Below, piece by piece: positions 1 to 54,221 of a stretch of 54,221 nucleotides of DNA. Under the pieces are notes generated by a model. The model was not told the DNA's origin and made no database searches. It worked only from the letters and a program-made list of their open reading frames with translations. Source of the DNA: Nostoc sp. TH1S01 (GTDB taxonomy: Bacteria > Cyanobacteriota > Cyanobacteriia > Cyanobacteriales > Nostocaceae); NCBI GenBank assembly GCA_018993265.1, contig JAGKSW010000181.1, positions 1-54,221 on the forward strand. The letters are read 5' to 3'. How positions within the stretch are numbered: the stretch's first letter is position 1; each line of letters starts with the position of its first letter. A program made the translations under genes and the position numbers.

Positions 1-341
1 CAGTGTTTATGGTAATATAAGCCTTTGCGGTGAGTCAAGACATTTATTTGTTCGTTTCCTCCGTGTTCTGTTCCCTGTTCTTCCTGCGGAAGAATTTGGT
101 CACAGAACCGTCGTCAACTCACGCGCAATTCATCTCAACACTTCCGCTTCGCGGTAAGTGTGAGCCTTCTTGCTGTTTAAGGTAAAATAACTCACGGCTA
201 GATAGCAACACTCCGATTTTAACGAATTCTAAAAATATTTATTTAGTAAAGCCTAGTTTTGTACACAGAAACTATGGTAACAAAACTTATCCGTATAATT
301 TTCAGTGTTGACGAAAGCGATCGCACAGAATCCCTTTAGAA
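1..341. other. Intergenic, no gene seen
   Basis: No convincing open frame is present. The stretch holds a short TTCCCTG-type heptamer run near 67-80, a small hairpin-prone GC patch near 145-160 and a HIP1 octamer near 315. It lies downstream of the minus-strand toxin-antitoxin cluster. Confidence 0.5.
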
Positions 342-734
342 TTACGGAATGAACAAACGACTAACGCCCAAGTAGTTTTCAATATCCAGTACAATTTCAA
401 CAATACGCGCACTACACTGTTCTCGATACTCTCGCTCAATAAGTCTATCCAAACTACTAATTGTAATTACAGGTAGTGTGGTTAATGTGCCTTCTTCACG
501 AATTGTTTGTTCGAGTGAATCCTCGCCTTTAGCGTTTCTATTTGCTGTTAAAAGAAGCATCTGATTAGACTGTGCGAACCGCCAGATAAGTCGATCATTG
601 GTATCAGCAGCTAAACCCACCTCGCTCAGAGTTACAAAACGAATTGACAAAAGCTCTAGCCAACCTTCAGCAGCCAGTGTTCCTTGAAACAAAACCACAT
701 AGCCTGTCAGATTGTAATCAACCAGAAAAATCAT
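342..734 (-). CDS. PIN-like (DUF5615-type) putative toxin
   Basis: This 130-residue protein starts MIFLVDYN, an acidic-residue-bearing first strand typical of the small PIN-like/Mut7-C proteins that sit beside DUF433 genes. The ATG at 734 overlaps the TGA of the upstream DUF433 gene (TGATG), so the pair is translationally coupled; an alternative TTG three bases earlier is less likely. From family knowledge such pairs are treated as toxin-antitoxin modules with a putative RNase toxin. Nuclease activity here is inference from the N-terminal strand, the size and the partner; no full catalytic set could be confirmed by eye. Confidence 0.6.
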   Translation of the reverse strand: MIFLVDYNLTGYVVLFQGTLAAEGWLELLSIRFVTLSEVGLAADTNDRLIWRFAQSNQMLLLTANRNAKGEDSLEQTIREEGTLTTLPVITISSLDRLIEREYREQCSARIVEIVLDIENYLGVSRLFIP

Positions 735-1105
735 CAATTTAGACCAAGTTTAGCTTTCCAAGCCAGAAGTTTAGCATAAATCTCTTCCTGTCCTGGCTTT
801 GGTGGCATTTTAGCTATTTGTGCAATGCGATCGCGGTTTTTCTCTTCCCAGTATTTACGTAGCTCTTGAGTTTCTTTTAAAACTGTTTGATATTCTGCTT
901 CTACTTCAGCACGGTTGGCTCTAATATATGCAAGTGCAGCATCAAGTTGTCCTTCTGTTAAAGGAAGCCAATTTTGGATCAGTTGAGGTGTCCATCCAGC
1001 CAAAAGGTGATCCATAACATCATAAATAGTGATGCGTGTTCCAGCGATCGTCAGTCCACGTTCTGTACGGATAATAGCTGATTTCTCGTTAAATACTGGA
1101 GTCAT
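734..1105 (-). CDS. DUF433 family protein, putative antitoxin
   Basis: This 123-residue protein has the DUF433 core: the segment RGLTIAGTRITIYDVMDHLL, then GWTPQLIQNWLPLTEGQLDAALAYI, a winged-helix-like unit that usually serves as the antitoxin or DNA-binding partner of a PIN-like toxin. The C-terminal third is charged and helical (residues about 70-110). It is the first gene of a coupled pair with the PIN-like gene. The DNA encoding its last 30 or so residues recurs as an isolated fragment at 2250-2340, so a second copy of this gene once existed nearby. Assignment to the family is firm; the function is inferred. Confidence 0.75.
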   Translation of the reverse strand: MTPVFNEKSAIIRTERGLTIAGTRITIYDVMDHLLAGWTPQLIQNWLPLTEGQLDAALAYIRANRAEVEAEYQTVLKETQELRKYWEEKNRDRIAQIAKMPPKPGQEEIYAKLLAWKAKLGLN

Positions 1106-1159
1106 ACCTGTAACCTCACAGATTTTTCTATATCATTACTGAACTGACATATTTCATTG

Positions 1160-1384
1160 CTAAAGTAGTCGCCTCACTTGAGCTAAAGCTTCATTTCCTG
1201 GTATGGGTTGTACAGAATTACTTCTAATCTCATCGCGCCGCATTTTTGCTTCAGTAATCCAAGCAGCTTGAATGGTGGGATCTGTATCGAACTCCAAACT
1301 TTCCATAATCTTTTCAGCCAAAAGCGCCCTTGATGCACTAGGCAAAGATAAAATTTCTGCTGTGAGTTGCTCAATTGATTGCAT
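1160..1384 (-). CDS. Addiction-module antitoxin-like small protein
   Basis: This 74-residue protein (starts MQSIEQLTAEILSLPSASRA, then LLAEKIMESLE) matches the 'putative addiction module component' family, whose members begin with a helix rich in L-S-x-x-E/A-R-x-x-L-A and normally precede a RelE/ParE-like toxin. No toxin frame follows it directly on the same strand: the next gene downstream is the DUF433 gene 55 bases away. The RelE/ParE-like gene further upstream has its own antitoxin. It may therefore be an orphan antitoxin. Recognition rests on the N-terminal pattern and length. Confidence 0.6.
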   Translation of the reverse strand: MQSIEQLTAEILSLPSASRALLAEKIMESLEFDTDPTIQAAWITEAKMRRDEIRSNSVQPIPGNEALAQVRRLL

Positions 1385-1479
1385 AGCTTGTTACACAAAG
1401 CTGAATTGTGCTTACACCGTACCCATAATTTAACATAGCGGCACATCAACCTTGTATTATGACTCTATATTTGGATGAG

Positions 1480-1565
1480 AGCGATACCTTCGGTGGGCTG
1501 AGTCGCAAAGCGACACGCTGCGCGAACGCCAACGCACAGAATCACCACAAGCGATCGCTTCATAA
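1480..1565. repeat. Short dispersed GC-rich repeat with palindromes
   Basis: Between the orphan antitoxin and the RelE-like gene lies a GC-rich block containing small palindromes such as GTCGCAAAGCGAC and a HIP1 octamer at its end. The style (cttcggtggg, cacgctgcgcgaacgc) is that of dispersed intergenic repeats common in Nostocales genomes and resembles parts of the MITE at 45.5 kb. No coding capacity. Confidence 0.45.
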
Positions 1566-1598
1566 ACAAATTACAAACTTATCCGGTGTAGCAATTTA

Positions 1599-1940
1599 TT
1601 AGTTAGATTCTTCTGGATTTTCACCAAGTATTTGCTGTGCAGCGTGTCGGATATGTAAAATAAGCACTGTAGAGACTTCTTGCCCTTCCAAAATAGTAAA
1701 AAGAATTCGGTATAAATTACGTCCTCTACCATAAAGTAGTTGTCGAATCTCTTGACTAAAATACTCGTTCTCTCGTGCTAAAGAACAACGCCTTGGCATT
1801 TGAGACAAAGAATCAATCGCTTGAAGCAGTCCTGCATACCATTGGCTTGCCTGTGAAGAAGATGTAAATTGAGAAAGTCTTAGAAAGGCACTGTCTGCTT
1901 CAGACTCAGCCACACTGGAAATTTCGATGCGATATTTCAT
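1599..1940 (-). CDS. RelE/ParE-type toxin-like protein
   Basis: This 113-residue protein has the RelE/ParE layout: an N-terminal strand (MKYRIEISSVAESEADSAF), a two-helix hairpin with QWYAGLLQAIDSLSQMPRRC, and C-terminal strands with RNLYRILFTILEG and VLILHIRHAAQQIL, the last being the usual 'v.il.i.h.r' ending of the family. Its start lies 4 bases inside the 3' end of the upstream antitoxin gene (ATGA overlap), so the two are coupled. The likely role is ribosome-dependent mRNA cleavage or gyrase poisoning; which of the two cannot be decided from sequence. Confidence 0.7.
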   Translation of the reverse strand: MKYRIEISSVAESEADSAFLRLSQFTSSSQASQWYAGLLQAIDSLSQMPRRCSLARENEYFSQEIRQLLYGRGRNLYRILFTILEGQEVSTVLILHIRHAAQQILGENPEESN

Positions 1941-2200
1941 GAATCTGATGGCAAATTATACTTGCGGCGCTGTTCTTCAGCAAACTCATGAAAAGACCGA
2001 AAACGGCCTGAATCAAAATCATCTAATCCTTGTTGAATACCCTTGACAGCCTCTTTTAACTCCTGCACTTCCCACTCTAGGACACTGGCTAGTAACTCAG
2101 ATGCAACAATACTAATATCTTGACCTTGGCGAGCAGCTTTATCACGTAATAACGCTTCTAATTCTGGGCTAAGGGTAACAACAATTGACATTAAGCTCAT
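1937..2200 (-). CDS. Antitoxin partner of RelE/ParE-like toxin
   Basis: This protein of about 84-87 residues has an N-terminal ribbon-helix-helix-like stretch (SIVVTLSPELEALLRDKAARQG) and an acidic helical C-terminus (FDSGRFRSFHEFAEEQRRKYNLP) fit for wrapping a toxin. Two Met codons lie near the start; MSIVVTLSP (residue 4) is a plausible alternative. It is the first gene of a coupled pair with the RelE/ParE-like gene and presumably autoregulates the operon. The family is inferred from pattern and position. Confidence 0.65.
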   Translation of the reverse strand: MSLMSIVVTLSPELEALLRDKAARQGQDISIVASELLASVLEWEVQELKEAVKGIQQGLDDFDSGRFRSFHEFAEEQRRKYNLPSDS

Positions 2201-2249
2201 CCTTTAGCATTCAGCCTCTAAGCAATATTTTAGCGCGATCGCACAGTAG

Positions 2250-2342
2250 ACCCAGTTTAGCTTTCCAAGCCAGAAGTTTAGCATGAATCTCTTCCTGTCC
2301 TGGTTTTGGAGGCATTTGAGCTATTTGTGCAAGGCGATCGCT
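2250..2342 (-). pseudogene. Fragment of a second DUF433 gene (3' end)
   Basis: About 90 bases here repeat the 3' end of the DUF433 gene at 741-832 with roughly ten mismatches. In the matching minus-strand frame it encodes the same peptide pattern, AQMPPKPGQEEIHAKLLAWK against AKMPPKPGQEEIYAKLLAWK, but there is no start, no body and no stop at the expected place. It is a relic of a duplicated or recombined toxin-antitoxin module flanking the RelE-type pair. Confidence 0.8.
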
Positions 2343-2485
2343 TCCTCAAACTCATCATTACAACATCATAAGATTTAGAGTGACAAAATTCTTGGTTTGA
2401 GAGCAAGGTATGAGAAAATACAAGACTGGTAACAGTAGTTACATTTACTACCTCATACTGCAATATTTCTCAGAACAAGGACTCA

Positions 2486-3520
2486 ATGGCTAAAAATTTT
2501 CCTCACAATTCACCAATTTCATCAGATAATTCCATTTCTCACACTCGTATAGCAAAGCCAAGTTCTGAGTTCTACACTGTTTTTTCCCCAGCAGAAGTTT
2601 TAGAAATTATTCACGCATTAGAAACCCGATGGGAAATCCCCCTGAAATATTCCTATAAAGGTCAAGGCGCGAAAATTTGGCATGATTTTTATCAGAAATT
2701 TGTTAGTCCTAAATGGTATCGCAAATCAAGTGTAGAAATTGACCTGTTAAGGAACAATTTTGCATATATTTATGAAAATATCTCAAAATTTGGACAAGTC
2801 AATGTTATCGATGTGGGTGCAGGAACTTCATACCCAGCCAAAGAATTTGTTTCCCGACTCAATCACTTGAATAAAATCAATAAATATATTGCATTAGATA
2901 TTAGTGAAGGATTGTTGACTGTATCCAGAAAAAATTTTACAAGTTGGTTTCCTAAGCTGGATTATATCAACCAACAAATGGACATTGAAAATAGCTGTAT
3001 ACCTGCAAATTTTTCAGGAAACCCCAAAATCATTTTGCATTTGGGTGTGACAATGGGCAACCACCATAATAGAAATCAGGTACTGAATAACTTTAGAAAT
3101 AGTATGGATGAAAATGATTTGCTCATCTTTACTAATGAAATTGGTTCTAACTCTCAATGGGATGGCATAGCCAGAGGTGGCTGTAAGTATCACGCAGAAG
3201 CAATATATCGCACAATCAAAAATACAATTGGACTGAAATCTCAAGATTGTCAACTGATTAGAAAGTATGACTTAGCAACAGATAGTGTCGTCGCTAATAT
3301 CAAATTACAGCATAATTACACTATCGATTTCAGCTTTCAAGGAATAGATAAATCTATTGAAATACCCAAAGGTAAAGAAATTACAATTTGGAGGCATCAT
3401 AAGTATGAAATGCCTAAACTTACCCAAGAACTAGAAAGTGCAGGACTCCAACTTGTCCACTACACTACTAACAAATATTCATCACATATTATGGCCATTT
3501 GTCAGGTGGCTAATAAATAA
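2486..3520 (+). CDS. EgtD-like SAM-dependent methyltransferase
   Basis: This 344-residue protein belongs to the histidine-specific methyltransferase (EgtD/DUF2260-type) family. Residues 107-120 (VIDVGAGTSYPAKE) form the SAM-binding motif I, and LHLGVTMGNHH (about 185-195) corresponds to the 'FLGSTIGN' element of EgtD. In ergothioneine synthesis EgtD trimethylates histidine; here no egtB-like gene is adjacent, so the substrate may differ. The first 30 residues look disordered. It converges on murD with 30 bases between stops. Confidence 0.7.
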   Translation: MAKNFPHNSPISSDNSISHTRIAKPSSEFYTVFSPAEVLEIIHALETRWEIPLKYSYKGQGAKIWHDFYQKFVSPKWYRKSSVEIDLLRNNFAYIYENISKFGQVNVIDVGAGTSYPAKEFVSRLNHLNKINKYIALDISEGLLTVSRKNFTSWFPKLDYINQQMDIENSCIPANFSGNPKIILHLGVTMGNHHNRNQVLNNFRNSMDENDLLIFTNEIGSNSQWDGIARGGCKYHAEAIYRTIKNTIGLKSQDCQLIRKYDLATDSVVANIKLQHNYTIDFSFQGIDKSIEIPKGKEITIWRHHKYEMPKLTQELESAGLQLVHYTTNKYSSHIMAICQVANK

Positions 3521-3550
3521 TAGAATGGGCGCGGTGATGTATATAATTTA

Positions 3551-4921
3551 TCAACGCCCAGCCCAAGCTAAACATAACTGGCGGAAGTCATCGCCGCGCA
3601 CTTCAAAGTTGGGGTACTGGTCAAAACTTGCACAAGCGGGAGATAACAATACTACAGGTGCTTGGTGCTGTTTGGCTAATTCTGCTGACCGAGGTACAGC
3701 TTTTGCCATTGTTTCCACGATTTCGTAATTGGTGTACCCTACTTCTTGTAAGCGTTGGGCAAAGGCTGGTGCGGCTGCGCCAATTAATAATACAGATGCG
3801 GCTTTGGCTTGGATTTTGGCTAACCAACCTGTATCATCACCTGGTTTGGCTTCTCCCCCTGCAATCAAAATTGTCGGACTCTTCACTGAAGCTAACCCGA
3901 CTTCGGCTGCATCGTAGTTGGTGGCTTTGCTGTCGTTGATAAAGTCAATACCTTCCCAAGTGCAGATATGTTCTAAGCGGTGGGGAACGCCAGGGAATTG
4001 TTCAATGGCTTTGGTAATTGCGTCGGGTTGAATGTCTGCTAACCGTGCTGCGGCTACGGCCATGAGGAGATTTTGCAGGTTGTGTTCTCCGACCATGCGT
4101 AATGCAGAGGCTTGAATAATTCTGGTTGGTGTGGAAGTGGCGTTGAGTTTTTCCACAACCCAGCCATCTTCGATGTAAAAACCCTTGTCGCCAATTAAAA
4201 AATCTTTACCTTTGACACTTGTCCAATAAGCATCAGGCCAATGATTCAGACCGACTTTATTTAAATAAGCGTCATCACCGTTAAATACTTGCAATTGCGA
4301 ATCGCGTAACAGCTTGGCTTTGATGTCGTAGTAATTTTCTAAAGTTTTGTGGCGGGCGAGGTGGTCGGGTGTAAATGTTGTCCACACGCCGATGCGGGGT
4401 GCTAAGGATGAGGATGATTCGATTTGATAGCTGCTAATTTCACCGATGACCCAATCGGGAAGTTTGGGGGATAAGGCGACTTCACAAGCTGCATAGCCAA
4501 TGTTACCGCAGGCGGGAGCGTCAAAACCTGCTGCTTGGAAAATGGCTGCAATTAAGGCTGTGGTGGTCGTTTTGCCGTTTGTACCAGTGATTGCTACCCA
4601 AGGCTGCGACTTTAAATATCGCCAAGCAAGTTCCATTTCACCAATGGTTTCAATCCCTAGTTCCCGTGCTTTGACTAACACGGGAATATCCCAAGGTACA
4701 CCGGGACTAACAACAATTAATTGGGGTAAATCAGTATTGGTTAAATCTAGGGAATATCCTAGTTTAACTGTGATTTGTTCGGCAGCAAGTTGTTGTTGTT
4801 GTTGCAGGAAGGTTTCAGAGGTGTTTCGCTCGCCTAGCTCCACCTCCCAGCCTTCCCGTTTCAACAATCTCGCCGCAGCAACACCGGACTTACCTAATCC
4901 AATTACATGAGCTTTGGACAT
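3551..4921 (-). CDS. murD: UDP-N-acetylmuramoylalanine--D-glutamate ligase
   Basis: MurD adds D-glutamate to UDP-MurNAc-L-Ala in the cytoplasmic phase of peptidoglycan synthesis. The 456-residue protein starts [20 protein letters not shown], the N-terminal Rossmann fold for the UDP moiety. It carries the Mur-ligase ATP loop TGTNGKTTT at residues 112-120, and its C-terminal domain contains [11 protein letters not shown] and ILIAGG. I chose the ATG at 4921; an in-frame upstream ATG at 4951 would add ten residues not typical of the family. It lies 83 bases downstream of glyS on the same strand and may be co-transcribed with it. Confidence 0.95.
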
Positions 4922-5004
4922 AGACTGTAGCAGAGACCCCTGGTTAAGCACTCCCTATACTAACGCTAATTGGCAACATTTACACCACTTTTTGTTGATC
5001 TATG

Positions 5005-7155
5005 CTACAAATTTTTGACGATCGCTCCAAAGTCAGCTAACACCCGCGCATGATTTCGCAACAATCCCAGCAAATTCAATCGATTGCGCTTAATATCTGG
5101 GTTGGTATCCATAACTAACACGCTTTCCGGGCCATCAAAGAAATTACTAACGGTAGGGGCGATTTTTTCTAACGCTGCAATTAACAATTGATAGTTCCGT
5201 GATTGCTGGGCGGTTTGGGTTTGGGGTACTAATTCCACAATGGCATCGTAAAATGCTTTTTCAGATGACTTTTGGAATAGTTCAGGATTGATTAAATTTG
5301 CTGGTTCTAGCTGTTTAGTGTCTAAATCGCCTTGGGCGGCGAGGCGGGTAGAACGGTTGACGGTTTCGTAGATTTTATCGAGAGTACCATCATTGCGGAT
5401 TTGTTGCAGATATAAGGCGCGATCGCGGACATCCAATAAATCTTGCAATGCTCTTTCTGTATATTCTGGGTCATTTTCGCCCAATACAGCATTTACCAAA
5501 TCGTAATCAATTTGTTTCTCTTCTTGCAGTAATGTCCGAATTCTTTGCAGGAAAAATTCTTGCAGGCTTGTGACTAATGTCCCTGGTTCTTTATTATATT
5601 CCTGGGCAAAATTAGCGGCTGTTTGCTGCAATAAATTATCTAAATTAATTCCTAAATTCGCAGCCCAAGTAATATTTACAATCGCATTCGCCGCCCGACG
5701 CAAAGCAAAGGGGTCAGAAGAGCCAGAAGGAATCATCCCCAAGCCAAAAATGCTAACTAGAGTATCTAATCTATCAGCTATTCCGACGACTTGACCTGTT
5801 AAACTTTCTGGTAAAATATCATCGGCACCCCGTGGTAAATAATGTTCAAAAATTGCCGTTGCCACTGCGGCATTTTCGTCACTGGCTAAAGCATATTTCT
5901 GCCCCATAATGCCTTGCAATTCAGGAAATTCATACACCATTTGGCTAACTAAATCTGCTTTACACAATAAAGCAGCGCGTTGAATATTTTGTTTGTCGGT
6001 ATCAGCTAAATTTAGTTGTGCAGCAATTTGTCCAGCAATATTGATGATGCGATTTACCTTAGCACGTAGCGAACCTAAATCTTCTTGGAAAGTTACCTTT
6101 TCTAATTGGGGTAAAAAGCTTTCTAAAGGTTTAGCAATATCGGCGTTATAGAAAAACTGTCCATCAGCTAATCGGGCGCGGATGACTCTTTCATTTCCTT
6201 TAGCGATGATATCAGATTTTGTCGGGTCGCCATTAGAAACGGTGATAAAATTCGGCAATAATTCCTGATGATTTTCTCCTTTAAAAACAGGAAAATATCG
6301 CTGATGGCTAACCATCACAGTAGTAATTACTTCTGTGGGTAAGTTCAAAAATTCCGAGTCAAACTTACCCACGACTGGCGAAGGCCATTCAACTAAATTA
6401 GTTACTTCTGTTAATAAATCGGGATAGATTTCTGTGGAACCATTGACCGAATTAACGGCGGCGTGAACTTCTTTTTCAATTGTCGTTGCACGTTCATTGT
6501 CATCAACGACTACATAAGCAGAACGTAGAGTTTCAACGTAATCAGTTGCTTGGTTAATAGTTATAGTTTCGGGATGTAAAACACGATGACCATGAGAAAT
6601 GCGATCGCTGGTAATTCTATCCGAAGCATTCACCAATTCTATCGGCAAAATCGCCTCATCCAACAACGCCACCAGCCAACGCACCGGACGCGAAAATCTC
6701 ACATCACCATCGCCCCAGCGCATCAACCGCTTACCTTCTAAATTGAAAATCCATTGAGGAACCAGTTCAGTCAAAATCTCCGCTACCGGACGACCAGGAG
6801 TTGTTTTGTTAACAAACACAAAATCGCCTTTATCCGTGGGGCGAACTTGTAGCGTGTCCAGTTCCACACCTTGCTTTTTGGCAAAACCTATAGCTGCTGG
6901 TGTGGGTTGACCATCTTTAAAAGCAGCTTGGGCGGGAGGGCCTTTGATTTCTTCTTCCCGGTCTGGTTGTTGCTGTGGTAGACCTTTGATAAGTACCGCC
7001 AAGCGTCGGGGAGTACCGTAAACTTCTACAGCGTCACTGTTGAGACTATTGGCTGCCAAAGTTTGGGGAATGCGTGATCGCCATTGTACGATAGCATCAC
7101 TGAGAAAATTTGCAGGTAGTTCTTCTGTACCAACTTCCAATAAAAAATCCGGCAT
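5005..7155 (-). CDS. glyS: Glycyl-tRNA synthetase beta subunit
   Basis: This is the beta chain of the bacterial alpha2beta2 glycyl-tRNA synthetase, which attaches glycine to tRNA-Gly. The 716-residue product begins [17 protein letters not shown], the family signature, and has the internal [22 protein letters not shown] block ([20 protein letters not shown]), the [12 protein letters not shown] motif and the HD-type DPFALRRAA segment. Length is normal. The alpha subunit gene glyQ is not in this window, as expected since the two are commonly unlinked in cyanobacteria. It is divergent from the small-gene pair at 7256. Confidence 0.96.
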
Positions 7156-7255
7156 AGGACAAGGTTCACATCAGTCAATTCCACCAGTTTACCTTGCCAT
7201 CATGTTGAAGTATGCCATACTTTAGCATCTATACACTCTAAAGTGAGAATGTCTC

Positions 7256-7429
7256 ATGCCAACTGCTGAACAAGGCATCAGGTGTGTCATACTATGTCAA
7301 TCTTTGACTAATACATTCACTCCTATTTATATTGTCCGCCTCGATGAGCAAACAGGTAACGTCTTTATTTTGGCAGGCGATAATATAGAGATAGAAATAT
7401 ATCGCAATGGTCTTTGGAGGTTCTTGTGA
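7256..7429 (+). CDS. DUF6888-like small cyanobacterial protein
   Basis: This 57-residue frame starts at ATG 7256 (MPTAEQGIRCVILCQSLTNT) and ends NGLWRFL. Its pattern (Cys near residue 14, IYIVRLDEQTGNVFILAGD, then IEIEIYRNG) fits a short family recurrent in filamentous cyanobacteria, which I recall as DUF6888. Its TGA overlaps the ATG of the next gene (TGATG), strong support that it is real and coupled. Function unknown; two-gene coupling of tiny proteins is reminiscent of toxin-antitoxin organisation but nothing in the sequence proves this. Confidence 0.7.
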   Translation: MPTAEQGIRCVILCQSLTNTFTPIYIVRLDEQTGNVFILAGDNIEIEIYRNGLWRFL

Positions 7430-7647
7430 TGAAACCTGACTTTAGTAGTATGACCAAAACTGAGTTAAGAGCTTTCGTCATTGCTCACCCCGACAATAAA
7501 ACAGCATTTCGTACCTTTGTTGACCGCTTTACGTCTGAAGCATCACCACAGACTTTTGATATTCCAAAATCAAATTCTGAAATTGAAGAAGTTGAATTTT
7601 TAATTAGACAAAAGTTAGCAGAAATAAATATGAAACGAGATTTTTAG
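7429..7647 (+). CDS. DUF6887-like small cyanobacterial protein
   Basis: This 72-residue protein starts at the ATG at 7429, inside the stop of the preceding gene and downstream of a good GGAGG box at 7416-7420. A TTG at 7414 would overlap that Shine-Dalgarno and is less likely. Sequence: MKPDFSSMTKTELRAFVIAH, then a helical acidic C-terminus. The 'MTKxELRAYVLxH' opening is typical of a short family that travels with DUF6888 genes (DUF6887 as I recall it). Function unknown. Confidence 0.7.
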   Translation: MKPDFSSMTKTELRAFVIAHPDNKTAFRTFVDRFTSEASPQTFDIPKSNSEIEEVEFLIRQKLAEINMKRDF

Positions 7648-7660
7648 GTAGTTGCACAGC

Positions 7661-8077
7661 TTAAGCTTGATTTTCTACTTCCTCAGTTTCTTTAAAAATA
7701 TCTTCATCGTCTTCAATTTCATCAGATTCTTCTTCGTCCTCTTCAGAAGAGTCAAGCAAATCTCGAACTTCAGCAAAAGATTCATCTGATTCAGAAGATT
7801 CTTTTATCTGCTCATCAATTAATTGAATTTCATCAGCAAATCTAATATTTTCAACTGCATCACTTTGATCAAGAGTTGTTACGAAATACCTTACTTCCCC
7901 AAACTGACCACTGATTGCCTTATATTCAATAGTTTCTGGAGACTGATTATCTAATTCCATTTTTAACTGGTATAAAGCATAAATACCTGCTGCTTCAGGA
8001 AGATAATCTGCTGCGGATATAGTAGCTGTGACTACTTTAAAGTTGTTGAAAAAATTATCGTGAACTGTTTCTTCCAT
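7661..8077 (-). CDS. Acidic hypothetical protein
   Basis: This 138-residue protein has a folded-looking N-terminal two-thirds (residues 1-95) and a very acidic tail (SSEEDEEESDEIEDDEDIF). I do not recognise the family. The tail resembles those of nucleic-acid-mimicking or histone-chaperone-like proteins, but that is only a compositional remark. It converges with the small pair ending at 7647 (13 bases between stops) and has a long AT-rich upstream region. Confidence 0.6.
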   Translation of the reverse strand: MEETVHDNFFNNFKVVTATISAADYLPEAAGIYALYQLKMELDNQSPETIEYKAISGQFGEVRYFVTTLDQSDAVENIRFADEIQLIDEQIKESSESDESFAEVRDLLDSSEEDEEESDEIEDDEDIFKETEEVENQA

Positions 8078-8508
8078 ACATATAAATAATGAGGAATTTA
8101 GCTCAGAAAAGTTACTTTCTGATTTTTTAAATGATTTTACTCAATAACTAATAATAAAAAAATTGATTTTATAAAAAATATCATCATTGAGACAGACTTT
8201 AATATATTATCCATTTGCATACGTTTCTAGTTATTTATTACATAAATAACCCTTTTATGGCAAGTAAAAGAGGCTATTCAGTAAAAAATATATTTAATTG
8301 TTACAAATTAATATTTTTTGTTTAAAAATTAAATGGACTCTTCTTATTAAGAATTATAAAAAGTTTAATCTATAAATGTTTTGTGACAAATTAACTAAAT
8401 TTTAGCAGTTAACAAAGATAGGTTAAAAAGTATGGTTGCTACAAGCCACCAATATAAATAGCATGATTTTTGTCTATTTACGACTTTTAAAATATGCTCT
8501 AACAGAAA
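8078..8508. other. AT-rich intergenic region
   Basis: About 430 bases with very low GC, no codon-like reading frame and no HIP1 site. It presumably holds the promoter of the acidic-protein gene (minus) and the 3' flank of the DndD-like gene. The ORF-like stretch running from 8436 into the DndD-like gene is antisense shadow. I see no defined hairpin terminator. Confidence 0.5.
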
Positions 8509-10581
8509 TCACCAATTACGCTCAACCACCATCACCTCAGTATATTCAAATTCATTCGGGCTTTGCTTCACTAACGGATATCTTTCCTCACCCAACTCAA
8601 TATAATCTTGTTCACAATCAGGCTTAGACGAATAATAAATCAACACATATTCCCTGCCAATTCTATTCACCATTTCTTGCTCTACTTCACCACGCCATTG
8701 AGTTTTCGTCACTAAAATAATTAACTGATTTGCTAACTCAGGTAATGTTTGAGCAATGCGACGACGATAACTTTCATCTAAACTTCCAAATGGAGAATCC
8801 ATCACAATGGGAAAAGTACTGCTATTCGGTACAGTTAAAACTTTGCGCTTTTCACTCCATTCGCGGACTCTATCAATAATACTGGCAATAAAAGACAAAC
8901 TGAGAATTTGGTTCTCTCCTGTAGATGCAGCAACAAGTGATTCGACTCCGGTGGTATTTTCTATTAAAGTGAGTTCATATTTATCGCTAATTTTCGGGAG
9001 ATACGGCGCAAAAGATATTGAAGTGAATATTTCCTGCAATCGCTTTTCTAATTGCCAACGAAATTGTTTTTCTTGCCGATTTCTGACTTCGGTTAATCTT
9101 TCAATTGCGTCTTGAGTGGCGTTGATACGTCTTTGTGCTAATAACTGCTTTTCTTCATTGAGTTTCTGCTTGGATATTTGTTTGGTTAAAGCATCAATCT
9201 CAGTTTTTAAATGGGAAATTCGCTGTTGATTTGCACCTTGTTCTCGGTTCAATTCATCAATTTTACTTTCAATTTCATCTAAGCGTTTTTGTAAACTACT
9301 AATTTCTTCATTCGCATCTTTACGCAACCGTTCTTGAATTGTGTCTAATTCAAGTTCAATTTGTGAGATGTTTTGGCGTAACTGATTAATTCTCGTTTGT
9401 TCTCTATCGACTTCTTCCCAAAATGCTATAGCTTGCTTATCAATTTCATCGACTTGGGCGCTCATGCGAATTGCTGTTTCTTCCACAACCGACGAACCAG
9501 CCTTTTCTAACCAATGGTTTACATGAGTATGGTGATGACTACCTGCATTTAATTCTGTTCCACAAATACAGCGATTACTTTTGAGTAATTCATTGATAAA
9601 TTCTCTGGAAATTCCTGATGTTAATTCGCCGCGTGCTTTCAAATCATGCAGAATTGTCCGAAATTGCTGTGTCGTGTCTGACAGCAGAATTGTATAACCG
9701 CGTGCAGAAATGATTTTTTTGAGTGCGTCTCTGGTTTGCCGCCATGATTCTTGATGAGCAGCTTTTTGGTTTTCTAATTCTTGTCGTCTGTCTTGCAGTT
9801 CTTTAGCGGCGCTGAGTTCGAGTAAACGATTCCCGGTTTCTTTTTTAAAGTTTTGTTGATATTCTAACTCTTGCTTGATTTCTGTTTGTCTGGTGTTAAT
9901 TTGGGCAATTTCTTGTTCTAACTTGTCTTGTTCTTTAAGCAGTTGTTTAATTTCTGAGTCACCGATGGCTTTTAATTCATTTTCTAAACTTTTTTTGGCT
10001 TCACTAAGATGTTTAATAGAACGGTTAATTACCTCTACACCCAAGAAAATTTTGATAGCTTCGGCTATTTCGGCTTTTTTATCAGAACGAACTATTTCTT
10101 CAATCCGTTCCCCATCAAAGAAAAAGTATTGATGTAAACTTGCGGGTAAAATCTGCCCAATGATTTCTTCTGGTTTTTGCAGTGGGAAATACCATCTACC
10201 ATCATCCCCAGCCACTTGCATTAATAATTCTGTTTTGAGAGATTCCAAGTCTGTTTTATCTTTATATATGCGACATTGGCGTTTGGCGTTGTAGCGTTTA
10301 CCTTCATGCTCCCAGTTAATTTCTACCCAACATTCTATCGATTGCCCAGTTTTAGCTTCTGCGATCGCTCTTTTGTTCACCAACTGTTCTGTTGAAGCAA
10401 AAGCAGCACTGAACTTTTCATATAATACCCACGTAAACGCATTCAGTAAACTGGTTTTTCCCGCTCCATTATTCCCATGAATAATTGTGGTGTTGAGAAT
10501 ATCACCCCCAGCCAAAACTATCTCTGGTGTTCTGCCATAAAAAGAGCGAAAGTTACACAGTTTAATGGAAGTGAGCTTCAT
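8509..10581 (-). CDS. dndD: DndD-like SMC/Rad50-type ATPase
   Basis: This 690-residue protein has the DndD length and layout. The Walker A loop GNNGAGKT is at residues 36-43 and the DndD hallmark YFFFDGERIEEI at 152-163. Long coiled coils (about 190-290 and 375-480) flank a CIC metal-hook-like turn at C338/C340. An ABC-type signature follows (STGENQILSLSF) with Walker B VMDSPFGSLDE. In phosphorothioation systems DndD acts with DndC/E to place sulfur on the DNA backbone. No dndA, B, C or E is seen here, so this may be a dispersed Dnd gene or a stand-alone relative. It is coupled by ATGA overlap to an upstream 57-residue gene. Confidence 0.75.
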   Translation of the reverse strand: MKLTSIKLCNFRSFYGRTPEIVLAGGDILNTTIIHGNNGAGKTSLLNAFTWVLYEKFSAAFASTEQLVNKRAIAEAKTGQSIECWVEINWEHEGKRYNAKRQCRIYKDKTDLESLKTELLMQVAGDDGRWYFPLQKPEEIIGQILPASLHQYFFFDGERIEEIVRSDKKAEIAEAIKIFLGVEVINRSIKHLSEAKKSLENELKAIGDSEIKQLLKEQDKLEQEIAQINTRQTEIKQELEYQQNFKKETGNRLLELSAAKELQDRRQELENQKAAHQESWRQTRDALKKIISARGYTILLSDTTQQFRTILHDLKARGELTSGISREFINELLKSNRCICGTELNAGSHHHTHVNHWLEKAGSSVVEETAIRMSAQVDEIDKQAIAFWEEVDREQTRINQLRQNISQIELELDTIQERLRKDANEEISSLQKRLDEIESKIDELNREQGANQQRISHLKTEIDALTKQISKQKLNEEKQLLAQRRINATQDAIERLTEVRNRQEKQFRWQLEKRLQEIFTSISFAPYLPKISDKYELTLIENTTGVESLVAASTGENQILSLSFIASIIDRVREWSEKRKVLTVPNSSTFPIVMDSPFGSLDESYRRRIAQTLPELANQLIILVTKTQWRGEVEQEMVNRIGREYVLIYYSSKPDCEQDYIELGEERYPLVKQSPNEFEYTEVMVVERNW

Positions 10582-10751
10582 TGTACGGCTTCCTTGACAA
10601 TTGCCAAAATATCATCGTTGATGGGGCTATTACTTTTTTTATCTAGCCTGTTTTTTTCGAGATTCCAGACTCGCTCAATAATTTGCCGCACTTCTGGCGA
10701 GGCGCTAGTAATTGGCTCTTGCACATCATCGATATTCTGCTCTGGCAACAT
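10578..10751 (-). CDS. 57-residue protein coupled to DndD-like gene
   Basis: This small frame is read on the minus strand from ATG 10751 (MLPEQNIDDVQEPITSASPE, then VRQIIERVWNLEKNRLDKKS) and ends at a TGA that overlaps the ATG of the DndD-like gene (ATGA). The 4-base overlap and the helical, charged composition argue for a real gene. It is not DndE, which is about twice as long. I do not recognise it; a small partner subunit of the SMC-like ATPase is the simplest inference. Confidence 0.65.
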   Translation of the reverse strand: MLPEQNIDDVQEPITSASPEVRQIIERVWNLEKNRLDKKSNSPINDDILAIVKEAVQ

Positions 10752-11067
10752 CTCAGTTTCGGATGAGTTATGCTTTATTTTAGCCGGAGATGATTGATAA
10801 TTTTACATCCGCCATCTGACTCTTACTCACATCTTTAATTTATGGTAATTATGGGGAGGAAAATTTTAAAATTTTTTGACAAAATTAAGGTTAATTTGGG
10901 TGAATTTACTGATATACTGAATTTATGTTCAATCTTGATAATAATGGAGTGTTTGTCGCTTTAAAAATTTCGCTGCTATCCCATTATGATCAATATTAAT
11001 TATTCCATAAGGAATCGGGATATTTACAGGTAGCAAACAAAATTTTACAAAATTAACCACAGGTGGA
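10752..11067. other. Intergenic, no gene seen
   Basis: About 315 AT-rich bases between the helicase gene (ending at 11068 on the minus strand) and the 57-residue gene. It must include the promoter of the dndD-like operon. No RNA gene, repeat array or clear hairpin was recognised. Confidence 0.45.
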
Positions 11068-12543
11068 TTAAACATCTAATAATCCATAGCGTTTTTGTAA
11101 ATCTAACAATTTCATTCTTGCTTCCCCAGCGTTATCGGCTAAATCGGCAAATTCAACAAAGCGCCGCAGTTCTTTTCTTAATAAATTACGTTCAACTTCT
11201 ATAGTTTCCCTGTCTAAATCTGGTGGCAGCACAATCATATCGTAAATAGTCGCCCGTTCCTTACTTGGATGAGGCCGTAAAACTCTGCCTCGGCGTTGAA
11301 TAAATTGGCGAGGATTTCCAGAACTCGATAAAATCACCGCAGTTTTAATTGCGGGAATATCAACGCCCTCATCTAAACAGCGAATGGCGACTAAACCTTG
11401 TAACTCACCATTTTCAAATTGATGGCGTAAAACTTCTCTTTCTGCTAACGGCGTTTGGGCTGTATAGGTACTAACTTTATAACCTAAATCTCCTCCCAGA
11501 ATTTTCACAACGGCTTTGAGTTGTTGTAGAGATGAACGTCCCGTTTCCAACGAACCATCACTACAATAAAAAAGTGTATGAGTAGTGTCGCGGCGTGTTG
11601 CCATTAATTGCCGTAATGCAGTTAATTTATTGGCTGCTGCACCAATTAATCTCGCCCGTTGCATTAATAAAGGTTTTAAATCTTCGTTGTCTTCAAAATT
11701 GGGGGAATTCTCAGTTTTGCGTTCTCGATAGAGTAAAGAACGCCCGATTTTTTTAGTTAATTTTAAATAAGCAATGCTTTCAGTTTCCGTTAACTCTACC
11801 AAAATCGGATAATACAAATAATGTACCAAAGCTCCTTGTGCGATCGCATCCCGCAATGTAAACTCTGGTTGCAGTACCGGGCCGAAATAATCAAATAAAG
11901 ATTGGGTACCGCTATCATCAAAATATCTTTCCGGTGTGGCAGATAAAGCCAACCGCAACCCAACCCGCCGTGGTAAACTTTCCTCTAACTTGGGTGCGCC
12001 TAAATTATGTGCTTCATCCCCAATAATTAAAGTTTTTGGCGGTAAATACTTGAGTTGCGATTGGAAACCTTCACCAATTAATGTCGAGTTGGTCGTAATG
12101 ATTGTGATAAAGCCTTGAGAACCAGAACGCAAATTGTAAAGTTGGGTAGAAAGTTGACTTTGCCAACTGCGGACATTCTCAAAGGCTAATATCGGTTGTA
12201 AATTAAACTTTTCGCATTCTCGCGCCCATTGGGTAACAAGATGACGATAGGGACACACCACCAACAGCACTTGTAAGTTAATTTGCTGGTACAATTCACA
12301 AGCGATCGCCAATGCAGTAATAGTTTTACCACTACCAGTCGCCATTTTTAACGTCCCTCTGCCATTGTTAGCAAACCAGTTAGTAACAGCTTGGCGCTGA
12401 TACTGGCGCAATTGCAGAGATGACGGTATCCTCGGACATCCTGGTAATGGTTGAGTCTGGTAGCTACCCTTACCTTCCCTAGCAAAAGGTATTCTTAGCC
12501 GGAAAGTGGGTAGCTGCTGCACTGAATTTTGCGTCAGGTACAT
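11068..12543 (-). CDS. SF2 helicase, Dnd-associated restriction-like
   Basis: This 491-residue superfamily 2 helicase has motif I MATGSGKT at residues 67-74, a DEAH box at 176-179, motif III SAT at 201-203 and a QRRGRVLRP motif VI near residue 415. The XPB/SSL2-like layout with LRQYQRQAV (Q-motif region) resembles the family NCBI/TIGRFAM names 'DNA phosphorothioation system restriction enzyme'. It probably tracks DNA using ATP. It lies downstream, on the same strand and 500 bases away, of the DndD-like pair, which supports the Dnd link, but restriction activity is not shown by the sequence. Confidence 0.7.
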   Translation of the reverse strand: MYLTQNSVQQLPTFRLRIPFAREGKGSYQTQPLPGCPRIPSSLQLRQYQRQAVTNWFANNGRGTLKMATGSGKTITALAIACELYQQINLQVLLVVCPYRHLVTQWARECEKFNLQPILAFENVRSWQSQLSTQLYNLRSGSQGFITIITTNSTLIGEGFQSQLKYLPPKTLIIGDEAHNLGAPKLEESLPRRVGLRLALSATPERYFDDSGTQSLFDYFGPVLQPEFTLRDAIAQGALVHYLYYPILVELTETESIAYLKLTKKIGRSLLYRERKTENSPNFEDNEDLKPLLMQRARLIGAAANKLTALRQLMATRRDTTHTLFYCSDGSLETGRSSLQQLKAVVKILGGDLGYKVSTYTAQTPLAEREVLRHQFENGELQGLVAIRCLDEGVDIPAIKTAVILSSSGNPRQFIQRRGRVLRPHPSKERATIYDMIVLPPDLDRETIEVERNLLRKELRRFVEFADLADNAGEARMKLLDLQKRYGLLDV

Positions 12544-12616
12544 AAAAAATCAAAAACAAAGTTGGTGATGAACCCTAATAACAAGCGTGAAGTGTGAAGG
12601 ATAAAAGATGAGATTT

Positions 12617-12644
12617 CATACTTCATACTTCATACTTCATACTT
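12617..12644. repeat. Heptanucleotide array, CATACTT x4
   Basis: Four perfect tandem copies of CATACTT. The last base and the two that follow form the TCA that is the lexA stop codon (TGA on the minus strand), so the array abuts the coding end. Such short tandemly repeated heptamers are a hallmark of heterocystous cyanobacteria. Confidence 0.9.
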
Positions 12645-13249
12645 CAGTTGTATCCACGCCAAACGCCGACAAGAGAACCTTGCACCTGTACCTGCATTGC
12701 CGAAACTTCAATGGGGTTATACTTTTGGTTAGCAGGTTGGAGAGTAACGCGATCGCCATTCCGATAGAAGCGTTTTAAAGTACTACCATAACCCTCAACT
12801 CTAGCAGCAACAATCGTGCCATTTTTTAACTGATCTGGTTCTGGTACTGGCAGTAAAAATACCAAATCTCCATCAGCAATTAAATCTTCAATCATGCTAT
12901 CGCCAGTTACCCGCAAAGCATAGGTTTGTGGCGGTAAAGAGATATTAGAAAAGTCGAGATAATCTACCGCTTCCGTAAAAGGTTCAATTAAACCACCAGC
13001 AGCAATATTACCTAAAATTGGCACACCTTGCTTAATTGGATGCAAAATCCGAATTGTGCGGGCCTTACCTTCAGTCCATTCAATATAGCCTTTATTTCGT
13101 AAATGTTCTAAGCGACTTTGAATAGGCGCTGGCGATTTCAAATTCATCGCTTGCATCATTTGGCGAATTGAAGGAGAATGTTGGTGCATTCGGATATATT
13201 CTGCCAACCATTCATATAATTCTTGTTGAGCTTCTGTTAGTCGTTCCAT
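12644..13249 (-). CDS. lexA: LexA repressor
   Basis: This SOS-type repressor and S24 autoprotease has 201 residues from the ATG at 13249; the longer in-frame start at 13273 adds residues unlike LexA. The N-terminal winged helix is at residues 1-65. The scissile pair A84-G85 is in NIAAGGLIEP, the Ser nucleophile is S118 (TGDSM), and the general-base Lys is K159 (STLKRF). All three are intact, unlike the non-cleavable LexA of some unicellular cyanobacteria, so classic RecA-stimulated cleavage is possible. A perfect cyanobacterial LexA box sits 33 bases upstream, indicating autoregulation. Confidence 0.93.
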   Translation of the reverse strand: MERLTEAQQELYEWLAEYIRMHQHSPSIRQMMQAMNLKSPAPIQSRLEHLRNKGYIEWTEGKARTIRILHPIKQGVPILGNIAAGGLIEPFTEAVDYLDFSNISLPPQTYALRVTGDSMIEDLIADGDLVFLLPVPEPDQLKNGTIVAARVEGYGSTLKRFYRNGDRVTLQPANQKYNPIEVSAMQVQVQGSLVGVWRGYN

Positions 13250-13281
13250 AATAATTATTGGAAGTAAATACAAATGTCCCT

Positions 13282-13295
13282 AGAACATTAGTACT
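13282..13295 (-). promoter_or_regulatory. LexA box upstream of lexA
   Basis: Read on the minus strand the site is AGTACTAATGTTCT, which fits the cyanobacterial LexA operator RGTACNNNDGTWCB at every position. It lies just upstream of the lexA start, the expected place for autorepression. The match to the published consensus is from memory. Confidence 0.8.
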
Positions 13296-13334
13296 ACAAA
13301 AAATTCCAGATAACAAGATGAAATTAAAAAAATC

Positions 13335-13373
13335 AAAGGCAAAAGAAAGAAAAAGTTTAGTTCTTTTGCCTTT
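13335..13373 (-). terminator. Intrinsic terminator of argF
   Basis: A perfect 13-bp inverted repeat (AAAGGCAAAAGAA at 13335-13347, complement at 13361-13373) with a 13-base loop. On the minus strand the hairpin is followed by a T-rich run (GATTTTTTTAATTT). It lies downstream of argF and upstream of lexA, so it would end argF transcription and insulate lexA. Confidence 0.75.
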
Positions 13374-13452
13374 TATCTTTTTAATTTTTACTCATAAACT
13401 CAGATAAGTTGTCACAGAATAAATTGCTCAAAGACTTATGGGAACTGGGTTT

Positions 13453-13485
13453 GCACTCAGCACTCAGCACTCAGCACTCAGCACT
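13453..13485. repeat. Heptanucleotide array, GCACTCA-type
   Basis: Nearly five tandem copies of a GCACTCA heptamer, ending 12 bases short of the argF stop codon. The same heptamer forms the larger array at 24694-24745 after argD. Confidence 0.9.
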
Positions 13486-13497
13486 TTTATTTCCTGT

Positions 13498-14418
13498 TCA
13501 CTCAGCCCCCAAAATACTAGCCAGCAAGGCTTTTTGTGCGTGCAGACGATTTTCGGCCTGATCCCAAACTCGTGAGTGTGAACCTTCAATTACTTCTTCA
13601 GTAATTTCTTCACCACGATGGGCTGGTAAGCAATGTAAAACAATTGCATCTTTATCAGCCAAGCTCAGCAATTGCTCCGAAATTTGATAAGGTTGAAAAA
13701 TTGGCATTCGGTCATCGGCTTCTTCTTCTTGACCCATACTTGCCCAAACATCAGTGTAAAGTACCGATGCTTCTTTAGCAGCTAATTCTGGGTCATGAGT
13801 CAGCAGAACTTCAGTTTTACCAGCAGCGATCGCTCGTGCTTGTTCTACAATTTTGGCATCAGGTTCAAATCCTTTAGGAGTAGCAACCCTGACATTCATC
13901 CCCGCCAAAGCACAACCCAACATCAAAGAATTCGCTACATTATTCCCATCACCTACGTAAGTTAAAGTTAAACCAGCCAACGTTCCAAAACATTCTTGAA
14001 TCGTCAATAAATCAGCCAATATCTGACAGGGATGTTCCGCATCAGTCAGTGCATTAATTACAGGAATTTTGGCATAGTTAGCGAAAATTTCTAAATCCTG
14101 TTGGGCAAAAGTCCTAATTGCCAAAATATCTAAATATCTATCTAACACCCGTGCTGTATCTTGGATAGGTTCGCCGCGACTCACTTGCGTAACATTGGGA
14201 TGAAGATCAATTACCTGTCCACCCAACTGGTACATCGCCACCGTAAAACTCACCCGCGTGCGAGTTGAAGCTTTAGAAAACAACAAACCCAACACCTTAT
14301 TACAATGTAACTTTAGCTGTTGAGATTTCAGTTGCCCAGCCAATTGTAGAATTTCTTGAAGTTCCGTTGGACTGAAGTCCGCCAGACTTAATATATCTCG
14401 TCCGATTAACACTGCCAT
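13498..14418 (-). CDS. argF: Ornithine carbamoyltransferase
   Basis: ArgF makes citrulline from ornithine and carbamoyl phosphate in arginine synthesis. The product is 306 residues from the ATG at 14418, the usual size; an upstream frame to 14475 would add 19 atypical residues. It shows the carbamoyl-phosphate motif STRTR (51-55), HPCQ (129-132) and the ornithine-loop HCLPA. argD is about 10 kb away on the same strand, but the arginine genes are not one operon here. Confidence 0.96.
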   Translation of the reverse strand: MAVLIGRDILSLADFSPTELQEILQLAGQLKSQQLKLHCNKVLGLLFSKASTRTRVSFTVAMYQLGGQVIDLHPNVTQVSRGEPIQDTARVLDRYLDILAIRTFAQQDLEIFANYAKIPVINALTDAEHPCQILADLLTIQECFGTLAGLTLTYVGDGNNVANSLMLGCALAGMNVRVATPKGFEPDAKIVEQARAIAAGKTEVLLTHDPELAAKEASVLYTDVWASMGQEEEADDRMPIFQPYQISEQLLSLADKDAIVLHCLPAHRGEEITEEVIEGSHSRVWDQAENRLHAQKALLASILGAE

Positions 14419-14871
14419 GTTTCTGATCTGTAAAGAACAATTATCTATTGCTGTTTCTTTACCTAGCCGTGTCAAAAAAAATACAGTTTACAACTGTATT
14501 CAATCTTTTTGCGTCCAGCCCAGGATTTTGAGTTAGCTTTTGCTATGAATATTAATTTATCAACTTTATCGGCCAATCAAATCAAGGATTTTTTTGTGGC
14601 TAATCACAGTGTTAATCCTAGAAAATTATCTAGTCCGACTTGGCTAAAATTACCCTGCTCAATTCTCCACAACTCTTGTTATGATGTTTTGATATTTTAT
14701 TGTCTCAAACGTCCTGATTACCATGCTTTCAGCTTCCCTGCTGATTGAATATTTAAGTTAGATGTGGGTAATAACCTTCAGTTCTCACACATCAAAGCCA
14801 ATTTTTTCACCGATTACCCTAGACAAACATGTTGCTTGTGCTATAATAAGAAATCGGTGATGCTTAATAAC
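14419..14871. other. Intergenic between argF and tRNA-Thr
   Basis: About 450 bases. A frame at 14509-14748 has a TTG start and no recognisable pattern, and I do not believe it is coding. The region must hold the argF promoter (minus) and the tRNA-Thr promoter (plus). No other structure was recognised. Confidence 0.45.
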
Positions 14872-14943
14872 GCCAGCATAGCACAGTGGTAGTGCATCCG
14901 ACTTGTAATCGGAAGGTCGCAGGTTCAAATCCAGCTGCTGGCT
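14872..14943 (+). tRNA. trnT-UGU: tRNA-Thr (anticodon TGT)
   Basis: The cloverleaf is complete: acceptor GCCAGCA/TGCTGGC, D-stem GCAC/GTGC, anticodon stem TCCGA/TCGGA with loop CTTGTAA (anticodon TGT at 14904-14906), and T-loop TTCAAAT. No CCA is encoded. The T-stem has an A.A mismatch in its middle pair (GCAGG against CCAGC). A transposon-like end begins six bases after the gene. Confidence 0.93.
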
Positions 14944-14948
14944 TTAAT

Positions 14949-15091
14949 TGTACATTCGCACATTATTTGTCGCTCTTCGCAAATTAGTGTCGTTTCTCTC
15001 AAATTGTTGTCGTTTTGATTGTTTTTAGACTCAATATTGATTGACCAGATTTTTTCCAAATTAATGTCGTTTTTTTCCTAGTTGCGTGTCG
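14949..15091 (+). mobile_element. Tn7-like / type V-K CAST-like transposon end (relic)
   Basis: TGTACA at 14949 is followed by direct copies of a motif like CAAATTAATGTCG at about 14959-14972, 14980-14992, 15000-15012, 15057-15069 and a weaker one at 15079-15091, the first three spaced 20-21 bases apart. TGT...ACA ends with repeated TnsB-type sites ending in TGTCG are typical of the ends of TniA/TnsB-family elements, including CRISPR-associated (Cas12k) transposons of cyanobacteria, which insert just past tRNA genes. GTN triplets lie about 60-63 bases before the end, inside the tRNA, as a V-K element would need. No tnsB, tnsC, tniQ, cas12k or second end was found in the window, so this is a solo or decayed end. 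Confidence 0.62.
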
Positions 15092-15172
15092 TTGTATTAT
15101 TGAGATTTAAGTTTGAGACTAAAATTGAGAGTTTTTTCTGGCAACTTTTTTTCTAAGTCCCATTAAGGCTAA

Positions 15173-18100
15173 CTATTCCGCATTACTCCAAACATATTTA
15201 CGGCAGACTTCGCAAGCGGCTTTTGCCTCGTCAGTTTGTGGATTGGTGAAGATGGGATGGTGGCGAAGGCGATTACAACAAACTTCCAGACAAGCACGCC
15301 AACCAACTCGCCATAATCTTACTGTTTTATCGTGGCTACCACTAACAATTGTCTGTCCATCTGGACTAAAAGTAACTGCACGAACGTAGTTTGTATGCCC
15401 TCGTAGGGGTTGACCGATAGGGCGACCCTCAATATCCCATAACCTTACTGTATTGTCTCTACTACCACTGACAATCATTTGTCCATCTGGGCTAAAAGCT
15501 GCTGAATTAACACAATCCCCATGACCTTGAAACGGTTGACCGATAGAGTTACCTTGCACATCCCACAAGCGCAAGGTATTGTCCCAACTACCACTGACAA
15601 TCATTTGTCCATCAGGGCTAAAAGCTACTGAATTCACATAACTCTCATGACCTTGGAACGGTTGACAAATAGGGTTGCCTTCCAAGTCCCACAAGCGCAA
15701 GGTATTGTCCCAACTACCACTGACAATCATTTGTCCATCAGGGCTAAAAGCAACCGAATTTACCAGTCGTTCATGACCTCGAAAGGGTGGAGCAACGGGA
15801 TTGCCTTTTAAATCCCATAACCTTACTGTTCCATCATTACTGCCACTAGCAATGATCTGTCCATCTGGGCTAAAAGCAACTGTACCAACAGAGTGCATAT
15901 CCCCTTGGAAAGGTGAAGCAATTAAGTTACCTTGAAAATTCCATAACCGCACTGTTCCATCCCAACCACCACTAGCAATGATCTGTCCATTAGGACTAAA
16001 TCCTACTGTCAAAACATAATGCTCATGTCCGACAAATGGATCACTAATAGGGTTTCCTTGTATGTCCCATAATCTTATTGTGCTGTCATCACTAGCACTG
16101 ACTATCATTTGCCCATTAGGACTAAAAGCAACAGAAGTTACATAATTCTGGTGTCCCCAGAACGGTTGACCAATACAGTAGCTCTTGATGTCCCACAACA
16201 ACACTCGGTTGTCATCACTGCTACTGATAATCTGCTGTCCATCAGGACTGAAGGCTACTGAGTAAAAACCATTTTCTAGGAAAATAGAATTGTTGTGGTC
16301 TTTCAAAGGTTCGCTGTTAAGCTTTCCTTGAAGGTTCCACAATCTGATTGTTTGATCCTTACTACTACTGACAATCTGCTCTCCATCAGGACTAAAAGCT
16401 ACTGACCAGACAACATCCTCGTGACCTGAAAAAACTTGACTAAGGGGATGTCTCTGGATTTCCCAAGGAAATATTGTCTTTAGGTTCCACAACCGCAATG
16501 TTTTGTCATGACTGCCAGTAACAATTATCTTTCCATCTGGGCTAAAAGCAACAGAAGTTACATAGTCTTCATGACCTTGAAACGGCTGACCAATAGGTTC
16601 GCCTTGCAAATTCCACAGTCTTACTGTTTTGTCTTTACTACCACTGACAATCATCTTGCCGTCTGGACTGAAGGCGACTGCAAAAACACTATCTTCGTGA
16701 CCTTGGAATGGTTGACCAATAGGTTCGCCTTGCAAGTTCCACAACCTTACTGTTCTGTCACTACTGCCACTAACAATTATCTTGCCATTTGGGCTGAAGG
16801 CTACTGACCATACAGAATCCTGGTGTCCTATAAATGGTTGACTAATTGGCTTTCCTTTCAAATTCCATAGGCGTAGTGTCTTGTCTTTGCTTCCACTAAT
16901 AATGATCTTGTCATGTGGGCTAAAGGCTAATGACAATACAGAATCCTGGTGTCCGCAAAAAAGGTTACTTATAGAGTTACCCTGAATATCCCATAACCGT
17001 ACTTTGCTATCCAAACTGCCACTAGCAATTATCTTGCCATCTGGGCTAAAAGCTACTGAAGTTAAAACTTCATTATGTCCTTGAAAGGAAATTGGCACTC
17101 TGACTGTTTCCATGACTCTATGCAAGCTAGTCAGAACTGAGTTGAGAAGCTTGTCAGGCATTTGTTCTCGATTTTCACCCATTGATTGAATAGCTAGTAA
17201 TAAGGCATCTAGTGGTTTCACTGTTATTAAATTCATTACCCTTGCAGCTTTATCTGGCAATTGAGATTCAGCAAGTATCCTTTGCAGCTCGGCACCCCGT
17301 TCTTTTTCATCAGCATCACTGAGGTGATAAAACTTTTTAGCCTGAGATGATAAATCAGGTTGTAACTTTTCCCAATTTTCTCGCACCTCTGCTAATAATC
17401 CTCTAGGCATAAGGTATTGTTCATCTTCTCCTTTGTGCAACCACTCTCGCAAAGCATCGGCTAATTTATCATGTAACCGTCGCAAGTCTCGGTCTTGTTG
17501 TCGCCATTCTCGCAACCTCTGCCAACCATCAATTAACGCTTCATGGGCTAAATCGATCCAAACTTCTTCTCTAATTTCAGTGTCAGTTACTATTAAACGT
17601 CCTTGGATGAGTTGTTCTATAACTTGATTGATCACTTGCTGCTCATCTAAGTTTTCACTAGCAAGACTTAACAACTCCCGTTTTGGTTGTCGCTGTCTGG
17701 TATCCTTATCTTCTGCACCAGTACGCACTAATTTTAAGAAAATCCGCTTGACCAAAACTTGCTGCTGTTGGGTGAAACTTGCATACAACTTTTCTGCATG
17801 ACGGTTCAACGCCCCAATGACTCCACCTAGTTCCTGAAACTTGGCAACTGTTAACTGGTGAGTTGTGCGATCGCGCTGTTCCCATAGTTCAGTCAGGGCA
17901 AACTGCAATAATGGTAAGCAGCCTTTCTCTTGTCCTAATACTTCTTGCTGAATCGCTCCCAGTAATCCCCTTTCTAACTGATAACCTTGTAACATGGCTG
18001 GGGATGCGATCGCTTGTTCTAATTCTTCCCCCCGTAAAGGCTTTATATAAACTGCTTGTTTCTCAATTAGTTGCATCAGCGACTCATAGCTTAAACAATA

Positions 18101-19351
18101 TTCCAGAAAATCAATTCGCATCGTAATGATAATTGTTAACCGTTGTTCAGAACATTGGGTTAACAACTCAATAAATTGCTGTCTCTCGTCTTCCTTACAA
18201 CCAAGGGTGAAGATTTCTTCAAATTGATCTACTACTAGTAACAAACGCTCGGAACCAGAAAGCTGAGTAATTACTGGCGATAAACCTGCTGTGTCAATCA
18301 AAGCCGAAATTTCTCTAATTTTTGTGCGTTCAAAGCACTGGGTAAAGGCGCGTTTTAACTCGGCTAAGGGTTCCACTCCTGGTAAAATAATTTCTAAGAC
18401 TCGCCAACCATTTTTTTCTAACACCGGAATTAAACCCGCCCGCACCACAGAAGATTTACCACTTCCCGACGCACCAATAATGGGGACAAAATTCGCTTGA
18501 GCGAGTTTTTTAATTAATTGCTGAATAACTTGATCCCGTCCAAAAAAGAAACGTGCTTGTTCTTTCCCAAAAGGGCGCAAACCCTGATAAGGACAAGTTT
18601 CATCAATAACAGCCGTTGTTTGTTTAACTGGATACTTAACTAAAGTTATCGAGCGTCCCCAACCCATGCGGATTGGTTCTTGACCACTACCTTTGAGTTC
18701 TGAAGCAATCCTATCAAAGAGGCGATCGCCTGTCACTAAACCCTGATCATTCGCATTCTCTGGTGAGAATCCCTTCAACAAAGCAGTTGTAAAAATACTG
18801 TGCTGTTCGCTTTTTTTGGCATAGGCTTGTTGAAAGTCTCTGCAAGCAGCAATAAAGTAATAGTCTCGCTGTGAACTAAAAGCGGTAAGGGTTTTTTCAA
18901 TTAGATGGCGTTCTAAAAAATGACCACTATGACAGCAATCTAACAATACAACTAAGCTGCTAAGGTGCGATTCTGCTATCAATTGGTTGAGATTAATCAA
19001 GCTGATACCGCTTGTTTGTTCAACAATTGTGTCGCCTTGAGTAACAATCTTCAAATCAGAAGTTGCTAAGTATGCTTGTTGTGTCTCTAACTCCAAATCA
19101 GAGACGGTGATCCCGTGTCCTGTAAAGTAAATTATTGCCTCATGATTAACTGCTTGTTGTCGCAGCAGAATTTTAAAAGCATCACCTAGTTGCTGTTTAG
19201 TAACGTTGCCTTTGAGCAACTTAATATCCTCAAAATCACCATGCGCTTGTAGCACCTGCGCCACTGCTTCAGCATCTGTTGCCGGTTTACTCAGGTTTTT
19301 CAGTGGACTTTTATAATCTGTAATGCCAACAACAAGTGCGTAACGCGCCAT
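15173..19351 (-). CDS. Caspase-like protease fused to NTPase and 14 WD40 repeats
   Basis: This 1392-residue protein has three parts. Residues 1-240 are a C14 caspase-like domain with catalytic His79 (FTGHG) and Cys140 (LDCCHSG). Residues 255-700 are a STAND/NACHT-like NTPase with Walker A GASGSGKS (293-300) and Walker B LLLVVDQFEE. Fourteen WD40 repeats (about 765-1360), each with GH...V.SVAFSPDG..I.SGS.D.TVRLW, are enough for two seven-blade propellers. Such proteins act as sensors that trigger proteolysis in bacterial conflict or cell-death systems. A Trypco1 gene is divergent 66 bases away, matching known associations. It lies next to the transposon end and may be its cargo. Confidence 0.88.
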   Translation of the reverse strand: MARYALVVGITDYKSPLKNLSKPATDAEAVAQVLQAHGDFEDIKLLKGNVTKQQLGDAFKILLRQQAVNHEAIIYFTGHGITVSDLELETQQAYLATSDLKIVTQGDTIVEQTSGISLINLNQLIAESHLSSLVVLLDCCHSGHFLERHLIEKTLTAFSSQRDYYFIAACRDFQQAYAKKSEQHSIFTTALLKGFSPENANDQGLVTGDRLFDRIASELKGSGQEPIRMGWGRSITLVKYPVKQTTAVIDETCPYQGLRPFGKEQARFFFGRDQVIQQLIKKLAQANFVPIIGASGSGKSSVVRAGLIPVLEKNGWRVLEIILPGVEPLAELKRAFTQCFERTKIREISALIDTAGLSPVITQLSGSERLLLVVDQFEEIFTLGCKEDERQQFIELLTQCSEQRLTIIITMRIDFLEYCLSYESLMQLIEKQAVYIKPLRGEELEQAIASPAMLQGYQLERGLLGAIQQEVLGQEKGCLPLLQFALTELWEQRDRTTHQLTVAKFQELGGVIGALNRHAEKLYASFTQQQQVLVKRIFLKLVRTGAEDKDTRQRQPKRELLSLASENLDEQQVINQVIEQLIQGRLIVTDTEIREEVWIDLAHEALIDGWQRLREWRQQDRDLRRLHDKLADALREWLHKGEDEQYLMPRGLLAEVRENWEKLQPDLSSQAKKFYHLSDADEKERGAELQRILAESQLPDKAARVMNLITVKPLDALLLAIQSMGENREQMPDKLLNSVLTSLHRVMETVRVPISFQGHNEVLTSVAFSPDGKIIASGSLDSKVRLWDIQGNSISNLFCGHQDSVLSLAFSPHDKIIISGSKDKTLRLWNLKGKPISQPFIGHQDSVWSVAFSPNGKIIVSGSSDRTVRLWNLQGEPIGQPFQGHEDSVFAVAFSPDGKMIVSGSKDKTVRLWNLQGEPIGQPFQGHEDYVTSVAFSPDGKIIVTGSHDKTLRLWNLKTIFPWEIQRHPLSQVFSGHEDVVWSVAFSPDGEQIVSSSKDQTIRLWNLQGKLNSEPLKDHNNSIFLENGFYSVAFSPDGQQIISSSDDNRVLLWDIKSYCIGQPFWGHQNYVTSVAFSPNGQMIVSASDDSTIRLWDIQGNPISDPFVGHEHYVLTVGFSPNGQIIASGGWDGTVRLWNFQGNLIASPFQGDMHSVGTVAFSPDGQIIASGSNDGTVRLWDLKGNPVAPPFRGHERLVNSVAFSPDGQMIVSGSWDNTLRLWDLEGNPICQPFQGHESYVNSVAFSPDGQMIVSGSWDNTLRLWDVQGNSIGQPFQGHGDCVNSAAFSPDGQMIVSGSRDNTVRLWDIEGRPIGQPLRGHTNYVRAVTFSPDGQTIVSGSHDKTVRLWRVGWRACLEVCCNRLRHHPIFTNPQTDEAKAACEVCRKYVWSNAE

Positions 19352-19417
19352 TGATCATATCTGTATGCTCTATTAGAGAATAAGATAACGTAAATACACT
19401 TAAAAGCCGAGGTTGGG

Positions 19418-19795
19418 ATGTCGAATATAGAACGTTTGGTTTTTGAAGAGGATGGGGAACTGTATACAATCCTGTTTGAGTCAAAAGAGACACCGGACAT
19501 CCCAGAAATTACTCCGTCAACAGTAGAAGACGATAGAGAATCTTATGGCTTTCGGGAAGAAGCCGTGATCAAAATTCAGGAAGTCCACAATCAGATTAGG
19601 GCTTATACTAAATATGCGATCGGTGCTTTTAAAAATTTAGGTGCGGCTGAGGTAGAGGAAGTTACCCTCAAGTTTGGGTTAAAGATTGGTGGTAAAACAG
19701 GTATTCCGCTTCTCACTGAAGGCTCGGCAGAGAGTAATTTTGAAATTGAGGTTAAGTGTAAGTTTCCCAATCATCAGCAAAATAGTAGCACTTGA
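19418..19795 (+). CDS. Trypco1-domain (CU044_2847-like) protein
   Basis: This 125-residue protein has an N-terminal strand pair (LVFEEDGELYTILFE), a central helix (KIQEVHNQIRAYTKYAIGAF) and the family's C-terminal pattern EVTLKFGLKIGGKTGI, then ESNFEIEVKCKF. This fits the trypsin-co-occurring domain 1 family, found beside proteases and STAND NTPases in predicted conflict systems (Aravind group analyses). It is divergent from the caspase-WD40 gene with a 66-base shared promoter region, so the two probably form one module. The exact role is unknown; a regulator or substrate of the caspase is an inference. Confidence 0.75.
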   Translation: MSNIERLVFEEDGELYTILFESKETPDIPEITPSTVEDDRESYGFREEAVIKIQEVHNQIRAYTKYAIGAFKNLGAAEVEEVTLKFGLKIGGKTGIPLLTEGSAESNFEIEVKCKFPNHQQNSST

Positions 19796-19907
19796 GATGT
19801 GGTGTTGATACAGCTAATTTTATGCTTGTAGCTCAATAGGTATTTTAGGGGAGTGGTTGATGTGCGATCGCACTCCCATCACGATATTTGAACATAAGAT
19901 TTCGACG

Positions 19908-20080
19908 TTAACGAACCCCAATAGCATTAAATTGCTCCAACTTTTTCTTTGCCAATAGCTCATCTGGTGCTATTTTCAAATATGCTCGCAGAAAGGCAGT
20001 GGCTTTCCCTATATCTCTCAGTTGTTCAAAGACCAATACAAGGCGTTTAAGAGGATGTTTGAAAAGTCGGCAATTGAGTA
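19908..20080 (-). pseudogene. TPR-like gene scrap
   Basis: A minus-strand frame of about 57 codons reads RLVLVFEQLRDIGKATAFLR and then AYLKIAPDELLAKKKLEQFN before a TAA at 19908, in the style of a final TPR helix pair. It has no ATG and is cut off upstream by an in-frame TGA. It looks like the surviving 3' end of a larger TPR protein, perhaps once a partner of the neighbouring conflict genes. Confidence 0.45.
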
Positions 20081-20155
20081 AAAAAAACTCTCAGGGCGAG
20101 CGATGGAACTTGGATAAGGATACACCTCTTAGACCAGTTAACTATGAATTCAACC

Positions 20156-20185
20156 AATTCAACTGATTTTTTAGTCAGTTGAATT
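20156..20185. terminator. Hairpin downstream of tRNA-Ser
   Basis: A perfect 11-bp inverted repeat (AATTCAACTGA at 20156-20166, complement at 20175-20185) with an eight-base loop. It lies 34 bases beyond the 3' end of tRNA-Ser, so it could end that transcript, but no T-run follows the stem on the minus strand. Confidence 0.4.
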
Positions 20186-20218
20186 AATCTCAAAACGCTT
20201 TTGCTATGTAAGCATAAC

Positions 20219-20306
20219 GGAGAGGGGGGGATTTGAACCCCCGAACAGGTTTGAGCCTGTTAACGCATTTCGAGTGCGCCGCATTCAACCACTCTGCCAC
20301 CTCTCC
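20219..20306 (-). tRNA. trnS-CGA: tRNA-Ser (anticodon CGA)
   Basis: On the minus strand the 88-base gene has acceptor GGAGAGG paired with CCTCTCC, an anticodon loop CTCGAAA between GCGCA and TGCGT (anticodon CGA), a long class II variable arm (AACAGG...CCTGTT) and T-loop TTCAAAT. No CCA is encoded. It marks the far side of the caspase/Trypco1 island. Confidence 0.93.
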
Positions 20307-20605
20307 AGGTACCGATAAAAATGCGAATATCTATCTATGCTATGATAGCATCCCTGAGTAAAAAATAACTGCGATCGCTTGATTCAGTGTAATGATCTAC
20401 CCCTCAACGCGATCGCTTGTTTGAGAAATTCAAATTAGATAAGTCTAATCATGATTTAAAATTCTCATGAAACTTCAACGTTCGGCAGAACGTCAGTTTT
20501 CCAGCAATTACTTATCCCAAGCTATTCCAGATTGTAGAGGTTATCGCTGGAGAAAGTACTTGAGATAATTAGTATACAATCGGAAATCCTGAACCCCAAA
20601 TTGCT

Positions 20606-21103
20606 ATGAAGCCCTGCAATCAATCGCTAACATCACACCTACGTCGCTTTGGTTTAGCCTTGGTACTACCAGCAGCACTGTTGGGTGCGTTTACAGTTCC
20701 AAGCCAAACGCAAACAGCAACCGCGCAATCTGCTGGTGGTAATCGCCCTTTAACCATCCGCTCTGATATCCAAGAATATGACGCGAAAAGTCAAATTATT
20801 ACCGCCCGTGGAAATGTCCAAATGTTGTATCCGGCGCGGCAAATTCAAGCAACGGCTGCTCAAGCACAATACTTTAGCAAAGAACGCCGCATAGATTTCA
20901 GTGGCAATGTCTATATTTTGCAGCAAGGCGGCAATAGTATTCGGGCAGAGAAGGTGACTTATTTGATTGATGAAGGACGGTTTGTCGCTTTACCCCAAGG
21001 CAATCGTCAGGTAGAGTCAATTTATATGGTGGAAGATTCAGAACTCGGTAGACAAAATACTACATCGGCTCCCAAAACCCCAAATCTTAAGCCTGCCAAT
21101 TAA
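20606..21103 (+). CDS. lptA: LptA/OstA-like periplasmic LPS transport protein
   Basis: This 165-residue protein has a signal peptide (residues 1-40; hydrophobic LALVLPAALLGAF, cleavage near TATAQS) and an OstA-like beta-jellyroll: PLTIRSDIQEYDAKSQIITA, then GNVQMLYPARQIQA and the repeat RIDFSGNVYILQQGGNSIRA. It would bridge LPS transport through the periplasm between the inner-membrane LptB/F/G machine and outer-membrane LptD. The direct downstream neighbour is lptB, then an lptF/G permease, confirming the assignment. Confidence 0.88.
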   Translation: MKPCNQSLTSHLRRFGLALVLPAALLGAFTVPSQTQTATAQSAGGNRPLTIRSDIQEYDAKSQIITARGNVQMLYPARQIQATAAQAQYFSKERRIDFSGNVYILQQGGNSIRAEKVTYLIDEGRFVALPQGNRQVESIYMVEDSELGRQNTTSAPKTPNLKPAN

Positions 21104-21159
21104 TATTTAAGTAGAACTGCGGGGAATAACCATTTGGCTTATCCTCACAATCATGAATA

Positions 21160-21215
21160 CTGAGTGCTGAGTAAAAAAACTAGTCTCTAGCCCCTAATCT
21201 CTAGCCTCTAATCCC
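21160..21215. repeat. Heptamer-type short repeats between lptA and lptB
   Basis: A run of CTAGTCTCTAGCCCCTAATC-like imperfect heptamers, preceded by TGAGTGCTGAGT. The same unit types recur at 27482-27526 and 24600-24745. Non-coding spacer repeats. Confidence 0.7.
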
Positions 21216-21277
21216 TTTTTCATGAGTCCTACTGTATGCAGTTCATAATAACTACTTAGTATCAATCAACGCAGATA

Positions 21278-22006
21278 GTGAAAATTGTTTTAGAGAATAT
21301 TCACAAATCTTACGGCAAGCGAGCCATTGTCAATCGCGTCAATCTTTCCATTGTCCAAGGTGAGGTCGTTGGTTTATTAGGCCCGAATGGCGCTGGTAAA
21401 ACCACGACCTTTTACATTGCGACAGGTTTAGAAAGACCTAATCAAGGGCGCGTTTGGCTAGACACTCAAGATATTACCGGTGTCCCTATGCACAAAAGGG
21501 CGCGTTTGGGTATTGGTTATTTAGCCCAGGAAGCCAGTATATTTCGCCAACTGAGTGTGCAAGACAATATACTCTTGGTTTTAGAGCAAACGAATGTTCC
21601 CAAACGGGAGTGGTCTAAACGATTGTATACTTTGCTCAAGGAATTTCGGTTAGAGAAAGTAGCTTACAGCAAAGGTATTCAACTTTCAGGTGGTGAACGA
21701 CGGCGGACGGAATTAGCCAGGGCTTTGGCGGCTGGAAGAGAAGGGCCAAAGTTTTTACTATTAGATGAACCATTTGCAGGAGTTGATCCCATTGCAGTGG
21801 CAGAAATTCAAGAAATTGTGGCAGGACTGCGCGATCGCGGTATGGGAGTATTAATCACAGATCACAATGTGCGTGAAACTCTGGCAATTACTGACCGCGC
21901 CTATATTATGCGTGAAGGACAAATTCTTGCTTCTGGTACTGCTGACGAACTTTACAGCAATCCTCTCGTCCGGCAATACTATTTAGGAGATAATTTTCAC
22001 GTTTAA
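21278..22006 (+). CDS. lptB: LPS export ABC ATPase
   Basis: This 242-residue ABC ATPase powers LPS extraction from the inner membrane. It starts with GTG at 21278. Walker A GPNGAGKT is at residues 35-42, the signature LSGGERRR near 136-143 and Walker B FLLLDEPFAGVDP at about 159-171, where GVDP is typical of LptB. It lies in the order lptA-lptB-lptF/G with a 174-base spacer carrying heptamer repeats after lptA. lptC is not seen in the window. Confidence 0.93.
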   Translation: MKIVLENIHKSYGKRAIVNRVNLSIVQGEVVGLLGPNGAGKTTTFYIATGLERPNQGRVWLDTQDITGVPMHKRARLGIGYLAQEASIFRQLSVQDNILLVLEQTNVPKREWSKRLYTLLKEFRLEKVAYSKGIQLSGGERRRTELARALAAGREGPKFLLLDEPFAGVDPIAVAEIQEIVAGLRDRGMGVLITDHNVRETLAITDRAYIMREGQILASGTADELYSNPLVRQYYLGDNFHV

Positions 22007-22088
22007 AAAAACAGACATATCTAAATTTATAAATTCCGAATTACAAATCATCAATTAACCAGGGTTGAGCCATCAAATTGATTTGCTT

Positions 22089-23264
22089 ATGATTGCAACA
22101 AAGCAGAAATCTTTTTATAGTATTAATTCACTGCTGCCATTTACGATTATGGATCGTTATTTGCTCAGTGAATTGCTGCCACCATTTTTTTTTGGTGTTG
22201 GGGCATTTTCATCAATTGGTGTAACCATTGATGCGGTATTTGATTTAGTAAGAAAAATTGTTGAATCTGGGCTACCTGTAGGCATCGCTATTCAAGTTTT
22301 CTTGCTAAAGATGCCATATTTTATTGTGTTAGCTTTTCCCATGTCCACGTTGTTAGCTACTTTGATGACTTATAGTCGTCTTTCGAGCGAAAGTGAATTA
22401 ATAGCACTACGCGGCTGTGGGGTGAGTGTATATCGGATGGTGCTACCCGCTGTGATTTTAAGTTTGTTAGTTACAGGTATGACATTTGTATTTAACGAAC
22501 AAATTACACCAACAGCAAATTATCAAGCAAATCAAACTCTTCAAACTGCGCTCAAGTCAGATAAGCCGATTTTAAAACAACAAAATATTTTTTATCCAGA
22601 ATACCGCGATATACAAGAAGCCGATGGAAGTAAAACCAAGATGCTGGCACGCTTATTTTATGCTGACCAGTTTGATGGGAAACGGATGAAAGGTTTAACA
22701 ATTATTGACCGTTCTACAGAAGGGCTGAATCAAATTGTTGTGGCAGAATCGGCTGAGTGGAATGGTTCGCAAAGTGTCTGGGATTTTTACAATGGAACGA
22801 TTTATTTAGTTGCACCCGATCGCTCTTATCGCAACATTTTACGTTTTGAACAGCAACAACTCAAACTACCCCGCACACCACTCAGTCTGGTAGAAAAAAG
22901 CCGCGACTATGGTGAAATGAATATTTCCGAATCTTTAGAACAGTTAACAGTGGAAAAATTAGGAGGCGATCGCCAAAAAATTCGCAAGCTGCAAGTGAGA
23001 ATTCAACAGAAAATTGCTTTACCCTTTGTCTGTTTAGTGTTTGGCTTAGTAGGCGCAGCAATGGGAAGCATCCCGCAACGCACTGGGAGAGGTACAAGTT
23101 TTGGCGTGTGCGTGATTGTGATTTTTACTTACTATTTGCTATTTTTTATTAGTGGTGCGATCGGACAAGCAGGTGTAATTTCTCCTTTTTTGGGTGCTTG
23201 GTTGCCTAATTTTATTTTCTTGGGCATAGGTTTATTTTTATTGATGCGCGTAGCTAGGCGCTAG
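22089..23264 (+). CDS. LptF/LptG family permease (YjgP/YjgQ)
   Basis: This inner-membrane permease of the LPS transporter has 391 residues from ATG 22089; a TTG at 22065 would add eight residues. It opens with the family pattern IMDRYLLSELLPPFFFGVGAF and has three N-terminal and three C-terminal membrane segments around a soluble beta-rich domain (about 150-290). LYVTQ-like KMPYFIVLAFPMSTLLATLM is the second segment. Whether it is F or G cannot be told; cyanobacteria often have a single such gene. Confidence 0.9.
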   Translation: MIATKQKSFYSINSLLPFTIMDRYLLSELLPPFFFGVGAFSSIGVTIDAVFDLVRKIVESGLPVGIAIQVFLLKMPYFIVLAFPMSTLLATLMTYSRLSSESELIALRGCGVSVYRMVLPAVILSLLVTGMTFVFNEQITPTANYQANQTLQTALKSDKPILKQQNIFYPEYRDIQEADGSKTKMLARLFYADQFDGKRMKGLTIIDRSTEGLNQIVVAESAEWNGSQSVWDFYNGTIYLVAPDRSYRNILRFEQQQLKLPRTPLSLVEKSRDYGEMNISESLEQLTVEKLGGDRQKIRKLQVRIQQKIALPFVCLVFGLVGAAMGSIPQRTGRGTSFGVCVIVIFTYYLLFFISGAIGQAGVISPFLGAWLPNFIFLGIGLFLLMRVARR

Positions 23265-23555
23265 GGAATCTAACTAAAAAAATATCCAATTATGAGGGGT
23301 AGCAGAGGAAGCAGAGGGAGAAAAAGGTTCTGATCAATATATTTGTAGACAATCAGGAGAAAATGGCAAATGAGCAACAACTTGGTACAATCCTACTAGC
23401 CGTTCGAGAGAGATGGAGAAAAGGGTAAAGAAACATTGCAACTTTAAGGCGCTTTTAGTGTTTTTTGTTGCTGTGTTTCTCCCTTCACTAGGGTCTACAC
23501 TTGCAAATCTCCAGTTATACATTTCCCAATTTTAAAGTTTTGCGACAATTTTCTC
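23265..23555. other. Intergenic, no gene seen
   Basis: About 290 bases between the lpt permease and the small conserved gene. The antisense frame at 23334-23522 has no recognisable features. It includes the start-proximal sequences of the downstream gene. Confidence 0.4.
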
Positions 23556-24020
23556 ATGACAAATGCAATGTCTGATCAAAATACTGCCGATTTAGCTGCC
23601 GATGATTATGTCGTTATTGGCTTGGCAACCTGCTTTATTAAAGCAGATGGGGAAGTTCTTCAAGTTGAAGTTATAGAACCAATTCCCTCTGCGTCTTTAG
23701 AAACGTTAATGAAAGATATTCCCACTTCCTATAAACTCGCTTGTGCCACAACTGTAGGCACAGTTTTGGATGGTAACACGCCATTATTACCCGCAGGTTT
23801 TCCTGCATCGGCGCAGTTTGGTGAAGAATTTGCCCAACGAGTATTTGCAGCAGCACGGACTTATAAACGCAGCGAAAGCAGCAAAAATTTAATTCCTTTG
23901 GGTACGACTTACACAAATTTCAAGTATTCTACTGAACGTAAACGCGTGTTAAATGCTGCCAGAGTTGTCACCAAAGAAGACAATGTGAAACAGCATTCAC
24001 ATACACACAAGGTTCTTTAA
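23556..24020 (+). CDS. Conserved cyanobacterial hypothetical protein
   Basis: This 154-residue soluble protein starts MTNAMSDQNTADLAADDYVV and contains FIKADGEVLQVEVIEPIPSA, then a central helical part (FGEEFAQRVFAAARTYKR). Coding character is good and the frame ends 12 bases before the GST gene, suggesting co-expression. I recall similar proteins from cyanobacteria without an assigned function and can add no more from the sequence. Confidence 0.75.
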   Translation: MTNAMSDQNTADLAADDYVVIGLATCFIKADGEVLQVEVIEPIPSASLETLMKDIPTSYKLACATTVGTVLDGNTPLLPAGFPASAQFGEEFAQRVFAAARTYKRSESSKNLIPLGTTYTNFKYSTERKRVLNAARVVTKEDNVKQHSHTHKVL

Positions 24021-24032
24021 ATACAAGTGATT

Positions 24033-24590
24033 ATGCTAAAACTTTACGGTGGTGCCTTTAGTCGGGCTGCGATCGCCAAATGGTATCTCGAAGAACTCGG
24101 AATTCCCTACGAGTTTGTTCAGCTAGATATGCAGGCGGGGGAACATCGTCAGCCAGAATATTTGCAGATTAACCCGATGGGTAAAGTTCCAGCAATAGTT
24201 GATGGTGATTTTCAGCTTTGGGAATCTGGAGCAATTTTGCTGTATTTGTATGAGAAGTATGGCAAATCTTCAGCTTCCCTAGAGGAACGGGCAAAAATAT
24301 TTCAATGGGTGTTGTTTGCTAACTCTACCCTATCAGCAGGAATTTTCACAGAATCAATCAGAGAGCGAGAAGTACCCAATTTGTTAACCCCACTAAATGA
24401 GATTTTTCAACAACAACCCTTCATTCTGGGCGATGAATTCACCGTTGCAGATGTGGCGGTGGGATCAGTTCTCGCTTACATCCCGATGATGCTGAAACTA
24501 GACCTCAGCGCCTATCCAGCAGTTGGGGAATATATTAACCGGATATCTGAACGTCCTGCATTTAAAAAAGGTATTGGTGGACGGAGTTAA
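24033..24590 (+). CDS. Glutathione S-transferase family protein
   Basis: This 185-residue GST-fold protein starts with ATG at 24033 (MLKLYGGAFSRAAIAKWYLE); a GTG two codons upstream is possible. The N-terminal thioredoxin-like domain contains NPMGKVPAIVDGDFQLWESG with the cis-Pro (KVPA) and the ES glutathione-binding pair. The all-helical C-terminal half has the family motif FTVADVAVGSVLAYI. Substrate unknown. It probably sits in one transcript with the preceding hypothetical gene. Confidence 0.9.
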   Translation: MLKLYGGAFSRAAIAKWYLEELGIPYEFVQLDMQAGEHRQPEYLQINPMGKVPAIVDGDFQLWESGAILLYLYEKYGKSSASLEERAKIFQWVLFANSTLSAGIFTESIREREVPNLLTPLNEIFQQQPFILGDEFTVADVAVGSVLAYIPMMLKLDLSAYPAVGEYINRISERPAFKKGIGGRS

Positions 24591-24598
24591 AAATTAAG

Positions 24599-24630
24599 AG
24601 TGCTGAGTTGAAAGTGCTGAGTGCTGAGTT
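24599..24630. repeat. Inverse-orientation heptamers (TGCTGAG type)
   Basis: Copies of TGCTGAG at about 24601 and 24614-24630, complementary to the CTCAGCA array at 24694-24745. Together they could fold into a long hairpin between the convergent GST and argD genes. Confidence 0.75.
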
Positions 24631-24693
24631 AAAAGACAACCTACTCGTAGCTGAGACATCAAATACAGTTCGTTTAGAGCTAAGAGTATTATT

Positions 24694-24745
24694 ACTCAGT
24701 ACTCAGCACTCAGCACTCAGCACTCAGCACTCAGCACTCAGCACT
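24694..24745. repeat. Heptanucleotide array, CTCAGCA x7
   Basis: About seven tandem copies of CTCAGCA(ctcagta in the first). The array runs into the argD coding end: its TCA at 24738-24740 supplies the argD stop codon, and the preceding Cys codon is also repeat-derived. Confidence 0.92.
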
Positions 24746-26015
24746 TTGCTAGTGCTTTATCCACAGCTTGTAAAGCTTGATCAATTTCTGCCTGGCTGAC
24801 AATTAATGGTGGGACAAAGCGCACCACTTTTGGCCCGGCGGGGACAAGTAATAAACCTTCAGCAATGGCGGCGTTGACAACTTCACCAGCAGTTAGCGCA
24901 ATGTCAGCAGCTAACTCCATCCCATTGATTAAGCCCCAACCCCGCACATCAGAAATATATTGAGGATATTTAGCCGCGATCGCTTTTAATCCCGAACGTA
25001 ACTGTTCTCCCCTCTCACGCACATTCTGCAAAATATTTTCTTTTTCCAAGGTTTGGCAAACACTCAGCGCCACACCGCAAACAAAAGGATTCCCACCAAA
25101 GGTACTGGCGTGTTCTCCTGGTTGAAAAACATCACAGAATTTTTTACTCATCATTGCGCCAATGGGAATTCCACCGCCCAAACCTTTGGCGCTGGTAAAG
25201 ATATCTGGTTCGACACCGAGATGTTCATAACCCCATAAATGACCACTGCGTCCCATCCCGACTTGCACTTCATCAAAAATCAATAAAATGCCGGTTTCAT
25301 CACAAATTCGCCGCAGTTTTTGGAAGTAAGCTACATCACCAGGACGTACACCGCCTTCTCCTTGTAGTGGTTCTAATAAAATCGCCGCAACGCGATAATC
25401 ACCTTCATCTAACTCACTAATGGCTGTTTCGACAGCAGTAATATCGTTGTAAGGTACGTAATGGAATCCAGGAACCAAGGGATCAAAATATTTTTGATAC
25501 TTGGGTTGTCCGGTGGCGGTAATCGTTGCCAAAGTCCGTCCGTGGAAACTAGCATTAGCCGTTAAAATAATTGGCTTTTCTATATCTAGAACTGTATGGG
25601 CATATTTACGTGCTAATTTAATCGCCGCTTCATTCGCCTCGGCTCCAGAGTTACAGAAAAATACACGATCAGCACAGGAATGTTGGATAATCCATTTGGC
25701 TAATTCCCCTTGTTCGGGAATGTAGTACAAATTAGAAACATGATGCAGCTTTTGAATTTGGCGTGTCACAGCTTCAACCATTGCTGGGTGGGCGTGTCCT
25801 AGGGTGCAAGTGGCAATCCCCGCCACGAAATCTAGGTATTCCCGCCCCTGTGTATCCCACACCCGGCATCCTGCACCTTTTTCTAAGGCTAAAGGAAACC
25901 GACCATAAGTTGACATCACGGCTTCGTTAAAACTATCCGAATCAAAAGGAATAGATGACACTGAACCTGATGCTGGGGGGATGCTGGCTTCTTCAACTAG
26001 AGTTTGTAAGCTCAC
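24738..26015 (-). CDS. argD: Acetylornithine aminotransferase
   Basis: This PLP enzyme of arginine synthesis has typical class III aminotransferase motifs: GIATCTLGHAHPAMV, FCNSGAEANEAAIKLAR, FDEVQVGMGRSG and the PLP lysine in TSAKGLGGGIPIGAM. An AGGAGG box at about 26024-26029 (minus) points to a GTG start at 26015, giving (M)SLQTLVEEA and 425 residues. The longer ATG frame from 26042 would place that Shine-Dalgarno inside the gene. The C-terminal KALAKC and stop are formed by a heptamer array. Confidence 0.93.
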   Translation of the reverse strand: MSLQTLVEEASIPPASGSVSSIPFDSDSFNEAVMSTYGRFPLALEKGAGCRVWDTQGREYLDFVAGIATCTLGHAHPAMVEAVTRQIQKLHHVSNLYYIPEQGELAKWIIQHSCADRVFFCNSGAEANEAAIKLARKYAHTVLDIEKPIILTANASFHGRTLATITATGQPKYQKYFDPLVPGFHYVPYNDITAVETAISELDEGDYRVAAILLEPLQGEGGVRPGDVAYFQKLRRICDETGILLIFDEVQVGMGRSGHLWGYEHLGVEPDIFTSAKGLGGGIPIGAMMSKKFCDVFQPGEHASTFGGNPFVCGVALSVCQTLEKENILQNVRERGEQLRSGLKAIAAKYPQYISDVRGWGLINGMELAADIALTAGEVVNAAIAEGLLLVPAGPKVVRFVPPLIVSQAEIDQALQAVDKALAKC

Positions 26016-26149
26016 TAACCGCTCCTCCTGAAAATTTTTCATTCTACACTCACTTACTAGTTTCCTCGAAATTGTTAAAAATTTCTTGTGATTGATCGCA
26101 AATTATGATTTCTTTTAGGCTAACGCTTAAATATCCTTAAATCAGCCAT

Positions 26150-26180
26150 CAGTTATCAGTGATCAGTTATCAGTTATCAG
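26150..26180. repeat. CAGTTAT heptamer run
   Basis: Imperfect tandem CAGTTAT/CAGTGAT units upstream of the potassium channel gene, another heptamer family of the Nostocales type. Confidence 0.75.
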
Positions 26181-26263
26181 GCGGATGGCAGGTAATTTAG
26201 ACCGCCACCAACGCTGTTAACCAATTGGTGCGCCTTTTCGCCCAGGGATTTTACTGTTAAACC

Positions 26264-27331
26264 ATGTATTCCACTCTTGAGAGAAAATATCAACGTATCC
26301 AAAAAGAGCTAATGGCAGGAGCGATCGCTCTTGGCGGTGTCTTTTTAATTGGCACTTTATGGTACAAATTAGTTGAAGGCTGGTCATGGGAAGATGCCGC
26401 CTACATGACCGTAATTACCTTGGCCACCGTGGGATACGGAGAAACACACCCCCTCGGCAGTCGCGGACGCTTGTTTACCATTGCCCTGATTTTATTGGGC
26501 GTAATTAATATTGGTTACATTGTCAATCGATTTACAGAAGCCATCATCGAAGGCTACTTTCAAGAAGGAATTCGGCTACGACAACAGAGGCGCTTAATGG
26601 AATCCTTGACCGAACATTATATTATTTGTGGATTTAGTCGCACTGGTCGGCAAATTGCCAGAGAATTTCGAGCGGAAGGCGTACCTTTTGTAGTCATAGA
26701 TTCGGAGTTTGAATCTGTCCAAAGGGCGCAAGGAGAAGGTTATATAGTATACCAAGGTGATGCTACTTTAGATGATACGCTGTTCCATGTAGGGATTGAA
26801 AGAGCGATTTGTATAGTTGCTGCCCTACCTTCGGATGCGGAAAACTTATATACAGTATTATCAGCAAAAACATTAAATCCAAGTATTCGGGCGATCGCTC
26901 GTGCTAGTACAGAAGAAGCGTTACAAAAATTACAGCGTGGTGGAGCAGATGCAGTAATTTCACCGTACATTACCGGGGGGAAGCGGATGGCCGCAGCCGC
27001 ATTGAGACCGCAAGTATTAGATTTTGTCGATGGTATTCTTTCGGGTGCAGACCGACAGTTGTATATGGAAGAATTTTTACTCGATCCTAGTTTATCTCCC
27101 TTTGTCGGACAAACATTGCAAAAAGCCAAATTGCGATCGCAAACTGGTGCGTTAGTCTTAGCCATTCGCCGCATTGATGGTAATCTTATCGGCGGCCCCA
27201 CTGGCGACACAATATTAATGCCTGGAGATACCCTGATTTGTATGGGGACAGCAGAACAGTTGCGTAGTCTGAATCAAGTTCTGGTTCCAATTGGTTCGCA
27301 AAAATTACGCAAACCGAAAAATCAATGGTAG
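26264..27331 (+). CDS. Potassium channel with RCK/TrkA domain
   Basis: This 355-residue protein has two membrane segments (about 17-38 and 68-90) around a pore loop with the K+ selectivity filter TVGYGE, as in MthK/Kch channels. A TrkA-N (RCK) domain follows (about 112-230, IICGFSRTGRQIAREF and FVVIDSEF for nucleotide or ion binding), then a TrkA-C domain (about 255-340). It would gate potassium flux at the inner membrane. ATG at 26264. No operon partner. Confidence 0.92.
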   Translation: MYSTLERKYQRIQKELMAGAIALGGVFLIGTLWYKLVEGWSWEDAAYMTVITLATVGYGETHPLGSRGRLFTIALILLGVINIGYIVNRFTEAIIEGYFQEGIRLRQQRRLMESLTEHYIICGFSRTGRQIAREFRAEGVPFVVIDSEFESVQRAQGEGYIVYQGDATLDDTLFHVGIERAICIVAALPSDAENLYTVLSAKTLNPSIRAIARASTEEALQKLQRGGADAVISPYITGGKRMAAAALRPQVLDFVDGILSGADRQLYMEEFLLDPSLSPFVGQTLQKAKLRSQTGALVLAIRRIDGNLIGGPTGDTILMPGDTLICMGTAEQLRSLNQVLVPIGSQKLRKPKNQW

Positions 27332-27481
27332 GTAATAGGTTATGGGGGGCAGAGGTGCAATTTGGGATAGCGATCGCTATTTTCTTCCCCTAAACTGCTA
27401 TCCTTGCAAAAATAGTAAATATTCACCCAAACTTACTTCTACTCTAGCTTCTCACAAGAAAGTGCTAAATACTGCGAAATA

Positions 27482-27526
27482 CTAGCCTCTAACCCCTAGT
27501 CCCTAGCCTCTAGCCCCTAACCCCTC
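27482..27526. repeat. Degenerate heptamers (CTAGCCC/CTAACCC type)
   Basis: A run of CTAGCCTCTAACCCCTAGTC-like units between the K+ channel and glcD, of the same family as 21160-21215. Confidence 0.8.
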
Positions 27527-27559
27527 CTTCATCCAGCCGAGTCATCTACCTAAAACCCT

Positions 27560-29032
27560 ATGCTTACCCAAGATAAACAACAACGTAATTGGCAACCTAT
27601 CATCAAAGCATTTGAGGCTGTCCTTGGTAAAAACGGTGTAGTTCAACGCCGCGAAGAATTGATTACCTATGAGTGTGATGGTTTGACTAGCTATCGTCAA
27701 CGTCCGGCTGTGGCTGTATTACCCAGAACCACAGAACAAGTCGCGGCGGTGGTGAAAATCTGTAATCAGTATTCTGTACCTTTTATCGCCCGCGGTTCCG
27801 GCACAGGTTTATCCGGTGGTGCTTTACCACTTGAAGATTCTGTATTAATTGTCACTTCATTAATGCGGCAAATCCTCAGCGTCGATTTAGAAAACCAACG
27901 CATTGTTGTACAGCCAGGAGTAATTAATAGTTGGGTAACGCAAACAGTTAGTGGTGCCGGATTTTATTATGCGCCAGATCCTTCCAGCCAAATTATCTGT
28001 TCAATTGGCGGCAATGTCGCCGAAAACTCTGGTGGGGTGCATTGTTTGAAATATGGTGTCACCACTAATCACGTTTTTGGGTTAAAAATTGTCACCCCAG
28101 AAGGAGAAATTGTTGATTTAGGCGGACAAATACCAGAAACACCCGGATATGATTTTACAGGTATATTTGTGGGTTCTGAGGGTACGTTAGGAATCGCCAC
28201 AGAAATTACCCTCAGAATTCTTAAAAGTGCCGAATCAATTTGTGTATTATTGGCAGACTTTACAAGTGTAGAAGCTGCGGGGGCCAGTGTTTCTGATATC
28301 ATCAGCGCCGGGATAATTCCTGGTGGCATGGAAATGATGGATAACCTCAGCATTAATGCTGTTGAGGATGTTGTCGCAACTAATTGTTATCCGCGAGATG
28401 CAACTGCTATTTTGCTAGTAGAAATTGATGGTTTAGAAGTAGAAGTTGCAGTACTTAAACAACGAATTACCGAAATTTGCCAACAAAATGGCGCAAGGAA
28501 TGTCACTGCCGCTACTGACCCAGAAACACGCTTAAAATTGTGGAAAGGACGAAAAGCGGCCTTTGCTGCCGCTGGACATTTAAGCCCCGATTATTATGTA
28601 CAAGACGGCGTGATTCCTCGTACTCAATTGCCTTATGTTTTGCAAGAAATTGAAAACTTAAGTCAAAAATTTGGTTATAAAATTGCTAACGTCTTTCATG
28701 CTGGTGATGGCAATCTCCACCCCTTAGTGCTTTATGATAATTCTGTCCCTGGTGCATTAGAAAAAGTTGAAGAATTGGGCGGAGAAATTCTCAAGCTTTG
28801 TGTAAAAGTGGGTGGTAGCCTTTCTGGTGAACATGGCATTGGTTCAGATAAAAAATGTTATATGCCAGAAATGTTTAACAGTGTCGATTTAGAAACAATG
28901 CAATGGGTGAGACAAGTATTTAATCCCCAAGGTTTAGCCAACCCAGAGAAAATCTTCCCCACACCCCGCACCTGTGGCGAAGCGGCAAAGGCTATGAATT
29001 ACAAGCAGCTTGAAGGCGTGGAAAGATATTAA
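27560..29032 (+). CDS. glcD: Glycolate oxidase subunit GlcD (FAD-linked)
   Basis: This 490-residue FAD oxidase/dehydrogenase belongs to the GlcD/D-lactate family and takes part in photorespiratory glycolate oxidation. The FAD_binding_4 region (about 50-190) has FIARGSGTGLSGGALP and GGNVAENSGGVHCLKYG. The C-terminal cap has FHAGDGNLHPLVLYD with catalytic-site His residues, and GGSLSGEHGIGSDKK. No glcE/glcF follows, so the partner subunits lie elsewhere. The length fits GlcD. Confidence 0.9.
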   Translation: MLTQDKQQRNWQPIIKAFEAVLGKNGVVQRREELITYECDGLTSYRQRPAVAVLPRTTEQVAAVVKICNQYSVPFIARGSGTGLSGGALPLEDSVLIVTSLMRQILSVDLENQRIVVQPGVINSWVTQTVSGAGFYYAPDPSSQIICSIGGNVAENSGGVHCLKYGVTTNHVFGLKIVTPEGEIVDLGGQIPETPGYDFTGIFVGSEGTLGIATEITLRILKSAESICVLLADFTSVEAAGASVSDIISAGIIPGGMEMMDNLSINAVEDVVATNCYPRDATAILLVEIDGLEVEVAVLKQRITEICQQNGARNVTAATDPETRLKLWKGRKAAFAAAGHLSPDYYVQDGVIPRTQLPYVLQEIENLSQKFGYKIANVFHAGDGNLHPLVLYDNSVPGALEKVEELGGEILKLCVKVGGSLSGEHGIGSDKKCYMPEMFNSVDLETMQWVRQVFNPQGLANPEKIFPTPRTCGEAAKAMNYKQLEGVERY

Positions 29033-29095
29033 GAAATGTATTTGTACACGTAGGTAGATTTAAACTTCACAGCTTGTCAAACTGACCAACCCTTC

Positions 29096-29302
29096 GGGCA
29101 GAGAACAGGGAAGAGGGAACAGGCAACAGCTTTGATAACCTGCCCGAATATTAGGTTTAAATCGCCTAAATTTATTTATGAAAAGAGGTAAGAAAATTTC
29201 TGTCGAGACAAGTAGTGCAAGAAAAAATACGTCCTGATACAAATACCAATTATTTAGTTATGGGGATTTCGCGGTTCTCTGTTGCCCGTTCCCTGTTCCC
29301 TT
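29096..29302. repeat. TTCCCTG-type repeats in inverted orientation
   Basis: GGGAACAGG-type units near 29096-29123 and TTCCCTGTTCCC units near 29275-29302 lie in inverse orientation between glcD and the NUDIX gene. They could pair. Non-coding spacer repeats common in this genome type. Confidence 0.6.
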
Positions 29303-29309
29303 TTAATTG

Positions 29310-29825
29310 TCAAATTTGTGTTGCATAAAATATTTGCACAAGTTTGAGCAAGTCACTTTTGGCAGGTTCACCATGATGCAACCATTTTATTAAATCATGA
29401 GGATATAACCAAAGGCTCTCAACAAAATCATTTTTATTGTAATCAGGTTCATAATTTAATTCAATTTCATAAACTTTCATAAAAGCAGATACGTTATGTT
29501 GATGTGGCGTTAGATATCCTAATAAACGAAATTTAACCTGATTTAACTCTAAGTTCAATTCTTCATTAAGTTCACGTCGCAAAGCCTCTTCATAATTTTC
29601 TCCGCTTTCAACATGACCTCCCATACTCACATCAAGGCAAAGAGGAAAAATCCGTTTTTCTGCTGAACGTCGAGGTATCCATAGCTGACTTAATGAGTTA
29701 ATAACAAAAGCATTAACAACTCTAAAATTGCATAGTCCTTGACTATATATTTCTGAACGTCTTTTCTTGCCAATAATGCAATCTCTCTCATCTACAATAT
29801 CAAGTAACTCATCATCTTGGAGCAT
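29310..29825 (-). CDS. NUDIX hydrolase
   Basis: This 171-residue protein has a complete Nudix box with glycines GGH, the first Glu in VESGE, and RRELNEEL at about 76-97. The opening DDELLDIVDERDCIIGKKRR is like isopentenyl-diphosphate isomerase-type NUDIX proteins (IDI/YfcD), but the substrate is not decidable. Isolated gene, minus strand; convergent to glcD. Confidence 0.88.
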   Translation of the reverse strand: MLQDDELLDIVDERDCIIGKKRRSEIYSQGLCNFRVVNAFVINSLSQLWIPRRSAEKRIFPLCLDVSMGGHVESGENYEEALRRELNEELNLELNQVKFRLLGYLTPHQHNVSAFMKVYEIELNYEPDYNKNDFVESLWLYPHDLIKWLHHGEPAKSDLLKLVQIFYATQI

Positions 29826-29959
29826 AATAAAATTCCTCTATTAATTTTGGCGTGTAACAAACTTCAAATTAAATCGCTAAATTGAAGTAATATTATCCGG
29901 GAGATGTTAAATTATTTTGTATTTATAAGTGTCCTTTTCAAACGCAGTCAAACCTACTG

Positions 29960-31219
29960 ATGAATCGGTTGGACAAACATTGGATTATTAACTTAATAGT
30001 TTTAGAATTTATACTTTGTTTAACAGTATTTTCTCTACCTTCTTTTTCATTTTATTCTCAACCAAATAGCCAACAAATTGTTACAGAAATTCGTGGTGTT
30101 TGGATAACTAATGTTGCTAGTGGTGTTCTCTTTATTCCTTGGGGAATTGACCGTGCTATAAATCAATTATCTACACTGCATTTTAATACGATTTATCCTG
30201 TGGTTTGGAATCGAGGGAATACTTTTTACAAAAGTAAGGTTGCCAAAAATATTATTGGTGAAGAAACGGAACCTGTACTCAACTTTATGCACGGTGGACA
30301 GGATGTTTTAGCAAAAATAATTAAGCTTGCTAAACCAAAAGGTCTGACTGTGATTCCGTGGTTTGAATATGGTTTTATGACACCACCAAATTCTGAGTTA
30401 GCCAAACTTTATCCTAATTGGTTGACTGTTGGGCAAGCAGGTGTCAATTCTGTGAAGGAAATTTTACCGGAAGATGTTAACAATGGGGCAGCAACTAAGC
30501 AAGCTTGGTTAAATCCTCTACATCCAGAAGTTCAAGAGTTTATTTTAGGACTCATTTTGGAAGTTGTGAGTAATTACAATGTAGATGGCATTCAACTTGA
30601 TGACCATTTTGGAATGCCAGTACAATTCGGTTACGATCGCTTCACTGTCGAACTCTACAAACAAGAACATCAAGGCAAAAGTCCGCCCACTGACTCGTTT
30701 AACCCAGAATGGATGCGTTGGCGTGCTGACAAAATTACTGCGTTCATGGGGAGAATCTATCGCAGTATTAAAGAAATTGAACCGAATGCGAAATTATCTC
30801 TGTCTCCCAACGCCCAAGCTTTTGCTTATAAATACTATCTGCAAGATTGGGAATCTTGGGTAAAAAACGGTTGGGTAGATGAGTTGGTGTTGCAAGTATA
30901 CCGTCATAACCAAAATAGTTTTAAAGCAGAACTAGAACAATCAGCAGTGAAATTAGCCCAAACAAAAATTCCGGTAGTGATTGGGATCTCGACCGGAACT
31001 TTACGCAATCCGGTGAGAATTTCTCAAATTAAAGAACAAATTGATATGGTACGCGATCGCTCTTTTTCTGGTATCTCTTTTTTCTATTGGGAAAGTTTAT
31101 GGGGTTACATCGCACCCGAAACACCTCACAAACGCCGCAAGGTGTTCCAAGAACTGTTTAACACCAAAGCCATCCGGCCATTTCCTATTGATGAAACAGG
31201 TAGTAAGTTGAGGTTGTGA
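29960..31219 (+). CDS. GH10-like (PF02638-type) secreted glycoside hydrolase
   Basis: This 419-residue protein has an N-terminal signal or anchor segment (LIVLEFILCLTVFSLPSFSF) and a TIM-barrel-like body starting EIRGVWITNVASGVLFIPWG, with GLTVIPWFEYGFMTPPNSEL, NVDGIQLDDHFGMP and SFFYWESLWGY. This is the cyanobacterial 'family 10 glycosylhydrolase' type related to bacterial YngK/DUF187 proteins thought to act on the cell envelope. Activity is not proven from sequence. Confidence 0.85.
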   Translation: MNRLDKHWIINLIVLEFILCLTVFSLPSFSFYSQPNSQQIVTEIRGVWITNVASGVLFIPWGIDRAINQLSTLHFNTIYPVVWNRGNTFYKSKVAKNIIGEETEPVLNFMHGGQDVLAKIIKLAKPKGLTVIPWFEYGFMTPPNSELAKLYPNWLTVGQAGVNSVKEILPEDVNNGAATKQAWLNPLHPEVQEFILGLILEVVSNYNVDGIQLDDHFGMPVQFGYDRFTVELYKQEHQGKSPPTDSFNPEWMRWRADKITAFMGRIYRSIKEIEPNAKLSLSPNAQAFAYKYYLQDWESWVKNGWVDELVLQVYRHNQNSFKAELEQSAVKLAQTKIPVVIGISTGTLRNPVRISQIKEQIDMVRDRSFSGISFFYWESLWGYIAPETPHKRRKVFQELFNTKAIRPFPIDETGSKLRL

Positions 31220-31349
31220 TTTGGGGGAGTGGGAGAGAAAAACTATTGACCAAGGACAAATGACCATTGACCCTTAACCAGATTTGAACTTTTTTGATTT
31301 TTCTCGCACTGTATAGTAATCTCTACCGTGCTTTACTAGCGAAAATTTC

Positions 31350-31919
31350 ATGTTCTTCACATCTACTAAAACTCAATTTAGTTTTATATTCCAGTGGGCG
31401 ATCGCTACTGTGGGCGGTTTTTTGGTGAGTTTGTGCTGGATTGAAGTCGGGGAAAAGCCAGATGTGGGGGTGGCGCAAGCTTCTTTGGGCGGTTTGGCGA
31501 TCGCATTTCCCCAAAGTTTACTCATCCGCCATCATATATTGTCTGGGCGCTGGGTGTTAGCTACTTTGTTGGCATGGGCGACAATCACGGCTTTGGGTGT
31601 GGGTGCTGTGGGTTGGATTGTCCCAAATACACAAACTTTTTCCCTAAGATTAATTTGGGGGACAACTTTCGGTGCAGTTGGTGGCTTTATAATTGGATTG
31701 GCGCAGTGGACAGCTATCCGCAAGTCTGTAGCTTCGTCATGGCGATGGATATTTATTAGTGCAGTAAGTTGGGCGATCGCTGTACCCATTGGTGCAATTG
31801 TGGGAATAGTTTTACTCCGCTTAACGCGGTTGTTTTTAGGTGAAGTTGTTGGTCTAGCTATTTCTTGGATTTTTGTCGCCATCTTCACGGGGATCAACGC
31901 TTACCGACTATTGCGATAA
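31350..31919 (+). CDS. Multi-pass membrane hypothetical protein
   Basis: This 189-residue protein has about five hydrophobic segments, including WAIATVGGFLVSLCW, ATLLAWATITALGVGAVGWI, TTFGAVGGFIIGLAQW and SAVSWAIAVPIGAIVGIVLL. I do not recognise the family; similar Gly-rich membrane proteins are frequent in cyanobacteria. Coding character and start context are acceptable. Confidence 0.7.
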   Translation: MFFTSTKTQFSFIFQWAIATVGGFLVSLCWIEVGEKPDVGVAQASLGGLAIAFPQSLLIRHHILSGRWVLATLLAWATITALGVGAVGWIVPNTQTFSLRLIWGTTFGAVGGFIIGLAQWTAIRKSVASSWRWIFISAVSWAIAVPIGAIVGIVLLRLTRLFLGEVVGLAISWIFVAIFTGINAYRLLR

Positions 31920-32319
31920 TTTTTCATCACAAATAAAGTTCAAATCATCCTGCCATGTTTTGTTAGCATCATGCTAGTTGCTTTATAGATTAAAATAATG
32001 TTAAGAAATGTAATGTTTAGCAAAGATTGCTTTTGAGTATACTGAAATATATGCAACAATCTTAAATCATTCTTCATAAAAAATGTTCAAGAAATTTGCA
32101 TCTGATTGCAAATGTACTCTTACCTTCAAGGAGATATATTTGTTGAGTTGACTGCTATTAAGTTTCCGATATTTCTGATAAGAATAAAAAAAGATCCAAA
32201 TATCAGTCGAGCAAAGACCGACAATGCTTTGCTGTAAGCGCAAAAAAGCATTTTTCATTACTTAGCATCATCAGGGGTTGCGCTTAGAGGAGTCATTAAT
32301 AGCAGACAGGGACTCTCCC
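31920..32319. other. AT-rich intergenic region
   Basis: Four hundred bases upstream of the histidine kinase start. Antisense frames here are short and patternless. No RNA gene or repeat recognised; it presumably carries the kinase promoter. Confidence 0.4.
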
Positions 32320-34545
32320 ATGAATATAAATCCGGGTGAATCAACCGTTGAGTTGAAACAACAATTGCATTCTCAGATTCTTTTTGACCCAGAATTAGCA
32401 AAACACAGTAGTAGTGAACAGTTTTTACTGAGCATCTATAATTCTGTGCAGACATCTATATTTATAGTAGATGTTCTAGAAGATGGAGATTTTCGCTACG
32501 TAGCTCTAAATCCCACCCATGAGCGATGGATCGGCATTAGTTCCGAGAATCTCAAAGGAAAAAAACCAGAAGATATTCTCTCGCCTGTTGATGCGGCAAA
32601 TGTGCGTCAGCATTATGCTGACTGTGTGCAGTTTGGTAAAACCATTTCCTACGAACAATGCTTGCAATTTCAAGGAGTGGCGACTTGGTGGAGTACCACA
32701 TTAACACCATTGCGAGATGCAAACTCTCGAATTTATCGACTAATTGGCACAAGTAGTAATATCACTCCAGTGAAGCAGGTAGCCCAAGCAAAAGAAATTC
32801 AAACAGCCCAAGAGCAACTCCTAGAAGCGATCGCCCAATGGATTCGAGAATCTTTAGACTTAGATACATTGCTGCATCAACTTGTCAAAGAAGTGCGCCA
32901 TTGTTTGGGTTGCGATCGCATTTTGGTTTACTCTCTCCAACCAGACGAGACTAGCGTAGTCATTGCCGAATCGACAGTCACCACCAATTCTTGTTTAGGG
33001 CAGAAATTCCCCGACCCTAGCTTAATTGGCAAATATCAAGAACGCAGTGGACGTGGTTGTATTCAAATTATTGAAGATATTTATACAGCAGATTTAAATG
33101 CCGATCAAGTTAATTTACTGGAATCTTGGCCAGTCAGAGCGAATTTAGTTGTACCAATTTGGTCACAGCAGCAATTGTGGGGGTTAATCACCGCCCAGCA
33201 TTGTCATCAACCCCATCAATGGCAAGAAATCGAAATTGACTTACTCAAACAACTAGCAACCCAAATTGGCATAGCAGTTCACCAAGCCAAACTGCAAGAA
33301 CAAGTACAGCATTTGCAAACCCAGCTAGAACTGCAAAAACAGCAAGCACAAAACTTTCAAACACTGGTGCGTCGCATTACCGAACAAATCCGCGATCATC
33401 AATCTGCGAACCAGGTAATGCAAACCGCCACTCAAGAACTGACTCAGTTATTCCAACTCCAGTCTTGTTACATTGAAACTTACAATGCTGGTGGTAGTGA
33501 AACAACCGTTACCTACGAATACACAACTACCACACCAAAATACCAAGGATTGACGCGCAAAATTGCCGACTTGCCAGAAGTTTATCAACCATTGTTAGCA
33601 AAACAGCATTGGCAATCTTTAGAAATCGTTCCGGGATGGCACCCGCAATTACGGGTTCTCACCCAGTTAGCTTGCCCAATCTTTGACGACCAAGGCATTT
33701 TGGGTAACTTGTGGCTAAATCGACCAACTCAAGAAATGTTTGATCAACTGGAAATTAGTTTAGTACAGCAAGTAGCTAATGAATGTGCGATCGCCCTTCG
33801 TCAAGCCAAAATTGCATCCACCACTCAGGCACAAATGCAAGCATTAGAACAGCAAGAACGCCGGAAAAACGAATTTTTAAGAAACCTGTCCCACGAACTA
33901 CGCACACCCATAACCAGCATTAGCCTTGCCGCTCAAACCCTCGAAAGTGTGCTGACCCCCGAAGGTATCTTAAATATCGAAATCGTTCCCCAATTATTGC
34001 AGATTTTGCAGAACGAGTGTGGTCGAGAAAGCAAGTTAATCAACGATTTGATGCAGCTTTCTTATCTCGAAGCCGAACCAGATACACCCACATTGATCAG
34101 CATTGATTTACAAACATGGCTACCGCCTATTGTTGAGTCTTTCCGCGACCTTTCCCATTGCCAAAGACAACAATTACACCTCAATATTAATCATCAACTT
34201 CCGCCGCTCGAAACAGACATCACCGATTTCGAGCGGATAGTCACCGAACTTTTAAGCTATGCTTGCAAATACACTCCTTCAGGCGAAGTTATCACCGTGT
34301 CTGCTGATTTTACAGCCGATGCAGTGCAACTCAAGATTAGCAACTCTGGCTTAGAAATTCCCGCTAGTGAAATACCACGAATTTTTGAACCGTTCCATCG
34401 CCTGATGAAAAATGACCCCTGGACATATAGTGGTACAGGATTGGAAATGGCTTTAGTCAAGAAAATGGTCAGGCATTTAGGCGGCTCAATCAATGTCGAG
34501 AGTACCAATCGTCAAACCACCTTCATAATTCAATTTCCTAGATGA
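32320..34545 (+). CDS. PAS-GAF-GAF sensor histidine kinase, divergent ATP site
   Basis: This protein of about 741 residues starts at ATG 32320; a TTG at 32278 is less likely. Domains: PAS (about 37-147), a bilin-type GAF (about 180-320), a second GAF (about 357-497), HisKA with the phosphoacceptor H-box NLSHELRTP near 523, and an HATPase_c domain. The ATPase motifs are eroded: the N-box reads LLSYACKYTP (Asn lost), the G1 box is SNSGLEIP (Asp lost, as in several cyanobacterial kinases) and the G2 box GTGLEMAL. It could be a weak kinase or a phosphatase/scaffold. No response regulator is adjacent. Confidence 0.85.
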   Translation: MNINPGESTVELKQQLHSQILFDPELAKHSSSEQFLLSIYNSVQTSIFIVDVLEDGDFRYVALNPTHERWIGISSENLKGKKPEDILSPVDAANVRQHYADCVQFGKTISYEQCLQFQGVATWWSTTLTPLRDANSRIYRLIGTSSNITPVKQVAQAKEIQTAQEQLLEAIAQWIRESLDLDTLLHQLVKEVRHCLGCDRILVYSLQPDETSVVIAESTVTTNSCLGQKFPDPSLIGKYQERSGRGCIQIIEDIYTADLNADQVNLLESWPVRANLVVPIWSQQQLWGLITAQHCHQPHQWQEIEIDLLKQLATQIGIAVHQAKLQEQVQHLQTQLELQKQQAQNFQTLVRRITEQIRDHQSANQVMQTATQELTQLFQLQSCYIETYNAGGSETTVTYEYTTTTPKYQGLTRKIADLPEVYQPLLAKQHWQSLEIVPGWHPQLRVLTQLACPIFDDQGILGNLWLNRPTQEMFDQLEISLVQQVANECAIALRQAKIASTTQAQMQALEQQERRKNEFLRNLSHELRTPITSISLAAQTLESVLTPEGILNIEIVPQLLQILQNECGRESKLINDLMQLSYLEAEPDTPTLISIDLQTWLPPIVESFRDLSHCQRQQLHLNINHQLPPLETDITDFERIVTELLSYACKYTPSGEVITVSADFTADAVQLKISNSGLEIPASEIPRIFEPFHRLMKNDPWTYSGTGLEMALVKKMVRHLGGSINVESTNRQTTFIIQFPR

Positions 34546-34587
34546 AGCAAGTCCCACCTCGAAATAAATTTCTAGTCTCATAGCGTA

Positions 34588-34673
34588 AGTCCTCTTTAGA
34601 GGACTCAACAAAAAGTTTATTTCAGTCCAGTTAAGTGGACTTTGGCTATAAGCCTGTAACTTTAGTTCTAGGC
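34588..34673. repeat. Three-hairpin dispersed repeat
   Basis: AGTCCTC/GAGGACT (34588-34605, loop TTTA), AGTCCA/TGGACT (34624-34641) and a degenerate GCCTgtAAC/GTTCTAGGC hairpin (34652-34673). I recall the same string of hairpins as a dispersed repeat in Nostocales genomes. Between the kinase and tRNA-Lys. Confidence 0.6.
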
Positions 34674-34844
34674 GGGATACGGTTTCATACTAAGTTGCTT
34701 TCAGAAATAGTATTCCTACTCCTTACTCTCACCCCAAATTACTATCTTCGACTACAACTTGGTATCAACTACACTGTAACCCGCTTCCTGATTAACTTTA
34801 CGTTGGCACAACCATAAAAAATCTGCTATACTTCTTAGGAGTGC

Positions 34845-35322
<478 letters not shown>

Positions 35323-36501
35323 ATGTTGACAATTTCTGGATATCAATTTAGCGAAGCACTTTACAACGGTTTAAGAACACTGGTTTATCGCGGATACCGA
35401 GAAATTGACAACAAACCTGTAGTAATTAAACTTCAGAAAAATCCTTATCCCAGTTTTAGTGAACTGGTGCAGTTTCGCAATCAATATACAATTGCTAAAA
35501 ATTTGCATCAACCTGGAATTATTGAAACTTATAGCCTGGAACCTTATCAGAACGGCTATGCAATAGTAATGGAAGATTTTGGGGGAATTTCTCTCAAAGA
35601 TTATTTCACTTCTAGAAAACCACAATCTACTGGGTTTTTACAAGAGTTTTTAGAAATAGCGATCGCCCTCTGCAATATATTAGATACACTTTACCTTGAT
35701 GGCATCATTCATAAATATATTAAACCCAGCAATATCTTAATTAATCCGACAGCTCAAGAAGTAAAAATAATTGATTTTAGTATTGCATCTTTGTTGCCAA
35801 GGGAAACTCAAACACTGATTAATCTTAATGTTTTAGAAGGAACACTTGCTTATATTTCTCCAGAACAAACTGGCAGAATGAATTGCTTAATTGACTACCG
35901 GACTGATTTTTATTCTTTGGGTGTGACTTTCTATGAATTACTGACAGGAGAATTACCCTTTCAATCAAACGATGTTATGGAATTACTGCATTGTCATATT
36001 GCTAAACAACCTCCAGAAATTAGTAATGCAGCAATTCTCCAGGTGCTTTCAGATATTGTCATGAAGCTGATGGCGAAAAATGTGGAAGACCGCTATCAAA
36101 GTGCATTGGGAATCAAATATGATTTGGAAAATTGTTTAACTCAACTCCAACAAACAAGACAGATTCAGAGTTTCCCAATTGCACAGCGGGATATATGCGA
36201 TCGCTTTACTCTTCCCGAAAAACTATATGGACGCGAACAAGAAGTTAAAACTCTACTAGAAGCTTTTGACCGGGTTGCTAATGGTGCAACGAAAATCATG
36301 TTGGTAGCGGGTTTTTCTGGAATTGGGAAAACGGCGGTTGTGAATGAAGTTCATAAACCAATTGTTAAACAACGTGGTTATTTTATTAAAGGTAAATTTG
36401 ACCAATTCAATCGAAATATTCCCTTTTCGGCATTTGTACAAGCTTTTCGTGATTTAATGGGACAATTACTTACCGAAAGCGATCAACAAGTCCAACAATA
36501 G
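35323..36501 (+). pseudogene. Decayed Ser/Thr kinase-AAA part of an HstK-type hybrid
   Basis: These 392 residues match the N-terminus of the intact hybrid kinase at 48795: a Ser/Thr kinase domain (about 10-265) and the start of the AAA-type ATPase with the P-loop AGFSGIGKTAVVNEV (about 326-340). The frame ends at a TAG (36499). The catalytic loop reads HKYIKPSN where the intact paralogue has HKDIKPAN, so the catalytic Asp is lost. About 3.1 kb present in the paralogue (rest of the AAA and the TPR-like region) is missing at a junction near 36550. The gene is a remnant with a dead kinase. Confidence 0.8.
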
Positions 36502-36550
36502 CAAAATAAAATCATTGAAGCATTAGGAGAAAATGCTCAGGTAATTATTA

Positions 36551-38131
36551 GGTACGCCCATTATTTACCAAGGAAATTTAGTAGGTATTCTCTACTTAGA
36601 AAATAAACTGACAAGTGGGGTATTTAATAGCGATCGCCTCGAAGTTATCCAAAGTTTATCAGCCCAAGCTGCTATTTCTTTAGAAAATGCCCGCTTGTAT
36701 CAAGAATCGCAGCTAAAAGCCCAACAGCTACAACAATCTCTTCAGCAACAGAAAACCTTATTTGAAGTAGTAACGCAGATGCGGCAATCTCTAAATTTAG
36801 AGGCAATTTTCCGCGCTGTTACCCAAAATATTCGGCAAATTCTTCATGCTGATCGGGTGGGAATTTATCAATTTCATCTCACAGGAAATTATGAATATGG
36901 TGAATTTATCGCCGAGGATGTTTTACCCCAATTTACTTCGGCTTTAGCAGTGAAAGTACAGGATCACTGCTTTGGGGAAAAATTTGCCACTTTATATAAA
37001 CAAGGACGCTTTTGTGCCATTGATGATGTCAACACAGATGCCGTCATCGATTGTCATCGAGAAATTTTAGCGCAATTCCAGGTAAGAGCATCGTTGGTAG
37101 TGCCAATTATGCAAGATAACGAACTTTGGGGTTTACTTTGCATTCATCAATGCGATCACACTCGTCATTGGCAATCTTTTGAAATTCAATTTGCCCAGCA
37201 AGTTGGCGCACAAATGGGAGTTGCGTTCAAGCAAGCAGACTTATTAATTGAAACGCAAAAACAAGCTCAACAGCTAGAACAAACACTCCAACATCTCCAG
37301 CAAACTCAACTGCAATTAGTCCAAAGTGAAAAGATGTCTGCATTGGGTAATTTAGTTGCGGGTGTAGCTCACGAAATGAATAATCCTCTCGGCTTTATTT
37401 ATGCTAGCTTGGAACAAGCTAAACCCATGTTGTCCGATATTATTCAACATTTATATCTGTACCAAGAAAGCTCAAATATTCCTAATCAAAATATCCTCAA
37501 ACATGCCCAAGAAATAGACTTAAATTACACGTTAGAAGACTTACCACAGATGATTGCTTCTATGACTTTGGCTTGCGATCGCTTAAAAAATATCAGTACC
37601 AGTTTACGAACTTTCTCCCGTGCTGATCAAGATTGCAAAGTGCTATTCAATATTCATGAAGGCATCGACAGTACAATTTTAATTCTCAAACATCGCCTCA
37701 AAGCTAATAACCTTCGTCCAGCCATCGTCATCATCACTGATTACGGTGATTTGCCAAAAATTAATTGCTTCCCTGGGCAGTTAAACCAAGTATTTATGAA
37801 TATTCTAGCAAATGCCATTGATGCCTTAGATGAATCAAATGTTGGGCGGCAATTTGCAGAAATTGAAGCCAAACCTAATCAAATTAAAATTACAACTTCA
37901 GTGATAGATAAACAAGTAAAAATTTCGATTGCTGACAATGCCAAGGGCATGACTGAAGAAATTAAACAGAAAATATTTGACCATTTATTTACAACAAAAG
38001 GAGTCGGTAAAGGTACAGGATTAGGGCTGGCGATCGCGCGTCAAATTGTTGAACAAACACACAGTGGAAAATTAACCTGTAATTCTGTTATTGGTGAGGG
38101 TACAGAATTTGTTTTGCAACTTCCTATGTAA
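36551..38131 (+). pseudogene. GAF-histidine kinase remainder of the decayed hybrid
   Basis: From the deletion junction the frame reads TPIIYQGNLVGILYLENKLT, the end of the GAF domain of the hybrid kinase. A second GAF (about 36780-37240), HisKA with VAGVAHEMNNPLGF (His near 37371) and an HATPase with NILANAIDAL, ADNAKGM and GTGLGLAIA follow. This half has intact catalytic residues and a usable start at TTG 36695 or ATG 36779 (about 450-478 residues), so it may still be expressed as a soluble histidine kinase even though the parent gene is broken. Confidence 0.7.
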
Positions 38132-38212
38132 TCACTCATGATATGAGGGTTCAGTCTGCACTCAAGAATCGCTAATATAATCTTGAACTTAAGTAGCTGA
38201 AATTGGTATTTT

Positions 38213-39196
38213 ATGAATGTTCGGGCATTTTTCCAAGCTGCGACAGTTGAAGATATTTCTTCACCTTATAACAGCATTCACCTGAAGGTTTTCTACCCAG
38301 CACAAATTTCAGGCAGTGAACTAGAACGGAATTCGGGTATTGTTCCTGCTGACTCTCAATGGTCTGCATTTCCAGTTGTCATTCTGTTCAGCGGAATTAA
38401 CTGTGGCTCGGAAGTATATCAATGGTTGGCGATTAAATTAGCACAGCGTGGGCTTGTTGTCGTTACATTTTCCTGGATTGCCGAAAATTTCCCTGGGGTG
38501 GTGGGTCTCACTCCAGGTGTTGACCTGAAAATGTTGGCTCCCAGTATGTATGGCAAAGGCCCAACAGCTTCTGCTTTACCAACGTTGCTGAGGACGTTAG
38601 AGCGTTTACAAGTGGAAGGGATTTTGGCTGGCTTACTTGATTTAGACAAGATCATTCTCGGTGGACATTCTGCTGGTGGTAGAGTTGCGATTGAAAGTGC
38701 AGATCCCAGATTTTTCTCACAAGTGGTAGCTGCTTTTGCCTATGGCGCACATACAGCAGCAAATGTAAAACTAGGGTATGAAGCCGCCACAATCTTATCC
38801 TTACCTGACTCCTTACCTTTACTCCTGATTGGCGGAACCTGCGATGGAGTGATTGCCAACAGTAGCCCTAATTATGGAGTAAGTTGGGAACAACCTACAA
38901 CTCCTATTATCCGGACTTTCCAAGAAGCGATCGCAGGTGGTAGAGGCGATAGTTATTTACTTCTTCTGGAAGGAGCCAACCATTTTTCTGTTGCCAGTCC
39001 ATTTGATTACACCACGAGTAGAGCATTTTTAGACTTTCCAGCTACACAGCCAGAAGAACAACTGCGAGATTTAATCGCCCACACCATTGGTTTATTTATT
39101 GATGCTCACGTTCGTGACCAAACAACTGCCCTTGAAGGTCTACATCAAATGTTAGTATCTAAAAATTCTCTAATTGCATTATTTGACTGTAAATGA
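38213..39196 (+). CDS. Alpha/beta hydrolase (dienelactone-hydrolase-like)
   Basis: This 327-residue hydrolase has the nucleophile elbow GGHSAGGRVA (Ser near residue 160), a strand-rich start with PVVILFSGINCGSEVYQWLA and a likely catalytic His in EGANHFSVASPFDY. It resembles the chlorophyllase/PAF-acetylhydrolase-like group of cyanobacterial hydrolases. Substrate unknown. It stands alone after the decayed kinase. Confidence 0.85.
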   Translation: MNVRAFFQAATVEDISSPYNSIHLKVFYPAQISGSELERNSGIVPADSQWSAFPVVILFSGINCGSEVYQWLAIKLAQRGLVVVTFSWIAENFPGVVGLTPGVDLKMLAPSMYGKGPTASALPTLLRTLERLQVEGILAGLLDLDKIILGGHSAGGRVAIESADPRFFSQVVAAFAYGAHTAANVKLGYEAATILSLPDSLPLLLIGGTCDGVIANSSPNYGVSWEQPTTPIIRTFQEAIAGGRGDSYLLLLEGANHFSVASPFDYTTSRAFLDFPATQPEEQLRDLIAHTIGLFIDAHVRDQTTALEGLHQMLVSKNSLIALFDCK

Positions 39197-40203
39197 CACA
39201 TATAGGATTCATATTTGATTTTTGAAAAAAATCCGTACTCATCTAAAGTGCTTCTTTTCTGTTCCCTGTTCCCTACCTACGTCAATAATTTCAGTCATCA
39301 AATCGGAGTTACGTACCTGTTGCTGTTTCACCTCTTACCTCTGGCCTATGCCAATTACAAAAATTTACATCTTCCTTTCTGGAAAATAGAGGCTAGAGAC
39401 TGGAGATTAGGAATTAGAGAAAAAAGTTTTTCAAGTTTGGTTGTGGATTTTTCCCATGATTGACGGACTTGAAAAAAGCCGGAGTAAAACTACTCTCTAG
39501 AAAACTGATTCAGTAATTAAGATGAATAGAACCACTGCATCCAGTTTTAGAAGTAGTGTAGCGTTCCTGAAAAGGATAAGCTATCCAAATAGTTTTGGAG
39601 AATTGAATTTTACTACCAAAGCTAAAAGGTAAAGTGACTTGATTAGGGTATGTAATAGTTTGATGTTTCCAATTGATAATCAAGGCATTTTTGATGAATT
39701 ACTTGCCGTTTTTTATTTACCAAGCTTACAGTAAATAACCAATTACAGGGTTGATTTTTGAACTATGAAATATCCCAATAGAGCATCGATTCATTAAGCA
39801 AAACCCCAACCCCACAGCCCCCCTTCACTACGAGGTAAGACTGGTTGTATCAGAGGTTATTTCAAGATGACTGAATTGAGGTTATCATATCTCACGCCAC
39901 TAGCAAAATGCGAAAAAATACATTTTGCAGAATTTAGCGAACCTCTTACTAGCCAAGGATTTTAACCCGGATTTATTGACAGTATAGCAAAGTTAATCTC
40001 AAAAAAAGGTACACAAGAGGGTACTATTCATCACCTAAAAAATTAACTATCTTAGTTACAGGTTGAGGCGAGAAACTAGTAGTGAAACCGAAAGTCCTCA
40101 GAGGTTCTTAAACCAATGTTGCTTACTTTCCAAATAGCTTGATCTAGTTTCTCCACTCAATTCTCTCAAGTTCATTTTTGATTAACAAACAAAGGAGTCT
40201 ATC
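39197..40203. other. Long intergenic region upstream of the peptide cassette
   Basis: A kilobase with TTCCCTG-type repeats near 39253, no credible gene (the frame at 39215-39463 has repeat-derived composition) and one clean hairpin, GCAAAATG/CATTTTGC at 39903-39928. At 39764 the first 15 bases of the exporter gene (ATGAAATATCCCAAT) recur, followed by a stop soon after; probably chance. The region must contain the promoter of the peptide gene. Confidence 0.5.
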
Positions 40204-40350
40204 ATGTCTAAGAACAACAATGTTACCAACCGCCAAAAAAAAGAAGTTCGTCAACAAGAACAGAACAAACCTGCAATCACCGAGCTTTCTTTTGAAGCTA
40301 TGGAAACAATTTCTGGTGGTGCAGCTAAAGTTAAATGGGGTCTTGCCTAA
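40204..40350 (+). CDS. Double-glycine leader peptide precursor (48 residues)
   Basis: The frame starts at ATG 40204 behind an AAAGGAG box. The charged leader ends in ELSFEAMETISGG, matching the LSxxELxxIxGG pattern that C39 peptidase-ABC exporters cleave, with GG at residues 38-39. The released core would be AAKVKWGLA, nine residues, net positive with one Trp. There is no Cys, Ser/Thr or Asp/Glu in the core for lanthionine, azole or lasso chemistry. Downstream, after a hairpin, lie TPR, exporter and HlyD genes. The precursor character is well supported; whether the product is a signal, a toxin or a modified peptide is open. Confidence 0.85.
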   Translation: MSKNNNVTNRQKKEVRQQEQNKPAITELSFEAMETISGGAAKVKWGLA

Positions 40351-40389
40351 GAAAGACCAACTACTAGCTTCCACTAATTGCTAGTAAAG

Positions 40390-40440
40390 AAAGCTAGTGC
40401 AACAGGGGGTGATGAAGACTTATCCTGTTGCACTAGCTTT
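40390..40440 (+). terminator. Strong 17-bp hairpin after the peptide gene
   Basis: AAAGCTAGTGCAACAGG (40390-40406) pairs perfectly with 40424-40440 across a 17-base loop, followed by TTTATATA. It would end or attenuate transcription after the precursor gene, giving more peptide than transporter mRNA, as in many peptide-export operons, or stabilise the short mRNA. Confidence 0.8.
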
Positions 40441-40498
40441 TATATAAAAGGTAACACATAAATAACCCAAAAAGTTATGATTTTTAGGAGAAAAAGAA

Positions 40499-41815
40499 AT
40501 GTTATCGATAGAAAGTTCCCCAAAAGCTTGGTTGCATCAAATCTATTTAAATTTAGGCAATTTTGCAGCAGGTTCTCCCCACCATTATAAAGTTGAATTT
40601 AGCTACAATCACTTGATGGAGCAGACTTCAGCCCCGTATCAAGTGCAAGTAAGTCTTCCAGAATCTTTCCGAGAATTTCTCATCCGCGAATCTGGACTAT
40701 ACCAATATCAAGTTAAGAATCCTTTGGAACTAGCTCCTGAATTGCGGACACAAAGATGGCAAAACTTGTGTGAGCATTTAACTAATTATTCAGAACTATC
40801 TAAATCTACCCAAGTTAAGGTTATTAAACTACTGAGTAGCTTGTGTTTTCATCAAGCTGTTTTAGAGTACGTACCACCCATCTCAGCAGTTGAGATAGCA
40901 AACGATGTTGATAGTGCATCTCTGGCTTTATCGCGTGCTATGTCTGACTTCATTTTACATAGCGATCGCTACTTACCCTATAATTTCAAAGACTTAGAAA
41001 CTATTGCCCAAAATGCACCACTGGGACATCTCGCTAGAATTACAGCTGGACTGCAAATATTAGTGGAGTTAGCCAAAACCTTCAAAGATTTAGAAGGTGC
41101 AAAGTATTGGCGTTCAATTGTTAATAAAGAAATTGAGTCAACTCTACCATCACTACATAGCTTTACTTCTGGATTGTTAATGAGTGTTTACTATCGTGCT
41201 GCTGTCTTTGTCCCACTTTTGGAAAAGGATCAAGATACAGTCATTGCTGAGATGGATCTTTGCCAATCTTATGCTGAAAGTTTGATTCCTGAAAACCAAG
41301 AACAACAGATTATTGCTTACGAGAATCTCAACATTATTGGTGAAAGTCGCACTAAGGAAGCACTTTGGTTGCGTGATTTCGATTTAGCTGAAGAACGCGC
41401 TCGCAAACTAGTCGAGCGAGATATTTTAGATCCCAGATATCGCTTGGAGTTAGGAGAAGTTCTCTTGAAGCGAGGACGAGTTGAAGAAGCGGCTCAAGCC
41501 TATCGCAGCGCCACTCGTTTGGGGCCTCCGGGTACAGCAGTCGGTTGGTTTATGGCTGGACAATGCTACCAGTCTTTGGGAGAATTACAGGTAGCTTATG
41601 ATTGTTACCTTACATGTTTGCATTACGATCCTTTGGCTATTTCTGCTATCAAACGTTTGTACCAACTTACATCTTATTTAGGAGATGAAAAAGTTTCTGG
41701 TTGGTGTGAATTGCGTTTGTCGCAACTGGAACAAGAAAAACACAACATGACAGCTAAAGGGAGTAATCTTCCTACTTATATTCCAGCAGTTCCTACGCCG
41801 ATGCAAGCTGTTTAA
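40499..41815 (+). CDS. TPR protein of the peptide cassette
   Basis: This 438-residue soluble protein has a good start context (AGGAG before ATG 40499). The C-terminal part (about 300-410) has TPR-type repeats such as AEERARKLVERDILDPRYRL, LGEVLLKRGRVEEAAQAYRS and AGQCYQSLGELQVAYDCYLT. The first 290 residues are helical and I do not recognise them; there is no helix-turn-helix and no enzyme motif. It lies 42 bases before the exporter gene and 148 bases after the precursor. It could bind the precursor for export, act as a peptide sensor, or modify the peptide; none is shown by sequence. Confidence 0.8.
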   Translation: MLSIESSPKAWLHQIYLNLGNFAAGSPHHYKVEFSYNHLMEQTSAPYQVQVSLPESFREFLIRESGLYQYQVKNPLELAPELRTQRWQNLCEHLTNYSELSKSTQVKVIKLLSSLCFHQAVLEYVPPISAVEIANDVDSASLALSRAMSDFILHSDRYLPYNFKDLETIAQNAPLGHLARITAGLQILVELAKTFKDLEGAKYWRSIVNKEIESTLPSLHSFTSGLLMSVYYRAAVFVPLLEKDQDTVIAEMDLCQSYAESLIPENQEQQIIAYENLNIIGESRTKEALWLRDFDLAEERARKLVERDILDPRYRLELGEVLLKRGRVEEAAQAYRSATRLGPPGTAVGWFMAGQCYQSLGELQVAYDCYLTCLHYDPLAISAIKRLYQLTSYLGDEKVSGWCELRLSQLEQEKHNMTAKGSNLPTYIPAVPTPMQAV

Positions 41816-41857
41816 TTTCTAAGTGTTATTTTCTGCAACTGAATTGTCAGCAAGCTT

Positions 41858-44011
41858 ATGAAATATCCCAATGTACTCCAACATAACGAAGAAGACTGTG
41901 GGGCAGCTTGTTTGGCTTCAATCGCCAAGTATTATGGACGTACATTTACTCTCAACCGCATTCGTGAAGCTGCTGGAACTTATCGCTCTGGTACAACTTT
42001 ACTCGGCTTAAAACAAGGAGCAGAGGCACTAGGATTTACCAATGTTAGAGGCGTTAAAGTTACTCTCAGTGTAATTGATGATCGCTCCGTTTCCCTGCCT
42101 TGTATTATTCATTGGAAAGGTTTCCACTGGGTTGTCTTATACGGAAAAAAGGGTAAAAAATATGTAATTGGCGATCCTGCGATCGATGGACTTCAATACA
42201 TCGAGAAACAGTGGTTAGAGCAAGCTTGGCACGATGGCATTTGTCTCGTTCTTGAACCCGATCCCGTTAAATTCCTGGCTCAAGAAGATGAAAGTGATAA
42301 AATAGGCGGATTATCGCAGTTTGTCAAGCATATTTGGCATGAGCGTTCCCTATTTTTCCAGATATTAATTCTTAATTTAGTAGTAGGAATAATTGCCTTA
42401 GCTGCTCCTTTACTGCTGCAAATTTTAACAGATGATGTGCTACTCAGAGGAGATAATCAGTTACTGACTCGCCTGATTATTGCCATCCTCACCATCAATT
42501 TGGTTGGCAGTAGTTTAGATTGGTTACAAGCCAGTTTTATCTCTCACTTCGCTCAACGATTAGAATTAAAACTAATTTTGCAGTTTGCCCAACAAATTTT
42601 ACGTTTACCCCTAAGTTACTACGAATCTCGTAGGAGTGGAGAAGTTACTAGCCGCTTAAGGGATATTCAATTGATCAATCAACTAGTTTCGCAAGTTTTG
42701 ATCAATTTACCCGGTCAGTTATTTGTGGCTATAGTTTCTTTAGTATTGATGCTTTATTACAATATAAAACTGACTTTAATAGCATCTGTACTCGCATTTT
42801 TGATGCTTTTATCAACCTTGATTTTTCTCCCCGTACTGCGGCAAAAAACCAGAAATTTACTCAGTAAAGAAACTGAAAATCAAGGCATTTTAGTAGAAAC
42901 TTTTAAAGGAGCAATTACTCTCAAAACTATTGCGGCTGCGCCTCAGTTATGGGAAGAATTTAAATTCCGGTTTAGTCGCTTGGCGAAAGTTTCTTTTTCA
43001 ACTATTCAAATTAGTATTACTAACAATACTTTTTCTCGCTTAGTAGAGAGAATAGGAGGAATTGTCTTTCTTTGGTTTGGTAGTAGCTTGGTAATTGGTC
43101 AAGAGTTAACTACTGGACAATTACTCGCCCTTTATAGTCTGAATCGGAATATTACTATACTACTGATTAATCTGGTCATTTTTACTGATGAATTTGTTCG
43201 GGTAGATGCAGCAGCACAGAGAATCACCGAAGTAATTGAACATTCATCTGAAACTGACACAGATAACCATAAACCTTATGTTACTTTTTCTGGAGACGAT
43301 ACAATTAATTGCACAAATCTTAATTTTAATTATACGGGACGCATAACGCTTTTAGAAGATTTTAGCCTGACTATACCAGGGAGAAAAGTTATTGCTCTCA
43401 TCGGTCAATCTGGTTGTGGCAAAAGTACCCTCACCAAATTATTGGCAGGTTTATATCCGCTGCAATCAGGCAAGATTCGGATCGGTGGTTACAACATAGA
43501 AGATATTTCTTTAGATTGTCTGCGTCAGCAAGTTGTTTTAGTTCCTCAAGACCCACATTTTTGGAGTCGGAGTATTATTGATAATTTTAATTTAATCGAC
43601 CCTAAAATTACTTTTGAAGAAATTGTCAGTGCTTGTAAACTTGCTGAAGCTGATGAGTTTATTAGCGATTTACCAAGCCGCTATCAAACAATTTTAGGAG
43701 AATTTGGTGCTAATCTTTCAGGAGGACAAAGACAAAGATTAACTATTGCTAGAGCGATTGTGAAAAACCCACCAATTTTAATTTTGGATGAATCTACCAG
43801 TGCGCTTGATCCTGTTAGTGAAACTAAAATATTAGATAATATATTACAACATCGCCAAGGTAAAACAACAATTTTAATTAGCCATCGTCCGCGAGTTATT
43901 CAGCGTGCTGATTGGATTGTTTTTTTAGATAAAGGACGCTTAAAAATTCAAGGAACTCTGGAAGAATTGTCTCAACAACCAGGTGAGCATTTAAATTTTA
44001 TTACTGCCTAA
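41858..44011 (+). CDS. Peptidase C39-containing ABC exporter (PCAT)
   Basis: This 717-residue transporter has an N-terminal C39 peptidase: oxyanion Gln8, catalytic Cys14 (EEDCGAACLA), His90 (GFHWVV) and Asp106 (IGDPA). A six-helix membrane domain follows (about 160-440). The nucleotide-binding domain has Walker A GQSGCGKST (about 516-524), LSGGQRQR (about 621) and Walker B ILILDEST. It would cut the double-glycine leader of the upstream peptide and pump the core across the inner membrane. All catalytic residues are intact. Confidence 0.95.
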   Translation: MKYPNVLQHNEEDCGAACLASIAKYYGRTFTLNRIREAAGTYRSGTTLLGLKQGAEALGFTNVRGVKVTLSVIDDRSVSLPCIIHWKGFHWVVLYGKKGKKYVIGDPAIDGLQYIEKQWLEQAWHDGICLVLEPDPVKFLAQEDESDKIGGLSQFVKHIWHERSLFFQILILNLVVGIIALAAPLLLQILTDDVLLRGDNQLLTRLIIAILTINLVGSSLDWLQASFISHFAQRLELKLILQFAQQILRLPLSYYESRRSGEVTSRLRDIQLINQLVSQVLINLPGQLFVAIVSLVLMLYYNIKLTLIASVLAFLMLLSTLIFLPVLRQKTRNLLSKETENQGILVETFKGAITLKTIAAAPQLWEEFKFRFSRLAKVSFSTIQISITNNTFSRLVERIGGIVFLWFGSSLVIGQELTTGQLLALYSLNRNITILLINLVIFTDEFVRVDAAAQRITEVIEHSSETDTDNHKPYVTFSGDDTINCTNLNFNYTGRITLLEDFSLTIPGRKVIALIGQSGCGKSTLTKLLAGLYPLQSGKIRIGGYNIEDISLDCLRQQVVLVPQDPHFWSRSIIDNFNLIDPKITFEEIVSACKLAEADEFISDLPSRYQTILGEFGANLSGGQRQRLTIARAIVKNPPILILDESTSALDPVSETKILDNILQHRQGKTTILISHRPRVIQRADWIVFLDKGRLKIQGTLEELSQQPGEHLNFITA

Positions 44012-44052
44012 TCTTTAAACCACTTGAAACTTACTATAAGGGATTTTCTATT

Positions 44053-45531
44053 TTGAACACTTCTCAAGAAGATTTTTTCTTTTTAGGCGAAGAAAAAGAA
44101 TTATTACCATCACTCAGCCGTTGGATGAGCTGGGGCGGATTGTTGATTGTGGGAACAGTGGCAGCGACAATTATTGTATCCTCAGTCTTCAAATATAATG
44201 TTAGCGTTCAAGCACCAGCTACTATTCGTCCTGATGGAGAATTGCGAGTTGTTCAGCCAGGAATTGAAGGACAGGTCAAACAAATTTTCGTGAAAGCAAA
44301 TCAAGAAGTGAAAGCAGGAGACATTCTTGTATCTTTGGATGATACTCGCTTACAAATTCAAAAAAGCCAGCTAGAAGCTCGCCTGCAACAATCTAAATTG
44401 CAATTGTCGCAAATCAACGCCCAAATTCGCGCTCAAGATGCTCGGATTTTGGCAGAAACAGAAAGAAGCGATCGCGCTATTGTTTCTGCTAAAGCTGAAC
44501 TGAATCGTTCTCGGCGAGACTATCGAGATAAACAAATTACCAGCCAAGCGGATGTAGAAGAAGCACAAGCTAAGGTTAAAAGTGCTAGAGAAAAGTTGCA
44601 ACAGACCCAGGCGGAGTTAAAAGCAATCGAGGCTAACGCGCGATCGCTACAAGCTTCTTTTAACTCAGCAGTAGTTAGGCGCGATCGCTACAAAATCATA
44701 GCTGAACAAGGTGCTTTACCACTAGATCAATTAGAAGAAGCTCAACTCGCGGTTAATCAGCAAACAGAAGCACTGGAAGCTCAAAAAGCTACTACTCAGG
44801 CTCATCAAAAACTTATTGAACAGCATAAACAAGACTTAGCCGCAGCCATTGCTAACTTGCAGAGAGTGCAAGCTTTCTTGAAACCCGACACCGCAGAAGT
44901 CACAGTCGCAACTGAAAAAATTGCTCAAGAGAAAGCCACTATTAGTTCACTCTTAGCAAATCTGACAAAAGAGCGAGATGCACTGATTGAACAGCAAATT
45001 GATTTACAAAAACAGATAAAAAGTGATCTAAAAGAACTACAAAAAGTGGCTTTTGACTTACAACATACTGTCATTAAAGCTCCTATTGATGGCATTATTT
45101 TAAAAATCAATCTTCGCAATCCAGGTCAAACAGTTGCAACCAACTCAGAAATTGCTCAAATTGCTCCTAGCAAGACCCCATTAATCATTAAAGCTTTAGT
45201 CACTGCTCAGGATGTGAGTAAGGTGAAAAGCGGGCAAAAAGCACTGTTGAAAGTTTCGGCCTGTCCTTATCCAGATTATGGTACGCTCAAAAGCCAAGTC
45301 AGGCAAATTTCTCCAGATGCTGTATCTGTTGAAAGCTACAGTGCAACTTCGCCAACAACAGCAAACAAAGTGTATGAAGTCACGATTACACCAGAAAGTC
45401 TGGCTTTAAAGCAAGGAGTAAATCAGTGCTTTATTCAATCAGGGATGGAAGGAAAAGCTGAGATTATTTCTGGACAAGAAACAATTCTGCAATCTCTGTT
45501 AAGAAAAGCGAGATTACAGACAGATTTATAG
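44053..45531 (+). CDS. HlyD-type membrane fusion adaptor
   Basis: This 492-residue periplasmic adaptor is read from a TTG at 44053. One membrane helix (about 28-47), a lipoyl half (RVVQPGIEGQVKQIFVKANQ), a long coiled-coil hairpin (about 100-330) and a second lipoyl half (VIKAPIDGIILKINLRNPGQ) follow the order of HlyD/LcnD adaptors. It would connect the exporter with an outer-membrane channel encoded elsewhere. The stop is directly followed by a MITE. Confidence 0.93.
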   Translation: MNTSQEDFFFLGEEKELLPSLSRWMSWGGLLIVGTVAATIIVSSVFKYNVSVQAPATIRPDGELRVVQPGIEGQVKQIFVKANQEVKAGDILVSLDDTRLQIQKSQLEARLQQSKLQLSQINAQIRAQDARILAETERSDRAIVSAKAELNRSRRDYRDKQITSQADVEEAQAKVKSAREKLQQTQAELKAIEANARSLQASFNSAVVRRDRYKIIAEQGALPLDQLEEAQLAVNQQTEALEAQKATTQAHQKLIEQHKQDLAAAIANLQRVQAFLKPDTAEVTVATEKIAQEKATISSLLANLTKERDALIEQQIDLQKQIKSDLKELQKVAFDLQHTVIKAPIDGIILKINLRNPGQTVATNSEIAQIAPSKTPLIIKALVTAQDVSKVKSGQKALLKVSACPYPDYGTLKSQVRQISPDAVSVESYSATSPTTANKVYEVTITPESLALKQGVNQCFIQSGMEGKAEIISGQETILQSLLRKARLQTDL

Positions 45532-45532
45532 T

Positions 45533-45814
45533 TAGGACTTACGCACGAGTTACGGAATAACGTAGACGCGCACTTCGGCTTCCCGCAGGGTAACACAGAG
45601 AGAAGTTGCGTGCGGAGAGAACTTGCGTGCGCGGGTTCCCCGCGTTGAGCAAAGTTCGGGGGGTTCCCCCCGTTGAGCAAACTTCGGTAGGCGCAGAGAA
45701 GCCAGTGCGTTCGGTCGCCAGACTTGTAGACGCGCTTTGCGCGGCTTCTCGCAGAGTAGCAACTGGCGCAACACGGAGAAATCAGAGTTTGAGAGTTTTT
45801 TTGCGTAAGTCCTA
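45533..45814. mobile_element. MITE with 11-bp TIRs and TA duplication
   Basis: GGACTTACGCA (45535-45545) and its inverse TGCGTAAGTCC (45802-45812) are each flanked by TA (45533-45534, 45813-45814), the signature of an IS630/Tc1-mariner-type miniature element. It fits between the stops of the HlyD gene and the DUF202 gene with a base or two to spare. Inside are two 27-bp direct repeats (45633-45659 and 45661-45687, 25 of 27 identical) and GC-rich palindromic material; the small frames in it are not genes. Confidence 0.8.
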
Positions 45815-46243
45815 TTAATCTGGAATCACTGGACTCAAAGGGCTAAGAGGAGTAGTAAACACGTAATAAATTACTCCAGCGCCAAGAATCATAATTGCCA
45901 AACTGAACAAAATTACCCAGCGGTCTGTAGGTTCATAATTATCATCTTCAATATCACGACGCACAGCAAAATAGTGTGCCGTTGACAGCCATACTGTCAC
46001 TAACCCAACTAAAGAAAAGACTAAACCCAACTTCCAGCCATTGCCAGGTGTGGGTAATAAAGGGACTTGAAAGGCTCGCAGACGGACGATAACGACTCCA
46101 AAACCCAACAGTGCGATCGCAGTTCGCATCCAAGCCAGGTAGGTGCGTTCATTGGCTAAATGATCCCTGATTCGTGATGGATTTAGCCTTCCTAGTTTCT
46201 TCTTTTCTTGGTTCTCTTCTGTTGGCTTAGATTCTAATTGCAT
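45815..46243 (-). CDS. DUF202 (YidH-like) membrane protein
   Basis: This 142-residue protein has a basic start, then RDHLANERTYLAWMRTAIAL, the DUF202 hallmark, and three hydrophobic segments ending VILFSLAIMILGAGVIYYVF. I prefer ATG 46243; an upstream in-frame ATG (to 46381) adds 46 residues of no family character. Function of the family is unknown. Its stop codon touches the MITE. Confidence 0.85.
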   Translation of the reverse strand: MQLESKPTEENQEKKKLGRLNPSRIRDHLANERTYLAWMRTAIALLGFGVVIVRLRAFQVPLLPTPGNGWKLGLVFSLVGLVTVWLSTAHYFAVRRDIEDDNYEPTDRWVILFSLAIMILGAGVIYYVFTTPLSPLSPVIPD

Positions 46244-46719
46244 CAATAACACCCTTAAACTCCAAGAGGTTCCCCTCCAAAAAATACCAAAGTGATAGCA
46301 AATTTCCTTCCAGATAATTTGCAACTTGTGCGGCGATCGCACTTGAAAAATATATTTAATTTGCTGGTACATTTTTGCCAAAATTTATTTTAATGCAGAG
46401 ATACTAATAACACAAGTTTGAATAACATTATTAGTTCAAACAATCTGCCATAATCCGAGGTTTTGCAGCATTATGCTTGATTTTGCTCATTTGCTACATC
46501 TAGCAATCTATCTATTTACTGGTCAATTAATCTCTCCAATAGCGATCGCTCAACTTAAATTTTTTCATTTTTGAGTAGGCACATTAGTAATGGGTGTATT
46601 TATTAGTCTTATTATTTACTGTATTTAATTTAATCCATAGAATCAAATGTTTTTATTTGTCAAAATTATAAATATAAGTGATTAAATTTTGAAATCAAGG
46701 TTTTTAGGGATAGTTGAGT
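46244..46719. other. Intergenic between DUF202 gene and LysR gene
   Basis: About 475 AT-rich bases with divergent promoters for the DUF202 gene and the LysR-type regulator. The part nearest DUF202 stays open in its frame. One HIP1 octamer near 46545; no RNA gene or repeat seen. Confidence 0.4.
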
Positions 46720-47697
46720 ATGGCAGGGATGACGCTGGAGCAGCTCAGAATCTTTCTCGCTGTAGCAGAACATCTACACTTTACGCGTGCGGCCGAAGAG
46801 CTGTATATTACCCAGCCAGCAGTCAGTGCTGCAATTCACAACTTAGAGCAAGAATACGGAGTCAAACTGTTTCATCGCATCGGCCGCCACATTGAGATTG
46901 CCGAAGCTGGTAAGTTATTACAAGTAGAAGCACAGAAAATCCTCGACCAAGTAACGTTAACAGAACGAGGATTGCGAGAATTAAACAATCTACAACGAGG
47001 TGAATTAAAATTAGGCTCTAGTTTAACTATTGGTAACTATTGGTTGCCGAGAAAAATTAGTGAATTTAAAAGTAAATATCCGCATATTTCTGTTGATTGT
47101 TGTTTGGCAAATGCCGAAACAATTTGTGAAGGAACGGCAATGGGACAGTTTGATTTAGGCTTAGTTGAAGGTGATGTGAAGCCAGCTTTACAGAATACTT
47201 TAGAACGAGAAATAATTGGGAGCGATCGCTTACAAATAGTTGTTGGTGAAACTCACCCTTGGTTTGAACGCGGAGAAATTACTGTTGCAGAACTAACTCA
47301 AACACCTTGGGTAATGCGAGAACCAGGTTCTGGAACTCAGCAAAGATTTGAAGAAGCCTTACAAAATTGGGGCATTAATTTGAGTGAAATCAATGTAATT
47401 TTAGTTTTCAACAGTGGTGAAATGGCCAAAGCCGCTGTTGAAAGTGGTGTAGGTGCAACAGGAATTTCTGAGTTAATGGTCAAAAAAGAAATTCAGCTAG
47501 AAACTTTACGAGCAATTCGAGTTTGCACTCACCAAGAAGATTGCAGCCAAGATTTAGAAATTGTTCGACCATTTTTTAAACTCAAGCATCGCCAACGGTT
47601 TCAAACGGCTTTGGCTAAAGTCTTTGAACAAACTTTGATTGCATCATACACCACCATAAATTTTCCTGAAAACAATCTAGTTAGTCTGCAAAAGTAA
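46720..47697 (+). CDS. LysR-type transcriptional regulator
   Basis: This protein of about 325 residues begins MAGMTLEQLRIFLAVAEHLH with a winged helix-turn-helix (TRAAEELYITQPAVSAAIHN) followed by the periplasmic-binding-like effector domain. The ATG at 46720 is chosen over a TTG six bases earlier; ATG 46729 is also possible. Its effector and targets are unknown; the divergent DUF202 gene is a possible target by position, as LysR proteins often regulate neighbours. Confidence 0.9.
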   Translation: MAGMTLEQLRIFLAVAEHLHFTRAAEELYITQPAVSAAIHNLEQEYGVKLFHRIGRHIEIAEAGKLLQVEAQKILDQVTLTERGLRELNNLQRGELKLGSSLTIGNYWLPRKISEFKSKYPHISVDCCLANAETICEGTAMGQFDLGLVEGDVKPALQNTLEREIIGSDRLQIVVGETHPWFERGEITVAELTQTPWVMREPGSGTQQRFEEALQNWGINLSEINVILVFNSGEMAKAAVESGVGATGISELMVKKEIQLETLRAIRVCTHQEDCSQDLEIVRPFFKLKHRQRFQTALAKVFEQTLIASYTTINFPENNLVSLQK

Positions 47698-47733
47698 TGA
47701 TTAATTTGGTAAGAATTCAGCACTACTGAATTC

Positions 47734-48576
47734 TTACGATAAAATTTCTAACACTGTCTTGGCAATGAATTGATTAGCTCTACTGGTGAGATGTACTTGA
47801 TCCCAAAATACATACTCATCGGGATTACCAGATTCTACGAGTGAGCAACCTTGAGTTGTGTTAGTGAAACCAAACTTTTGTGGATGAGCAATCATTTCAT
47901 TTACAACAGATTTAACATCAAATAAAATCAGATTAATTTTGTCCTCAAAAATGTGAACAATTTCCTTTAAAGCTTGGTTATGCTTGTTGATGACTTGGCT
48001 GACTAACTCAGAATTTGTAATATGATTTACTTCTGGTGCTAGCGGTGTTTTGCCAATATCAATTACATTAATTAACAAAATATGCTTAGCTCCAAGCTCA
48101 GTTAAAGTTTGAATTGCTGTAGAAATATTAGTGATGGTAGCAATAGTATCACTATATTTAGGAAGTCCATTGACAAAAGGAGCATAATCTGCGGCTCCAG
48201 CCCAGATGACATATAGTGCATTCGGATCAGCAAATTGTGAATTTTGCTGTAATAAGCTAGTAAATAAATCTATTTGTTGTTGCAATCCTGGTAATGCTGG
48301 TAATTCTGGGATTACAGCCGGAAATAAATTATCCCGGCCTGTAGTTGCTCCACCAAAAGCAAAATTAATTCCTTGATGATTTGCAGTATTCTCTGTGCTT
48401 GGTTTTAAGCTGCTTTTTAGGCGGTCTGCTAAATAGTCAACCCAGAGACGGCCATTAGAAAATCTTCCATTATAGTTAGGAGGCGCGCCTAAAATGCCTT
48501 TAGTAGCATTAAAAGCATTACCTGTATCTGAATAACTGTCGCCAAAGATATATAAATTAGTGAACTGCTTGGTCAT
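47734..48576 (-). CDS. SGNH/GDSL hydrolase lacking the block III Asn
   Basis: This 280-residue esterase-like protein has block I FGDSYSDTGN (Ser14), block II NFAFGGATTG and block V DQVHLTSRAN (Asp259, His262). Block III, normally GxND, reads WAGAADYAPF, so the oxyanion-hole Asn is Ala129. Catalysis may be weak or altered. No signal peptide is evident. It is convergent with the LysR gene. Confidence 0.88.
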   Translation of the reverse strand: MTKQFTNLYIFGDSYSDTGNAFNATKGILGAPPNYNGRFSNGRLWVDYLADRLKSSLKPSTENTANHQGINFAFGGATTGRDNLFPAVIPELPALPGLQQQIDLFTSLLQQNSQFADPNALYVIWAGAADYAPFVNGLPKYSDTIATITNISTAIQTLTELGAKHILLINVIDIGKTPLAPEVNHITNSELVSQVINKHNQALKEIVHIFEDKINLILFDVKSVVNEMIAHPQKFGFTNTTQGCSLVESGNPDEYVFWDQVHLTSRANQFIAKTVLEILS

Positions 48577-48794
48577 ATCTAGACACTACCTGATGATAAT
48601 TATGAGATTGGCGAATATTTTTATACAGGTATAGCACAAAGATTTGGAAATAGGTTGAGCGAGTAAAATTAGTATTTTTTTAAGATTTACTGAATTCAAA
48701 GCGAAATTTTTATTCCTTTTACCTATGGTAGTTATTTATTCCCGTAGCAAGGGAAATCTATAGATACAAGAATCATTTGATCAAAGAGGAAAAA

Positions 48795-51700
48795 ATGGTG
48801 TCGGCACTGTTTAGGATACTGGGGTATGACCTGAAAGAAGTTGTTCATGAGGGTGTAGACACTATTATTTACAGAGTCACTTCCCAAACTAGCCAGAAAT
48901 CACTAATTGTAAAGGCACTCAAAGCTGAATATCCTAGCCTAGAAAACATTTTTCGCCTCAAACACGAATATAAAATTCGACAACATTTAAATTTTGAAGG
49001 TGTAGTTAAGGTTTATAGCCTAGAAAGCTATGAACACCGACTGTTACTTGTCAGTGAAGACTTTGGTGGTATTAGTCTGCAACAATGGCTCTCAAAGGAA
49101 AAAGCTTCTCTCCTTTGTTTGCTGAAAATTGCAATTTCATTAACTAAAACAATTGACTATATACATCAACAACAAATCGTCCACAAAGATATTAAGCCAG
49201 CTAACATTATTATTAACCCTCAATCCCAGCAAGTGAAACTGACTGATTTCAGCATCGCATCAAGGTTGAATCAGGAAACACCTCAAATCACCAATCCCAA
49301 CCATATAGAAGGAACTCTGGCATATATGTCGCCAGAACAAACAGGCAGAATGAACCGCACTGTTGATTATCGCAGTGATTTTTACTCATTGGGGGTAACG
49401 TTCTATGAAATGCTCACAAAACAACTACCATTTCACGGTAGTGATCCTCTGGAGGTAATTCACTGCCATATTGCCAAGCAACCAACTCCTATCCAGCAGT
49501 TAAACTCAGAAGTGCCTGATGTTGTGGCAGCAATTATAATTAAATTGATCGCAAAAAATGCCGAAGACCGCTATCAAACTGCGGCTGGGCTATTGGCAGA
49601 TTTAGAATTGTGTTTAGAACAACTGCAAACACAGGGTAAGATAGAAAATTTTATCCCAGGAGAGCGCGATCGCACTGCTCATCTTCTGATTCCGCAAAAA
49701 CTCTACGGACGGGAACAAGAAGTGCAAATGTTACTATCTGCCTTTGAACGGGTAGCAACATCAACATCCCCAAGAGAATTGGTGCTTGTGTCTGGTTACT
49801 CTGGTGTTGGTAAATCATCTTTAGTTAACGAAGTTCACAAGCCAATTGTTCATCGGCGCGGTTACTTTATTCGGGGCAAATTTGACCAATTTCAGCGTAA
49901 TATTCCATACTCTTCTTTAATTCAGGCATTTCAAAGCTTAATCCAACAATTACTCACAGAAACTAACGCCCGACTAGAACTTTGGAAACACAAGTTACTG
50001 TCAGCTTTGAATGCTAACGGACAAGTAATAATTGATGTCATTCCCGATGTTGAACGGATCATTGGCAAACAGCCATCAATTCCGCAATTAGGGTTAAAAG
50101 AAGCTAAAAACAGGTTTCATCAAGTCTTCCAAGCTTTTATCCAAGTTTTTACACAAAGCGAACATCCCCTAGTAATATTTCTCGATGACTTGCAGTGGGC
50201 AGATTCTGCTTCTTTAGATTTCATTCAAGTTTTGATGACTAACTCAGATACGCAATACTTGCTGCTAATTGGAGCATACCGCGATAACGAAGTCACTAGC
50301 ACTCATCCATTACTAAAAACATTAGAAGATATTTCCCAAGCTAAAACTATTATCAACAATATTGTGTTGTCGCCTTTGGCAGTTAATCATGTGCAGCAAA
50401 TTGTAGCAGACACGCTCAATGATGGAGAAAACACTGTATCTTTAGCCGAATTATTATTCAATAAAACTCAAGGTAATCCATTTTTTCTGACCCAACTACT
50501 CAAGACTTTACACCAAGATTATCTACTTCAGTTTGACTTTGCTCAAGGATGTTGGCGATGGGATTTATCGCAAATTCAAGCGACAGGTATTGCAGATAAG
50601 AACGTAGTGGAGTTGGTAGCTGGGAATATTGCCAAGTTACCAGAAACTACCCAAAATACTTTGAAATTGGCAGCTTGTATCGGTGCGAGGTTCAATTTAA
50701 ATATTTTAGCGACAGTTAGTGAACAGCGATCGCTCCTCATTGCCACAGCTTTGGAACCTGCCTTACAAGCAGGACTAATTTTACCTTTGAGCCATGAATA
50801 CAACATACCCTTATTATTTGCCGATGAAGAATTAGAAATAATGGGGTTTGATGATTCGCAAATTACTTATCGTTTTCTGCATGATCGCGTTCAGCAAGCC
50901 GCATATTTTCTCATTCCTGAATCACAAAAGCAAGCCACTCATTTTCAAATGGGTCAATTACTTCTCCAAAGCAAAACTGAAGCAGAAATTGAGGCTAATA
51001 TTTTTGATATTGTGAATCAATTTAACTATGGAATTGATTTATTTTCTACGCCATCGCAAAAAGATGAATTAGCTCGATTTAATTTAATCGCCGGACATAA
51101 AGCAAAAGCTGCCGCCGCTCATGAGCCTGCTGTCAATTATCTGCGGATAGCGCGACAACTCTTAGCCGCAGATAGTTGGCAATCTCAATATCAATTAACT
51201 TTAGATATTTATGTTGAAAGTGCAGAAGCAGAGTATCTGATCACTAATTTTGAATTAGCACAAGCATTATCAAATATTGTTATTCAACAAGCCAATAATT
51301 TCCTTGATCAAATCAAAGTCTACGAATTAATCATAGACATGTATATTGCTCAATGCCAACAATTTTTAGCAGTAAATTTTGGCATACAGGCAGTAGAGAT
51401 ATTAGGAATTTCTCTGATTAGTTATACAGGGAATGTTAACAATCTACCGCAACTACCATTGCTGCCAGATTTAGCAAATTTTCCCGAAATGACCAATCCT
51501 TACCAATTGGCAAGTATCCGCATTCTGAGCAAAATTTCGGCACCTGCTTATCAATCTGCACCAGATATTTATCCCCAAGTAGTTTTGACAATGGTCAATC
51601 TTTGCTTAGAACATGGACACTCACCATTAGCCGCTTATGTTTATGGTGCTTATAGTGCATTTTTACAATCTATTATCGGCAATCCACTAGCTTCTTATCA

Positions 51701-54185
51701 TGCAGGACAAATTGCTTTCAGTTTGTTAGAAATCTACCCCAATAAAGAATTAGAAGTCAAAGTTTACATGGTGGTGAGTACTTATGCTTTACCTGGTAAA
51801 GAACATATCAAAGCAACATTTAATCCCTTAATTAAAGGTATTCATAGTGGATTAGAAGTTGGAAATATTACTCATGCTGGTTTGACTGTGATTGCCTACT
51901 GCACACAATTATTTCTGGCTGGTGAAAACTTGGAATTAGTTAACAGCCGCCAAATTCAATATATTGAGTTACTCAAAAAAATCAAGCAAAAACCTTATGT
52001 AAGCTACGTTAGTATTTGGACACAGTTAGTAGTAAATCTTCAAAGTGTAGTATCTAACCCATGTTATTTAACTGGCGATATTTGTCAAGAAGAAGATATT
52101 ATTACTGGGTTTGAAGAAACTTCATACTATCAGGGAATATTTGCGGCTTATATTGCTAAGGCAATTATTTTATATAACTTTGGGGAATATGAACAAGCCG
52201 TTAATTACTGTGAAAAAGCAGCTCCTTATCAAAGAGCAACTTTAGGGTTAATTTTAGCGGCTGCTTATTATTTTTACTATTCATTAGCTTTGTTAGCTCA
52301 GTATGCTGATGTGACCGCAGATCAACAAAATTCTATTTTAGAACAAGTACAGGCTAATCAAGCAAAGTTAAAACATTGGGCAGAAAATGCGCCATGTAAT
52401 TTTAAACATAAATATGAACTAGTAGCAGCAGAAATCGCCCGCCGTCAAGGACAAGTTTTAACCGCAATGGATTTTTATGATTGTGCTATTAGCAATGCTG
52501 CCGAAAATGGCTATATTCAAGAAGAGTCTTTAGCTAACGAGATTGCAGCTTTGTTTTACTTAGAGTTAGGTAAAACTAAAATTGCTAAAACATACATGAC
52601 AGAAGCATATTATGGTTACATTAAATGGGGAGCGATCGCTAAAGTTAAAAATTTAGAAAAACGTTATTTTCATTTGATTACTCAAACTCAGCCTATAGAT
52701 CAGAACCAAAGCATAATAGATGATTGGTTGATGTCTAGAACTACTCACCAAACAATTGCCCAAACTCAAAATAATAGTCTTAGCACTTATCATACCTTGG
52801 ACTGGGTAACGGCTATGAAGGCCGCAGAAGCAATATCTAGTGAAATTATCCTAGATAATTTGTTGAAAAAACTATTAAATATTGTTTTAGAAAATACTGC
52901 TTCCGAGAAAGGCTGTTTGATTTTAGAACAAGATAATCAACTGTTTGTCAAAGCTGTTGCTCGAACCTTAGATAATTGCTTTGAAATCATCCAATCTACT
53001 CTTGTGGAAAGTAGTCAGGATATTCCAGTTTCTTTAATTAACTATGTTGCTAGAACCCAAGACACCTTAATTTTAGGTGATGCTAATCAAGAAAGTATTG
53101 CGAGTACAGATGCTTATATCCTCAAACATCAACCGAAATCAATTTTGTGTACACCAATTGTGTATCAAGGCAAGTTAATTGGTTTATTTTATCTAGAGAA
53201 TAACTTAACTACTGACGCATATACTAGCGATCGCCAGGAAATTCTCAAGCTTTTAACCACACAAGCGGCTATTGCTATTGAAAACGCCAGTCTTTACGCT
53301 CGTGAGCAAGAAAAATCTCTGCAACTGCAACAATCTCTTCAACAACTTCAACGAACACAGGCTCAACTTGTACAAACTGAAAAAATATCTTCCCTCGGAC
53401 AATTAGTAGCTGGTGTTGCACATGAAGTAAACAACCCTGTTGGCTTCATTAGTGGTAATATCTCCTATGCTAAACAGTATATTGCAGATTTGATAGCTCA
53501 CTTACATCTATATCAGCAGGAATATTCCAATTCTTCTCTGAGCATTCAAACACATGAGGAAGAAATTGAACTAGAGTATTTGCTAGAAGATTTACCTAAA
53601 ATGATTGACTCAATGCAGTTAGGTATAGGCCGAATTCAAGATATCATGCAATCTCTGCGAAACTATTCTCGCAATGATGGAGGACAACGGAATTTTAGCG
53701 ATATTCACAAAGGGATAGATACCACATTGATGATCCTGCAACATCGTCTCAAGGCTACATCTCAACGTCCAGCAATTCAAATTGTCAAAAACTATGGCGA
53801 TTTACCAGAAATTCCTTGTTATTTTGGACAACTCAATCAAGTATTTATGAATTTCTTGGCAAATGCTATTGATGCTTTAGAAGAAGCTAACTTAGGTAAG
53901 AGCTATCAAGTTTTAGAGCAACAACCAAATATAATTACGATTACAACATCTGTAGAAAATGAGTATGCAGTAATTAGTATTGCTGACAACGGTATCGGGA
54001 TTTCAGAAGAAATGCAGCAGTTAATTTTTCATCCTTTTTTTACTACTAAACCACAAGATAAAGGTACAGGATTAGGATTATCTATTAGTCATCAAATTAT
54101 TACTGAACAACATGATGGCACGCTTGATTGTATTTCTGTTCCTAATTACGGCACAAAGTTTATTATTCGCCTGCCACTAGAGTAG
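48795..54185 (+). CDS. HstK-type Ser/Thr and His hybrid kinase (about 1796 residues)
   Basis: An AAAGAGGAAAAA box precedes the ATG at 48795; the TTG at 48777 lies upstream of that box. Domains: Ser/Thr kinase (about 10-265, catalytic HKDIKPAN intact, DFS in place of DFG), AAA-type ATPase (P-loop SGYSGVGKSS near 335, Walker B VIFLDDLQWAD near 461), a long helical TPR-like region (about 600-1300), GAF (about 1375-1495), HisKA with VAGVAHEVNNPVGF near 1540, and HATPase with FLANAIDAL, ADNGIGI and GTGLGLSIS. Such proteins (hstK family of Nostoc/Anabaena) combine both kinase chemistries. It is the intact counterpart of the decayed copy at 35.3-38.1 kb. Confidence 0.92.
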   Translation: MVSALFRILGYDLKEVVHEGVDTIIYRVTSQTSQKSLIVKALKAEYPSLENIFRLKHEYKIRQHLNFEGVVKVYSLESYEHRLLLVSEDFGGISLQQWLSKEKASLLCLLKIAISLTKTIDYIHQQQIVHKDIKPANIIINPQSQQVKLTDFSIASRLNQETPQITNPNHIEGTLAYMSPEQTGRMNRTVDYRSDFYSLGVTFYEMLTKQLPFHGSDPLEVIHCHIAKQPTPIQQLNSEVPDVVAAIIIKLIAKNAEDRYQTAAGLLADLELCLEQLQTQGKIENFIPGERDRTAHLLIPQKLYGREQEVQMLLSAFERVATSTSPRELVLVSGYSGVGKSSLVNEVHKPIVHRRGYFIRGKFDQFQRNIPYSSLIQAFQSLIQQLLTETNARLELWKHKLLSALNANGQVIIDVIPDVERIIGKQPSIPQLGLKEAKNRFHQVFQAFIQVFTQSEHPLVIFLDDLQWADSASLDFIQVLMTNSDTQYLLLIGAYRDNEVTSTHPLLKTLEDISQAKTIINNIVLSPLAVNHVQQIVADTLNDGENTVSLAELLFNKTQGNPFFLTQLLKTLHQDYLLQFDFAQGCWRWDLSQIQATGIADKNVVELVAGNIAKLPETTQNTLKLAACIGARFNLNILATVSEQRSLLIATALEPALQAGLILPLSHEYNIPLLFADEELEIMGFDDSQITYRFLHDRVQQAAYFLIPESQKQATHFQMGQLLLQSKTEAEIEANIFDIVNQFNYGIDLFSTPSQKDELARFNLIAGHKAKAAAAHEPAVNYLRIARQLLAADSWQSQYQLTLDIYVESAEAEYLITNFELAQALSNIVIQQANNFLDQIKVYELIIDMYIAQCQQFLAVNFGIQAVEILGISLISYTGNVNNLPQLPLLPDLANFPEMTNPYQLASIRILSKISAPAYQSAPDIYPQVVLTMVNLCLEHGHSPLAAYVYGAYSAFLQSIIGNPLASYHAGQIAFSLLEIYPNKELEVKVYMVVSTYALPGKEHIKATFNPLIKGIHSGLEVGNITHAGLTVIAYCTQLFLAGENLELVNSRQIQYIELLKKIKQKPYVSYVSIWTQLVVNLQSVVSNPCYLTGDICQEEDIITGFEETSYYQGIFAAYIAKAIILYNFGEYEQAVNYCEKAAPYQRATLGLILAAAYYFYYSLALLAQYADVTADQQNSILEQVQANQAKLKHWAENAPCNFKHKYELVAAEIARRQGQVLTAMDFYDCAISNAAENGYIQEESLANEIAALFYLELGKTKIAKTYMTEAYYGYIKWGAIAKVKNLEKRYFHLITQTQPIDQNQSIIDDWLMSRTTHQTIAQTQNNSLSTYHTLDWVTAMKAAEAISSEIILDNLLKKLLNIVLENTASEKGCLILEQDNQLFVKAVARTLDNCFEIIQSTLVESSQDIPVSLINYVARTQDTLILGDANQESIASTDAYILKHQPKSILCTPIVYQGKLIGLFYLENNLTTDAYTSDRQEILKLLTTQAAIAIENASLYAREQEKSLQLQQSLQQLQRTQAQLVQTEKISSLGQLVAGVAHEVNNPVGFISGNISYAKQYIADLIAHLHLYQQEYSNSSLSIQTHEEEIELEYLLEDLPKMIDSMQLGIGRIQDIMQSLRNYSRNDGGQRNFSDIHKGIDTTLMILQHRLKATSQRPAIQIVKNYGDLPEIPCYFGQLNQVFMNFLANAIDALEEANLGKSYQVLEQQPNIITITTSVENEYAVISIADNGIGISEEMQQLIFHPFFTTKPQDKGTGLGLSISHQIITEQHDGTLDCISVPNYGTKFIIRLPLE

Positions 54186-54204
54186 ACTTATTGCAAGAAT
54201 GTCA

Positions 54205-54221
54205 GGACTTACGCAACTGGC
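54205..54221. mobile_element. Start of another copy of the MITE terminal repeat
   Basis: GGACTTACGCA recurs at 54205-54215, identical to the MITE ends at 45.5 kb, followed by ACTGGC, a string also found inside that MITE near 45759. The base pair before it is CA rather than TA. The element runs off the window. Confidence 0.55.

Follow-up and report, generated by a model that had tools for sequence, protein, structure and literature searches.

A short double-glycine precursor and a TPR protein form a conserved gene pair beside a C39 exporter in Nostoc sp. TH1S01

Bacteriocin gene clusters with C39 exporters are widespread in cyanobacteria and were described in groups I-VII by Wang, Fewer and Sivonen (2011). 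These clusters combine double-glycine (GG) leaders, a short- or long-type C39 exporter, HlyD, and SurA/rotamase proteins, and group I holds a mean of 0.35 precursors per cluster (PMC3140520). The words 'tetratricopeptide' and 'TPR' are absent from the main text of that paper. In the RRNPP systems (Rap, NprR, PlcR, and Rgg), a short propeptide gene adjoins the gene of a cytosolic TPR protein (PMC10075063). TPR proteins are also encoded in peptide-maturation clusters, namely AmmC2 of the ammosamide cluster (PMC12424672) and those of Bacteroidales PCAT clusters (PMC10352776); for both, a scaffold or peptide-binding role is suggested and unproven. Thioamidated RiPPs are encoded in YcaO-TfuA clusters (PMC8120280), and the main text of that source contains no occurrence of 'tpr'. 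Here, we describe a locus of Nostoc sp. TH1S01 in which a GG precursor gene adjoins a TPR gene. No description of this pair was found in the literature searched, subscription papers lying outside its scope.

The window, which is the whole stretch of 54,221 nucleotides analysed, carries four ORFs on one strand for a GG precursor, a TPR protein, a C39 exporter, and an HlyD adaptor (Table 1), separated in this order by gaps of 148, 42, and 41 nt. ORFs, translation, and Pfam agree with the initial annotation, which had described a 48-residue gene composed of a GG leader and the nine residues AAKVKWGLA, with TPR, PCAT, and adaptor genes in the same direction. The exporter residues that it had named, Cys14/His90/Asp106, are all present and line up with the C39 domain of ComA (3k8u). 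Peptidase_C39, ABC_membrane, and ABC_tran were recognised in the exporter by Pfam, so that it has the C39 domain with Cys/His/Asp, the ABC transmembrane domain, and the ATPase domain of a PCAT; HlyD_3 was recognised in the adaptor. The precursor has the ribosomal leader-plus-core layout of a RiPP and no match in Pfam, NCBIfam, PADLOC, or PHROGs. Its leader ends in F-E-A-M-E-T-I-S-G-G, with I at -4 and M at -7, as in GG leaders. The initial annotation did not mention the hairpin behind the precursor gene. Its role as a terminator is unproven, since its U run lies partly within the stem and a consensus terminator scan did not place it among its terminators.

Table 1. Features of the precursor-TPR locus, in positions of the window.
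Feature	Position	Strand	Basis
Shine-Dalgarno-like AAAGGAG of the precursor gene	40191..40197	+	Sequence; 6 nt before ATG
Precursor gene, 48 aa, ATG start, type-1 GG leader and nonapeptide core	40204..40350	+	ORF; homologues in L015, L024, L025
Leader MSKNNN...ITELSFEAMETISGG, 39 aa	40204..40320	+	Translation; profile A5
FEAM, type-1 counterpart of the type-2 leader element F-x-[ST]-[LV]	40291..40302	+	Post hoc motif
Core AAKVKWGLA, including the retained Trp	40321..40347	+	Translation; core comparison
Long attenuator/terminator-like hairpin between precursor and TPR genes	40389..40441	+	-32.5 kcal/mol, z -8.6
TPR protein, 438 aa, putative dedicated precursor-binding partner	40499..41815	+	Pfam, fold, conservation
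PCAT (C39 peptidase-containing ABC exporter), short type, 717 aa	41858..44011	+	Pfam, alignment to 3k8u
HlyD-family adaptor, 492 aa, TTG start	44053..45531	+	Pfam HlyD_3, NCBIfam

The surroundings of the TPR gene were compared across 20 cyanobacterial loci. A C39-type exporter lies within 10 kb of the TPR gene in 18 of them (only its C-terminal half in the available stretch of L023), HlyD occurs in 18 and a PPIase in 13; the available stretches of L026 (a 3.2-kb contig) and L029 hold no exporter. Most relatives stand near a long-type exporter and HlyD, and with the frequent PPIase they resemble group I (PMC3140520). Unlike the clusters described in that paper, these loci have cores of only 7-20 residues and a dedicated TPR gene. 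The exporters of the window clade are 68-80% identical to that of the window, and the others 32-35%. Exporter type and leader type have switched jointly, while the TPR protein and the short core have stayed. At a length of 90 aa or more, the only ORFs recurring in more than five loci are those for the TPR protein, the ABC exporter, HlyD, the PPIase, and an HTH protein. The ORF groups common to three to five loci (histidine kinases, tRNA-methyltransferase-type Methyltransf_4, Trp_syntA, FIST, and Metallophos) were read as housekeeping after seven scans of representatives. Neither a known modification enzyme nor an immunity gene was recognised among the ORFs of 90 aa or more in the 20 loci; the initial annotation had noted the same of the Nostoc locus.

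The association between precursor and TPR gene is close. The TPR family occurs in 11 of 291 genomes of the order, and all 11 have a GG precursor with a short core just upstream (ten by loci, one being the window). An ORF with a GG leader and short core lies at most 700 nt upstream of 18/20 cyanobacterial TPR genes and of 2/181 control ORFs from these loci, each 150 aa or longer, by a mechanical rule drafted after the precursors were known and with some close relatives among the loci. In both misses, L023 and L035, the precursor is present by eye. Conversely, the type-2 leader profile matched 11 of the 291 genomes and the type-1 profile A5 matched two strongly (G000 and G084); 11 of these 13 profile-positive genomes are the TPR genomes. 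Weak type-1 matches in four others were long-core precursors with another leader and were set aside. Two genomes of genus g71, G283 and G112, have a type-2 precursor without the TPR gene, so the precursor can exist apart from it. Precursor and TPR protein are a conserved module. The initial interpretation is partly supported; nothing specific was found in favour of an RRNPP-type receptor.

Pfam recognised TPR repeats at residues about 290-395 of the window protein, and in the predicted model most of the chain forms a TPR superhelix. Among the VIA fold matches, TPR domains of LGN in crystal structures with partner peptides ranked best. Fold matches begin at about residue 98 (LGN and Rap) or 15-24 (others, e.g. 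IFIT1 and APC); RapI aligns over residues 103-415, and the N-terminus is all-helical in the model. Only the first residues have no fold match, which was not counted as evidence either way. Searches of defence, phage, and NCBI families gave only weak generic TPR models, and no homologues were found in viral contigs and phages.

The reading that we favour, at a likelihood just short of even, is that a RiPP-like family of micropeptides has in the TPR protein a dedicated and constant cytosolic binding partner for its precursors, and that the outlet of this family differs between lineages. The locus would yield a very short secreted peptide. The TPR protein would keep the 48-aa precursor in the cytosol, bind its leader around F-E-A-M, and display the core at the C-terminus. 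Cleavage after Gly39 would fall to the C39 domain of the PCAT, and the PCAT-HlyD channel would release AAKVKWGLA or a modified form. A variable core with a kept Trp suggests recognition diversity, as of a signal or an antagonist. F-x-[ST]-[LV] is present in 13/13 aligned type-2 leaders and F-E-A-M in 4/4 type-1 leaders, and we infer that FEAM may be the TPR binding site. Type-1 leaders carry A where other leaders carry the S/T of the motif. An AlphaFold2 proxy, in which precursor, intergenic linker, and TPR protein of L028 were read through as one chain, gave no confident docking (precursor pLDDT 27-42). By gene context, the locus is like AmmC2 and the Bacteroidales PCAT clusters in having a TPR protein in a peptide-maturation cluster, and unlike them in the PEARLs or rSAM enzymes that those clusters contain (PMC12424672; PMC10352776).

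The TPR protein might itself be a maturase of the C-terminal core, with the Trp or a residue near it as the probable target in cyanobacteria, which would make a minimal two-gene RiPP system. Cores turn over, yet of the 18 distinct cores that accompany a TPR gene, 17 keep Trp, a residue that makes up 0 of 746 leader positions. For this count, identical cores were taken once (L006/L026, L017/L029, L019/L034, and L020/L033, which are the same contigs, and L027/L028/L036); it excludes two repeat-interrupted cores of Microcystis G262 and, from L021, a displaced second core. The precursors of G283 and G112, which lack the TPR gene, are also without Trp (Fisher p 0.016, small sample). Nine polar residues (R58, R233, E282, S283, K286, E287, R300, Y335, and C356) are invariant across 16 diverse TPR homologues, and exporter and PPIase are the only other enzyme-like ORFs of 90 aa or more that recur in more than five of the 20 loci. 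Nevertheless, we regard a maturase as rather unlikely: the fold is a superhelix closest to peptide-binding LGN domains, Pfam and NCBIfam recognised no catalytic domain in it, L024 has the TPR gene beside a Trp-less core (ATLHKSSLL, the core of the relative Chlorogloeopsis fritschii PCC 6912), and the peptides outside cyanobacteria have no Trp in their last 14 residues. The ComX pheromone of Bacillus likewise has a short hypervariable C-terminal core with a kept Trp, and its production involves the prenyl transferase ComQ; no ComQ-type gene is among the scanned window proteins. The G112 precursor also carries L where the leader F is expected.

The pair recurs in several bacterial phyla, and outside cyanobacteria too the TPR genes come after a peptide-like ORF. 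The homologues of L037 and L042, from a Myxococcaceae MAG (a single contig) and Leisingera, adjoin YcaO and TfuA genes above Pfam cut-offs, as in thioamidated RiPP clusters (PMC8120280); unlike those clusters, the window has no YcaO or TfuA among its eight scanned proteins, nor do the scanned ORF groups common to at least three of the 20 cyanobacterial loci. Streptomyces plasmids carry further homologues, and those of Bradyrhizobium adjoin a cyclase gene. The micro-ORFs of Myxococcaceae, Leisingera, and Streptomyces, initially chosen by eye, were mutual best C-terminal matches in 6/6 comparisons among 155, 354, and 419 ORF ends, and each follows a Shine-Dalgarno-like sequence. An ORF of 130-151 aa precedes the TPR gene in 10/10 examined loci of Bradyrhizobium and the Leisingera order, with [FY]-x-[STC] 14-15 residues from its C-terminus (control, 69/3463 ORF ends). 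The element common to all these peptides, [FY]-x-[STC/A], is short and was defined post hoc. C takes the third position in L066, and the residue after the motif is not hydrophobic in Bradyrhizobium. P450 and MFS genes lie 3' of the TPR gene in L039, with counterparts in three more of the 10 loci, and a subtilase gene adjoins it in L038. Under the favoured reading, the outlet could be C39/HlyD export in cyanobacteria and YcaO-TfuA in Leisingera and the Myxococcaceae MAG; a RiPP pathway in Bradyrhizobium and Streptomyces is our assumption. More doubtfully, the loci may form one RiPP-like class in at least four phyla, in which an [FY]-x-[ST] micropeptide is paired with a TPR protein as recognition element, possibly the only maturase, and the hypervariable, Trp-containing output of cyanobacteria could be a strain-specific signal.

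Quorum sensing of the RRNPP kind, as proposed by the initial annotation, is unlikely. In that reading, the nonapeptide would be taken up again after export, and the TPR protein would bind it and control a partner. The likeness is a short precursor gene adjoining a TPR gene, and a signalling reading would equally account for the regulatory neighbours in Streptomyces and Bradyrhizobium (AraC, BTAD, and cyclase). However, Pfam and NCBIfam scans found no HTH in the TPR protein, generic TPRs outscore Rap as fold matches, GG processing by C39 is predicted here, and the precursor gene comes first. The family accompanies YcaO-TfuA and occurs without a C39 exporter, none being in view at loci outside cyanobacteria, Bradyrhizobium and Streptomyces included, and the 130-151 aa partner in Bradyrhizobium has no signs of GG processing. 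In four Microcystis loci the cores are unalignable while the TPR protein is conserved; co-variation, for which these four are a weak test, was not seen. This constancy also makes it very unlikely that the peptide is a growth inhibitor from which the TPR protein shields the producer by sequestering it in the cell, since immunity proteins should vary with the core; moreover, related partner peptides accompany the family in different phyla. Such self-protection would fit the TPR gene adjoining the precursor in all examined cyanobacterial loci, the lack of another recognised immunity gene among the ORFs compared, and a core diversity of the kind that rivalry would yield. That this is an ordinary bacteriocin cluster with an incidental TPR gene, common as C39/HlyD/SurA-type clusters are, is highly improbable given the strength of the association and its recurrence in other phyla.

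If a dedicated binding partner is correct, a TPR-fold recognition protein would define the peptide class, which one lineage would couple to C39 export and another to thioamidation-type genes. The class could provide the substrates of some cyanobacterial C39 clusters without an assigned precursor. Genome mining would gain a two-gene signature for very short precursors overlooked by annotation, and the peptides of Nostoc, Chlorogloeopsis, and bloom-forming Microcystis would be candidate signals.

Two minor observations were made. The tail MRFWG of the Bradyrhizobium cyclase resembles the tail ARFG of the small ORF, which we take to be a coincidence of the cyclase family. In Microcystis G262, two tandem 1229-bp copies differ at five sites from -276 to +1229 of the ATG, four of them in the core. 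Diversity-generating hypermutation was considered and dropped because a mobile-element-like repeat interrupts these two cores: starting within the core, the query matches about 28 dispersed copies in that genome at 90-93%.

The locus in the window has the composition and single orientation described in the initial annotation: a small ORF with a double-glycine (GG) leader and a nonapeptide core, a gene for a TPR protein, a C39 peptidase-containing ABC exporter, and an HlyD-type adaptor. A ribosome-binding site lies 5' of the small ORF. As had also been stated, the exporter retains C14, H90, and D106. These residues align with the C39 domain of ComA; the genome contains seven C39 matches in total. 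The long hairpin was absent from the list produced by the terminator scan. The stretch between the HlyD and DUF202 genes is GC-rich and repetitive-looking, perhaps an interspersed repeat. Cyanobacterial C39/HlyD/SurA clusters are already known (PMC3140520), and TPR proteins of unproven role have been described from other RiPP clusters (PMC12424672, PMC10352776). Literature searches turned up no description of the precursor-TPR pair.

Features of the window and of related loci
Feature	Location	Coordinates	Strand	Size	Remarks
Four-gene locus	Window	40204-45531	+		Gene order as in the next four rows
Small ORF	Window		+	48 aa	First gene; GG leader, core AAKVKWGLA
TPR protein	Window		+	438 aa	Second gene
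C39 exporter	Window		+	717 aa	Third gene
HlyD-type adaptor	Window		+	492 aa	Fourth gene
Long hairpin	Window	40389-40441			Between small ORF and TPR gene; -32.5 kcal/mol, z -8.6
Repetitive-looking stretch	Window	45536-45815			Between HlyD and DUF202 genes
Long-core GG precursor	L016 (Nostocaceae)	7038-7328			Near short-core precursor
Long-core GG precursor	L017 (Nostocaceae)	10694-10987			Near short-core precursor
Precursor	L021 (Microcystis G236)	8872-9030			Core AAAKWVVR
Three precursor copies	L023 (Microcystis G262)	~5773-8500			Spacing exactly 1229 bp
Subtilase (Peptidase_S8)	L038 (Bradyrhizobium MAG)	11325-12599	-		Adjoins TPR gene
Candidate RiPP cluster	L042 (Leisingera sp. ANG-Vp)	5870-13861			Trp_halogenase-family flavoprotein, 702-aa protein, 74-aa ORF, 22-aa micro-ORF, TPR, YcaO, TfuA

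The TPR family is patchy: of the 291 genomes in the order, 11 carry it, as do 4 of 388 drawn from the class. In all 11 TPR genomes of the order, window included, a short-core GG-leader ORF was found at most ~650 nt upstream of the TPR gene. GTDB contigs scanned with the TPR alignment yielded 19 named loci, 13 cyanobacterial and six other (Bradyrhizobium, 4; Leisingera, 1; a Myxococcaceae MAG, 1). Such an ORF was present at 13/13 cyanobacterial loci; four of these were contigs already counted, and distinct cyanobacterial loci number 20. Distinct cores span 7-20 residues. A mechanical rule, composed after the precursors were known, placed a GG-leader/short-core ORF before 18 of the 20 TPR genes versus 2 of 181 other ORFs of the same loci.

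In the reverse search, the profile of the type-2 leader (F-x-[ST]-[LV], the kind in most cyanobacterial loci) matched 11 of 291 genomes, nine of them TPR genomes. The profile of the type-1 leader (F-E-A-M, the window kind) gave strong matches only in the two remaining TPR genomes, G000 and G084, and weak matches in four genomes whose precursors have long cores. G283 and G112, which have a precursor but no TPR gene, belong to genus g71, as do the Microcystis loci; the exporter cluster is retained in G283. When ORFs of at least 90 aa were compared across the 20 loci (Pfam on representatives), those recurring in more than five encoded the TPR protein (20), ABC exporter (18), HlyD (18), PPIase (13), and an HTH protein (10). 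In L023, the stretch covers just the C-terminal half of the exporter gene product. The long-core precursors at two Nostocaceae loci have MANIKINNL... leaders.

One clade of the TPR tree (99/98) unites the window with Chlorogloeopsis fritschii, an uncultured relative, and G084; its members have a short-type exporter, 68-80% identical to that of the window, and a ...ELSFEAMETISGG leader. The remaining loci with a visible exporter have a long-type family, 32-39% identical to the window exporter, and a MAEIKIN...AFxTLRGG type of leader; the L032 ORF of this family lacks the N-terminal extension. On the simplest reading, exporter and leader would have switched jointly once, with TPR and short core retained. 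This suggests, from a single event, that the TPR protein is tied more to the peptide than to the exporter.

Merging duplicates and excluding the displaced core and both interrupted copies left 18 cores for counting. Trp occurs in 17 of them and Cys in 11; the 18 leaders have no Trp among 746 residues. Both precursors of the TPR-less genomes are without Trp (Fisher p 0.016, a small sample), and at the F-x-[ST]-[LV] position of the others they carry FTTI (G283) and LKSL (G112). Microcystis precursors combine near-identical leaders with unalignable cores. Three close Nostoc loci share one core behind differing leaders, so the core seems to be under constraint there. Directly 3' of the L021 precursor is a second leader fragment with core CCWCYYMQM, apparently displaced by a partial tandem duplication of the leader. 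At L023, the first two cores are broken by a repeat with ~28 dispersed copies in that genome.

Outside cyanobacteria the TPR gene follows other peptide-like ORFs, and no C39 domain was found at 13 Leisingera, Myxococcaceae, Streptomyces, and Bradyrhizobium loci. The family was present in 7 of 146 Bradyrhizobium genomes and gave two matches among 292 genomes of Leisingera's order, one of Bradyrhizobium-type arrangement. At 10/10 loci of this type, a 130-151 aa ORF ending in A[RLC]FG precedes the TPR gene, and a cyclase-family ORF has its nearest edge within 5 kb (Pfam on L039 and L040). The module (L038-L041, L061-L066) comprises a cyclase-family protein of ~1110 aa with zinc ribbon, AAA, and TPR regions, the 130-151 aa ORF, which in L039 weakly resembles DUF4760, and the TPR protein. 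In all ten ORFs, [FY]-x-[STC], a motif defined post hoc, begins 14 or 15 residues from the C-terminus, versus 69 of 3463 control ORF ends; the ten are interrelated, so independent cases are far below ten. It resembles F-x-[ST]-[LV] in 13/13 type-2 leaders and F-E-A-M in 4/4 type-1 leaders. The TPR gene of L039 has genes for an MFS transporter and a P450 on its 3' side, with counterparts at three more of the ten loci. The L038 subtilase is a candidate leader protease. Enzymes are therefore present at some Bradyrhizobium-type loci.

The TPR gene adjoins YcaO and TfuA in Leisingera sp. ANG-Vp and one Myxococcaceae MAG, and is flanked by AraC-type and BTAD regulators on two Streptomyces plasmids, near-identical in this region. 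In these three groups, a 22-23 aa micro-ORF lies upstream of the TPR gene ((V/M)KKKKSIKTFATLATTTPLTVCF, MKKKKIKKFETLDSKSPLSVQF, and MKRNTNNLFQTFNPKRPLTTLV). The micro-ORFs, chosen by eye beforehand, were each other's top C-terminal match (last 14 residues) in 6/6 pairwise tests, in each case among all ORF ends (155, 354, or 419) at the locus searched.

The peptide-like ORF and the TPR protein are the constant elements, and the outlet varies by lineage; for this reason we tentatively read the TPR protein as a putative partner that would recognize a RiPP-like precursor in the cytosol, a reading with close to an even chance. The enzymes near some Bradyrhizobium copies, and a comparison confined to ORFs of at least 90 aa, lower its standing slightly. 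A putative role as maturase for the TPR protein itself is unlikely. The same two considerations slightly favor two other alternatives. One is the peptide receptor initially suggested: this role gained no specific support and is rather improbable. The other, an immunity role, is more doubtful still.

Besides YcaO and TfuA, the Leisingera locus carries the gene for the Trp_halogenase-family flavoprotein. Its 702-aa protein had no match in Pfam, NCBIfam, PADLOC, or PDB, and its 74-aa ORF has the C-terminal end VAVLCW.
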